DNA from: an uncultured Granulosicoccaceae bacterium
Lineage (GTDB): Bacteria > Pseudomonadota > Gammaproteobacteria > Granulosicoccales > Granulosicoccaceae
Length of the DNA stretch: 43,290 bases
NCBI GenBank assembly: GCA_938003855.1
Contig: CALKXD010000031.1
Coordinates: 1-43,290, forward strand
Direction of reading: 5' to 3'
Both the position numbers and the translations under genes were made by a program. The notes beneath the pieces are model-generated. The model did no database searches, was not told where the DNA came from, and saw nothing but the letters and a program-made list of their open reading frames with translations. Shown in pieces: positions 1 through 43,290 of the stretch (the first letter of the stretch is position 1; each line of letters starts with the position of its first letter).

Positions 1-36
1 GCCAAAAACAAGCCATTTATAAATTTTACCGTCTTA

Positions 37-66
37 TTGATATATTTTATTTGTATCTTTATAGAT
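37..66 (+). promoter_or_regulatory. Candidate sigma70 promoter with NsrR-like half-site in the spacer
   Basis: A TTGATA box (37-42) lies 17 bases upstream of TATAGA (60-65), close to sigma70 consensus with ideal spacing and about 50 bases before the first gene of the cluster. Within the spacer, 49-59 reads ATTTGTATCTT. Its reverse complement AAGATACAAAT resembles the 11-base half-site AAGATGCATTT bound by NsrR in enterobacteria, with 8 of 11 matches by eye. The cluster ends in an nsrR-like gene, so repression from this position would make sense. The region is AT-rich and chance similarity is quite possible. Confidence 0.35.
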
Positions 67-114
67 TTTTTTATTGTAAATTGCCTGCCACAACAAGGGC
101 GACTTGCGACCAAC

Positions 115-885
115 ATGAGCTATGAATCCGACATCACCGACCTGTCAGCACTGGCCACCACCGGATCTATATCCCTGACCCAATCCCCGCTGGCCCTGAC
201 GATCAGTGGATTGCAGGCAGGGGCCTATGTTGGCGTCGCAATCATCCTGATCATGACACTCGGCGCGCAGGCTCCGGAGAGTATTCGCGCATTGGTGATG
301 GGCAGCACCTTCGGGCTAGCACTTATTCTGGTGGTCATTGCCGGAGCGGATCTGTTCACCGGCCACAATCTGTACTCATCGGTGGCTGTGGCATCACAAC
401 AGCTGTCGATGATCGACGCAATCAAGCTCAACACATGGATATTCACCAGCAATCTAATCGGTGCTTTGCTACTGGTCTGCATTTACTGGCTCGGTCAGGG
501 ACCGCTAACACATGGTGACAGCGCTAACTTTTTACAGTCGATTGCAGCAAAAAAAATGCAACTGCCTGCAGCAGCACTGATTGCCCGTGGAATCTTATGC
601 AACTGGCTGGTGTGTCTTGCACTGTGGATGGCTAAGCGAGTAGACAGCGCATCCGCCAGGTGCATTGTCATTGCGTGGTGCTTGTTAGCTTTCATCGCAG
701 CCGGATTTGAGCACTCTGTCGCCAACATGACCATCCATTTGCTGGCGTTGCTGGGCCCTGCCAACGCGGCTATTAGTGTTTTTGGTGCTGGTCACAATCT
801 ACTTTGGGTAACGCTCGGCAACGTAATCGGCGGGGCTGTTTTCGTCGGACTGGCCTACTCCGCACAGTGCCCGCGACAGCATTAA
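115..885 (+). CDS. Formate/nitrite transporter (FNT) family channel, NirC-like
   Basis: Predicted inner-membrane pentameric channel for a small monovalent anion such as nitrite or formate. The frame is open from 37, but the ATG at 115 gives a 256-residue protein, normal for the family; the upstream extension is AT-rich and does not look coding. Family hallmarks are visible: an AGADLFTGHN segment in the first half, GILCNWLVCLALW near the middle, FEHSVANM further on, and six hydrophobic segments. It is the first gene of a co-directional set with a CuA subunit, heme-copper oxidase subunit I, SCO protein and NsrR-like regulator. That context favours nitrite or related nitrogen-oxide traffic over formate. 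No strong Shine-Dalgarno precedes the start. Family call is firm; substrate is inferred. Confidence 0.85.
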   Translation: MSYESDITDLSALATTGSISLTQSPLALTISGLQAGAYVGVAIILIMTLGAQAPESIRALVMGSTFGLALILVVIAGADLFTGHNLYSSVAVASQQLSMIDAIKLNTWIFTSNLIGALLLVCIYWLGQGPLTHGDSANFLQSIAAKKMQLPAAALIARGILCNWLVCLALWMAKRVDSASARCIVIAWCLLAFIAAGFEHSVANMTIHLLALLGPANAAISVFGAGHNLLWVTLGNVIGGAVFVGLAYSAQCPRQH

Positions 886-927
886 CGACAGCAAAAATTC
901 TCTACAACCTCCAGACCAAGGACCCCC

Positions 928-1449
928 ATGCAAACCCCTGTACTCGTAGTTTCATTACTCGGCATGCTGCTTGTCAGTGCCGCCTTTATTTTGGTCATCA
1001 GGAACTCCTCCGTCCGACAGGACAATTACGCCGGGATCGTCACGCGCGGGTATAGCGTAAGACGCTGGTGGATGATTGCACTCTGTGTTGTCGGCGTGAC
1101 AGTGACGATCACTTCCCTTACCCCATTTCCGATTACTGCCAATGCAGGCACACCCCCGAAGGTAATCAAAGCCGTCGGCGGCCAGTGGTACTGGAAACTC
1201 GATAACAACACTGCGATGGCCGGGGAACCCGTGCAATTTCATGTCACCAGCGATGACGTCAATCATGGGTTTGCCATCTATAACCCGGACAATAAAATTA
1301 TTGCCCAGACGCAGGCCATGCCGGGCTACGTAAACCAACTCAACGTCACCTTTACCGAACCGGGTTTGCATCGAATTCTCTGCCTGGAGTATTGCGGCCT
1401 GGCGCACCACGGAATGATTGCCGATTTCACCGTCACTGAGGCCAACTGA
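928..1449 (+). CDS. CuA-containing subunit II of a heme-copper oxidoreductase
   Basis: Membrane-anchored electron-entry subunit of 173 residues that should carry the binuclear CuA centre facing the periplasm. Two hydrophobic helices (about residues 4-25 and 47-66) are followed by a cupredoxin domain. The aromatic stretch GGQWYWK at 84-90 is the typical electron-transfer patch. CuA ligands are present: His113 (VNHGF), then C-x3-C-x3-H-x2-M formed by Cys152, Cys156, His160 and Met163, with Glu154 between the cysteines. An AAGGA ribosome site lies five bases before ATG 928. The next gene, the catalytic subunit, starts two bases after this stop, so the two are surely co-translated. Bacterial cbb3 oxidases and classical cNOR lack CuA, so this pair is neither. 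Confidence 0.88.
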   Translation: MQTPVLVVSLLGMLLVSAAFILVIRNSSVRQDNYAGIVTRGYSVRRWWMIALCVVGVTVTITSLTPFPITANAGTPPKVIKAVGGQWYWKLDNNTAMAGEPVQFHVTSDDVNHGFAIYNPDNKIIAQTQAMPGYVNQLNVTFTEPGLHRILCLEYCGLAHHGMIADFTVTEAN

Positions 1450-1450
1450 C

Positions 1451-2911
1451 ATGACCACCACACCGAACTCTGAACAACTGCATACCGGTCAGCACCTGAC
1501 CATCGTTAAAGTCTGGCTGGCGATCGGCCTCCTCGTGTTTGCGCTGATGATGATTGCCGGGGTCGCCTTGCGCGCAGCACAGGGCAGCGCATTCCTGACT
1601 CTGCCACCCGATCTCTTTTACCAGATAATGACGCTTCACGGCGCAGGCATGGTCGGGGTGGCAGGCCTGGCAGGTCTTGCGGTTAACTGGTACTTCCTGA
1701 GCCACCACGTTGCATTGAGTCCACGCATACTACTGATCGCGTTGTTGTTATCCTTACTCGCCGTGACATTGATTATCGGCTCAATCCTCATTGGTAAGTT
1801 TGCCGCAGGCTGGACATTTCTCTATCCGCTCCCCGCTAAGTCTTTAGGCATCTGGTCTACAGCCGCCGCCGCCACTTTCGCCACAGGTTTGCTGGTGCTC
1901 GGGGTGGCGTTTCTGCTGGTCTATCTGGACATGGCAATCGCCATCTCAAAGCAATACGGCAATCTAATAAAAGGTCTGGGCCTGCCCATGCTGTTTGGAC
2001 GCACGCCACTCGACGACTCACACCCGACCACCGTGGTCGCCAGTTCAATGGTTATTATTGTTAACGTCTGCGGCATAGCGGTCGGCGCCGTGGTACTGGT
2101 CATGACCATTGCCAACCTGCTGGCGCCTTCTATAGCGCCGGATGCTCTCCTGATGAAGCACTTAATCTACTTTTTCGGCCATGTCTTCATTAACGCCACA
2201 ATCTACTCAGCCGTCACTGCGGTCTATGAATTGCTCCCCGTCTATACTGCACGGCCCTGGAAAATCAGCCGGCCGTTTTTAGCCGCCTGGTTTGCTGCCA
2301 CTTTTATGGTGATGGCAGTCTACCCACATCACCTGCTGATGGATTTCGCGATCCCCGCATGGGTCGCGATTGCCGGCCAGATAATATCCTATACCAGCGG
2401 CATTCCCGTCCTGGTGGTCACCGCGTTCAGCGGGTTGATGCTGGTATACCGCAGCGGTATACGATGGGACGCAAGCTCAAGCTTGCTGGTACTTGGATTA
2501 TTCGGGTGGGCTGCAGGCGTCGTACCTGCTGTGATCGATGGCATGATCAAAGTCAATCTGGTTATGCACAACACAATGTGGGTGCCGGGGCATTTCCATT
2601 TTTATCTTTTACTGGGTCTGTTACCAATGGTGCTGGGATTTAGCACTTACCTTGCCGCAAACGGGCAACAGGGTAAATCCTCTCGCGTCCCTGTCTACCT
2701 ATACAGCATCGGTGGAATTGCCCTGTGCCTGAGCTTTCTGGTGTCCGGGGCGATGTCGGTGCCCCGTCGGTTCGCGGTGCACGAATCTGCCTGGCAGTGG
2801 CTGGGTAATGTCGGCGCAATCGCCGGAAGCCTGGTGTTGCTTTCCACGCTAATGCTGGCGCTGCCAATTCTGGCAAAGCTGAAGAATGCCAGCTTGCAGC
2901 ACAGTGTCTAA
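1451..2911 (+). CDS. Heme-copper oxidoreductase subunit I, predicted nitric oxide reductase with Asn in place of active-site Tyr
   Basis: Polytopic catalytic subunit (486 residues from ATG 1451; a GAGG site precedes it). Heme and copper ligands can be placed: His63 (TLHGAGM) and His383 for the low-spin heme, His381 for the high-spin heme (HNTMWVPGHFHF), and His244, His293 and His294 for CuB. In A- and B-type O2 reductases the tyrosine cross-linked to the CuB histidine sits four residues after it (GHPEVY type). Here the segment is GHVFIN, so that position is Asn248, and no acidic residue occupies the D-channel glutamate position. From memory, phylogenomic work on heme-copper oxidoreductases proposed NO reductase families with this tyrosine replaced, one named for asparagine (nNOR). 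Together with the NsrR-like gene downstream this points to NO reduction. The activity is inferred. Confidence 0.82.
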   Translation: MTTTPNSEQLHTGQHLTIVKVWLAIGLLVFALMMIAGVALRAAQGSAFLTLPPDLFYQIMTLHGAGMVGVAGLAGLAVNWYFLSHHVALSPRILLIALLLSLLAVTLIIGSILIGKFAAGWTFLYPLPAKSLGIWSTAAAATFATGLLVLGVAFLLVYLDMAIAISKQYGNLIKGLGLPMLFGRTPLDDSHPTTVVASSMVIIVNVCGIAVGAVVLVMTIANLLAPSIAPDALLMKHLIYFFGHVFINATIYSAVTAVYELLPVYTARPWKISRPFLAAWFAATFMVMAVYPHHLLMDFAIPAWVAIAGQIISYTSGIPVLVVTAFSGLMLVYRSGIRWDASSSLLVLGLFGWAAGVVPAVIDGMIKVNLVMHNTMWVPGHFHFYLLLGLLPMVLGFSTYLAANGQQGKSSRVPVYLYSIGGIALCLSFLVSGAMSVPRRFAVHESAWQWLGNVGAIAGSLVLLSTLMLALPILAKLKNASLQHSV

Positions 2912-3512
2912 ACAGCGTTATTTTCTACAGGCAATTCTCTGCGCCGGGTTTGCACTCGGCGTTCTTCTCTGGCGGACCAACGGATTCAGCAACTACACCT
3001 ATGAATCCGCCAGGCGTGCCTCGATCAATAAATCGCCGACTGCACTTTCCGACTGGCAGCTGCAAAACGAATCCGGTGAGATTATCAGTTTGTCTTCTCT
3101 GCAGGGAAAGCGGTTGCTGGTGAATTTTATATTCACCCGCTGCCCGACAATCTGTCAGGCACAGGGGTCTCGCTATCAGCAACTGCAACACCGCATCGCG
3201 GAAGTCGGTGCGACAAATATAGTGTTGTTGTCTGTCAGTATCGACCCCGACTACGACACCCCCCGACGGCTGCAAAGCTACCGCGAGATTCATCGCGGCA
3301 AACCAGGCGGCTGGCAACTAACCCGCCCCGTCAGTCAGCAGCAGCTTGACACCATAATCGATGAAACCGGACTGCGCATCATTGCCGATGACATCGGCGG
3401 ATACAGCCACTCAGAATCAATCCACCTGGTAAAGCGCGGAAAGCTGGTGTCAATTAAGGACTGGGATTCAACCTCTCTGGACGCTCTGATCAATAATGCC
3501 GACCCCACCTGA
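2886..3512 (+). CDS. SCO1/SenC/PrrC family copper chaperone
   Basis: Membrane-tethered thioredoxin-fold protein (208 residues) expected to deliver copper to, or reduce, the CuA cysteines of subunit II. One N-terminal helix (about residues 13-30) is followed by the SCO core. The copper-binding CPTIC motif is at Cys86 and Cys90, and the third ligand is probably His175 in GGYSHSESIH. The start used overlaps the end of the subunit I gene by 26 bases. A GTG at 2904, overlapping by 8 bases, would still keep the helix and is a realistic alternative. Position directly after the CuA and catalytic subunits fits a dedicated maturation factor. Confidence 0.85.
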   Translation: MPACSTVSKQRYFLQAILCAGFALGVLLWRTNGFSNYTYESARRASINKSPTALSDWQLQNESGEIISLSSLQGKRLLVNFIFTRCPTICQAQGSRYQQLQHRIAEVGATNIVLLSVSIDPDYDTPRRLQSYREIHRGKPGGWQLTRPVSQQQLDTIIDETGLRIIADDIGGYSHSESIHLVKRGKLVSIKDWDSTSLDALINNADPT

Positions 3513-4164
3513 AATCTACCCGCCGCTGACACTTGATCAAGCAGACCGAACTACCCCGCTGGCAGGCCTCGCGCTTATCGCGCTATTCGCCGCCAACCTG
3601 ATACCGTCAGCCGCTCATTGGTTTGAAGCATCAATGATCAGACACATGCTGGTGCAGCTTCCTCTGCTGGCCATTGCCGGCGCGAGTCTGCTTCTGACCT
3701 CAGAACCTCTGCAACAAATGCTGCAGAAAATTGACCCCGGCGGCATTTGCGCGCTGATACTGGGCACCGGATGCATGCTCTTCTGGATGCTGCCGTTACA
3801 CCTTGACCTCGCTACCACGGACCCGTGGTTTCGCTTGTTGAAAGTAACAACCGTGCCGCTGGGGATCGGCCTGTGCTGGCTATGGGCATTTCAGCGGTCA
3901 AGCCTGCTGATGAAAATACTGATCTGCTTTGAAGGCTGGGCCTCGATATCCAGACTCGCCTGGATCTACCTGGAAAGCCCGCAACAATTGTGTAGCAGCT
4001 ACCTTATCAGTGAACAACAGCAGGCAGGAACCATTCTACTGGTAGTTTCAGTTGCTATTGCCGTGACCGCCAGCCTGTGGGGGTTATTCGGCCGCTTCGA
4101 TACCGCCCGCGTCAACCAGCCGCAATCCCGCCAAAGTGATGCGCCGGATCAGAAATCTGAGTAA
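3496..4164 (+). CDS. Multi-pass membrane protein of the CuA/oxidoreductase operon
   Basis: Integral membrane protein of 222 residues with five or six hydrophobic segments (roughly 22-42, 50-68, 84-104, 114-133 and 176-200) and a polar C-terminal tail. ATG 3496 lies inside the end of the SCO gene (17-base overlap), indicating translational coupling. The stretch RHMLVQLPLLAIAG recalls CtaG/caa3-assembly membrane proteins, which have a conserved histidine at a helix start followed by a Pro-Leu-Leu motif. The resemblance is limited to that segment. Given its neighbours, a role in copper insertion or complex assembly is the simplest inference, but I do not recognise the family with certainty. Confidence 0.65.
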   Translation: MPTPPEIYPPLTLDQADRTTPLAGLALIALFAANLIPSAAHWFEASMIRHMLVQLPLLAIAGASLLLTSEPLQQMLQKIDPGGICALILGTGCMLFWMLPLHLDLATTDPWFRLLKVTTVPLGIGLCWLWAFQRSSLLMKILICFEGWASISRLAWIYLESPQQLCSSYLISEQQQAGTILLVVSVAIAVTASLWGLFGRFDTARVNQPQSRQSDAPDQKSE

Positions 4165-4279
4165 GCAACCCCGACCTCCTAAACCACACCACACAAAGCT
4201 AGATTAACCGTCCAATGCGCGCTATGTTGACCCACACTTGCAGGTACACTACCCGCCTATCGCACTCGCTGGCTGACGC

Positions 4280-4717
4280 ATGCACATCACCAAGAATACC
4301 GACTATTCGCTTCGCACACTGATGCTTCTCGCCTTGCAACCGCCAGGAGAGCGCATCAGCATTGAGAAGATCAGCGAGACTTTCAGCATATCCCGCGGCC
4401 ACTTGATGAAAATTGTCAATCAGCTGGCAAACCTGCATCTGGTTGAAACCACCCGAGGGCGTTCCGGTGGCGTTCGCCTTGATCTCGAGTATAGCGATAT
4501 CAACATCGGTAGTGTGGTGCGACAACTGGAAGAAGTCACCCGGATTGTCAACTGCGACGACGGCCCCTGTCTATTTAAAGGCGCCTGTAATCTGGAACGA
4601 GCCTTTCAAAAAGCCAGCGACGCATTTCTACATGAACTAGACCAGTACACTCTTGCAGACCTGGTCAAACAGCGCTCGCACCTGCAGAAAATAGTAATGC
4701 ACGGACTAAGCGGCTAA
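4280..4717 (+). CDS. nsrR: NsrR-like Rrf2 family NO-sensing transcriptional repressor
   Basis: Rrf2 winged-helix regulator of 145 residues. The N-terminal half is DNA-binding (ISRGHLMKIVNQL recognition helix region, about 37-49), with Asp8 in NTDYSLR where NsrR supplies a cluster ligand. The cluster cysteines Cys92, Cys97 and Cys103 have the spacing C-x4-C-x5-C seen in E. coli NsrR, and the following FLHELDQYTLADLV segment also matches it closely. NsrR binds an NO-sensitive iron-sulfur cluster and represses NO-detoxification genes. It lies 115 bases after the membrane-protein gene on the same strand, so it may be the last gene of the operon (autoregulated) or have its own promoter. IscR is excluded by cysteine spacing and overall similarity. 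Confidence 0.82.
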   Translation: MHITKNTDYSLRTLMLLALQPPGERISIEKISETFSISRGHLMKIVNQLANLHLVETTRGRSGGVRLDLEYSDINIGSVVRQLEEVTRIVNCDDGPCLFKGACNLERAFQKASDAFLHELDQYTLADLVKQRSHLQKIVMHGLSG

Positions 4718-5012
4718 ACCCTCACTAACCAGCGACATCCACAAAGGAATAGTCTCCACGATACCCGCCATAGTGTAATTTTCGGTGGCTGAAACAGTAA
4801 ACACATAGAGCACTGGCAAAGCATTATTGCTTTTCACTACTGCCGCCGGATTGATCAATGCCCGGCCCGAAGCGGATATTAAGCACAGCGGTTTACACAA
4901 AAAACGCCAGTGTAGATACCGGCGGGTGTAAACCTTCGACGGCTGTTGTTCAGTATCAAGGGCTGCCGTGTATTACCCGCTCCGGCAGGCAATATTAAGA
5001 CAGACAAGCCTT
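4718..5012. other. Intergenic stretch without a supported gene
   Basis: Between the NsrR-like gene and the small minus-strand ORF I see no protein with recognisable composition, no clear terminator and no RNA gene. The one open frame here (minus strand, 64 codons) has no family resemblance and no ribosome site. Confidence 0.5.
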
Positions 5013-5258
5013 TTATACCCGGCCGTGTTGCCAGTAGTTGTTGGCAGCGGCCACCGTTTGAAAATGCGTCGCTATCACTTGCGATGAGGCGATCAGGCTA
5101 TCGGCACTTTCACCATATACCGGCCGTAGGCGGGCGCGTATCTCATCGGAGGGTTGCGTGTACTTTATTGCCATTCTCGACAACTTAATTGCCAACTCAT
5201 AACCGGCTTGTGCATCTACCGTCTGCAAACTCTCCAACCATACGTCTGCCATAATCAC
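5013..5258 (-). CDS. Small hypothetical protein, largely helical
   Basis: Open frame of 81 residues starting at GTG 5258, or ATG 5252 two codons later. It has no signal peptide, membrane helix or metal motif. The composition is balanced and amphipathic, as expected for a real helical protein, and the second half has a faint look of the C-terminal helices of carboxymuconolactone decarboxylase/AhpD-type proteins without their catalytic CxxC. It could therefore be a remnant of such a gene or an unrelated small protein. It lies on the same strand and downstream of the cytochrome P460-fold gene (89 bases apart), so it may share its transcript. No function is assigned. Confidence 0.4.
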   Translation of the reverse strand: MIMADVWLESLQTVDAQAGYELAIKLSRMAIKYTQPSDEIRARLRPVYGESADSLIASSQVIATHFQTVAAANNYWQHGRV

Positions 5259-5347
5259 TATTAATCCAAAGAAAAGAAGGGAAACCTTAAGGGGCGAGTC
5301 ACCAATCAGGCAACCCGCTCAGTTATCCAGTACGCGGCCGTTGTCCG

Positions 5348-5857
5348 TTACTTAAGCAGATGCTGGTACGAAAACACAAAGTTGGTATCGGTCAACGGCG
5401 CATGGCAGGCGAGACAGGCATTGAGATCTTTATCTGCCTTGGCACCATCGGGTTTAAATGCCGCCATCTCCCAATTGCCGTTGCGCAAACCGTCAGGGTA
5501 TTGCTCACCCCACCCTTCCTCACGCTGCATCACGGCGACCAATGCAAACTTGTCACTGATTCTTTGACCAAGCGATGATGTGATCACAGCACCTTCTGCA
5601 TCAAGTTTGGCTTTATAGACTTCTGCTACCAATATAGATCCGTAAGGTAGCTTGCCATCGTCGCCCGGTCCCTGCATAGCGATATCATTGGCGAACAGCC
5701 GGATCACCTGATCGGGATTCTGCGTGCGATCCAGACTCAGGTAGTTGGTGTAGGTGGCACGATAGTTTTCGGGGAAAGCTATTTTATCGTCCTCTGCGTG
5801 TACTGTTGCAGTGACGGCAAGTAATGCCGCACCAACAAGCGTCGCAATTCTGTGCAT
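5348..5857 (-). CDS. Cytochrome P460-family (P460/c'-beta fold) periplasmic c-type cytochrome
   Basis: Exported mono-heme cytochrome of 169 residues. ATG 5857 is chosen over the upstream in-frame ATG because GAGGA lies just before it and it begins a clean signal peptide (cleavage near Ala21). Family features are LPxNYR-like FPENYR near 28-33, GNWEMAAF at 127-134, and the heme motif CLACH (Cys148, Cys151, His152) followed by a VFSYQHLL C-terminus. Cytochrome P460 oxidises hydroxylamine/NO; the related cytochromes c'-beta bind NO. Aligned by eye to my memory of Nitrosomonas P460, the heme cross-linking lysine (in GTVTVKEL) is replaced by Ala78 (GSILVAEV). A c'-beta-like NO-binding role is therefore more likely than hydroxylamine oxidation. 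Its position beside the NO cluster agrees. Confidence 0.8.
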   Translation of the reverse strand: MHRIATLVGAALLAVTATVHAEDDKIAFPENYRATYTNYLSLDRTQNPDQVIRLFANDIAMQGPGDDGKLPYGSILVAEVYKAKLDAEGAVITSSLGQRISDKFALVAVMQREEGWGEQYPDGLRNGNWEMAAFKPDGAKADKDLNACLACHAPLTDTNFVFSYQHLLK

Positions 5858-5981
5858 GTGTTTTTCCTCTGTGAAAGTGAGTGATAGATACAACACAAAA
5901 AAACCTGACGGTACGGACCCTCTGCTACATCGGATTCACCTGATCCGCAGCCGCAGTATAAACTCATTAACACTATATGTC

Positions 5982-5993
5982 ATATTATAATAT
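5982..5993. promoter_or_regulatory. Palindromic AT-rich candidate operator between divergent genes
   Basis: A perfect 12-base palindrome, ATATTATAATAT, lies in the 199-base gap between the cytochrome gene (minus) and the HTH regulator (plus). A divergent regulator/target arrangement makes it a reasonable operator or promoter core, but AT-rich palindromes are common and nothing else supports it. Confidence 0.3.
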
Positions 5994-6056
5994 TACTTAT
6001 TTGTTTTTAGTCAGCCAAGCCTCTACCATATCCCTTTATTTCAATGGTCGTCATCC

Positions 6057-6656
6057 ATGGGTACCACCAACCGAATCACCGATTTGCTCAACCGGAGCCC
6101 GATGACAATCCAGGAGCTGGCCACTGAACTTGGCGTCTCGCGCAACTCCGCTCATTTGCAGGTGCGCAAGCTGGAGGCCGCCGGCATTGTCGAAAAGCAG
6201 GAACTGCGGATGTCGAACAGCGCCGGCAAACCGGCCTACCAGTACCAGACAACTGCGGGCAATGAAGACGTCCATTCGGTGGCCTACCGCCCGGTGCTGG
6301 ACGTGCTGATGCAAACCATCAGCGCTGATCTGCCGCCTGCGGAACGCTTAACCCTGTTGGAGAAAACCGGCCGCTCGCTGGCCAGAGCAAGTGGCCTGCA
6401 ACCCGGCAGCGATACCACCGCCGACATCCGCAAATCAGTCGATGCGGTCAATGCGCTCGGCGCAACCGCCGAGCTGATCACCAAAGGCAAAACCCACTTC
6501 GTCAGCTGCCATAGTTGTCCGGTCGCCACCCTGGTACACCGCGAGCCCATGACCTGCAAACTGGTGGCCGCTTTTTTTGCCGAAGCATCCGGGAAAAAGG
6601 TATCGGTACAGTGCAAAAAAAACAGCACCGTCGTGTGCGGATTTAAATTCAGCTAG
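6057..6656 (+). CDS. HTH transcriptional regulator with Cys-rich (probable Fe-S) C-terminal domain, SufR/ArsR-like
   Basis: Regulator of 199 residues. Residues about 5-65 form a winged helix-turn-helix (MTIQELATELGVSRNSAHLQ, then a basic wing with KPAYQYQ). The C-terminus holds five cysteines, Cys151 and Cys154 (CHSC), Cys167, Cys186 and Cys194, in an arrangement reminiscent of the SufR-type iron-sulfur sensor domain. This suggests redox, iron or NO sensing. It is transcribed away from the P460-fold cytochrome gene and upstream of the oxygenase block, so it could control either. No strong ribosome site is visible before ATG 6057. The family call is by domain architecture; the ligand is not known. 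Confidence 0.7.
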   Translation: MGTTNRITDLLNRSPMTIQELATELGVSRNSAHLQVRKLEAAGIVEKQELRMSNSAGKPAYQYQTTAGNEDVHSVAYRPVLDVLMQTISADLPPAERLTLLEKTGRSLARASGLQPGSDTTADIRKSVDAVNALGATAELITKGKTHFVSCHSCPVATLVHREPMTCKLVAAFFAEASGKKVSVQCKKNSTVVCGFKFS

Positions 6657-6798
6657 CGAAAACAACACCCTGCAGTCGGTGGCAGCGCCGGCGACTGTCA
6701 CTCGCAGCACGATCGACGGCAGCACCCGGGAATAGCTGATTTACATCTGACTATGGGCAAGATAAGGTTGTCGCACTCTCGGACTTCTGCCCTGGAAA

Positions 6799-7662
6799 AT
6801 GTCACTCTGCAACGACCCGGTCATACGTAACCAATGGCACGTCATCTGTGCTCTGGAAGATATCAGCCCACGCAACACCCACACGACCCTGCTCGGTGAA
6901 TCTGTCAGCTTTGCAGCTAACACGGATACCACGGGGGCGCGAGCGTGGCGAACCGATGCACCGGACACCAGTCTGCCCGTCACTTGTGCCTACGGCTATC
7001 TGTGGACTTGTCTTGGCACTGCAGACAAACCACTGTTCGCCCTGCCCGAGTATGCCGAAGCAGATCGGCGCAATGTATGCGCGGCTACAGTAGGCGTGCG
7101 GGTATCTGCACCGCGTGCGGTGGAGAACTTCCTCGACATGGGGCATTTCCCCTATGTGCACACGGGTATTTTAGGTGAGCAACCTCACACCGAAGTACGT
7201 GAGTACGACGTCACCGTCGAAGAGTCAACCAACGATGTCATCGCGACTCGCTGTCGGTTTTATCAACCCATGGCGGCCGCCGGTGCCGACGGCGGCATGC
7301 TGGTGGAGTACATCTACCGGGTGCCCCACCCGTACTGCTCAGTGTTGTATAAATCGTGTCCGTCAGATGAATCACGACTCGATGTTATCGCGCTGTTTGT
7401 GCAGCCGGTCACCGAGGAAACTATCCGTGCGCACGCGCTGGTCAGTGTGATCGATGAAAACAGTACCGATCTGTCAATCCGAATGTTTCAGCAAACCATC
7501 TTCGGGCAGGACAAACCCATACTGGAAAACCAGTTTCCGAAACGCCTGCCACTCGATCCGCGTGCCGAAACTCCTATACGTGCAGATAAATCCGCCATTG
7601 TGTATCGCCGCTGGCTGAGTGACCTTGGCATCACCTACGGCGTCATTCCAGCTGCCGCATGA
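6799..7662 (+). CDS. Rieske-less mononuclear non-heme iron oxygenase, NdmC-like N-demethylase catalytic subunit
   Basis: Catalytic subunit (287 residues) of a Rieske-type oxygenase family that lacks its own Rieske cluster. The N-terminus keeps the family opening (NQWHVICALEDI) and a short beta-rich remnant, but the C-x-H and C-x2-H ligand pairs are absent. The iron site is intact: Asn110-x2-Asp113-x2-His116-x4-His121, with the third ligand probably Asp238 in IFGQDKPILENQ. In caffeine-degrading Pseudomonas, NdmC has this truncated form, works with NdmD (which supplies the missing Rieske domain) and NdmE (GST-like), and removes the N7 methyl of 7-methylxanthine as formaldehyde. The next genes here are exactly those partners, and this gene overlaps the NdmD-like gene by four bases. 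The substrate is inferred. Confidence 0.83.
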   Translation: MSLCNDPVIRNQWHVICALEDISPRNTHTTLLGESVSFAANTDTTGARAWRTDAPDTSLPVTCAYGYLWTCLGTADKPLFALPEYAEADRRNVCAATVGVRVSAPRAVENFLDMGHFPYVHTGILGEQPHTEVREYDVTVEESTNDVIATRCRFYQPMAAAGADGGMLVEYIYRVPHPYCSVLYKSCPSDESRLDVIALFVQPVTEETIRAHALVSVIDENSTDLSIRMFQQTIFGQDKPILENQFPKRLPLDPRAETPIRADKSAIVYRRWLSDLGITYGVIPAAA

Positions 7663-9461
7663 CAGAGCAGACCTTAAAAACTCTCGATCGTGCCCGCGCC
7701 GCCCGACAATGGCATCCCGTGGCAACCTCCGATGACCTGCGCATGCGCCATGTCTATCACGGGCAGATACTTGGGCGGGAGCTGGCGGTATGGCGTGCCG
7801 ACGATGGCCACGTCAATGTCTGGGAAAACCGCTGCCTGCATCGCGGTGTACGATTATCGATAGGGATCAATGATGGCCATGAGCTCGCCTGCCAGTATCA
7901 CGGCTGGCGCTACGCAAACCGAACCGCCGGATGTACCTATATACCGGCACATCCGGCCGATGCACCAGCCAGAACCATCTGCAACAACACCTACCCGGCA
8001 ACAGAGCGCTACGGATTGGTCTGGACTGGCGAAGCTCCCGAGGGCACAGCACCGGACGCACCGGAATTACAGCACGCCGGTAACCATTTACTGGTGCTGC
8101 GGTCACTGCCAGTCAACGCCCCGCTACACCTGACCGCCGGGCACTTGGCAGACTATACGTTTTACCGGTCAGACCACACCCGGCCAGCGACTCAGGTATC
8201 GACCCACCTGCGGCGCGCCGGAGAATTTCAGGTCGCGGTCGACTGGACCGATGAAAACGGTACATCCGCTCTGGTGTTTTTCCTGCAACCGACGGATAAC
8301 CATCGAACCTCAGTGCATGCCGTATTAGCCACATCAAAGCCCCCCGACAATCCGCTGCAACGGTTGAAAGATCACAACTTTGCCATGTCGCTACTGCGTG
8401 ACCGGATCGAACAGGCCGCCCGGCAACACCCGACGCCCGCGGCGTTTACCGTCGCCAGCCCGCGTGTCAGTGAAGCGCTGGCCACACTGCCAAAGCTTGC
8501 CGCCACTGGACGCAAAGCACCTCTGCGCGTAGTGGTCAAAAGTATTCGCGATGTTGCTACTGAGATCAAAGCGTTCGAACTGATCTCCGTCGATACACAA
8601 CTGCCGACCTTCCAGCCCGGCGCCCATATCGATGTGCATCTTGCCAACGCACAGGTCAGGCAGTATTCACTCACCAACGCACCGGGACAAACTGACCGCT
8701 ATATTATTGCCGTCAAACGCGAGGCCGACGGTAACGGCGGCTCGGCCTTTTTGCACCAGTCCGTCCGGGTTGGAGATACCCTGGCCATTTCACTGCCGCG
8801 CAATAATTTTCCGCTGCGACGCGATGCAGTCAACACTTTGCTGATCGCCGGGGGCATCGGAATCACTCCGTTACTGGCAATGGCGCAGACACTGAAAAGT
8901 GCCGATCATCCTTTTCACCTGCACTATTTTGTGCAGGACCAATCTCACGCAGCGTTTCCGCAGTTACTGTCGACATTCGGCACGCACATCAGTATGCACA
9001 CAGGACTAAGTCCTGAGCAAACCCGCACCACCCTCGCAAACACACTGGAAGGCTACAAACCCGCCAGCCATGTGTATCTCTGCGGACCGGCTGCCATGCT
9101 CAGCGCTGCGCGCGACCTGGCCTACCGCATGAACTGGCCTGACGAAGCAATTCATTTCGAATTCTTTAAAAACACCACAGATGTGACCACCGACCAGGCG
9201 TTTACTGTCGAACTGGCGCGCTCCGGGCTGACGCTGACGGTAGAATCAGGGCAGACGCTGCTCCACACACTGCGCACCAACGGCGTCGAGCTACCCTCGT
9301 CCTGTGAACAGGGCGCCTGTGGCACATGCCGGGTTGGCGTGCTGGACGGTGAGCCACTGCATCAGGACGTCTATCTATCAGACGCAGAACACCAACGCAA
9401 CGACTGCCTGATGACTTGCGTCTCACGCGCCCGATCAGAAAAACTGGTGCTGGATATCTAG
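7659..9461 (+). CDS. NdmD-like Rieske-FMN-ferredoxin reductase fusion
   Basis: Electron-transfer partner of 600 residues with three modules. Residues about 15-130 are a Rieske domain (Cys59-x-His61 and Cys78-x2-His81 in CQYHGW). Residues about 140-280 look like a shrunken oxygenase domain without iron ligands. From about 285 there is a phthalate-dioxygenase-reductase-type module: flavin motif RQYSLTN, NAD-binding IAGGIGITPLL, CGPAAML, then a plant-type [2Fe-2S] ferredoxin with Cys549-x4-Cys554-x2-Cys557-x29-Cys587. This is the domain order of NdmD, whose extra Rieske domain serves NdmC. Ordinary oxygenase reductases do not carry a Rieske domain. NADH electrons would pass from FMN through the ferredoxin and Rieske centres to the neighbouring catalytic subunit. 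Confidence 0.87.
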   Translation: MTEQTLKTLDRARAARQWHPVATSDDLRMRHVYHGQILGRELAVWRADDGHVNVWENRCLHRGVRLSIGINDGHELACQYHGWRYANRTAGCTYIPAHPADAPARTICNNTYPATERYGLVWTGEAPEGTAPDAPELQHAGNHLLVLRSLPVNAPLHLTAGHLADYTFYRSDHTRPATQVSTHLRRAGEFQVAVDWTDENGTSALVFFLQPTDNHRTSVHAVLATSKPPDNPLQRLKDHNFAMSLLRDRIEQAARQHPTPAAFTVASPRVSEALATLPKLAATGRKAPLRVVVKSIRDVATEIKAFELISVDTQLPTFQPGAHIDVHLANAQVRQYSLTNAPGQTDRYIIAVKREADGNGGSAFLHQSVRVGDTLAISLPRNNFPLRRDAVNTLLIAGGIGITPLLAMAQTLKSADHPFHLHYFVQDQSHAAFPQLLSTFGTHISMHTGLSPEQTRTTLANTLEGYKPASHVYLCGPAAMLSAARDLAYRMNWPDEAIHFEFFKNTTDVTTDQAFTVELARSGLTLTVESGQTLLHTLRTNGVELPSSCEQGACGTCRVGVLDGEPLHQDVYLSDAEHQRNDCLMTCVSRARSEKLVLDI

Positions 9462-9499
9462 TGAACTTCCACCTGCCTCGCACCACTCCTATAGCGCCG

Positions 9500-9545
9500 C
9501 TGATGAACGCACCCGATTTCGCTTTTTACGCACCGCGTTCATCAG
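9500..9545. repeat. Inverted repeat between reductase and GST-like genes
   Basis: Two perfect 11-base arms, CTGATGAACGC (9500-9510) and its complement (9535-9545), flank a 24-base loop in the 133-base gap. No T-tract follows on either strand, so it is unlikely to terminate. It may be an mRNA stability element or a protein-binding site. Confidence 0.5.
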
Positions 9546-9594
9546 GCCGCAAAGCAACATCGTCGATTAATCCCTTGACTGCTGCCGCCCTGAG

Positions 9595-10236
9595 ATGATC
9601 ACACTCTACGATTATGAGCTGTCCGGTAACTGCTATAAAATTCGGTTATTGCTGTCCATACTGGGTATTAAATATCACAGCCATACAGTCGAGTTCTACC
9701 CGGCCGCAGAGCATAAAGCTCCCTGGTTCCGACAAATAAACCCCCTGGGTCAATTGCCCGTGTTACAAGATGACGACTACACGCTGTGCGATTCACAGGC
9801 CATTATGGTTTATCTGGCCAGCCGCTATGACAGCGGCAATAGCTGGTATCCACGCGACGACCCGCAACGCCTGGGATCCGTCTCACGGTGGCTGGCTTTT
9901 GCCGACAGCATCACCAACAGCGCTTCAAGCGCCAGACTGGTTGAAGGTTTTTTCTACGACTTCGATGCCGTCGCCTGCCGGGCAGAAGCCCACAGGCTGT
10001 TTCGTATTCTAGACGAGCACTTATGGTTTAACGCAAAGTCAGGTCACCACTGGATTGTCACTGGCGACAGCCCCACCATCGCCGACATCGCCTGCTTCCC
10101 CTATATAATGTTATCGGAAGAAGGTAGTATTTCGCGGCAGGACTACCCGGCCATCCGACGCTGGTCCGATCACGTCAAGCGGATACCGGGCTTTACCGTG
10201 ATGCCCGGCATTTTCCCAGCGGGGCCGGCGCAATGA
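9595..10236 (+). CDS. Glutathione S-transferase-like protein, NdmE-like
   Basis: GST-fold protein of 213 residues. The N-terminal thioredoxin-like domain shows LYDYELSGNCYKIRLLLSIL, the cis-Pro segment GQLPVLQDDD and CDSQAIMVYLA. The all-helical C-terminal domain has the conserved DSPTIADIACFPY cap motif. In Pseudomonas putida, NdmE is a GST-like protein needed in the NdmCDE complex rather than a detoxifying enzyme, and this gene follows the NdmC- and NdmD-like genes directly. Its stop overlaps the start of the ABC ATPase gene (ATGA-type overlap), tying the demethylase genes and the importer into one transcript. GST membership is firm; the structural role in the demethylase is inferred from gene order. 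Confidence 0.8.
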   Translation: MITLYDYELSGNCYKIRLLLSILGIKYHSHTVEFYPAAEHKAPWFRQINPLGQLPVLQDDDYTLCDSQAIMVYLASRYDSGNSWYPRDDPQRLGSVSRWLAFADSITNSASSARLVEGFFYDFDAVACRAEAHRLFRILDEHLWFNAKSGHHWIVTGDSPTIADIACFPYIMLSEEGSISRQDYPAIRRWSDHVKRIPGFTVMPGIFPAGPAQ

Positions 10237-11765
10237 CCGCACTGCTTGAATTGCGCGGTGTCTCAAAGATCTTCCCTTCGGTGGTTGCTAACGACGCCGT
10301 TGATCTGGTCATTGAAGAAGGCGAAATACACGCCATCCTCGGTGAAAACGGAGCGGGTAAGTCGACACTGATGAAGATGATCTACGGCGTCAGTCAACCG
10401 GACGCCGGTGAGATCTTCTGGCGCGGTGAGAAAGTCACCGTGCGCAGCCCGGCCCATGCACGGTCCCTGCGTATCGGTATGGTGTTTCAGCATTTTTCAT
10501 TGTTCGAATCACTCACGGTGGCTGAAAATATATCGCTGGCTGTGAGCGGCTCGCTGACAGATTTATCGCAACGCATACTACAGGTAGGCCGCGACTTCGG
10601 CCTGCCGGTTGCGCCCGACACGCTGGTGCACTCACTGTCAGTCGGCGAGCGCCAGCGTGTCGAGATTATTCGTTGCATACTGCAGAATCCACAATTACTG
10701 ATCATGGACGAACCCACATCAGTACTGCCACCGCAAGGTGTAGAACAGTTGTTCAAAACACTGCGAAAACTCAAAAGTGAAGGCTGCAGTATTTTATACA
10801 TCAGCCATAAGCTCGACGAAATTCGTGCCCTCTGCGATAAAGCCACTATTCTTCGTGATGGCAAAGTAGTAAACACTGCGATTCCTGCAGAGGAAAGCGC
10901 CCGGTCACTGGCGCACATGATGATCGGTCGGGACATCCCGCACGCAACCCATGCCGACGCCCGCAGCGATGGCGACACACTGCTGCATATAGACGATGTG
11001 TCCTATACACCGGCCGATCCGTTTGCCACCACTCTGCACAATGCGTCGCTGTCGGTACGGGCCGGTGAGATCGTCGGCATCGCCGGTGTCTCCGGCAACG
11101 GCCAGAATGAATTGATGCGGCTTATATCCGGCGAAGACCTGCTCGACCCGGATCTCGGGCAGATTTACATCAAGGGCAAGCCGGTTAACCGGCTGGACCC
11201 TGTAAAACGACGTCGCATGGGACTGGCCTTTGTGCCGGAGGAACGCCTCGGTCGCGGTGCTGTGCCGGAACTATCACTGGGGCAGAACAGCCTGCTCACG
11301 GGGCTGGAAACCGGCCTGGCCGGACTGGGCCTGATCCGCTTCGGCAAGGTAAGGCAACGCGCCGTCGACTGCATTAAAAATAACGATGTCCGCTGTGGCG
11401 GCCCGATGGCTCTGGCCGGCAGTCTATCCGGAGGCAACCTGCAAAAATATATCGTCGGACGGGAAATGGCACTGGCCCCCTCACTATTGGTGTTGTCGCA
11501 ACCCACCTGGGGCGTTGATGTTGGAGCCGCATCAGGTATCCGTCAGGCACTGATCAATCTTCGCGATCAAGGCACAGCCGTGCTGGTGGTATCGGAAGAA
11601 CTGGAAGAACTATTTGAAGTGACCGACCGGCTGCACACGATTTATCATGGACACTTGTCGCCCGCACTCAAAACCCGCGAGACCAATGTGACACAAGTGG
11701 GCGAATGGATGACCGGCCAGTTCCTCAACAACGACATGCAATCCAATCTCAAGGTCAGCGGCTGA
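10233..11765 (+). CDS. ABC transporter ATP-binding protein, purine/nucleoside (BMP family) importer
   Basis: Double-domain ATPase of 510 residues. The first domain has an intact Walker A (GENGAGKST, about 38-46), a Q-loop (MVFQHFSLF), a signature LSVGERQRVEI and Walker B LLIMDEPTS. The second has the degenerate Walker A GVSGNGQNE usual in this family, the FVPEERLGRGAV segment and the signature LSGGNLQK. Its Walker B region reads LLVLSQPTWGVDVG, where Ser-Gln replaces the acidic pair, so the second site is probably inactive. This matches the YufO/NupO type that serves the BMP-family (PnrA-like) nucleoside importers. It overlaps both neighbours by a few bases. Confidence 0.88.
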   Translation: MTALLELRGVSKIFPSVVANDAVDLVIEEGEIHAILGENGAGKSTLMKMIYGVSQPDAGEIFWRGEKVTVRSPAHARSLRIGMVFQHFSLFESLTVAENISLAVSGSLTDLSQRILQVGRDFGLPVAPDTLVHSLSVGERQRVEIIRCILQNPQLLIMDEPTSVLPPQGVEQLFKTLRKLKSEGCSILYISHKLDEIRALCDKATILRDGKVVNTAIPAEESARSLAHMMIGRDIPHATHADARSDGDTLLHIDDVSYTPADPFATTLHNASLSVRAGEIVGIAGVSGNGQNELMRLISGEDLLDPDLGQIYIKGKPVNRLDPVKRRRMGLAFVPEERLGRGAVPELSLGQNSLLTGLETGLAGLGLIRFGKVRQRAVDCIKNNDVRCGGPMALAGSLSGGNLQKYIVGREMALAPSLLVLSQPTWGVDVGAASGIRQALINLRDQGTAVLVVSEELEELFEVTDRLHTIYHGHLSPALKTRETNVTQVGEWMTGQFLNNDMQSNLKVSG

Positions 11766-12847
11766 TGCTACGACTCGTACCCCGCACAGAGCAATCAGTC
11801 GCAGCACAGATCATGGTGCCACTGGCAGCCATTGGACTCACCCTGCTGGCAGGCTCAATCATGTTTACCCTATTGGGTAAATCACCGATAGCCGCATTCC
11901 ATGCCTTTTTTATAGAACCATTAACTACGCGCTATGGCATTGGCGAAGTACTGCTGAAAACCGGACCGTTGTTGCTGATTGCACAGGGTCTGGCGATTGG
12001 CTTTCGCGCCCGCGTCTGGAACATCGGTGCTGAAGGACAACTGTTACTGGGCGCTATCGCATCGGGCACCATAGCCCTGCACTTCAACAACACAGACTCC
12101 GCCTGGCTATTACCTTCTATGGTGGTTGCCGGAACGCTGGCCGGTGCCGCATGGGCGGCTATTGCCGCGTGGCTGCGCACGCGCTTTAACGCCAACGAAA
12201 TTCTTGTCACCTTTATGTTGTCGAGCATCGCGCTGCAGTTACTCTACTATCTGGTGAGTGGCCCGCTTCGCGACCCGATGGGAATGAACTTTCCACAGTC
12301 AGCCCTGTTTGAAGACGCCGCCCTGTTTGAGCCTCTCATCAGTGGCACTCGCGTTAACACATCGCTGTATCTGGCACTGGCCGTTACTGTGGTGGCCTGG
12401 GTGTTTGTACAACGCAGTGTGCCGGGCTATAAATTGCTGGTCAGTGGACTGGCACCACGCGCCGCCCGCTACGCAGGGTTTGCAGAAAACCGCGCCGTTT
12501 GGGCCGGCCTGCTGATTGGCGGGGCCGCCGCTGGTATGGCCGGTGTCGGTGAAGTCGCAGGCCCACTGGGTCTGCTGCAGCGCACTATCTCTCCCGGTTA
12601 CGGCTTTGCGGCTATTATTGTCGCGTTTCTAGGCGGACTGCACCCCATCGGCATTTTATTCGCCGCGTTTTTCATGGCGCTGATTTACGTTGGCGGCGAC
12701 ATGTCGCTGGTGACGGTGGGCATCCCGAATGCTTCAACCACTATTTTTCAAGGCATGCTGCTGGTCTTTTATCTCGCCTGTTATCTCTTTGTGCATCACC
12801 GTATCAAACGCGTCGGTGCCCCGACGGCACCGCAAGGGAGCCACTGA
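11765..12847 (+). CDS. ABC transporter permease 1, purine/nucleoside (BMP family) importer
   Basis: Inner-membrane permease of 360 residues with about nine to ten hydrophobic helices. The ATG at 11765 overlaps the ATPase stop (TGATG), so it is preferred to the upstream in-frame ATG at 11705 inside the ATPase gene. Recognisable segments of the BPD_transp_2 family are GFRARVWNIGAEGQLLLGAI near the N-terminal third and RFNANEILVTFMLSSIA. The family imports purines and nucleosides (YufP/NupP, RnsC type). The next permease starts in the stop codon of this one. Confidence 0.87.
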   Translation: MLRLVPRTEQSVAAQIMVPLAAIGLTLLAGSIMFTLLGKSPIAAFHAFFIEPLTTRYGIGEVLLKTGPLLLIAQGLAIGFRARVWNIGAEGQLLLGAIASGTIALHFNNTDSAWLLPSMVVAGTLAGAAWAAIAAWLRTRFNANEILVTFMLSSIALQLLYYLVSGPLRDPMGMNFPQSALFEDAALFEPLISGTRVNTSLYLALAVTVVAWVFVQRSVPGYKLLVSGLAPRAARYAGFAENRAVWAGLLIGGAAAGMAGVGEVAGPLGLLQRTISPGYGFAAIIVAFLGGLHPIGILFAAFFMALIYVGGDMSLVTVGIPNASTTIFQGMLLVFYLACYLFVHHRIKRVGAPTAPQGSH

Positions 12848-13770
12848 TGCTCGACTCCCTTATCTATGTGCTGGCCGGAACACTTGCCGCGGCTACACCA
12901 CTGATCTTCGCCGCTATGGGGGAAGTCGTGGCAGAAAAATCCGGAGTGCTGAACCTGGGTGTCGAAGGCATGATGGCCACTGGTGCTGCCACCGGATTTG
13001 TCGTCGCCACAGTGACCGGTTCCTATATCGGCGGGTTTGCCGCCGCCGCTGCCGTCAGTGCGGTGTTGTCCCTGGTGTTTGCGATACTCGCGCTGTTTTT
13101 TCTCGCCAATCAGGTCGCAGCCGGTCTGGCCGTTGGCATTCTCGGCCTGGGTGTATCCGCACTGATCGGCAAACAGCACGAAGGCCACACGATTGATCCA
13201 CTGGACAAGGTCGATCTCGGTTTTTTAAGTGACCTGCCGGTACTCGGTAAAGTGCTGTTCGCGCAGGACATCATGGTGTACGCCGGCATTGCCAGCATTT
13301 TTCTGATCTGGCTGCTGCTGAATCGCTCCAAAGCAGGACTGGTCATACGCGCCATAGGCGAAAACCCGCTGGCGGCAAATTCTATCGGCTACCCGGTGAT
13401 CGCAATCCGTCTTTGCTGTGTGCTGTTCGGCGGCGCTATGGCGGGCATTGGCGGCGCTTACCTCACCCTCGCCTACACACCGCTGTGGGCAGAAGGACTG
13501 GTTGCCGGACGCGGCTGGATCGTCGTCGCACTGGTGGTGTTTGGCACCTGGCGCGCCGGAAGAATTGCCCTGGGCGCGTACTTGTTCGGCGCGGTATCAT
13601 TAATTGAATTGTTTATTCAGGGACAGGGGTTTGCAATCCCGTCGCAACTGATGTCTGCTGCACCCTACATTGTCACCATTATTATTCTGGCTGTGATCTC
13701 GCGTGATTCACGCATTATCCGGCTAAACCATCCGGCCTCGCTAGGGCAGCCCTACACCCGCGGCGAGTAA
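12847..13770 (+). CDS. ABC transporter permease 2, purine/nucleoside (BMP family) importer
   Basis: Second permease of the importer, 307 residues, nearly all hydrophobic helices. The N-terminus shows the hallmark AEKSGVLNLGVEGMMATGA, and RAIGENPLAANSIGYPV lies in the cytoplasmic coupling region; both are typical of YufQ/NupQ. The ATG overlaps the preceding stop by one base. With permease 1 it would form the heterodimeric channel fed by the periplasmic protein encoded next. Confidence 0.87.
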   Translation: MLDSLIYVLAGTLAAATPLIFAAMGEVVAEKSGVLNLGVEGMMATGAATGFVVATVTGSYIGGFAAAAAVSAVLSLVFAILALFFLANQVAAGLAVGILGLGVSALIGKQHEGHTIDPLDKVDLGFLSDLPVLGKVLFAQDIMVYAGIASIFLIWLLLNRSKAGLVIRAIGENPLAANSIGYPVIAIRLCCVLFGGAMAGIGGAYLTLAYTPLWAEGLVAGRGWIVVALVVFGTWRAGRIALGAYLFGAVSLIELFIQGQGFAIPSQLMSAAPYIVTIIILAVISRDSRIIRLNHPASLGQPYTRGE

Positions 13771-13795
13771 CCGAATTCACCATGAGAGAGTAAAA

Positions 13796-14881
13796 GTGAA
13801 ATCACTACACCAACTGATCGCAGCCACGACACTGGCGATAATGACTGTCTTCGGGCTGTCACCCGCCCTTGCCGCCGATAAACTTAAAATCGGCTATATC
13901 TATCCATCACCGGCCGGTGATGTCGGCTGGGCTCACGAACTCGACGAAGGCCGCAAAGCGATTGAGGCCGCGTTCGGCGACAAGGTCGAGTCAATTGTTG
14001 TTGAAAACATCCCCGAGGGTCCGGACGCCGCACGCATCATGAATCAGTTTGCCGCTGAAGGCGCCAAAATGATCATGCTCGGTTCGTTCGGCTATATGAA
14101 CGACGGCTTAAAGCTGGCCAAGCGCTACCCGGACATCAAAATTATTCACGCCAGCGGCTATAAGCTGGCTGATAACATGGGCAACTTCCAAACCCGCAAT
14201 TACGAAAGCGCCTATCTTGCCGGCATGGCAGCCGGGTATGTCACCAAAACCAATACCGTCGGTATGGTGGCAGCTTATGCGATTCCTGAAGTCGTCGGTA
14301 TTATCAACGCCTTTACCCTGGGTGCACAGCAAACCAACCCTGATGCCACCATGAAAGTAGTCTGGCTTAACTCATGGTTTGACCCGAGCAAGGCACAGGA
14401 GTCTGCACGGTCACTGATATCACAGCAGTCAGATGTTATTTTTTCAATCTATCAGGACACGCCATCGGTAGTCACCGTGGCTGAAGAAGAAGGCGTCTAT
14501 GTGGTTAACACCAGCTCCGACATGAAAAAATACGCCCCCACAAAACTACTGGTATCCATGCAGATCAGCTGGGCAAAGCACTTTGTTGAACAGACTCAGG
14601 CGGTACTGGACGGTACGTTTAAAGGCACTGCATTCTGGGGTGGTATGGCTGACGAGGCGGTATCAATGGAAAGCTGGAGTGACGATCTGACCGCAGAACA
14701 GAAAACCGCTCTGACCGCCAAGGTCGATGAAATAGCCGCCGGTAACTTCCACCCGTTCAACGGCCCTGTCGTTGACCAGGACGGAGCGGTGAAAGTCGCC
14801 GAAGGCGAGACCCTGAGCGATGGTGATTTGCTGGGCATTAACTGGCTGGTAAAAGGCGTAGAAACCAAACTACCCAACTGA
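13796..14881 (+). CDS. BMP family (PnrA-like) substrate-binding protein
   Basis: Periplasmic binding protein of 361 residues. GTG 13796 is the start: GAGAG precedes it by a few bases and it opens a signal peptide ending PALAADKL (cleavage near residue 26). The mature part has BMP-family features: IGYIYPSPAGDVGWAHELDEGR at the first strand, FAAEGAKMIMLGSFGY, NYESAYLAGMAAGYVTKT and a C-terminal NPFNGPV-like HPFNGPVVDQDG. Family members bind purine nucleosides or free purines. No lipobox cysteine is seen, so it is soluble rather than a lipoprotein. A strong hairpin follows the gene, consistent with higher levels of the binding protein than of the enzyme downstream. Confidence 0.87.
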   Translation: MKSLHQLIAATTLAIMTVFGLSPALAADKLKIGYIYPSPAGDVGWAHELDEGRKAIEAAFGDKVESIVVENIPEGPDAARIMNQFAAEGAKMIMLGSFGYMNDGLKLAKRYPDIKIIHASGYKLADNMGNFQTRNYESAYLAGMAAGYVTKTNTVGMVAAYAIPEVVGIINAFTLGAQQTNPDATMKVVWLNSWFDPSKAQESARSLISQQSDVIFSIYQDTPSVVTVAEEEGVYVVNTSSDMKKYAPTKLLVSMQISWAKHFVEQTQAVLDGTFKGTAFWGGMADEAVSMESWSDDLTAEQKTALTAKVDEIAAGNFHPFNGPVVDQDGAVKVAEGETLSDGDLLGINWLVKGVETKLPN

Positions 14882-14893
14882 CCCTTGCTATAC

Positions 14894-14921
14894 GCTTTGC
14901 CCTGCCATCGCAGGGCAAAGC
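14894..14921 (+). other. Intercistronic hairpin after the binding-protein gene
   Basis: A perfect 11-base-pair stem (14894-14904 with 14911-14921) encloses a six-base loop, 13 bases after the binding-protein stop. No T-tract follows, so readthrough into the deaminase gene is expected. It probably protects the upstream mRNA 3' end or partially attenuates transcription. Confidence 0.65.
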
Positions 14922-14936
14922 CTCCAACTGACACTG

Positions 14937-16328
14937 ATGCCCCCCCCATTGACTAGCGACACTGAACGGTTTTTTCTAGGAAAATTCATGCACACGCCCG
15001 GTGCATCGAATTTACAGGTCCTGCGTGACACACTGATCGCCGTCGACCGCAACGGCATCATCAGTTCTGTCACCAACGCTGACAGCCAGCACTACACAGC
15101 ATTGCTGCAACAAGCGGAAAACAGCCACCAACTCACCTCGCTGACGGACACGCAGTTCATGCTGCCCGGCATGGTGGATCTGCACATTCACGCCCCGCAA
15201 TGGCCGCAACTGGGAAAGAACCTGCACTTGCCATTGCAGGACTGGCTGATGGACTGCACTTTCCCGCTGGAAGCAAAATACGCAGACACTGAGTTTGCCG
15301 ACACTATGTATAGATCATTAGTCGATACCCTGATCAGCAACGGCACCACCAGTGCCGTCTATTTTGCCACCATCCACCGGCAGGCCACCCAGATACTGGC
15401 TGACATCTGCGTCGAGAAAGGCCAGCGCGCCTGGGTCGGGCGTGTGGCGATGGACGATCCGGATCAGTGCCCCGACTACTACCGTGATCAAAGTACGCGT
15501 ACCGGACTGGCGCAGACCGAGCAATTGATTCACAGCATTCGCGCCATCCCCGGCAACGAAAACGGGCGTGTGCAGCCGATTATCACTCCCCGATTTATAC
15601 CCGCCTGTACCGACGATATGCTGCAGGGTCTGGGCAAACTGGCCAGTCGGTACAACTGCCCTATTCAGACACACTGCTCAGAGAGTGACTGGGAGCATCA
15701 GTATGTCATCGACCGCCTGGGCAAGACTGACACAGAAGCTCTGCGCGACTTCGGGTTACTGACGCGTAAAACGGTGCTGGCGCACTCCAACCTGCTCACC
15801 GACACCGACATGGACACTATTGCCGCACATCAATCCGGTATCGCGCACTGTCCGCTGTCCAACAATTATTTTGCCGGTTGCGTTTTCCCGCTTCGTGCTG
15901 CGTTGGACAAAGGCCTGAATGTGGGCCTGGGCACCGATATCTCCGGTGGGCCGAGCGCGTCGATGTTTGATAGCTGCAAGCACGTTATCAGCGCGTCGCG
16001 AATGCTGGAAAGCGGCACCAATCCAGACCTCGCCGCCAACCAGCGAGGCGTGCCCGACACCCGCTCCGATTTTATAGAAGCCTTTTATCTGGCCACGGCA
16101 GGTGGCGGGCAGGTACTGGATCAGAACATCGGTAAGTTTGAACCCGGCTATCACTTCGATGCGCTGTTAGTAGAAACAAATGCAAGCGGCAGCAATCTGC
16201 AGGTATTCGCAGCACTCGACAGTGACGAAGATATATTTCAAAAAACCCTTTACGGCGTCACCCGCGCCAATATTCACTCTGTGTGGATCGACGGCAAGCC
16301 AGTCGGCACCAGCCAACAGGCCACCTGA
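14937..16328 (+). CDS. guaD: Guanine deaminase-like amidohydrolase
   Basis: Metal-dependent amidohydrolase of 463 residues that hydrolytically deaminates a purine, classically guanine to xanthine. Guanine-deaminase signatures are clear: PGMVDLHIHAPQ (metal-binding HxH), PLQDWLMDCTFPLEAKY, TSAVYFATIH, TPRFIPACT, the catalytic-site segment QTHCSESDWEH, VLAHSNLL, GIAHCPLSNNYF and GLGTDISGGPSASM with the metal-binding Asp. Length is normal. It lies 55 bases beyond the binding-protein gene, separated only by a hairpin, so it belongs to the demethylase/importer operon. If the imported substrate is 7-methylguanine, this enzyme could act before or after N-demethylation to give xanthine. The deaminase family is firm; preference for a methylated base is a guess. 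Confidence 0.86.
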   Translation: MPPPLTSDTERFFLGKFMHTPGASNLQVLRDTLIAVDRNGIISSVTNADSQHYTALLQQAENSHQLTSLTDTQFMLPGMVDLHIHAPQWPQLGKNLHLPLQDWLMDCTFPLEAKYADTEFADTMYRSLVDTLISNGTTSAVYFATIHRQATQILADICVEKGQRAWVGRVAMDDPDQCPDYYRDQSTRTGLAQTEQLIHSIRAIPGNENGRVQPIITPRFIPACTDDMLQGLGKLASRYNCPIQTHCSESDWEHQYVIDRLGKTDTEALRDFGLLTRKTVLAHSNLLTDTDMDTIAAHQSGIAHCPLSNNYFAGCVFPLRAALDKGLNVGLGTDISGGPSASMFDSCKHVISASRMLESGTNPDLAANQRGVPDTRSDFIEAFYLATAGGGQVLDQNIGKFEPGYHFDALLVETNASGSNLQVFAALDSDEDIFQKTLYGVTRANIHSVWIDGKPVGTSQQAT

Positions 16329-16426
16329 ACGGCATAACAGAAGACAGGCTACACGGCCGCCATCACGCCGCCGAAACCCCATCTGTGTGAGCCCGTCGAT
16401 CCAATTTCAGCTTGACTGACAGCAGC

Positions 16427-16448
16427 GCCCGTGCGGATGGGCCTTTTT
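16427..16448 (+). terminator. Weak rho-independent terminator candidate
   Basis: A short stem (16427-16431 with 16438-16442, including one G-T pair) is followed by CTTTTTAG. It is about 100 bases after the guanine deaminase stop, a sensible end for the purine operon, but the stem is short. Confidence 0.4.
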
Positions 16449-16543
16449 AGCGGCGATAGTGAATTGGCTCAAGGTTGATATATCCACCTTGTGATAGAAC
16501 ACCTCTGCGCCCCTAGGCCATGCAGTCAACAGGGAATGGAACT

Positions 16544-18610
16544 ATGCTACTCAGGTGTAAAATGAAACGGCACGAATTACTTTTCGACCGATGTACCCCG
16601 ACTTTCCGCACAGCGGCGAAACTATCCGCTTTGTTGGCACTACTAATCAGCGGCAATTTACAAGCTCACCCGAATTACTCCTCCGGCCCGCCGGCTGGTA
16701 TTGTCAAAGCACCCACCAATTGTACCGGCTGCCATAGCGGAGGCGTCGAGGATGACAATTCTCTGGTCGTCACTAGTCCGCCCCCTTTACCGGCCGGCAC
16801 CACATCAACCACTTTAAGCGTTGTGGGTGGTACCGCGAATCGAAACACCTGGACTGTGTTCGACAATAAAACGCCGACTAAAAGCAGAACTATAACCGTC
16901 AACGGGCTCAGCACCGGCACAAAACTGTACAGCTACTGTATTCTGGACGCCGCTACCACCACCTTCAAGCGACACAACTGCGGCACCACATCGGTGACCG
17001 TACTGGAGCCGGATAATCGAGACCCGGTCGTCACCGCTGACCCCACCAGCGACTCGATAGAGGTGGGCTCAAGCATCGGGGTAAAGGTAAGCAGTTCAGA
17101 CCCCGACGGGCAGCAGGTGACGGTAACAGCAAAATCCAGCGCACCCGGCGTCGCCACCGTCAGCAGCAACCCCGATAGCTCCGGTCGTTATACGGTGACC
17201 GGCATCGCCGAAGGTCGCACGACGATCACCTTTACCGGCAGAGACAGCAAAGGCGCTATAGATACAGCAACCACTCAGATCACCGTCACAAAGAAGCCAC
17301 CACCGACCGGTGGCAATGGTGCGATTGGGTTTGCCAAAGCAGAGTATCGTGTCAGGGAAGGCGACCTGGTTGAGGTGGGTATGGAGCGTTCCGGCGGCGC
17401 CAGCGGCGAGGTAGTTGTCGATATACAAATTCGCGGCATAACCGCCACCGGTGGATCAGACTTTCAGCGTGCCGAAGGCAACCCGACAGACTTCAACGTC
17501 AGTCGTCGCTGGATAGATGGCGAAGTGCTCGATAGAACCAGCGGTGGTCTGAAGACCGTCAACCTGCAGATACTGCTCGATGGACTGGCAGGTGAAGGCG
17601 TGGAAACGCTGGAACTGGAGATGACCAACATATCGGGCGGCAGCTTTGCCGGCACGACCAAAACAACCCTGTTCATAGAAGATCTGGATACCCCGCAAAG
17701 CGGCGGCACCATAAGTTTCGACAAAGCAGAGTATCGGGTGACCGAGGGTGATCGTGTCGATGTCGGCATGATCCGATCGGCTGGCTCTAGCGGCGAAGTG
17801 GTCGTCGACATACAGATTCGCGGCATCACCGCGACTGGTGGATCAGATTTTCAGCGTGCCGAGGGCAACCCGACAGACTTCAACGTCAGTCGTCGCTGGC
17901 TCGATGGAGAAGTTCTGGATCGAACCACCGGCGGCCTCAAGACCGTTAATATACAAACACTGATCGACAATGCGTCTGCAGAGGGAACCGAGACGCTGGA
18001 ACTGGCCATGACCGATATCAACGGTGCCTCTATAGGACAGCCCTCCATCACCACGATTTATATCAAAGATAGCGATGACGGCGGCAGCGGCAACTCTTGT
18101 GTCTACCCGGGCGGCGATACAACACAATGGGGCTGGGACAGCACGGCGGGTCAGTCCTGCCCACCAACCGGCACCGAACCGCCTCCGGTGACTCCACCGC
18201 AGACCGGCAACTGCGTCTACCCCGGTGGTGATACAACACAATGGGGCTGGGATAACGTGGCGGGGCTATCGTGTCCTCCGGGCGACACGCCACCGACCAC
18301 ACCACCGCAGACAAACAACTGCGTCTACCCGGGTGGTGACACATCGCAGTGGGGCTGGGACAGCACGGCGGGTCTATCGTGTCCTCCGGGCGACACGCCG
18401 CCGACCACACCACCGCAATCTGACAACTGCGCCTATCCCGGTGGTGATACAACACAGTGGGGCTGGGATAGCGTGGCGGGGCAATCCTGCGCACCGGCAG
18501 GGTCAACGACCAATCCGTTTACCCCGACTGACAATTGCGTCTACCCCGCTGGCGACACAACGCAGTGGGGCTGGGACAGCACGGCAGGTCAGTCCTGCGC
18601 ACCACTGTAG
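16544..18610 (+). CDS. Exported multidomain repeat protein: CxxCH, Ig-like, two Calx-beta-like domains, five WGW repeats
   Basis: Secreted protein of about 688 residues. The start at ATG 16544 is favoured by AGGGA eight bases upstream; 16520 and 16562 are alternatives. The signal peptide ends near NLQAHP. A short segment with NCTGCHSGG could hold one covalent heme. A beta-rich Ig/cadherin-like region follows (DPVVTADPTSDSIEVG through ATTQITV). Then come two nearly identical Calx-beta-like domains (about 17326-17690 and 17713-18070). The C-terminus is five tandem copies of a unit containing CVYPGGDTTQWGWDS and a second Cys 20 residues after the first. Similar DGWGWDG-Cys units occur in secreted polysaccharide-active proteins of marine bacteria, so glycan binding or surface adhesion is possible. 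Function is not assigned. Confidence 0.75.
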   Translation: MLLRCKMKRHELLFDRCTPTFRTAAKLSALLALLISGNLQAHPNYSSGPPAGIVKAPTNCTGCHSGGVEDDNSLVVTSPPPLPAGTTSTTLSVVGGTANRNTWTVFDNKTPTKSRTITVNGLSTGTKLYSYCILDAATTTFKRHNCGTTSVTVLEPDNRDPVVTADPTSDSIEVGSSIGVKVSSSDPDGQQVTVTAKSSAPGVATVSSNPDSSGRYTVTGIAEGRTTITFTGRDSKGAIDTATTQITVTKKPPPTGGNGAIGFAKAEYRVREGDLVEVGMERSGGASGEVVVDIQIRGITATGGSDFQRAEGNPTDFNVSRRWIDGEVLDRTSGGLKTVNLQILLDGLAGEGVETLELEMTNISGGSFAGTTKTTLFIEDLDTPQSGGTISFDKAEYRVTEGDRVDVGMIRSAGSSGEVVVDIQIRGITATGGSDFQRAEGNPTDFNVSRRWLDGEVLDRTTGGLKTVNIQTLIDNASAEGTETLELAMTDINGASIGQPSITTIYIKDSDDGGSGNSCVYPGGDTTQWGWDSTAGQSCPPTGTEPPPVTPPQTGNCVYPGGDTTQWGWDNVAGLSCPPGDTPPTTPPQTNNCVYPGGDTSQWGWDSTAGLSCPPGDTPPTTPPQSDNCAYPGGDTTQWGWDSVAGQSCAPAGSTTNPFTPTDNCVYPAGDTTQWGWDSTAGQSCAPL
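17326..18070 (+). repeat. Internal duplication of a Calx-beta-like domain
   Basis: Two copies offset by exactly 387 bases (129 codons) encode GITATGGSDFQRAEGNP and NVSRRW followed by DGEVLDRT in both. Nucleotide identity is very high across the core (about 17451-17520 against 17838-17907), pointing to a recent duplication or gene conversion. Confidence 0.8.
18098..18606 (+). repeat. Five tandem 36-38-codon WGW repeats
   Basis: Repeat units begin at the first Cys codon at 18098, 18212, 18320, 18428 and 18536 (spacings 114, 108, 108 and 108 bases). Each unit has CVYPGGDT, QWGWD and a closing SC, joined by Pro/Thr-rich linkers. The two cysteines per unit suggest one disulfide each. Confidence 0.9.
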
Positions 18611-18639
18611 CGCCGGAGTTGCGCGGCAGGGATGCCGCG

Positions 18640-18675
18640 AAACAGCACCGCCGACGGGTATCGGCGGTGCTGTTT
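18640..18675. terminator. Bidirectional terminator between convergent genes
   Basis: A perfect 15-base-pair stem (18640-18654 with 18661-18675) has a six-base loop and is GC-rich in its core, with A-rich/T-rich ends that give a U-run on both strands. It lies between the repeat-protein gene and the convergent rhamnose isomerase gene, so it should serve both. Confidence 0.85.
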
Positions 18676-18712
18676 TATCACATCATAAATTAATTCAGCC
18701 GCCCGGCGGCCA

Positions 18713-19996
18713 CTAGACTATCCCGCCGCCAGCCCCGGAAATCGCCGGCCGTTCAGAGGCGACCGCTGCACGATACCCTGACTCACGATAAGCGCCTACC
18801 GGGTCTATCGCACCACCGCTTCGCAATCGGGACTGCTGCAGAATCGGATCTACGTTGGTCCGAAACGCCTGCTTAAGCGTCTGCGATGCCATCAGGGCGT
18901 CGTTGTCGGCCTGATACGCAGACAGCGCCTGACGGTCAACCAGCATGGCCTGCAGGTAGGCACGCTGCACTTCCACCGCGCTGGTCATCAGGCTTTCAAT
19001 CGGGTCTGTCACATTGTGGGACTGATCAAGCATATAGGCCGGCCTGAATGCATCACCTTGCTGCCGTTCTATATCAACCAGCTCGTTGAATACCAGAAAC
19101 AATCGATAGGGATCTATTGCTCCGGAGTCGAGATCATCGTCACCGTATTTTGAATCATTAAAGTGAAAACCACCCAGCTTGCCGAACCGCGCCAACCGCG
19201 AAACGATCATCTCTATATTGACATTGGGCGCATGGTGCCCCAGGTCAACCAGGCAACTGGCCTTCGGGCCCAGCTCTTTGGCGATAAGATAATTGCTACC
19301 CCAGTCCTGTACCACAGTCGAGTAAAACGCCGGCTCATACATTTTGTGCTCGGTAAACAACTGCCAGTCATCCGGCAGTGCGGCATACACCTGCGTCATT
19401 GCATCCAGGTAGCGATCAAACTGCTTACCCATATGGGTTTGGCCGGGAAAATTTGAACCATCGCCAACCCACACCGTTAACGCCTGTGAACCGAGCGCCC
19501 GACCAATCTCGATACAACGAATATTATGCGCAACCGCCTGCTCACGCGTTGCCGCATCTGTGTGTGATAAAGAACCAAATTTATAGGAGCGCGGCTGATC
19601 ACTTTGATCCTGAAACGTATTGGAGTTCATCGCATCAAAGCCGAGCCCAAGTTTATCGGCCTGCTCACGCAGTGCGGCCGGATCTGCATCGTCCCAGGGG
19701 ATATGCAGCGAAACAGTGGGCGTCGCCTGCGTCAGTTGCTGAATCACTCCGCAGTCGGCGAGCTTATCAAACACATGGCGCGGCTCTCCCCGGCCGGGGA
19801 AACGTGCAAAGCGGGTACCGCCAGTGCCCACACCCCACGAAGGTATCGCCACACCGAACCGACCGGCACTTGCCGTCAGTGATTCTATATCTATATTGCT
19901 GCGCTGCAACTGCCCGCCAAGCGCGGCATAGTCGGCATCCAGGGCCGCAAGACGTGATCTGTTGTGCTGTTCGATTACATCGGGGTCAATTTGCAT
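18713..19996 (-). CDS. rhaI: L-rhamnose isomerase (RhaI type)
   Basis: Cytoplasmic metal-dependent isomerase of 427 residues converting L-rhamnose to L-rhamnulose. It is of the Pseudomonas/Rhizobium RhaI type, not E. coli RhaA. TIM-barrel metal-site segments are visible: FTEHKMYEPAFYST, CLVDLGHHAPNVNIE, GGFHFNDSKYGDDD and later MLDQSHNVTDP. The N-terminal FGVAIPSWGVGTGGTRFARFP is also typical. The gene starts nine bases after the stop of the bifunctional aldolase gene on the same strand, so the two form an operon running away from the DeoR regulator. Confidence 0.93.
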   Translation of the reverse strand: MQIDPDVIEQHNRSRLAALDADYAALGGQLQRSNIDIESLTASAGRFGVAIPSWGVGTGGTRFARFPGRGEPRHVFDKLADCGVIQQLTQATPTVSLHIPWDDADPAALREQADKLGLGFDAMNSNTFQDQSDQPRSYKFGSLSHTDAATREQAVAHNIRCIEIGRALGSQALTVWVGDGSNFPGQTHMGKQFDRYLDAMTQVYAALPDDWQLFTEHKMYEPAFYSTVVQDWGSNYLIAKELGPKASCLVDLGHHAPNVNIEMIVSRLARFGKLGGFHFNDSKYGDDDLDSGAIDPYRLFLVFNELVDIERQQGDAFRPAYMLDQSHNVTDPIESLMTSAVEVQRAYLQAMLVDRQALSAYQADNDALMASQTLKQAFRTNVDPILQQSRLRSGGAIDPVGAYRESGYRAAVASERPAISGAGGGIV

Positions 19997-20005
19997 GAGC
20001 CATTC

Positions 20006-22108
20006 CTATCGCGTAAATGATTGAACATTACCTGCATCAACATTAAAAATATTACCAGTAGATTTAGCTGAGACATCACTGACCAGAAAGTAGGTGGCTT
20101 CAGCGATATCCTCCGGCAGTACGGCACGCTTCAGCAGTGACCGCTCCAGATAGTGTGCCTGAAGTTCTTCGGTTTCTTTGCCATAAGCCTCTGCACGCTG
20201 CTGCAACCACTCACCGGACCAGATTTTTGAGCCCTGCAACACGGCATCCGGGTTAACCACATTAACGCGTATCCCGCCGCCTGCGCCTTCCAGCGCCAGG
20301 CAGCGTGCCAAGTGCACTTCAGCCGCCTTGGCGGTGCAGTAGGCAGACGCACCGGCGGACGCAGCCAGTGCATTTTTCGAGGCGACAAAGACAACCGCGC
20401 CACCCAACGCCTGCCGCCTGAACAATTTAAACGCTTCCCGCGAGACCAGAAAATAGCCGGTGGAGAGTATATCCATGTTTTTATTCCACAGTTGCAGCGT
20501 GGTCTCCTCGATCGGTGCAGACGAGGCAATTCCGGCATTGGACACCAGTATATCCAAGCCGCCATACTCGCGGGCGGTCGTCGCAAATGCCGCCACCACC
20601 TGCGATTCGTCGGTGACATCCATCACGACTTGTCGCACAACATCACTGCCATAGCGGTCAATCAGTTGCCGGCCGGTGTCCGACAGCAGCGTTTCGTCGA
20701 TGTCTGCAAGGACCACACAGGCACCTTCGGCAAGCAGACGCTCAGCCGTCGCCGAGCCTATGCCGCCGGCCCCGCCGGTCACCAGTGCCACCCGCCCGGC
20801 CAGACTCTTTGGCGCTGGCATGCGCTGAAGCTTGGCTTCCTCTAGAAGCCAGTATTCTATATCGAAGGCTTCCTGCTCCGGCAGACCGCAATAGGTAGAT
20901 ACGGCCGATGACTCACGCATCACATTAATTGCGTTGGTATAGAACTCTGCACTGATCCGTGCCGTGGCCTTATCTTTGGCGAAAGTGATCATGCCCACCC
21001 CCGGCACCAGATACACCACCGGATTAGCGTCACGCATGGCGGGGCTATCAGCGTGCTTGCAACGCTCATAGTAGGCGGCGTAGTCGTCGCGATATTGCTG
21101 AAGTGCTGCAGGCAGTGTTTGTATTGTTGCGGCTGGGTCGTTGCCGGACGGATCAAAGTCTATAATCAGCGGCCGGATTTTAGTCCGCAGAAAATGATCC
21201 GGACAGCTTGTCCCCAGCGCCGCAAGCGCCGGCATGTCCTGAGCGCAGACAAACTCAAGCACTGTGGCACTGTCGTCAAAATGACCGGTCTGGTACTGAC
21301 CACTGCTTATCAGTCCGCGTATCTCCGGCATAAGCTTCTCTGCCACCTGTTGCCGCTGTTCATTGCTCAGCGCGCCATGGTGTGGACCACCAAATGCGGC
21401 ATTGCCCTGTGTTTTCCCTGCAAGCCAGGTGATCCCCTGATTGATAATCTCCAGCGTCACCGCATAACACTCTTCAGCGGTGTCTGCCCAGGTAAACAAA
21501 CCATGGCTACCTAGAATCACGCCTCTGGCGCCGGGGTTTTCTTCGCAGTATTTACCAAGCCACAGACCAAGCTCATAGCCTGGCCGCTTCCACGGCAGCC
21601 AGCCGATGTCCTCGCCGAATATTTCCCGCGTCAGCGCTTCACCGTCAGCGGCCGCGGCAATCGCGATAATCGCATCCGGGTGCATGTGGTCAACGTGAAC
21701 ACGCGGCACATAGGCGTGCAACGGGGTATCGATAGAGGAAGCACGCGGGTTTAAATTAAACGTGCAATGTGGCAGATAGCCGACCATCTCATCTTCGAAC
21801 GCCTCACCACGATACAAGGCTCGTAAACCGTCGAGTTTGCTTTGATACAAAGTGGCAAAACCGTCTAGCTTCATAGTGCCGACATCACCACCCGACCCCT
21901 TCACCCATAGCACCTGAACGTCTTCACCACTGAGCGGATCCGGCGTCGTTACCTTGGCTGACGTGTTGCCGCCACCATAGTTGGTAATGCGTTTGTCACT
22001 ACCCAGTAGATTTGAGCGGTACAGCAATCGTCCGGGTTCATCAAGCGTCGCAGCATAGTCCTTGTCCCACAAATTCTGCAGCAACGCGCTGCTCTGACGG
22101 GTGCTCAT
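20006..22108 (-). CDS. rhaD: Bifunctional L-rhamnulose-1-phosphate aldolase / short-chain dehydrogenase
   Basis: Fusion enzyme of 700 residues. The N-terminal class II aldolase domain (about 1-400) has YGGGNTSAK, the zinc-binding HVDHMHPDA and ILGSHGLFTW, and should split L-rhamnulose-1-phosphate into dihydroxyacetone phosphate and L-lactaldehyde. The C-terminal SDR domain (from about residue 440) has TGGAGGIGSA for NAD binding, NAGIAS, and Tyr-x3-Lys in SAYCTAKAAE, and is thought to oxidise lactaldehyde. The ATG at 22108 is chosen because AGGA lies nine bases upstream; the in-frame ATG at 22117 abuts that site with no spacing. This fusion is common in proteobacterial rhamnose clusters. It is transcribed divergently from the DeoR regulator. 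Confidence 0.92.
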   Translation of the reverse strand: MSTRQSSALLQNLWDKDYAATLDEPGRLLYRSNLLGSDKRITNYGGGNTSAKVTTPDPLSGEDVQVLWVKGSGGDVGTMKLDGFATLYQSKLDGLRALYRGEAFEDEMVGYLPHCTFNLNPRASSIDTPLHAYVPRVHVDHMHPDAIIAIAAAADGEALTREIFGEDIGWLPWKRPGYELGLWLGKYCEENPGARGVILGSHGLFTWADTAEECYAVTLEIINQGITWLAGKTQGNAAFGGPHHGALSNEQRQQVAEKLMPEIRGLISSGQYQTGHFDDSATVLEFVCAQDMPALAALGTSCPDHFLRTKIRPLIIDFDPSGNDPAATIQTLPAALQQYRDDYAAYYERCKHADSPAMRDANPVVYLVPGVGMITFAKDKATARISAEFYTNAINVMRESSAVSTYCGLPEQEAFDIEYWLLEEAKLQRMPAPKSLAGRVALVTGGAGGIGSATAERLLAEGACVVLADIDETLLSDTGRQLIDRYGSDVVRQVVMDVTDESQVVAAFATTAREYGGLDILVSNAGIASSAPIEETTLQLWNKNMDILSTGYFLVSREAFKLFRRQALGGAVVFVASKNALAASAGASAYCTAKAAEVHLARCLALEGAGGGIRVNVVNPDAVLQGSKIWSGEWLQQRAEAYGKETEELQAHYLERSLLKRAVLPEDIAEATYFLVSDVSAKSTGNIFNVDAGNVQSFTR

Positions 22109-22157
22109 GAGTGCCATTCCTGAAGATTCGATTGCGACAGAATTGCGCTATTTTCAA

Positions 22158-22170
22158 GCATTGTCAATCA
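22158..22170. promoter_or_regulatory. Candidate DeoR-family operator, copy 1
   Basis: GCATTGTCAATCA matches the complement of the second site (22215-22227) at 11 of 13 positions, centred about 57 bases from it in the gap between the divergent rhaD and regulator genes. It lies about 50 bases upstream of the rhaD start. Confidence 0.45.
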
Positions 22171-22214
22171 TTTTCAGTGACATGGAAATTATTTTGATCG
22201 GTAATGATTGTTTG

Positions 22215-22227
22215 TGATTGACAATCA
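22215..22227. promoter_or_regulatory. Candidate DeoR-family operator, copy 2
   Basis: TGATTGACAATCA is a 13-base palindrome around a central A, about 55 bases before the regulator start. Another TGATTG at 22205-22210 adds a direct half-site. Paired operators in a divergent promoter region suit a DeoR-type repressor able to loop DNA. Confidence 0.5.
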
Positions 22228-22281
22228 ACCGCTGCAGCGTATTATCCGAAGAACACGCATCGATGGAAATACGGGGGCATC

Positions 22282-23076
22282 GTGCACGAACTCGAAAGAC
22301 AAAAAATTATTCTGTCAGCGGTTGAGGAAAAACCCGTTGCCACTGTGGCCGAACTGGTCGCCCTGACAGACTCCTCCGAAGCCACTATCCGGCGTGATAT
22401 CGCCTCTTTGCATGTCGCCAACAAGCTCAGGCGTGTACGCGGTGGTGCCGAGGCACTGCTGCCTCCCACGCACAGCTCACTGGCGGGTCGTCCGTTCAGT
22501 GTGAATCAGGCAATGCACGTTATAGAAAAACGCGCAATTGCTCGCGAGGCTGTTGCACTTTGCAATGACGGCGACGATGTAATTATAAATGGCGGCACCA
22601 GTACTTATCAGATGGTGCATCTGCTGACCAACAAGCGCCTGCAGATTTTTACTAACTCGTTTCCGATAGCCGAGCACTTGTTAAAGCACTCAAAAAACCA
22701 GCTCACCTTACCGGGTGGCACTATCTACAGGGAGCAGAACATCATCCTGAGCCCGTTCGAGAATGACCTCACCAAAAATTTCTGTGCTTCGCGCATGTTT
22801 ATGGGGGCACACAGTATCGGTCGTCTGGGCCTGATGGAGTCAGACCCGCTGGTTATTCAAAGCGAGCAAAAATTATTAGGGCAATCCGACGAACTGGTTG
22901 TCCTTGCCGACGCTTCAAAATTCAAGCGTCGCTCCTCACTGCTGATCTGCTCTCTGGAGCGTATCGACATTCTTATTACCGACGAACGCATCGACGATGC
23001 ATCCGTGAATATGCTTGAGGCCGCAGAGGTGAAAGTGATCATCGCTGAACTCAAATCTGCTGAAAAAACCGGATAA
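22282..23076 (+). CDS. rhaR: DeoR-family transcriptional regulator of rhamnose catabolism
   Basis: Regulator of 264 residues starting at GTG 22282 (GGGGG six bases upstream). The N-terminal DeoR HTH is plain: VATVAELVALTDSSEATIRRDIASL followed by the wing LRRVRGGAE. The C-terminal sensor domain has the phosphosugar-binding DeoR segments INGGTSTYQMVHLL, LPGGTIYREQNIIL and VLADASKFKRRSS. In Rhizobium leguminosarum a DeoR protein, RhaR, represses the rhamnose operon. The location between rhaI-rhaD and the transporter operon fits. The effector is probably a rhamnose intermediate; that is inference from the family. Confidence 0.85.
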   Translation: MHELERQKIILSAVEEKPVATVAELVALTDSSEATIRRDIASLHVANKLRRVRGGAEALLPPTHSSLAGRPFSVNQAMHVIEKRAIAREAVALCNDGDDVIINGGTSTYQMVHLLTNKRLQIFTNSFPIAEHLLKHSKNQLTLPGGTIYREQNIILSPFENDLTKNFCASRMFMGAHSIGRLGLMESDPLVIQSEQKLLGQSDELVVLADASKFKRRSSLLICSLERIDILITDERIDDASVNMLEAAEVKVIIAELKSAEKTG

Positions 23077-23136
23077 ACCAGACGGGATAGACGGCTTTAT
23101 CAGCAACACCACCACTATCAGAGGAATACTAAAGCA

Positions 23137-24129
23137 ATGAAAAAAACCACCAAACTGTTATCAGCAGCACTGCTGGCAAGTACCATGGCATGGTCGTCCG
23201 CACACGCTGAAGATATGCGAATAGCGCTTGTTGTCAAAGCGCTGGGGATCGGCTTTTTTGAAGCGGCAGCAAAAGGCGCCGAGGAAGCCGCCGCTGAACT
23301 GGGCGGTGTTGAGATTATCTATACCGGCCCTACCGACACCACCGCAGAAGGTCAGATCGAGGTAATCAATGCCCTGATTGCACAGAAGGTAGATGCTATT
23401 GCTATCTCCGCAAACGATCAGGATGCACTGGTTCCGTCGCTTAAAAAAGCGATGAGCCGCGGCATCACCGTTATCTCCTGGGACTCCGGCGTCGCACCTG
23501 AAGGAAGACAGATGCACCTGAATCCATCTTCTAACTCGCTTATCGGCAACATGATAGTAAAAATGGCAGCCGACCACCTGCCGGACGGCGGCGATGTAGC
23601 TGTACTGTCGGCGTCTGCAACGGCAACCAACCAGAACATCTGGATCGAAGAAATGAACAAAGTCGTTGGCGACTACCCCGGCATCAACGTGGTGGCGACG
23701 GTCTACGGCGACGACCTGTCAGATAAAAGCTACCGTGAGGCGCAAGGCCTTATGTCTTCACACGGAGACTTAAAGGCGATCATCGCACCTACGTCGGTTG
23801 GTATTGTCGCCGCAGCGCAAGCGGTATCCGATGCCGGTAAAGCCGGTGAGATTCTGGTAACCGGCCTTGGACTTCCCTCAGAGATGGCAGCGCATGTCGA
23901 TTCAGGGGCGTCAAAATCCTTTGCGATATGGAACCCGATTGACCTCGGCTACGCTGCCACCATGATCTCCTACAACCTGGCCAAAGGTGAAACCAAGGCT
24001 ACCGCCGGTGGCGAGATCGGTATGGGTCGTCTGGGGGCAGTAACTCTGAGTGATTCACTGGACGGCGCTATGTCTGATCCATTTGTTTACGATGCATCCA
24101 ACATCAACGACTTCAAAGATATTTTCTAG
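23137..24129 (+). CDS. rhaS: Rhamnose ABC transporter substrate-binding protein
   Basis: Periplasmic sugar-binding protein of 330 residues with an AGAGGA ribosome site. The signal peptide (MKKTTKLLSAALLASTMAWS) is cleaved near AHAED. The type I periplasmic-binding fold is evident: IALVVKALGIGFFEAAAKGA, the hinge segment DAIAISANDQDALVPSL, WDSGVAPEGRQMHLNPSS, and IIAPTSVGIVAAAQAV. Sequence and gene order match RhaS of Rhizobium-type rhamnose importers. It lies 60 bases after the regulator on the same strand. Confidence 0.88.
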   Translation: MKKTTKLLSAALLASTMAWSSAHAEDMRIALVVKALGIGFFEAAAKGAEEAAAELGGVEIIYTGPTDTTAEGQIEVINALIAQKVDAIAISANDQDALVPSLKKAMSRGITVISWDSGVAPEGRQMHLNPSSNSLIGNMIVKMAADHLPDGGDVAVLSASATATNQNIWIEEMNKVVGDYPGINVVATVYGDDLSDKSYREAQGLMSSHGDLKAIIAPTSVGIVAAAQAVSDAGKAGEILVTGLGLPSEMAAHVDSGASKSFAIWNPIDLGYAATMISYNLAKGETKATAGGEIGMGRLGAVTLSDSLDGAMSDPFVYDASNINDFKDIF

Positions 24130-24141
24130 GCTCTGCTTGAA

Positions 24142-24166
24142 AGCGCCAGTCCTGTCGGCTGGCGCT
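24142..24166 (+). other. Hairpin after the rhamnose-binding-protein gene
   Basis: An eight-base-pair stem (24142-24149 with 24159-24166) with a nine-base loop is followed by CTATTTTCCC. It sits in the 69-base gap before the ATPase gene. It is strong enough to attenuate transcription partly or protect the upstream message. Confidence 0.6.
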
Positions 24167-24198
24167 CTATTTTCCCGATCAACCTGGAGCGCACTGCC

Positions 24199-25719
24199 TT
24201 GCCAGCACCTACCGATCCCCGGCCGGTTTTATCCCTTGACCACATAAGCAAAAATTTTCCCGGTGTTCGTGCGCTGTCTTCGGTATCTCTTGATCTGTAT
24301 GCCGGCGAGGTAACGGCACTGGTTGGAGAAAACGGCGCCGGAAAATCAACTGTCGTTAAAATACTCACGGGTATTTATCAGCCAGACGCCGGTAACATAC
24401 AGATAGACGGCAATCGGCTGGCTCTGACAACACCTATAGATGCCGCTCACTCGGGCATCACGGCGATCCACCAGGAAACCGTACTCTTTGACGATCTGTC
24501 CATCGCCGAAAATATATTTATAGGCCATGCACCACGTACACGATTTGGCTTAATTGACTGGAAAACCATGAACCACAATGCGGCCATATTACTTGACCGC
24601 ATCGGGGCAACCGTACAACCCACCACCCTGCTGCGGGATCTCGGCATCGCCAACAAGCATCTCGTCGCCATTGCGCGGGCGCTGTCAATCGATGCACGCG
24701 TGGTTATCATGGATGAACCCACCGCAGCGTTATCACACAAGGAAATAGAAGAATTATACTCTCTGGTCGAGCAACTGAAGGCTGAGGGCAAAGCGATATT
24801 GTTTATCAGCCACAAGTTTGATGAAATTTTCCGCATTGCCGATCGCTACACGGTGTTCCGCGACGGTGAACGGGTCGGTAACGGCCTGATCAATCAGACA
24901 GACACGGCGGAGTTGGTGACACTAATGGTGGGTCGTTCCGTCGACAGCGTGTTTCCACCGCGCACCAATACTCTCGGTGATAGCATTCTACAAGTGGATG
25001 GCTACTCTCATCCGACTGAGTTCGCAGACATCAGTTTCACGCTTAATCGTGGTGAAATTCTGGGTTTTTACGGCCTGGTGGGCGCAGGACGCAGCGAATT
25101 TATGCAGTCTCTGTTTGGCATTACCCGCCCGGGTTCAGGCCGGCTTATCATCAACGGAGAAACCGTCACCCATAACAGCCCCGCTGATGCAATTGCCCAT
25201 GGACTGGTCTATGTGCCGGAGGACCGCGGCAAGCAAGGCACCATTACAGCACTGCCCATTGTCGATAATGTCGCCCTGCCATCACTGCACGAAACATCAC
25301 ATAAAGGTTTCGTGCGTATGGCACGCGAATACGCTCTGGCCCGCCAGTACACACAGCGGCTGGAACTGAAAGCCGCGGCGCTGGATCAGGCAGTCGGTGA
25401 ATTATCCGGCGGAAATCAACAGAAGGTGGTCATCGCCAAGTGGCTGGCGACGCAACCCGCGGTGATTATTCTGGACGAACCCACCAAAGGCATCGACATC
25501 GGCTCGAAAGCAGCGGTGCATGCTTTTATGCGTGAACTCGCCGCACAGGGCCTGGCTGTGATGATGGTCTCTTCCGAGATACCGGAAATAATAGGTATGT
25601 CTGACCGCATTATCGTCATGCGGGAGGGACGCTGCGTCGGCGAGTTTGACCGCACGCAGGCCAGCCCCGAGCTACTGGTGCGGGTAGCTGCCGGTATTAC
25701 CGAGGCCACTGCCGCATGA
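24199..25719 (+). CDS. rhaT: Rhamnose ABC transporter ATP-binding protein
   Basis: Double-domain sugar-import ATPase of 506 residues. TTG 24199 is the start: GGAG lies nine bases upstream and the frame begins just before the first conserved strand (LSLDHISKNFPGVRAL). The first domain has Walker A GENGAGKST, Q-loop AIHQETVLF, and Walker B VVIMDEPTAAL. The second has the variant GLVGAGRSE, VPEDRGKQG, the signature LSGGNQQKV and Walker B VIILDEPTKGIDIG. It belongs to the CUT2 (ribose/RbsA) class. The stop overlaps the start of the first permease. Confidence 0.88.
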   Translation: MPAPTDPRPVLSLDHISKNFPGVRALSSVSLDLYAGEVTALVGENGAGKSTVVKILTGIYQPDAGNIQIDGNRLALTTPIDAAHSGITAIHQETVLFDDLSIAENIFIGHAPRTRFGLIDWKTMNHNAAILLDRIGATVQPTTLLRDLGIANKHLVAIARALSIDARVVIMDEPTAALSHKEIEELYSLVEQLKAEGKAILFISHKFDEIFRIADRYTVFRDGERVGNGLINQTDTAELVTLMVGRSVDSVFPPRTNTLGDSILQVDGYSHPTEFADISFTLNRGEILGFYGLVGAGRSEFMQSLFGITRPGSGRLIINGETVTHNSPADAIAHGLVYVPEDRGKQGTITALPIVDNVALPSLHETSHKGFVRMAREYALARQYTQRLELKAAALDQAVGELSGGNQQKVVIAKWLATQPAVIILDEPTKGIDIGSKAAVHAFMRELAAQGLAVMMVSSEIPEIIGMSDRIIVMREGRCVGEFDRTQASPELLVRVAAGITEATAA

Positions 25720-26693
25720 TCCCGCATAGATTATCCCGCGATCTGCTTCTGGCACTTGCACTGATGGCATTGATTGCTGTGGTGTACCTGCGCTTCCCGA
25801 CGTTTGCCACACCCGCGTCATTGCTGGGCGTGTTTAACGATACATCGATACTGATTATTCTTGCACTTGGGCAGATGGCGGTGGTGCTGACACGGTGCAT
25901 CGACTTATCCATGGCCTCCAACCTTGCGCTGGTGGGCATGTGTACCGCTATGTTAAACGCCTCTCTGCCGGAGCTGCCTGTTCCGGTTCTGGTGATTATC
26001 GCTCTGGTGCTCGGCGCGCTGCTGGGTAGTATCAATGGACTGCTGGTCTGGAAGCTGGATATCCCCCCTATCGTGGTGACGCTGGGCACGCTGACGATTT
26101 TCCGCGGCATTATATTTTTAATCTCCGACGGGCAATGGGTCAACGCCCACGAGATGAGCCCGGCGTTCAAGGCACTGCCCAGACTTGAAGTAATGGGGTT
26201 ACCGGTGCTCTCGTGGCTCGCCATCACCAGCATTGCCTGCCTTTACGTATTACTCACCCGGACCCCGATGGGCAGGGCATTCTATGCCGTAGGCGGCAAT
26301 CCTGATGCTGCCGTCTACACGGGTATTAACGTCGGCCGCACCCGCTTTAACGCCTTTGTTTTATCGGGAGCGCTATCCGGTATTTCCGGCTATTTATGGG
26401 TGTCGCGTTACGCAGTCGCCTACGTCGACATTGCGGCAGGTTTTGAACTCGATGTGGTCGCCGCCTGTGTCATTGGCGGTATTTCCATCGCCGGTGGTAT
26501 GGGCACGGTAGCGGGGGCGGTACTGGGTGCGCTGTTTCTCGGTGTGATCAAGAACGCCTTACCGGTGGTGAATATTTCACCCTTCTGGCAGCAGGCTATC
26601 TCCGGCTCGGCAATTATAATAGCGGTGATCTTCAACGCCCGCTCTGAACGACGCCCCGGTCGAATAATCCTCAAGCAGGCGGAGCAGACATGA
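25716..26693 (+). CDS. rhaP: Rhamnose ABC transporter permease (CUT2 family), first
   Basis: Permease of 325 residues, about eight to ten helices. CUT2/RbsC features: ILALGQMAVVLTRCIDLSMASNLAL, the NGLLVWKLDIPPIVVTLGTL segment after helix 4, and RAFYAVGGNPDAAVYTGI in the cytoplasmic loop, followed by AACVIGGISIAGGMGTVAG. ATGA overlaps at both ends bind it to the ATPase and to the second permease. The rhaP/rhaQ assignment follows gene order in Rhizobium and is arbitrary between the two. Confidence 0.87.
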   Translation: MIPHRLSRDLLLALALMALIAVVYLRFPTFATPASLLGVFNDTSILIILALGQMAVVLTRCIDLSMASNLALVGMCTAMLNASLPELPVPVLVIIALVLGALLGSINGLLVWKLDIPPIVVTLGTLTIFRGIIFLISDGQWVNAHEMSPAFKALPRLEVMGLPVLSWLAITSIACLYVLLTRTPMGRAFYAVGGNPDAAVYTGINVGRTRFNAFVLSGALSGISGYLWVSRYAVAYVDIAAGFELDVVAACVIGGISIAGGMGTVAGAVLGALFLGVIKNALPVVNISPFWQQAISGSAIIIAVIFNARSERRPGRIILKQAEQT

Positions 26694-27688
26694 CCGGCAC
26701 CCACAGCAATAATATCCCTGATCGACTGCGCAGCCCGTTGATCAGAATGATCGCCAGTTGGGAGTTTCTGCTGCTGTGTGTCGGCGTGGCCATTTTTTTT
26801 CTAAACGTGCAGGCCTCACCTTACTTTCTTGACCCCTGGAATCTGTCAGACGCCACCTTCAATTTCACCGAAAAAGCCATGATCGCTTTTGCCATGGCTC
26901 TGGTGATCATCTCGGGAGAGATCGACTTATCCGTCGCCTCTATCATTGCACTGGTTTCAACCTGCATGGGCTTTGCAGTGCAACTCGGTGCCGATACCCC
27001 GATGTTAATCGGGATTGCGGTGCTGGTCGGCGCTGCCTGCGGAGCCTTCAACGGTTTTCTGGTGGCCGTGATGGGGCTGCCGTCTATCGTTGTCACCATC
27101 GGCACGCTATCGCTGTTCAGAGGGATTGCCTATATTGTTCTGGGCGATAAGGCCTACTCCGGCTATCCCGAGTCGTTTGCGTTTTTCGGGCAGGGCTATG
27201 TGTGGTGGGTCATCACCTTTGAAATGGTATTGTTTGTCGTGGTTGCCATTTTATTTTATATACTCCTGCATCGTACTTCGTTCGGGCGCAGCACCATCGC
27301 CATTGGCAACAACCCGACAGCCGCGCTGTTCTCTGGTATCCGGGTGTCCCGTGTGAAGTTTGTTCTGTTTGTGCTGACCGGCATTATGGCCGCCATCGCT
27401 GCCGTTTGCCTGACCTCCCGTCTCGGCTCAACCCGCCCGTCTATAGCCGTTGGCTGGGAGCTTGAGATCGTGACGATGGTCGTGCTTGGCGGGGTCAATA
27501 TACTCGGGGGGTCCGGCACTATTCCCGGTGTAGTCATCGCCGCGATTGTCATGGGTATGGTAACTTTCGGGTTGGGCCTGCTCAATGTACCGGGTATCGT
27601 GATGTCTATATTTATCGGCCTGTTGCTTATCTGTGTGATTGCACTGCCAATCATTATCCGTCGTACCAGACACCGCGTTGCCGGCTAA
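26690..27688 (+). CDS. rhaQ: Rhamnose ABC transporter permease (CUT2 family), second
   Basis: Permease of 332 residues paralogous to the preceding one. It shows the ALVIISGEIDLSVASIIAL segment, NGFLVAVMGLPSIVVTIGTL and RSTIAIGNNPTAALFSGI, then VVLGGVNILGGSGTIPG. A four-base overlap with rhaP implies coupled translation, and the kinase starts three bases after its stop. Two different permeases indicate a heterodimeric channel as in Rhizobium RhaPQ. Confidence 0.87.
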   Translation: MTGTHSNNIPDRLRSPLIRMIASWEFLLLCVGVAIFFLNVQASPYFLDPWNLSDATFNFTEKAMIAFAMALVIISGEIDLSVASIIALVSTCMGFAVQLGADTPMLIGIAVLVGAACGAFNGFLVAVMGLPSIVVTIGTLSLFRGIAYIVLGDKAYSGYPESFAFFGQGYVWWVITFEMVLFVVVAILFYILLHRTSFGRSTIAIGNNPTAALFSGIRVSRVKFVLFVLTGIMAAIAAVCLTSRLGSTRPSIAVGWELEIVTMVVLGGVNILGGSGTIPGVVIAAIVMGMVTFGLGLLNVPGIVMSIFIGLLLICVIALPIIIRRTRHRVAG

Positions 27689-27691
27689 TCG

Positions 27692-29083
27692 ATGCTGGTT
27701 GCCGTTATTGATCTGGGTAAAAGCAATTCCAAAGTTGCGTTGGTCAACACGGCAATCGCTCGCGAAATAAATGTTGTCACGCAGCGTTCTGTCGTCAATA
27801 CACAGACTCTCTACCCCAGCCTTGACCACCGCGCCATTGAGAGCTTTGTGGTCGACGCTTTACAAAACCTGTCAGCACAGCATTCTATAGACGCCGTGAC
27901 AGTTACCACGCACGGAGCAACAGTGGCGTTACTGGATAACACCGGAAGCCTTGCAATGCCGGTGCTCGACTACGAATTCAGAGGTGTCGACAGCGCACGC
28001 GACGATTACCAGCACCACCGACCGCCTTTTTCCGAAACCGGCTCACCGGCGCTGCCGGGTGGCTTAAACATCGGCGCGCAACTGTACTGGCTACAGCAGA
28101 ACTTTCCTGTGTTGTTTTCGACCGTGGATACGATTCTCACCTGGCCGCAATACTGGGTGCACTGGCTGACAGGCCACAAGCACAACGATGTCACATCACT
28201 TGGCTGCCACAGTGATCTCTACCGACCTGACCAAAAAACTTATTCGTCATTGATTGATGCTATGCAATGGCGTCATCTGATGCCCCCGACACGGCAACCG
28301 GGACAACTGAGCGGCCCGCTACAGCCAGCTATTGCACAGCAAACGGGCTTGCCGGAAAACACACCGGTCTATACCGGCATTCACGACTCAAATGCCTCGC
28401 TGGTGCCACACCTGCTGGCACAGTGCGGTACATTTACGGTGGTCTCAACCGGCACCTGGTTTATCGCGATGGCAATGGGGGGCACACCAGTGGTGCTGGA
28501 TGAAGCAAAAGACACTTTGCTTAATGTTAACGCCCACGGCCAGTCAGTGCCGTCATCCCGCTTCATGGGTGGCCGCGAGCGGGAATTACTGGGTATTACC
28601 GAACCCGCGTGCAGCAAGGCCATGGACACGTTACTGCGTGATCCGTCCACTGCACCGTATCTTATGCCATCACTGGTCCCGGACACCGGCCCTTTTCCTG
28701 ACGCATCCACACACTGGGTCAACCGCGCCAACGATACACACAGCACACATCGTGATTGCGCCGTCACACTTTACCTGGCCTTGATGACAAACGAGTGCAT
28801 GGTACAGATTGGCAGTGACGGCCCCACCTTTATAGAAGGCCCGCTTGCCCATGACAGTTGCTACGCCAAAATGCTTGCGGCTGCCAGTGGACGCCCGGTG
28901 ATGATCAGCCAGTCACAAACCGGCACAAGCGTCGGCGCGGCCATGCTGATCAAAGCACCAGACGCCCCGCCGGCCTGCACAGCGGTGACGCTGTCGCCTG
29001 ACGATCAGCAGCAACTGCAGCGTTATGCGACGCAATGGCAGCGATACCTCAGTGAGCATCTCACGAACCCGCCGCATAACTGA
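27692..29083 (+). CDS. rhaK: L-rhamnulokinase-type FGGY carbohydrate kinase
   Basis: Sugar kinase of 463 residues that should phosphorylate L-rhamnulose to L-rhamnulose-1-phosphate. The actin-like ATPase fold is seen in VIDLGKSNSKVALV (phosphate 1), TVTTHGATVALLD, the sugar-site stretch THGHKHN-like TGHKHNDVTSLG, PVYTGIHDSNAS with the catalytic-base region, VVSTGTWFIAM (phosphate 2), and QSQTGTSVGAAML near the end. It is closer to Rhizobium-type RhaK than to E. coli RhaB. It is the last gene of the transporter operon; the L-rhamnose mutarotase gene rhaU that precedes the kinase in Rhizobium is missing. Confidence 0.87.
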   Translation: MLVAVIDLGKSNSKVALVNTAIAREINVVTQRSVVNTQTLYPSLDHRAIESFVVDALQNLSAQHSIDAVTVTTHGATVALLDNTGSLAMPVLDYEFRGVDSARDDYQHHRPPFSETGSPALPGGLNIGAQLYWLQQNFPVLFSTVDTILTWPQYWVHWLTGHKHNDVTSLGCHSDLYRPDQKTYSSLIDAMQWRHLMPPTRQPGQLSGPLQPAIAQQTGLPENTPVYTGIHDSNASLVPHLLAQCGTFTVVSTGTWFIAMAMGGTPVVLDEAKDTLLNVNAHGQSVPSSRFMGGRERELLGITEPACSKAMDTLLRDPSTAPYLMPSLVPDTGPFPDASTHWVNRANDTHSTHRDCAVTLYLALMTNECMVQIGSDGPTFIEGPLAHDSCYAKMLAAASGRPVMISQSQTGTSVGAAMLIKAPDAPPACTAVTLSPDDQQQLQRYATQWQRYLSEHLTNPPHN

Positions 29084-29217
29084 TCAGCCGCCACAATATT
29101 CTGATAGCACCGGCGTCAGAGCACTTCCGCCCCCACGCGAGCCGCAATCGCGGGACCGCTGGCATGGCACCGGCCGCGTCGCCAGCGCGCTCCGGGACTG
29201 GCTACTTACCGGCATCA

Positions 29218-29418
29218 TCAATCCTGCCAGAAAGGTTTGCCGGCCTCACGCTCTGCATCCAGCCTGTCGATGCCGATATCGTCCAGTTGATGATCCTCAA
29301 GCCGCCGTAATTCCCGCCGGGTGAGAAAGTTCCGGTTCCATTTATCCAGAGTGTTTTTAACCCGCAGAAAAACCGGTGACGGATCAGTGGCTTGCCAATA
29401 ACAGGTTTTTGCTTCCAT
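29218..29418 (-). CDS. DUF1127 domain small protein
   Basis: Protein of 66 residues ending in a typical DUF1127 segment (RRELRRLEDHQLDDIGIDRLDAEREAGKPFW). Such YjiS-like proteins are small, basic-to-amphipathic and often encoded next to LysR regulators. Some act in phosphate or RNA metabolism in alphaproteobacteria, but no function can be given here. It is divergent from the LysR gene, with 97 bases between. Confidence 0.8.
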   Translation of the reverse strand: MEAKTCYWQATDPSPVFLRVKNTLDKWNRNFLTRRELRRLEDHQLDDIGIDRLDAEREAGKPFWQD

Positions 29419-29490
29419 AATGATGCCTTATCGCTGTGAATCCTTATGCAGGAGTTTCGACCATCAAACAGACAATATAAAATGATATAT

Positions 29491-29508
29491 TCTTATCGAC
29501 GCATAAGA
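29491..29508. promoter_or_regulatory. Candidate LysR-type operator
   Basis: An inverted repeat TCTTAT-N6-ATAAGA lies directly upstream of the LysR start and within the divergent gap shared with the DUF1127 gene. It contains the T-N11-A core expected of LysR-type binding sites. It probably mediates autoregulation and control of the DUF1127 gene. Confidence 0.5.
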
Positions 29509-29515
29509 TTTTATT

Positions 29516-30472
29516 GTGGATAAACACAACCTCTCGCTAAACGGTTTACGCGTGTTTGAGGTTTCTGCACGGCACTTGAACTTCACATTGGCCGCCGGGG
29601 AACTCAGCATTACTCAGGCGGCGGTGAGTCAACAGATCAGAAACCTGGAAAGCCAGCTCGACATCAAACTGTTTAACCGCCTGCCACGCAGCCTGACCTT
29701 GACCCTGCCGGGCCAGGAACTACTCGCAGCAGTGCGCCCGGCCCTCGACAGCATCAACAGCGCAATTGACCGCATCACCGGAGCCGGCAGCCAGGAGATA
29801 CTTACCGTCACCACGTTGCCCTCGTTCGCATCACGATGGCTGATACCGAGGCTAGACTCATTCCAGCAGGCCAACCATAATTTCGAATTGCACCTGCATA
29901 CCTCCGGACAAAAAACGGATCTGATCAGCGGCAACGTCGATGCCGCTATTCGGCTCGATGCACAAGACGCAGAGGGGCTTGTAAAGGAGTTTATTATTCC
30001 CGATGCACTGTGCATGGTGGGTACGCCCGAGTTGGCCGCCCGGCTTGGCGACAACTTCGAAAATCTATATAAGCAACCGCTTTCTATGGATGGCCTTCGC
30101 TTTTCTGACAACCAGAAGGCTGACCTCACCGGTCGGGAAACAGAAGATTACCTGCAGGGCCTGCCGCTCGATAAACGCAAATTAAAAATCACTGAATTCT
30201 CGGCCAGTGACAACGTCGTGCTATCGGCCTTAAGTGGCAAAGCAACCGCACTGACCCGGCTGTCATTGTGCGTTGATGATCTGGATGCCGGTCGCTTGAA
30301 AATATTATTTCATCTATGCAAGCCGCTGACCCACGGCACTTCGTTTGTCTACCCCGGGTTTCGGGCAGACGACCGCAGACTTCTGATATTCAAGGACTGG
30401 TTGTATCAGGAAGCGAAGGTATTTAACGACCGCATGGCAAAGTACTATCCAGCGTCCACTCTACGAACGTAA
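29516..30472 (+). CDS. LysR-family regulator, GcvA-like
   Basis: LysR-type regulator of 318 residues from GTG 29516. The HTH reads NGLRVFEVSARHLNFTLAAGELSITQAAVSQQIRNLE; the LNGLRVFEAAARH-type opening and LFNRLPRSLTLT are characteristic of the GcvA subgroup. The C-terminal effector domain begins around ILTVTTLPSFASRWLIPRL, again GcvA-like. Targets are unknown; the divergent DUF1127 gene is the obvious candidate, as no glycine-cleavage gene lies nearby. Confidence 0.85.
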   Translation: MDKHNLSLNGLRVFEVSARHLNFTLAAGELSITQAAVSQQIRNLESQLDIKLFNRLPRSLTLTLPGQELLAAVRPALDSINSAIDRITGAGSQEILTVTTLPSFASRWLIPRLDSFQQANHNFELHLHTSGQKTDLISGNVDAAIRLDAQDAEGLVKEFIIPDALCMVGTPELAARLGDNFENLYKQPLSMDGLRFSDNQKADLTGRETEDYLQGLPLDKRKLKITEFSASDNVVLSALSGKATALTRLSLCVDDLDAGRLKILFHLCKPLTHGTSFVYPGFRADDRRLLIFKDWLYQEAKVFNDRMAKYYPASTLRT

Positions 30473-30670
30473 CAGCACCCGGCTCACTGAGATTATCGGC
30501 ACCTGCTCACGGTAGCGGTTCAGTCTATCGCGCACCGGGCACACTGCAATTAAAGCCCGAATCGCCGGTGCAGCACATCCGGGCATCTATAAGATGGCAT
30601 CCCCGCAGTCTTATAAATACAGGGCTATCATCTCGATGCAACAGCGCCTTTGGGGACTTGATTAGCGCTA

Positions 30671-31798
30671 CTAGGCGCTGAGCAACACCGGTCCGGTCGT
30701 GGCGAACGTTACACCGACGGCATCGCCCTGCACGTACGCCTGCGCAACCTCCTGACTGACAATAAACATCACACCGTGATCAGTGTCCACACGGTACTCC
30801 ATGTGACTTCCGACATATGTGCCTTTATCAATAACACCCGCGATAGAGTCTGCGGTACCTGCGGGGTTAAGGCGTATACGACCGGGTCGCACCGCCAGGC
30901 GCACCGGTCCCGGCTTGTGTTCCGGCCCGGCTTTGAGTGCCATCTGAACAGACCCCAGACGCACCTCAGCCTGACCATTGGCAAGGCGCTCAATTTCAGC
31001 ATCCAGAATATTGGCTTCACCGATGAAGTCTGCGACAAATTCACTGGCTGGCGCTTCGTAGAGTTCCCGCGGGGTTCCGATCTGGGCAATCACCGCATTG
31101 TTCATCACAATGATCCGGTCAGACACAGCCAGCGCTTCTTCCTGATCGTGGGTAACATAGACAACAGTCAGACCCAAACGGGTTTGAATATCACGAATAT
31201 CCTCTCGTACCTGCCGACGTAGCTTGGCATCGAGGTTGGATAGTGGCTCATCAAACAACAGCACCTGCGGCTCTAACACCAGCGCACGGGCTACCGCGAC
31301 ACGCTGTTGCTGCCCACCCGAAAGCTCACTCGGCAAGCGGCTACCATAGCCACTCAGGCCTACCAGGTCGAGGCCCTGCTCGGCACGCTCTCGCACGTCC
31401 GGTTTCTGCAGGCCGGACATAGATAGCCCGTAGGACACGTTCTCCAGCACCGTCATATGGGGGAACAAGGCATAGGACTGGAAGACCATTGTGACGTCAC
31501 GGTCTGTTGCAGGCAGCCCGGTGACGTCGATATCGCCGATCGTAATTGTGCCACTGGTGGCTTTCTCCAATCCCGCGATCATGCGCAACGTGGTGGTTTT
31601 CCCACACCCGGACGGCCCTAGCAGTGTGACCAGTTCACCGGCTTCAACACGCAGCGATACATTGTCAACAGCGGTAACACTGCCACCGTAGACTTTCGAT
31701 ACCTGATTGAATTCTACCGGAGCCGCCCTGCTCGACAACGTGATGTCACCGGTTGCGGGGGCCTGCGCTGCAGTGGAGTCTTTGGTGCTATTTGTCAT
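30671..31798 (-). CDS. ABC transporter ATP-binding protein, FbpC/AfuC/PotA type
   Basis: Importer ATPase of 375 residues. After a 28-residue variable N-terminus come Walker A GPSGCGKTT, Q-loop MVFQSYALFPHM, signature LSGGQQQRV, Walker B VLLFDEPLSNLD and the H-loop YVTHDQEEA. The C-terminal 120 residues form a TOBE-type regulatory domain (RLAVRPGRIRL). This architecture is shared by ferric-iron, polyamine, 2-aminoethylphosphonate and hexose-phosphate importers. It is the third gene of a minus-strand operon, 14 bases after the permease. Substrate is not decidable from the ATPase. Confidence 0.87.
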   Translation of the reverse strand: MTNSTKDSTAAQAPATGDITLSSRAAPVEFNQVSKVYGGSVTAVDNVSLRVEAGELVTLLGPSGCGKTTTLRMIAGLEKATSGTITIGDIDVTGLPATDRDVTMVFQSYALFPHMTVLENVSYGLSMSGLQKPDVRERAEQGLDLVGLSGYGSRLPSELSGGQQQRVAVARALVLEPQVLLFDEPLSNLDAKLRRQVREDIRDIQTRLGLTVVYVTHDQEEALAVSDRIIVMNNAVIAQIGTPRELYEAPASEFVADFIGEANILDAEIERLANGQAEVRLGSVQMALKAGPEHKPGPVRLAVRPGRIRLNPAGTADSIAGVIDKGTYVGSHMEYRVDTDHGVMFIVSQEVAQAYVQGDAVGVTFATTGPVLLSA

Positions 31799-31812
31799 GA
31801 ATGCTATCCGTT

Positions 31813-34020
31813 TTACACGGCGACCGGGTCAGCGCGCCGGGATGTTTTGGTGCGGCCAACAAGCAACTGCATGATTGACACGATCGACAACATCACCACA
31901 ATCAACACCGTTGAATAGGCAATTGCAATTCCATAGTCGTTGTTTTCAACGCGCCCGATAATGTAGCTTGTCGCCATATCGTACTGGGCACTGACCAGAA
32001 AGATAACCGCGCTGATCGCCGTCATGGCCCGCACAAAACTAAACACCATAGCGGCCACAATCGCGGGCTTCATCAATGGCAGAATAATCCGGGTGAAAGT
32101 ACGCCAGGTACTTGCACCAAGCGTCAGCGAGGCCTCGTCCAGACTTTTATCGAGCTGCGACATCGATGCAATACCGGCTCGCACGCCAACCGGCATGTTG
32201 CGAAAAACAAAGCTGATGATCAAAATCACGCCAGTGCCGGTCAGCTCTATCGGTGGCACATTAAACGCCAGAATATAGCTGACGCCAATCACCGTGCCCG
32301 GTATCGCAAAACTCAGCATGGTGCCAAATTCAAAAGCGCCCTTGGCAGCAAAGTTCTGCCGCACCAGCAGAAACGCCGTGATCAGGCCAACCATCGCGGT
32401 AATCGGCGCGGCGGTCGCTGCAATTTGCAAGGTCGTCAGGAAAGAGTCCCAGGCCGCCCCTTTCAGGCGCAGACCATTGTCGTCCCACACCACGCCAAAG
32501 GCCTGAATATAGTGTTTGAACGTCAGCGTGTTGTTAAGCCCCCACACTTCGACAAAGCTACCGTAGACAATCATCCCGTAGACTACCAATGTAAAACCGG
32601 CCCATACCAGCGCGATGATCCAGCACGGTAGCAATACGCGCTTCGGCAGCAGCGCATGCGCACCACTATCGCCTTTGCCGGTTTTGGTAACAAACGATTT
32701 CTGTCCCAGCCAGCGGCGCTGGGCATAGAATGCCGTCAGTGTAAACAACAACAATACAATCGCCAGTACAGCAGCACGACCCTGATCATTCTGTGCACCG
32801 ACAATAGAAAAGAAAATCTCAGTGGAGAGCACATCATAGTTTCCGCCCAGCACCAGCGGATTGCCGAAGTCGGCCATGCTTTCGATAAAACCCAATAGAA
32901 AGGCATTAGCCAGACCGGGGCGCATCAGTGGCAGCGATACAGTACGAAAGGTTTGCCAGCGGCTGGCACGCAGCGTCTGCGAGGCCTCTTCCATGGAAGG
33001 GCTGACGCCTTCCACGACGCCAATCAACACTAAAAATGCAATTGGCGTAAACGATAATAGTTGCGCGATAAAAATACCGGGTAATCCATAAACCCAGCGG
33101 GTCGGCTGAATACCAAGCATATCGGCGACGAAAGTTGTCACGGTCCCGGACAACCCGAACAATAAGATAATTGCCAGACCGATCACAAACGGCGGCGTGA
33201 TGATCGGTAATACGGTCAGTGGTCGCAGCAGTGATGCCTGACGAATACCGGATCGGGTGGCGACCAGCGCAAACACCAGACCCAGTGCCGTCGTAAAAAA
33301 ACCGACCAGCAAAGCCAGAAACAGCGAGTTCCAGGCGACACCGCAGGTGCGCTCGCCAGTCACGCAACCGAGGCTCCATATTTTGTCGTCACTGAATTTG
33401 CCAAAAAAAGCCCCGAGTGAAAACAAGCCGTTGTCATCGGTTACTGCACTCGACAACATAGTCACAATCGGGAAAAATATAAACACGCTGACAATGGCGA
33501 CTATAAAGCCGATAGCGCCGACAACAAATACATCGCCGTTGACGGCACCGCGTGCAGCCAGGCCGGTGGTCACAAAAAACAGGCAGGCTACCGCGACCAG
33601 CAAACCGCCATAGCCCATGCCGAATTGCCGGTCACCAAGCTCACCGAACAGTGCTTTCAGCCACTCGGCGTTGAAGCCGCGTATACCTATAGACAGCCCT
33701 TGTGCTGCCAGCCACAGCAACCCCAGCGTACCTGCCGCAATCAAAAGAGCACCATAGAACCTATGCGTTCTAGACAAAAACACCGTTGGCGCGGCCAATG
33801 CAAATACCGCCAGTAACGGTGCCAGCCACAGTTTTTCACCCTGCACTAATAGAAACAGCGCGGGCGCGTAGTCGGTGTCGAAGGGATAGCCGTCAAACAG
33901 CCATTCAAAGCTGAACAAGCCGTCTTCGAGCATGTACCAGGGAAACAGGCAGAAGCCTGCCAGCGCCACGGTTAACCACAGCAACGCTACACGATCAAAG
34001 CGGGTAATTGACGTATTCAA
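31813..34020 (-). CDS. ABC transporter fused permease, FbpB/AfuB type
   Basis: Large permease of 735 residues with about 14-16 hydrophobic helices and two BPD_transp_1 halves. The EAA-type loops are EEASQTLRASRWQTFRTVSLPLMRPG in the first half and DEASLTLGASTWRTFTRIILPLMKPA in the second; a long N-terminal membrane section precedes the first half. The size and fusion match AfuB-like permeases rather than the shorter classical FbpB. It lies between the binding-protein and ATPase genes, with a perfect hairpin upstream. Confidence 0.87.
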   Translation of the reverse strand: MNTSITRFDRVALLWLTVALAGFCLFPWYMLEDGLFSFEWLFDGYPFDTDYAPALFLLVQGEKLWLAPLLAVFALAAPTVFLSRTHRFYGALLIAAGTLGLLWLAAQGLSIGIRGFNAEWLKALFGELGDRQFGMGYGGLLVAVACLFFVTTGLAARGAVNGDVFVVGAIGFIVAIVSVFIFFPIVTMLSSAVTDDNGLFSLGAFFGKFSDDKIWSLGCVTGERTCGVAWNSLFLALLVGFFTTALGLVFALVATRSGIRQASLLRPLTVLPIITPPFVIGLAIILLFGLSGTVTTFVADMLGIQPTRWVYGLPGIFIAQLLSFTPIAFLVLIGVVEGVSPSMEEASQTLRASRWQTFRTVSLPLMRPGLANAFLLGFIESMADFGNPLVLGGNYDVLSTEIFFSIVGAQNDQGRAAVLAIVLLLFTLTAFYAQRRWLGQKSFVTKTGKGDSGAHALLPKRVLLPCWIIALVWAGFTLVVYGMIVYGSFVEVWGLNNTLTFKHYIQAFGVVWDDNGLRLKGAAWDSFLTTLQIAATAAPITAMVGLITAFLLVRQNFAAKGAFEFGTMLSFAIPGTVIGVSYILAFNVPPIELTGTGVILIISFVFRNMPVGVRAGIASMSQLDKSLDEASLTLGASTWRTFTRIILPLMKPAIVAAMVFSFVRAMTAISAVIFLVSAQYDMATSYIIGRVENNDYGIAIAYSTVLIVVMLSIVSIMQLLVGRTKTSRRADPVAV

Positions 34021-34029
34021 GGAGAGATA

Positions 34030-34056
34030 GACTCTGAACCGGCACGGTTCAGAGTC
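34030..34056 (-). other. Intercistronic hairpin after the binding-protein gene
   Basis: A perfect 12-base-pair stem (34030-34041 with 34045-34056) with a three-base loop fills the 62-base gap between the binding-protein gene and the permease gene. No T-tract follows on the minus strand, so it is likely an mRNA-stabilising or attenuating element rather than a full terminator. Confidence 0.7.
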
Positions 34057-34082
34057 CTAACGGTGATAGGCACTCGTCAGAA

Positions 34083-35102
34083 TTAGCGAGGCAATGTGGA
34101 GACTTCATCATCCCATTTCTTCAGCAGGCGCTTGCGTTCATCTGATGAACCGTACTTGGCGAAGTCGTAGTCGATCAGCTTGATTGTCGACAGATCAGGA
34201 GCCGATGGCGAGCTTTCAGCGGATTTATTTGACATGACCTGAAACGCGTTCACTTCCAGAGAACGTGATTGCACGGCTGCGGTTAATGCCCAGTCATAGA
34301 ACTTCTGTGCACTCTCGGGGTTGCGGCCGTCTTTAATGATCGACATTGATCCGATCTCGTAGCCGGTGCCTTCGCAGGGAGCGACGACTTTAATCGGGAA
34401 GCCTGCTACCGCCTGCTTGACGGCATCGTGCATGAAGACAATACCGATGGTATTTTCGCCCCGTGCTGCAGCCTTGATGGGAGCAGAACCTGACTTAGTG
34501 TACTGGTTGATGTTTTTGTGCAAGCCTTTCATGAAGTCAAAGCCTTCATCTTCACCAAACAACTGCACTATGGTTGCAAGCGTGGTGTAGGCAGTTCCCG
34601 AGGAATTCGGGTTAGCCATTTGCACATGGCCCTTGTACTCAGGCTTGAGTAAGTCCTTCCAGCACGCCGGAACCGGCAGATTGTTGGCTTTCAGGATATC
34701 TTCATTGTAGCCGTACCCGAGCGCACCCGAATAAATACCAATAGTTTTATTGCCTGAAGATTCTGACTGACGGATCGCCCAGTCATTCAGCTCTCCGCGC
34801 ATGGACGACTCATACGCCACTGTCAGACCTTCTTCAGCGGCCTGCAGGTGCGGGTCACCAGTGCCACCCCACCAGATATCACCCTTAGGGTTATCCGCTT
34901 CCGCCTTGATCTGAGCCATGGTTTCACCGGAACTCTTGCGAGTCATGCTGACCTTGATGCCAGTTTCAGCTTCAAAGCCGTCTGCCATCAGCTGACACCA
35001 GTCTTCCTGAGAGCTGCAGTAATAGGTGAGCTTTTCGGCCGCCATCGCCGGCATCGCCAACGCGGTGGCTAGTAACGGCGCTGAAAGTAGTGCGTATTTC
35101 AT
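34083..35102 (-). CDS. Periplasmic substrate-binding protein, FbpA/AfuA-like
   Basis: Exported binding protein of 339 residues. ATG 35102 has GGAGG six bases upstream and opens a signal peptide (MKYALLSAPLLATALAMPAMAAE), so the longer in-frame start at 35168 is rejected. The mature protein has the extracellular solute-binding type 1 fold: LTYYCSSQEDWCQLMADGFEAETG, GDIWWGGTGDPHLQAAEEGL, PVPACWKDLLKPEYKGHV and NQYTKSGSAPIKAAARGE. The adjacent tyrosine pair that binds iron in classical FbpA is not apparent at the expected place. The TKSGSAP segment is shared with AfuA, a hexose-phosphate binder, and with aminoethylphosphonate binders. Substrate: iron, sugar phosphate or phosphonate. Confidence 0.82.
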   Translation of the reverse strand: MKYALLSAPLLATALAMPAMAAEKLTYYCSSQEDWCQLMADGFEAETGIKVSMTRKSSGETMAQIKAEADNPKGDIWWGGTGDPHLQAAEEGLTVAYESSMRGELNDWAIRQSESSGNKTIGIYSGALGYGYNEDILKANNLPVPACWKDLLKPEYKGHVQMANPNSSGTAYTTLATIVQLFGEDEGFDFMKGLHKNINQYTKSGSAPIKAAARGENTIGIVFMHDAVKQAVAGFPIKVVAPCEGTGYEIGSMSIIKDGRNPESAQKFYDWALTAAVQSRSLEVNAFQVMSNKSAESSPSAPDLSTIKLIDYDFAKYGSSDERKRLLKKWDDEVSTLPR

Positions 35103-35416
35103 TGAATTCCTCCAGTGGTGCTGAGATTTAGAATGGCAACGCCATCCGGGTGTCTTGAGAGTGCACATTTTTTAACCAGGGCGCAAGCGTAACCGCGACA
35201 GCAAGGGCGCGCTCTGCGTAGACTGACGACTGTACCACGCCGGCAATTGAATCGAACAGTGCCACAGCAGTATCGCCGGCAACGAATCCTTTAATGCGGC
35301 TGCGAACAACCGGATTTCCCCGCCTTGCAAAATCACCTGGTTTCGGCTGTAGTAGTCTTGCAGTACATCAGTGCTGCCATTTTTGACTGAACTACCGACA
35401 ACAAGGAGCACGAAAA

Positions 35417-35833
35417 ATGAGTTCATCTACCGGAGGATGCCTCTGTGGCGCAATACGCTACACGCTGAACGCCGACCCTGTTATGGTTGCCGCCTGTCAC
35501 TGCAAAGACTGCCAGAAGCAAACCGGTACAGCCTATTCTGTCGTTATGGGTGTACCGGCCGACGCGGTGTCATTCGACAGCGGTACCCCGAAAACCTACC
35601 AGACTACCGGCACCAGCGGCATGCCCGTCGATCGAAAATTTTGTGGCGACTGCGGTTCTCCAATCCTGACCGATGTCAAAGTCATTGAAGGATTATTGTT
35701 CATAAAAGGCGGCACACTCGATGACACTTCGTCGGTAGAGGTAGGTGCTGAAATCTGGTGTGATTCAAAAGCGCAATGGGCAACCCTGCCCGAGTCTCTG
35801 CCAAAGATGCCTGGTAACCCGCCGGCTGGCTGA
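35417..35833 (+). CDS. GFA family (CENP-V/GFA domain) zinc protein
   Basis: Protein of 138 residues with AAGGAG upstream. Zinc-binding motifs of the glutathione-dependent formaldehyde-activating domain are complete: GGCLCGAIRY, CHCKDCQKQTG and FCGDCGSP. The founding member, Gfa of Paracoccus, was linked to the reaction of formaldehyde with glutathione, but most homologues have unknown roles. It is divergent from the importer operon and shares no transcript with the N-demethylase genes 20 kb away, though those would release formaldehyde. Confidence 0.87.
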   Translation: MSSSTGGCLCGAIRYTLNADPVMVAACHCKDCQKQTGTAYSVVMGVPADAVSFDSGTPKTYQTTGTSGMPVDRKFCGDCGSPILTDVKVIEGLLFIKGGTLDDTSSVEVGAEIWCDSKAQWATLPESLPKMPGNPPAG

Positions 35834-35956
35834 TAACACCGTTGTGAACGGCTACCACTGGCCCGGAGCAGCGCAGAAAAATTTCATTGTTGATAATGAT
35901 TATACAGGGAACCGGCAGGCTGCCTTGCAGCAGTCCAGCCACAAGGGAGAAAGATC

Positions 35957-36370
35957 ATGTCAGTAGAAAATATGCACAACGCCATTAAGGAACTGTACGC
36001 CGTTTATTGCACCAACCCGGAGCAGGCCATTCCTCTGCTCTTACCACTACTGGATGAAAACGTTCACTGGTGCTCACTGGCAGACGGCTGCAAGGGTGCC
36101 GAATTCACGCGCGAACGCAATGGCATTGCCGAGGTACAAAACTACTTTGAAGAACTGGCAGGCGCCTGGGAAATGGTTCGCTTCTGTGCGGACGAATTCG
36201 TCTGTGAAAACGACCGGGTGGTGATGATCGGCAGTTGCGCCTGGAAGCACAGAGGCTCGGGCAACACCATAGATACCCCGAAGATAGATATCTGGAAAAC
36301 CCGCAACGGAAAAATCATTGAGTTTCACGAATACTACGATACAGCGAAACTGGTGCAGGATAGTAGCTAG
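35957..36370 (+). CDS. NTF2-like/SnoaL-fold protein
   Basis: Protein of 137 residues with a GGGAGAAAG ribosome site. The pattern of an N-terminal helix (MHNAIKELYAVYCTNPEQAI), DENVHWCSLADG, a second helix with VQNYFEELAGAWEM and C-terminal strands (DRVVMIGSCAWKHR, PKIDIWKTRNGKIIEFHEYYDTA) is the SnoaL/ketosteroid-isomerase-like fold. Such proteins include isomerases, hydrolases and binding proteins; nothing here fixes the reaction. It is 123 bases after the GFA gene and may be co-transcribed with it. Confidence 0.8.
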   Translation: MSVENMHNAIKELYAVYCTNPEQAIPLLLPLLDENVHWCSLADGCKGAEFTRERNGIAEVQNYFEELAGAWEMVRFCADEFVCENDRVVMIGSCAWKHRGSGNTIDTPKIDIWKTRNGKIIEFHEYYDTAKLVQDSS

Positions 36371-36446
36371 AGACTACACGCTCTGCCAGGCAATGCTGAC
36401 CGGGATGCAATGGCATTTTCCACAACCCGGCTGAGCAGAGGATCCG

Positions 36447-36478
36447 TGGCACCGGGGGTCAACCCGGTGCCAGCCTTT
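36447..36478. terminator. Terminator between convergent genes
   Basis: A perfect 10-base-pair stem (36447-36456 with 36463-36472) with a six-base loop is followed on the plus strand by GCCTTTCTT. It lies between the NTF2-like gene and the convergent lipoprotein gene, and suits at least the plus-strand transcript. Confidence 0.75.
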
Positions 36479-36507
36479 CTTATGATCCCTGTTTTATTAG
36501 CAACAGG

Positions 36508-38778
36508 CTATCGTTCGATGGAGTCTGCATCCGTGTCTGCAGCATCTGACATCAGTTCCTGCAAGCCAGTCAGCAGTGACTCAAACGCTACCGGGTTATA
36601 GGCGGTTTCTGTCTCTACAGCGCGATTTGAGAAGTGCGCTCCGCGTCTGACAAAGCCGTCGTGTTCGATCAGCATGACAGACCCGCTGTCATCAAAATCG
36701 ATTTGATACCGCAGTGCAAACGGCACTGTCAGCTCTATCATTTTCACATCATCGACGGTCACGATTCTCCAGCGCCCATAGCCGAAATCATCGTGCGCTG
36801 GTTTTCCGGTTGAGTCTTGTGTGTCATCGTATAGGACAACATCGGACTCCTGCGGCTTGCAACGCCCCCCTTCGATAGAAGCCGGGACTTCATCGATAGC
36901 TTCGTCGTTCAGTAACTGCAGTGTATCGAGATCTACCTTTGTTGGCAGCTCTCCGTCAGCCTCACCGCTCTCGTTGCGGGTTGATTCCGGTATCTGCTCA
37001 TACAATTTTATTTCTTCCGGCGGGCATTCGGGCATACCCTCAAAGTGCTCCGGGAAATGCTGGAAATATTTAGCCACCCATTGAGCCTTACCCCATTCAT
37101 CACCATCGCTGATCGGCAACAACTCGACATCCAGTGACTGATCATATTCACTGTGCAGCAGCCCTGCCAGGACTGTTCCATTGCCTCCGGTCAGGGCATC
37201 CAGCGTTTTCACGGCAGTGAGACCATCGTCAGTGACCCGGTTTACCACGTTGCAATTACCGTTGTGCTCAGCACAATCACCGTCCGCATCACCAGACCAG
37301 TTAAACAAGGCATATTGACTGTCTTTGCGCTTGATCTTGAATAGATATTCACTGGAATCCGCCGGAAACAGTGTTTCTTCATCGGTAATAATGCGATCCG
37401 GTGTATCAAACTCGTATAAATGCCGTGTGATGTGCTGACCCGCCAGGGACCGCTGCACGGCCTTGATCACCATTGCTCCGTCACTGTGCGTTACCACCGC
37501 ACCACCATCAGCGCTGAACTCTACCGTCGCTTTGCCACCATCGGTAGATGATACCCACTGACCATCAAGCAGCTGCAATACACCGTCACCGTGATCGTCC
37601 GATTCATCCGCTATCGCGATCCATCCGCTGGAGCCCTGATCGTACTCGTATTCAGTCTCGTCTATATGGACACCATCCTCTGCCAGCGATATGTGCGTGT
37701 AGCCGGCCGCACAGTGGAATTCGGGAGCGGTGACGCTGTCGGTAAAAGCTTCATCGTCATAAACTTCATGAACCGAGCATCCAACATCAAAAAAGTAAAA
37801 TCCGTCCTTAAGCATTGCCTCAACGGTAACCGTTTCAACGCGTGGCAGATCCCGCTCGGCCAGTACATCATCCGGTTCAATCTCCTCTGCCGGTATCAGC
37901 TTCCTGGCCAGTGCTTCGGGATCGATGTCGCCGCTTCCCGTTTCACCGTCAGCATCAGCACTATTGCGAACCGCGCTTATCTCTTTGGAAACCGCCTGAG
38001 CGATCTCGGGCAGTAGTTTTCGTATTTCGGTTCGAACCGCTTTGTGCAAGGCCTTGCGAGTGGCCGGATCACCTTCCAGATCTATACCCTGCGCTACCAC
38101 AGCGGATTCGGCGGAATCCTGTATTTCCTGCATCATGCGGGCGACCACCTGAGCGGTTCGGTGCATGTGCCGGAAACGCTCGGCCTTGTCTCCGCTGTCG
38201 GCGTCATCACCTTCGGCCACGTAGTCGGTAAACAGACTGGCATCGTCGTCTTCAGTAGACAGCCCCAGCTCCTGCTTGACAGATGCCTCTGCCTCGGCAA
38301 TATCAACCGATGGATTGTTCTCCAGTTCCTGCTGCACCAATGTCGTTATCGGGCTGATAAATTCACGTTGCGACGGTGGGGCACTGAACATCATCCGCTT
38401 GCCAATCGGCATGTTGTCGTCTTCGTCGATAGCGGTAGCAGGTATGTCTGCAAGAATTGGCTTGCCCTGCGCACCATCCGCTAAAGTCAGTTCGTAGACA
38501 CCGCCATCGCCGGTGGTTGCCACGGGTTCATCAGCATCGCAACTGCCGTTCTCGTTAAGGTCGATGCACACAGTTGCACCACGGATGTACCCGTCCGCCA
38601 CGCGACCGGTCAGTGTTGCATCGGCGGCGCCGTTTGCGGTCGGGATCTGATTTACAGAGTTATCCTGATCGGTCACTTCGGACAGCGGCGTAATGGTTGA
38701 GCTACTCCCGCCGCAAGCGTACAGCGAGCTCACAACGGCCAGGCTTACAAGTGTTCTGGACAATGAAGAGGTATGCAT
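36508..38778 (-). CDS. Large acidic surface lipoprotein of unknown function
   Basis: Predicted lipoprotein of 756 residues with GGAG before the start. The signal peptide ends in a lipobox (SSLYACGGSS, Cys22). An early segment TGRVADGYIRGATVCIDLNENGSCDADEPV resembles the carboxypeptidase-regulatory or SdrD B-like surface modules, with a Ca-binding-like Asp/Asn loop (DLNENGSCD). Residues about 130-310 are helical and charged. The C-terminal half is beta-rich with paired cysteines and two short acidic loops (DADGDCAEHNGNC). The whole chain is strongly acidic, as in marine or halophilic secreted proteins. No enzymatic motif was recognised. It is monocistronic. Confidence 0.7.
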   Translation of the reverse strand: MHTSSLSRTLVSLAVVSSLYACGGSSSTITPLSEVTDQDNSVNQIPTANGAADATLTGRVADGYIRGATVCIDLNENGSCDADEPVATTGDGGVYELTLADGAQGKPILADIPATAIDEDDNMPIGKRMMFSAPPSQREFISPITTLVQQELENNPSVDIAEAEASVKQELGLSTEDDDASLFTDYVAEGDDADSGDKAERFRHMHRTAQVVARMMQEIQDSAESAVVAQGIDLEGDPATRKALHKAVRTEIRKLLPEIAQAVSKEISAVRNSADADGETGSGDIDPEALARKLIPAEEIEPDDVLAERDLPRVETVTVEAMLKDGFYFFDVGCSVHEVYDDEAFTDSVTAPEFHCAAGYTHISLAEDGVHIDETEYEYDQGSSGWIAIADESDDHGDGVLQLLDGQWVSSTDGGKATVEFSADGGAVVTHSDGAMVIKAVQRSLAGQHITRHLYEFDTPDRIITDEETLFPADSSEYLFKIKRKDSQYALFNWSGDADGDCAEHNGNCNVVNRVTDDGLTAVKTLDALTGGNGTVLAGLLHSEYDQSLDVELLPISDGDEWGKAQWVAKYFQHFPEHFEGMPECPPEEIKLYEQIPESTRNESGEADGELPTKVDLDTLQLLNDEAIDEVPASIEGGRCKPQESDVVLYDDTQDSTGKPAHDDFGYGRWRIVTVDDVKMIELTVPFALRYQIDFDDSGSVMLIEHDGFVRRGAHFSNRAVETETAYNPVAFESLLTGLQELMSDAADTDADSIER

Positions 38779-39242
38779 AAATGCTCCTTATCGACGCGAC
38801 ACACAGGCTCGACAGCTACCTCTGCGCGAGAGTTGATTAATCTACCGACGCCTGTACTTTCGGCAACAAAATGCAACACTTAAGCGCCGTGTTTTGCCAT
38901 AAACGTTAAGTAACACCGGCATTCGAAAGCCCGCCGGAATAAGCTGATGTTTTCACACGAAATGTCGCGGACCGGCGACGGGGCTTTCACCACCGCTTCG
39001 TCACGCAACGCAACCGGGCCGCTCAACAGCCACCCCACAGACAAACACCGGCAATTGGCTGTGGAAAGGCGCCGGCACAATGCCCGCATCGGAGGGTCAT
39101 CAGCGACTCCGATCCTATCTATTCGTATCGGCTGACCCCTGCCGGTACAATTTAAACTTGGCAAGCGCATTAATTAGCACGGTCAATCCACTTATTAAAA
39201 CGGCCTTCCGGTGTTTTCACGGTACAACGCAGAGAACAGACT
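38779..39242. other. Divergent intergenic region, no gene supported
   Basis: This 464-base gap separates the minus-strand lipoprotein from the plus-strand dehydrogenase and must hold both promoters. The open frames inside it have arginine-rich, non-protein-like composition and no ribosome site. I found no strong palindrome or RNA gene. Confidence 0.5.
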
Positions 39243-40034
39243 ATGTCCGCACACCCCTTCAACTTAGCAGGTCGTCGAGCACTAATTACAGGCGGCAGCA
39301 AAGGTATTGGTGAAGCTATCGCTGTCGCTTTTGCGCGCGCCGGCGCTGATGTAATGATCGCCTCCCGCACCGCCACTGAGCTTGAACAGGCATCGACACG
39401 CATCGCTACCGCATCCACCGACACGCAAGGCACCAAAGCACCCGAAATCCACTGGCACCAGACAGATATGACCTCACGCATCGAGGTCGATCAGCTTGCC
39501 GAGGCTGCCATCCGCAAACTGGGCGGCGTGGACATATTAGTCAACAATGCCGGTGGCAATACTCCGGAATTGTTGTCCGGCATCAATGATGAGTCGTGGG
39601 ACCGGATGATCGAGCTCAACCTGACCAGTTGCATTCGGCTGGCGCGCACGCTGTCAATTCCAATGACGGATCAGGGCTGGGGACGGATTATCTATATCGC
39701 CTCGATAATGGGCAGCGTGGGTGCCGCCGGTCGCTCTGCCTATTGCGCGACCAAAGCGGCACTGATCGGGTCGAGCCATGCACAGGCTATCGAACTCGGG
39801 CCTGCCGGCGTTACCGTCAACTGCATTTCTCCAGGCCCGGTTCTGACCGATCTGCCGCGTAACGCACTAAGCCCGCAACAACGCGAGCGATTTACCGAAG
39901 CCACTGCGCTGGGACGATGGGGTCAACCGGAAGAAATTACCGGGCCGGCACTACTATTGGCAAGCGATGCCGGCAGCTATATCACCGGGGCTAATCTGAC
40001 GGTGGATGGTGGAGTAACGATCAAGGGGTTTTAA
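39243..40034 (+). CDS. Short-chain dehydrogenase/reductase (SDR)
   Basis: Classical SDR of 263 residues. The Rossmann motif is TGGSKGIGEA (about 17-26), then NNAGGN, the catalytic Ser in YIASIMGSVG, Tyr-x3-Lys in SAYCATKAAL, the PG motif in CISPGPVLTD and the C-terminal ITGANLTVDGG. Substrate is probably a small alcohol, sugar or acyl group, not decidable from sequence. It appears to be a single-gene unit: the upstream gene is divergent and nothing coding follows for about 740 bases. Confidence 0.88.
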   Translation: MSAHPFNLAGRRALITGGSKGIGEAIAVAFARAGADVMIASRTATELEQASTRIATASTDTQGTKAPEIHWHQTDMTSRIEVDQLAEAAIRKLGGVDILVNNAGGNTPELLSGINDESWDRMIELNLTSCIRLARTLSIPMTDQGWGRIIYIASIMGSVGAAGRSAYCATKAALIGSSHAQAIELGPAGVTVNCISPGPVLTDLPRNALSPQQRERFTEATALGRWGQPEEITGPALLLASDAGSYITGANLTVDGGVTIKGF

Positions 40035-40735
40035 ACAGCACAATCGGCAGCCTGAAACAAGAATGCCCGGACTATGCTCGCAATGCCTGTAGAATCATCC
40101 GACACTTAAAACACAACAACGATATCTGCCTGTCACCTTTACAACGCGCGCCACCCCGCTGTTTGCGGGAGCAATCTATAGACCCCAGAAAAAGATCCAG
40201 GAAGTTCGCCTTACCATACACACTTAGCAGTCGCCTGTGATCAGCGAGGCTACTACGACAGCAGATTTGAGGTTCAATGTGCAGTGCGAGCATCATGGTG
40301 TCAATGCACAGTTGCCGGTCGGTTACTTGGTTAAACCGCCGTACAAGAAGCTTCAATTTAGCTGTTACATTGACACAATGCCGTAAAAGCGAATCACAAG
40401 TGACACTCGATGTGCCGGGTCGACCAAACCACGGGCACTCAGGGAAAAGTCAGACGCTCCCGCTTATTTTAATTAGTGCCTATCCAGAAACAGGGTGTCG
40501 CGAGGATCATTCAGGTGCGTGAGATTTTGCCTACCCTATGTAGGCGCTTAGTTGTTCTTAAGTAACCACCTGTGGTGGGCAAAAGATTGCGTGCCTGAGT
40601 GGTACGCAGTAGCGCTTGTCATTGAATGGGCACTGATTAGTCGAGCCCGCCTTCATGCGGAAACGATAACCCCCGGAGCAGTTGCGGGCGTTGCACCTTA
40701 CAGCAGACGACCCCCGGAAAAAACCGGCTGCCACA
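40035..40735. other. About 700 bases without a supported gene
   Basis: Short open frames occur on both strands (up to about 100 codons), but they are cysteine- and arginine-rich, lack ribosome sites and match no family I know. I see no transposase remnant, tRNA or clear repeat. It may be decayed sequence or hold an unrecognised RNA. Confidence 0.45.
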
Positions 40736-40761
40736 GGCGGAATAGCAATCGCTATTCCGCC
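40736..40761 (-). terminator. Probable terminator of the head-repeat protein gene
   Basis: A perfect 11-base-pair stem (40736-40746 with 40751-40761) with a four-base loop lies 10 bases after the minus-strand stop at 40772. On the minus strand a six-T run follows about 13 bases further, which is distant for a canonical terminator. Confidence 0.6.
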
Positions 40762-40771
40762 GTCACTGTTT

Positions 40772-42742
40772 CTAAATCGCGCTGGCCATATAAACACTAC
40801 AGACAGTGTCACCATCGTCAGGATCAACGGACCGAACACCTAACGGGCCACCCTCAATAAACAACTGCAGTTGCTGCCCGTCACGCAGCACTGATAGCTC
40901 AATCAAATCACCAGTTACAGAGGATGCGGCGGCGGCACGCAAGCCACCGGCACTGAACACTCGCGCGGCACCATACTGCTGTATGACATCACCTGCAAGT
41001 AATCCAGCACGCTCAGCCGCAGAGTTGTTAAGAACGGTCTCTAGAATCACCTGATAGGCAAGATTATTTTCTTTCAGGTATTGCTCATAGCCGGAATCAC
41101 CCAGGGCTTGCCGCAGCGGATTAAATGCGTACAGCAACTGATTGCGAGCCTGGTAAAATCGATCAGTGATCAGCCACCCTTCACGAGTCGCGGTATCCCG
41201 AAGAGACAGCATATCAAGTTGTAACTGCTCGTCAATCGCCACATCGGCTACTGACTTGTCGATGCTGAACACCGATGAAGCCACTACTTTTGCTGGGTCC
41301 GGGGTTTCAATTATTGATTTGGCAAGAGCAAGCTCAGCTTCAGTGGAAGCAAGCTTCAGCTCAAGTGACTCGATTTGTGTAACCAGCATCGAGCGCTCAT
41401 TAGAGGCCAATTCTACCAGCTTGAACAAGGTCTCAATCTGGCTGGCAGTGGATGCGTCTGTAACCGACGTGCCAACTGATGCAACATTCACGGCGCTGCT
41501 GGACGACGAGGTAACCACTTTAGCCACCGGGGCAGCACTTACCGCAATTAAATTTCCACTGGCATCGACTTGTAAGTCACGGATACCCGATCCGGACAAT
41601 CCGCTCAGCGTGTAGCTGCTTACGGTACTTCCAATAGCGATGTTATTCGAACCTGTGGTTGCCGCATTATATCCAATGGCAATAGCATTTGTATGGCCAG
41701 CAGCCACCACCGCGTTACTGCCAACGGCAACAGAACGCGTACCACGAGCCTGTGACTCATTGCCCAGAGCAGTCGCATTTGAGACTCCGGCAATTGCAAG
41801 TCTGCCGACCGCTGTTGAACCGGCACCGCGCGCTTGAGCCCTTTGCCCAAAAGCCGCTGATGAGGTACCCGTAGCAAGGCTTCTGCCGACAGCCGTCGAC
41901 CCATACCCAAGGGCTTGTGCGTCATACCCGAAGGCAGATGCCTGCTGCGCAGTCGCAAGCGATTCTGTGCCGACAGCAGTAGCCCGCACACCTGTTGCTG
42001 AGGTTTCACTACCAAGAGAGACCGCCATAGACGCTGTAGCGGAAGCATCCGGGCCAATTGCGGTGGCATAGGCAGCGGTCGCCTGTGCTCCATCAAAATC
42101 ACTATCACCGGTAATATCACCACCGATTGCGATGGCTCCGTTAAAGGTGGCTACTGAACTACTACCTACCGCAATTGCGTAACTTCCAGACGCTTCCGCC
42201 TTAGCACCAAGTGCCACCGAGTTAGATGCAGAACTTATTGATGACTCGCCCAGTGCTGCGCTGAAGACACCGTCTGACTTGGAAAAAATTCCCATCGCAA
42301 TACTGGCAATGCCAGCGGCTGAGGACCCGGTTCCAACAGTTGTTCCACTACTACCTGCGGTCGCAGAAAATCCGATCGCCGTGCCGCTATTCTCGTTTGC
42401 GGAGGCAATACTGCCCACGGCCGTAGCAGATCTGCCCAGAGCCCGGGAGGCTCGCCCTAGTGCAGTTGATTCAATACCGGCCGATGCTGCAGCGCCCAAT
42501 GCCGTTGAGGAGACTGCGGGGGCAGACGCTCCATGACCAAAAGACGTTGCTGAAGTATCTGTTGCAGTCGCAGAAACACCAACCGCCGTTGAGAAGTCAC
42601 CTGTAGCCGATGAACTACTGCCACATTCAAGTCCCTCCGTTCCACTACCATCGATACAATCCGCTGTTGTTCCTGCGCCGGAGACCAACGGCACCGAAAG
42701 TCCGTACACCACAATAGAGGACACCAATAAACTTCGGCTCAT
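40772..42742 (-). CDS. YadA-like head-repeat protein with coiled coil and C-terminal PDZ-like domain
   Basis: Exported protein of 656 residues. The signal peptide is followed by about 320 residues of YadA/Hia-type head repeats (51-372; units such as STAVG, ATALG and NAIAIG every 14 or so residues), which form a trimeric left-handed beta-roll. A short neck-like region (373-400), a Ser/Val-rich linker, and a heptad coiled coil (about 430-480) come next. In trimeric autotransporters a membrane-anchor barrel would follow. Instead there is a helical region (500-560) and a PDZ-like domain (about 560-635; NSAAERAGLLAGDVIQQYG). It therefore cannot be a self-anchoring autotransporter. A periplasmic or secreted trimer that binds peptide C-termini is one possibility. 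Confidence 0.78.
   Translation of the reverse strand: MSRSLLVSSIVVYGLSVPLVSGAGTTADCIDGSGTEGLECGSSSSATGDFSTAVGVSATATDTSATSFGHGASAPAVSSTALGAAASAGIESTALGRASRALGRSATAVGSIASANENSGTAIGFSATAGSSGTTVGTGSSAAGIASIAMGIFSKSDGVFSAALGESSISSASNSVALGAKAEASGSYAIAVGSSSVATFNGAIAIGGDITGDSDFDGAQATAAYATAIGPDASATASMAVSLGSETSATGVRATAVGTESLATAQQASAFGYDAQALGYGSTAVGRSLATGTSSAAFGQRAQARGAGSTAVGRLAIAGVSNATALGNESQARGTRSVAVGSNAVVAAGHTNAIAIGYNAATTGSNNIAIGSTVSSYTLSGLSGSGIRDLQVDASGNLIAVSAAPVAKVVTSSSSSAVNVASVGTSVTDASTASQIETLFKLVELASNERSMLVTQIESLELKLASTEAELALAKSIIETPDPAKVVASSVFSIDKSVADVAIDEQLQLDMLSLRDTATREGWLITDRFYQARNQLLYAFNPLRQALGDSGYEQYLKENNLAYQVILETVLNNSAAERAGLLAGDVIQQYGAARVFSAGGLRAAAASSVTGDLIELSVLRDGQQLQLFIEGGPLGVRSVDPDDGDTVCSVYMASAI
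41627..42592 (-). repeat. Array of YadA-type head repeats
   Basis: About 320 codons of degenerate short repeats dominated by Ala, Gly, Ser and Thr with a recurring S-x-A-x-G pattern. The reading frame is uninterrupted. Open frames on the opposite strand across this region are compositional shadows. Confidence 0.85.
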
Positions 42743-42851
42743 GCAAACTCCAACTACTCATAACTGCGCGGATTTACGCAGGTACATTGTCCTTAACTCT
42801 GATAAGCATCGCAATAGCTCAGTGCATAACAACAGGGAACTGGTTCTCGTA

Positions 42852-43290
42852 TTATAACTTCACTTGCAATGCCCCCATCGGGACAGTCGCAACGACAGTA
42901 ACGGGGTTGTTGTCGCCGCATATAGGGAAGCCATCAAAGGCCCGGCCAATAGTCGCGTCATCTCCTGCATTCGCCATTTTTTTGATCATGCAAGTTGGCT
43001 TTACAGGGTAATGATAGTCATCACCGCGCCAGCATGACCACCGCAAACATCAAGCGGCCGGGTTAACAAAGTATCGTGCCTTGGCTGGTGGTGCTGAAGG
43101 TCTTCAGGAGACATTTCACCACCACCGGTATAATCTTAAATGGGCGCACCATTGACGGCCACACCCAGGGCGGCATCCCGCGTCAGCGGCACCGTGGCAA
43201 GGGATGGCTGCAGCGGTACCGGGGCGGCATACCGCGCGGGTACCGGAAGTTGCTCATTGGTACCTGAAATGCCTGTCATCAACTCGTGAT
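42852..43290 (-). pseudogene. Decayed YHYH-domain protein gene, running off the window end
   Basis: Reading the minus strand from the window edge, one frame gives GVAVNGAPI, then a TAA at 43138-43136, then continues in the same frame as DYTGGGEMSPEDLQHHQ, HDTLL and LDVCGGHAG. Around 43026-43030 one base is missing. The next frame continues GDDYHYPVKPTCMIKKM and DDATIGRAFDGFPICGDNNP, then soon hits a stop at 42852. Together these are consecutive pieces of a YHYH-domain protein, whose core has CGGH, YHYH, an IG-x-A-FDGFPI segment and GDNNP. The signature itself is damaged (YHYP). One nonsense change and one frameshift make it a pseudogene; its 5' end lies beyond the window. Confidence 0.75.

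Follow-up and report, generated by a model that had tools for sequence, protein, structure and literature searches.

An ndmCDE-type gene set joined to a purine importer and a guanine deaminase in Granulosicoccaceae: a candidate route for the salvage of N-methylated guanine

The stretch of DNA analysed here (the window, 43,290 nt) belongs to the genome of a marine Granulosicoccaceae bacterium, assembled to 6.8 Mb in 312 contigs. Open reading frames and Pfam and NCBIfam scans place eight co-directional genes on its + strand at 6799–16328. The first encodes an ndmC-like oxygenase catalytic subunit in which the Rieske domain is absent (6799–7662; Pfam VanA_C, 1.5e-21), followed by an ndmD-like reductase with Pfam Rieske, FAD/NAD and Fer2 domains (7659–9461) and an ndmE-like GST-family protein, presumed to be a structural subunit (9595–10236; GST_N/GST_C), which is 59% identical to the NdmE of the caffeine clusters of Pseudomonas putida MT178 and Paraburkholderia caffeinilytica. 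The ATPase of an ABC-type purine importer (10233–11765; ABC_tran, 4.4e-50), two permeases (11765–12847 and 12847–13770; both BPD_transp_2) and a predicted BMP-family periplasmic purine-binding protein (13796–14881; Bmp) come next, and the last gene encodes a guanine deaminase, GuaD (14937–16328), the second and divergent copy in this genome. Overlaps of 4 nt join ndmC to ndmD and ndmE to the ATPase gene, and overlaps of 1 nt join the ATPase gene to permease 1 and permease 1 to permease 2. An earlier note had proposed this set of NdmC, NdmD, NdmE, BMP importer and GuaD, and all eight genes lie as it placed them; all but one of its boundaries were retained, permease 1 starting at 11765 rather than 11705 by homology to a related locus (L019). 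The same note spoke of a 'fused' operon, which is right in the sense of operonic linkage via overlaps and not in the sense of gene fusion.

A gap of 133 nt separates ndmD from ndmE here; in the closest relative it is about 10 nt. An inverted repeat with 11-bp arms (CTGATGAACGC/GCGTTCATCAG) lies in this gap at 9500–9545; it is absent from the closest relative and occurs in its exact form once in the genome. A weak terminator-like stem was located on the + strand 3' of the operon (16427–16442), such matches being only about twofold above chance (19 sites found vs 10.3 expected). No known RNA, riboswitches included, was found in the window. The HTH gene at 6057–6656 was considered as a regulator of the operon and rejected: it is operon-adjacent in the closest relative only, tblastn on the other relatives found no counterpart close to their operons, and its own neighbours are a globin-like gene and a cytochrome P460 gene. 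A likely nitric-oxide or nitrosative-stress cluster occupies 37–5896, with a formate/nitrite-type transporter, a COX2/COX1-type oxidase or NO reductase, SCO1, an Rrf2 regulator (best NCBIfam match NsrR, 138 bits, below the cut-off), cytochrome P460 and then a cysteine-rich SufR-like HTH regulator, whose counterpart in L019 stands beside a globin gene.

The NdmC-like protein has a vestigial Rieske domain without cluster ligands and an intact mononuclear iron site (H116, H121 and D238, with D113 as bridge). Residues E109, N110, D113, H116, H121 and D238 are kept in 34 of 34 NdmC homologues, and the Rieske motif CxH..CxxH is found in none of the 34. Plasmid-borne caffeine clusters of P. putida MT178, P. 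caffeinilytica and Komagataeibacter nataicola were used as references; the NdmC of the window is 45–48% identical to theirs and 62–63% identical to the NdmC of Sinorhizobium meliloti and Mesorhizobium. A quick tree of 160 oxygenases, with SH-aLRT support only and warnings for some long branches, separates all NdmC sequences from NdmA/B and HpxD as a single clade (97). Inside it, the caffeine-type NdmC (99) nest together with two further NdmC groups, and those of Granulosicoccaceae (11 sequences) make up a clade of their own (100). The oxygenase therefore groups with the NdmC of caffeine clusters and not with Rieske-less enzymes acting on non-purines. NdmD of the window is 36–39% identical to the NdmD of the reference clusters and aligns end to end with that of P. 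putida (36% over 610 columns), in support of the proposed NdmCDE homology.

Over residues 138–342 the NdmA of P. putida MT178 shares 92% identity with the solved NdmA of CBB5. A search of the Granulosicoccaceae genome with NdmA residues 138–342 matched the NdmC gene only. No relative of NdmA or NdmB was thus found in the genome, as the earlier note had stated, and the locus does not hold the ndmABCDE set of a caffeine cluster. The sole further VanA_C protein of the genome is encoded on a different contig. The NdmCDE system of P. putida CBB5 carries out N7-demethylation of 7-methylxanthine to xanthine (PMC4408171), and the two systems share the three gene types and their order relation, the Rieske-less oxygenase with its NdmC clade, the reductase with an extra Rieske domain and the GST-like subunit. 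Here, in contrast to CBB5, ndmA and ndmB are absent, an ABC importer replaces the NCS2 permease, a guanine deaminase is part of the operon and frmA lies outside it.

Four domains make up the NdmD-like protein: Rieske, an iron-less helix-grip domain (about residues 130–260), FAD/NAD and a plant-type 2Fe-2S domain. All four Rieske ligands (C59, H61, C78 and H81) are kept in 46 of 46 homologues. The second domain has the strand and helix order of the NdmC catalytic domain, with the iron ligands all missing. Plain sequence similarity between this middle domain and NdmC is weak (15 of 300 shuffles scored as high), so profile and fold comparisons were needed. By profile, NdmC 9–163 aligns to NdmD 14–213 with 98% probability and with one long gap, at the cluster-binding segment of NdmD. 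The AF2 model of NdmC (pLDDT 83.7) matches SxtT/GxtA over its whole chain (Z 28.8) and NdmA/B with Z 23; that of NdmD 1–290 (pLDDT 82.5) matches GxtA 3–291 (Z 19.6, 238 residues), beyond the Rieske domain and across the whole of GxtA. SxtT/GxtA are the best solved-structure match of NdmC and of the N-terminal half of NdmD, and unlike these they hold the Rieske and iron centres in a single chain and hydroxylate carbon. The N-terminal half of NdmD (7659–8528) thus has the shape of a complete Rieske-oxygenase module, complementary to NdmC. On these models a complementary decay of two whole oxygenase modules fits better, NdmC having a dead Rieske and a live iron site and the N-terminal half of NdmD a live Rieske and a dead iron site. 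If true, such reciprocal decay would account for the need of NdmCDE for its unusual reductase. NdmC and NdmD would then form a complex in which electrons pass from the NdmD Rieske centre to the NdmC iron.

The binding protein was compared with two purine-binding relatives, AtzT (6pi5; 40% identity, phmmer 7.9e-82) and a Brucella protein (3s99; 41%, 1.7e-85) which was modelled with adenine. AtzT binds guanine at 110 nM, and all heteroatoms of the unmethylated base are saturated in its pocket (PMC6834077). The putative pocket of the window protein consists of W45, S97, F98, E165, W194, Y219 and D221. Five of these seven positions are conserved or conservatively replaced: Ser97, Phe98, Glu165 and Trp194 are unchanged from AtzT, and Tyr45 is replaced by Trp as in Brucella, so that the aromatic sandwich, Ser97, Phe98 and Glu165 are shared with both relatives. 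The other two differ, AtzT Asn218/Asn220 corresponding to Tyr219/Asp221 here and to His/Asp in Brucella. Since these two positions differ and AtzT saturates the guanine heteroatoms, a methyl group may find no room unless the pocket is altered, which is a point against a methylated ligand. The seven positions read WSFEWYD in 20 of 20 GuaD-type operons of Granulosicoccaceae, WSFEWAD in 8 of 8 clusters of a second variant with an 8-oxoguanine-deaminase-type enzyme, and WSFDW-D in 43 rhizobial importers. We infer that the purine frame is retained and that one wall position varies by cluster type, which would suit different purine ligands. The phmmer matches and the pocket comparison together make a purine-type binding protein probable, as first proposed.

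The deaminase of the operon reaches 405 bits with TIGR02967 (equivalog cut-off 375.4) and retains the HxH, Gln, TPRF, His, Glu, His and Asp motifs, which it shares with human GDA (2uz9). In its tree the protein falls in a distinct clade (100/100) whose neighbours are guanine deaminases of human, yeast and clostridia and not amidohydrolases of non-guanine type, in agreement with the guanine type first assigned to it. The other GuaD of the genome is canonical (572 bits), adjoins XdhC and is 28% identical to the operon copy. Among 23 family genomes, all 8 that have the operon encode an operon-type GuaD, vs 2 of the 15 that lack it (p 9e-5, an approximate value given related genomes and gaps in metagenome-assembled genomes). 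The operon subfamily carries an HCSES-DW loop, and its Ser and Trp changes were tried as a sign of a methylated substrate and dropped: they are common to the GuaD of Salmonella, Aerococcus, Latilactobacillus and Niallia. These changes being subfamily-wide, GuaD alone lends no support to a methylated substrate. The subfamily is also found without NdmC, both in Firmicutes and on a Salmonella plasmid, and in Latilactobacillus it stands alone beside a purine permease. On a Niallia taxi megaplasmid (L185, 3212–5536) an operon-type GuaD has in its vicinity an NCS2 permease and a full-length Rieske oxygenase that resembles NdmA as well as NdmC.

Such occurrences bear on a different division of labour, in which NdmCDE would scavenge 7-methylxanthine or another methylxanthine and GuaD would serve ordinary guanine taken up by the same importer. 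The action of CBB5 NdmCDE on 7-methylxanthine (PMC4408171) agrees with it, as do the preference of AtzT for guanine and the pairing of this GuaD subfamily with a purine permease alone in Latilactobacillus. We nevertheless consider it improbable: NdmA/B are absent from the genome, a marine source of methylxanthines is not obvious, and a canonical GuaD is already present, yet the second one tracks the operon.

Among 84,980 species genomes scanned, 343 close NdmC relatives were found, and the best 80 of these 343 were kept; of those that bear a name, 'Chromatiales bacterium (ex Bugula neritina AB1)' comes closest to the operon. Neighbours were counted at the 54 loci with full flanks among the best 80. 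NdmD adjoins NdmC in 54 of 54 and NdmE in 53 of 54; a BMP importer is present at 34 of the 54, while 11 have a class III formaldehyde dehydrogenase and 8 an operon-type GuaD. Linkage of NdmCDE to the importer and GuaD is therefore repeated across relatives, and every Granulosicoccaceae relative with a long enough contig has the order C-D-E-ATPase-permease-permease-BMP-GuaD. As the gene order is repeated in relatives, the operon is not a chance assembly.

In rhizobia the importer and a GntR regulator are divergent, GuaD is not adjacent in most ndmCDE loci, and a second NdmC copy lies upstream of the first. Such copies, about 50% identical to NdmC, exist in about 43 loci (e.g. L036, 14077–14946) and precede it in most rhizobial clusters, the two NdmC sharing one NdmD and one NdmE; the duplication possibly reflects action on two different methyl positions or the assembly of a mixed trimer. 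One locus (L061) has two NdmC, NdmD, NdmE, FrmA and GuaD in sequence, with BMP divergent. In Nocardioides immobilis (L084) the order is PbuX/OHCU-decarboxylase fusion-XdhA-XdhB-XdhC-GuaD-NdmC-NdmD-NdmE, and in Rhizobium tumorigenes it is BMP-ABC-NdmC-GuaD, with an NdmC of a different subgroup and divergent Rieske and GST genes. The second variant, in Granulosicoccaceae and rhizobia, combines a free Rieske protein, NdmC, NdmE, the 8-oxoguanine-deaminase-type amidohydrolase and a BMP importer; its Rieske protein (L028–L034, L040 and L043) has about 220 aa and no reductase domain. In Hansschlegelia quercus (L072, 243–13287) a BMP importer, allophanate hydrolase and NdmCDE stand side by side. The Devosia neighbours were discarded as a substrate clue, consisting only of an Ldh_2 dehydrogenase with sub-threshold similarity to AllD.

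What speaks most strongly for a purine substrate is that the oxygenase is met again and again beside deaminases and importers of purines. Demethylation of a non-purine N-heterocycle (triazine, pterin or alkaloid), with the purine neighbourhood a coincidence, would accord with the versatility of Rieske oxygenases and with the binding of 2-hydroxyatrazine by AtzT as well; it is very improbable, given that three independent lineages have GuaD, xanthine dehydrogenase and purine importers next to these genes. For demethylation the strongest argument is the formaldehyde dehydrogenase gene beside ndmE: rhizobial orthologues carry a class III ADH gene 30–150 nt behind ndmE, the arrangement was counted at 18 loci with both genes on one strand, and the two of these 18 that were checked both exceed the TIGR02818 cut-off. 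These neighbours in orthologues back the N-demethylation predicted for the window. They count against a Mo-independent ring hydroxylase that would oxidise C8 of guanine or xanthine in a plain guanine-to-urate route without demethylation. HpxD, a purine-acting Rieske relative, surfaced in the NdmC search, the sister clusters combine the oxygenase with an 8-oxoguanine-deaminase-type enzyme, and the nearest solved structures, SxtT/GxtA, are saxitoxin ring hydroxylases, all of which would suit ring oxidation. HpxD is, however, a full-length Rieske oxygenase in a separate clade outside the NdmC family, whereas the caffeine-cluster NdmC fall inside it and NdmC has no Rieske motif; a second xanthine hydroxylase would also be redundant beside the Xdh in this genome and inside the Nocardioides operon. 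We regard ring hydroxylation as unlikely.

The operon, judged by its sequence and gene context, probably serves the salvage of an N-methylated guanine, with 7-methylguanine as the leading candidate, or of a close methylpurine. In the pathway that we infer, with its substrate, methyl position, step order and complex formation, the methylated base would enter through the ABC importer with its BMP binding protein. Electrons from NADH would reach the Rieske centre of NdmD by way of its FAD and plant-type 2Fe-2S cluster and from there the iron of NdmC, which would hydroxylate the N-methyl group with release of formaldehyde. GuaD would convert the guanine-type to the xanthine-type base before or after demethylation, and the xanthine product would pass to the xanthine dehydrogenase of the genome. 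Formaldehyde would be handled by a glutathione-dependent dehydrogenase encoded outside the operon; true XdhA/XdhB and FrmA are encoded in the genome, and no FrmA gene lies in the operon at 6799–16328. If the N7 specificity of NdmCDE is kept, 7-methylguanine would either lose its methyl group first or be deaminated to 7-methylxanthine. According to a report cited in PMC11651626, guanine deaminase does not accept 1- or 9-methylguanine, which mildly favours demethylation before deamination. With NdmC at 45–48% and NdmD at 36–39% identity, the substrate may differ from that of the caffeine enzymes, and 7-methylguanine as the specific substrate is a tentative choice. Slightly more doubtful is the full proposal of a dedicated 7-methylguanine salvage, spread in Granulosicoccaceae, rhizobia and some actinobacteria, that acts through the reciprocally decayed oxygenases NdmC and NdmD N-terminal half.

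RNA turnover and DNA repair keep releasing methylated guanines, 7-methylguanine included. No 7-methylguanine demethylase, nor a microbial catabolic route or operon for such bases, was found in the open-access literature. Clusters homologous to ndmCDE and with no function assigned had been described before from Sinorhizobium, Mesorhizobium, Klebsiella and other genera (Summers et al. 2013, cited in PMC4408171) and are the closest described relatives of the operon; a second NdmC copy is common in them, and the cited account does not mention the importer, formaldehyde dehydrogenase or guanine deaminase context. The novelty first claimed for the operon is narrowed accordingly: NdmCDE chemistry and the homologous clusters listed in 2013 are known, and the importer-deaminase combination is undescribed in the open-access literature. 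New here are this importer-deaminase operon, its recurrence with formaldehyde and xanthine dehydrogenases, and the reciprocal-decay architecture. If the proposed salvage is true, several hundred unassigned ndmCDE-type gene sets would acquire a natural role and the caffeine N7-demethylase a likely ancestor outside caffeine metabolism. Salvage is directly testable in S. meliloti, which is genetically tractable and carries the genes on pSymA.

Elsewhere in the window, a 656-aa protein at 40772–42742, without NCBIfam match, shows by eye trimeric-autotransporter-head-like repeats and, behind them, a C-terminus that resembles PDZ. An ABC importer is encoded at 30671–35168, its binding protein resembling the 2-aminoethylphosphonate-type PhnS2 below the cut-off. 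An L-rhamnose catabolic cluster at 18713–29083 comprises a rhizobial-type isomerase and a RhaD aldolase-dehydrogenase, both above the NCBIfam cut-offs, together with a DeoR regulator, a sugar ABC importer and an FGGY kinase.
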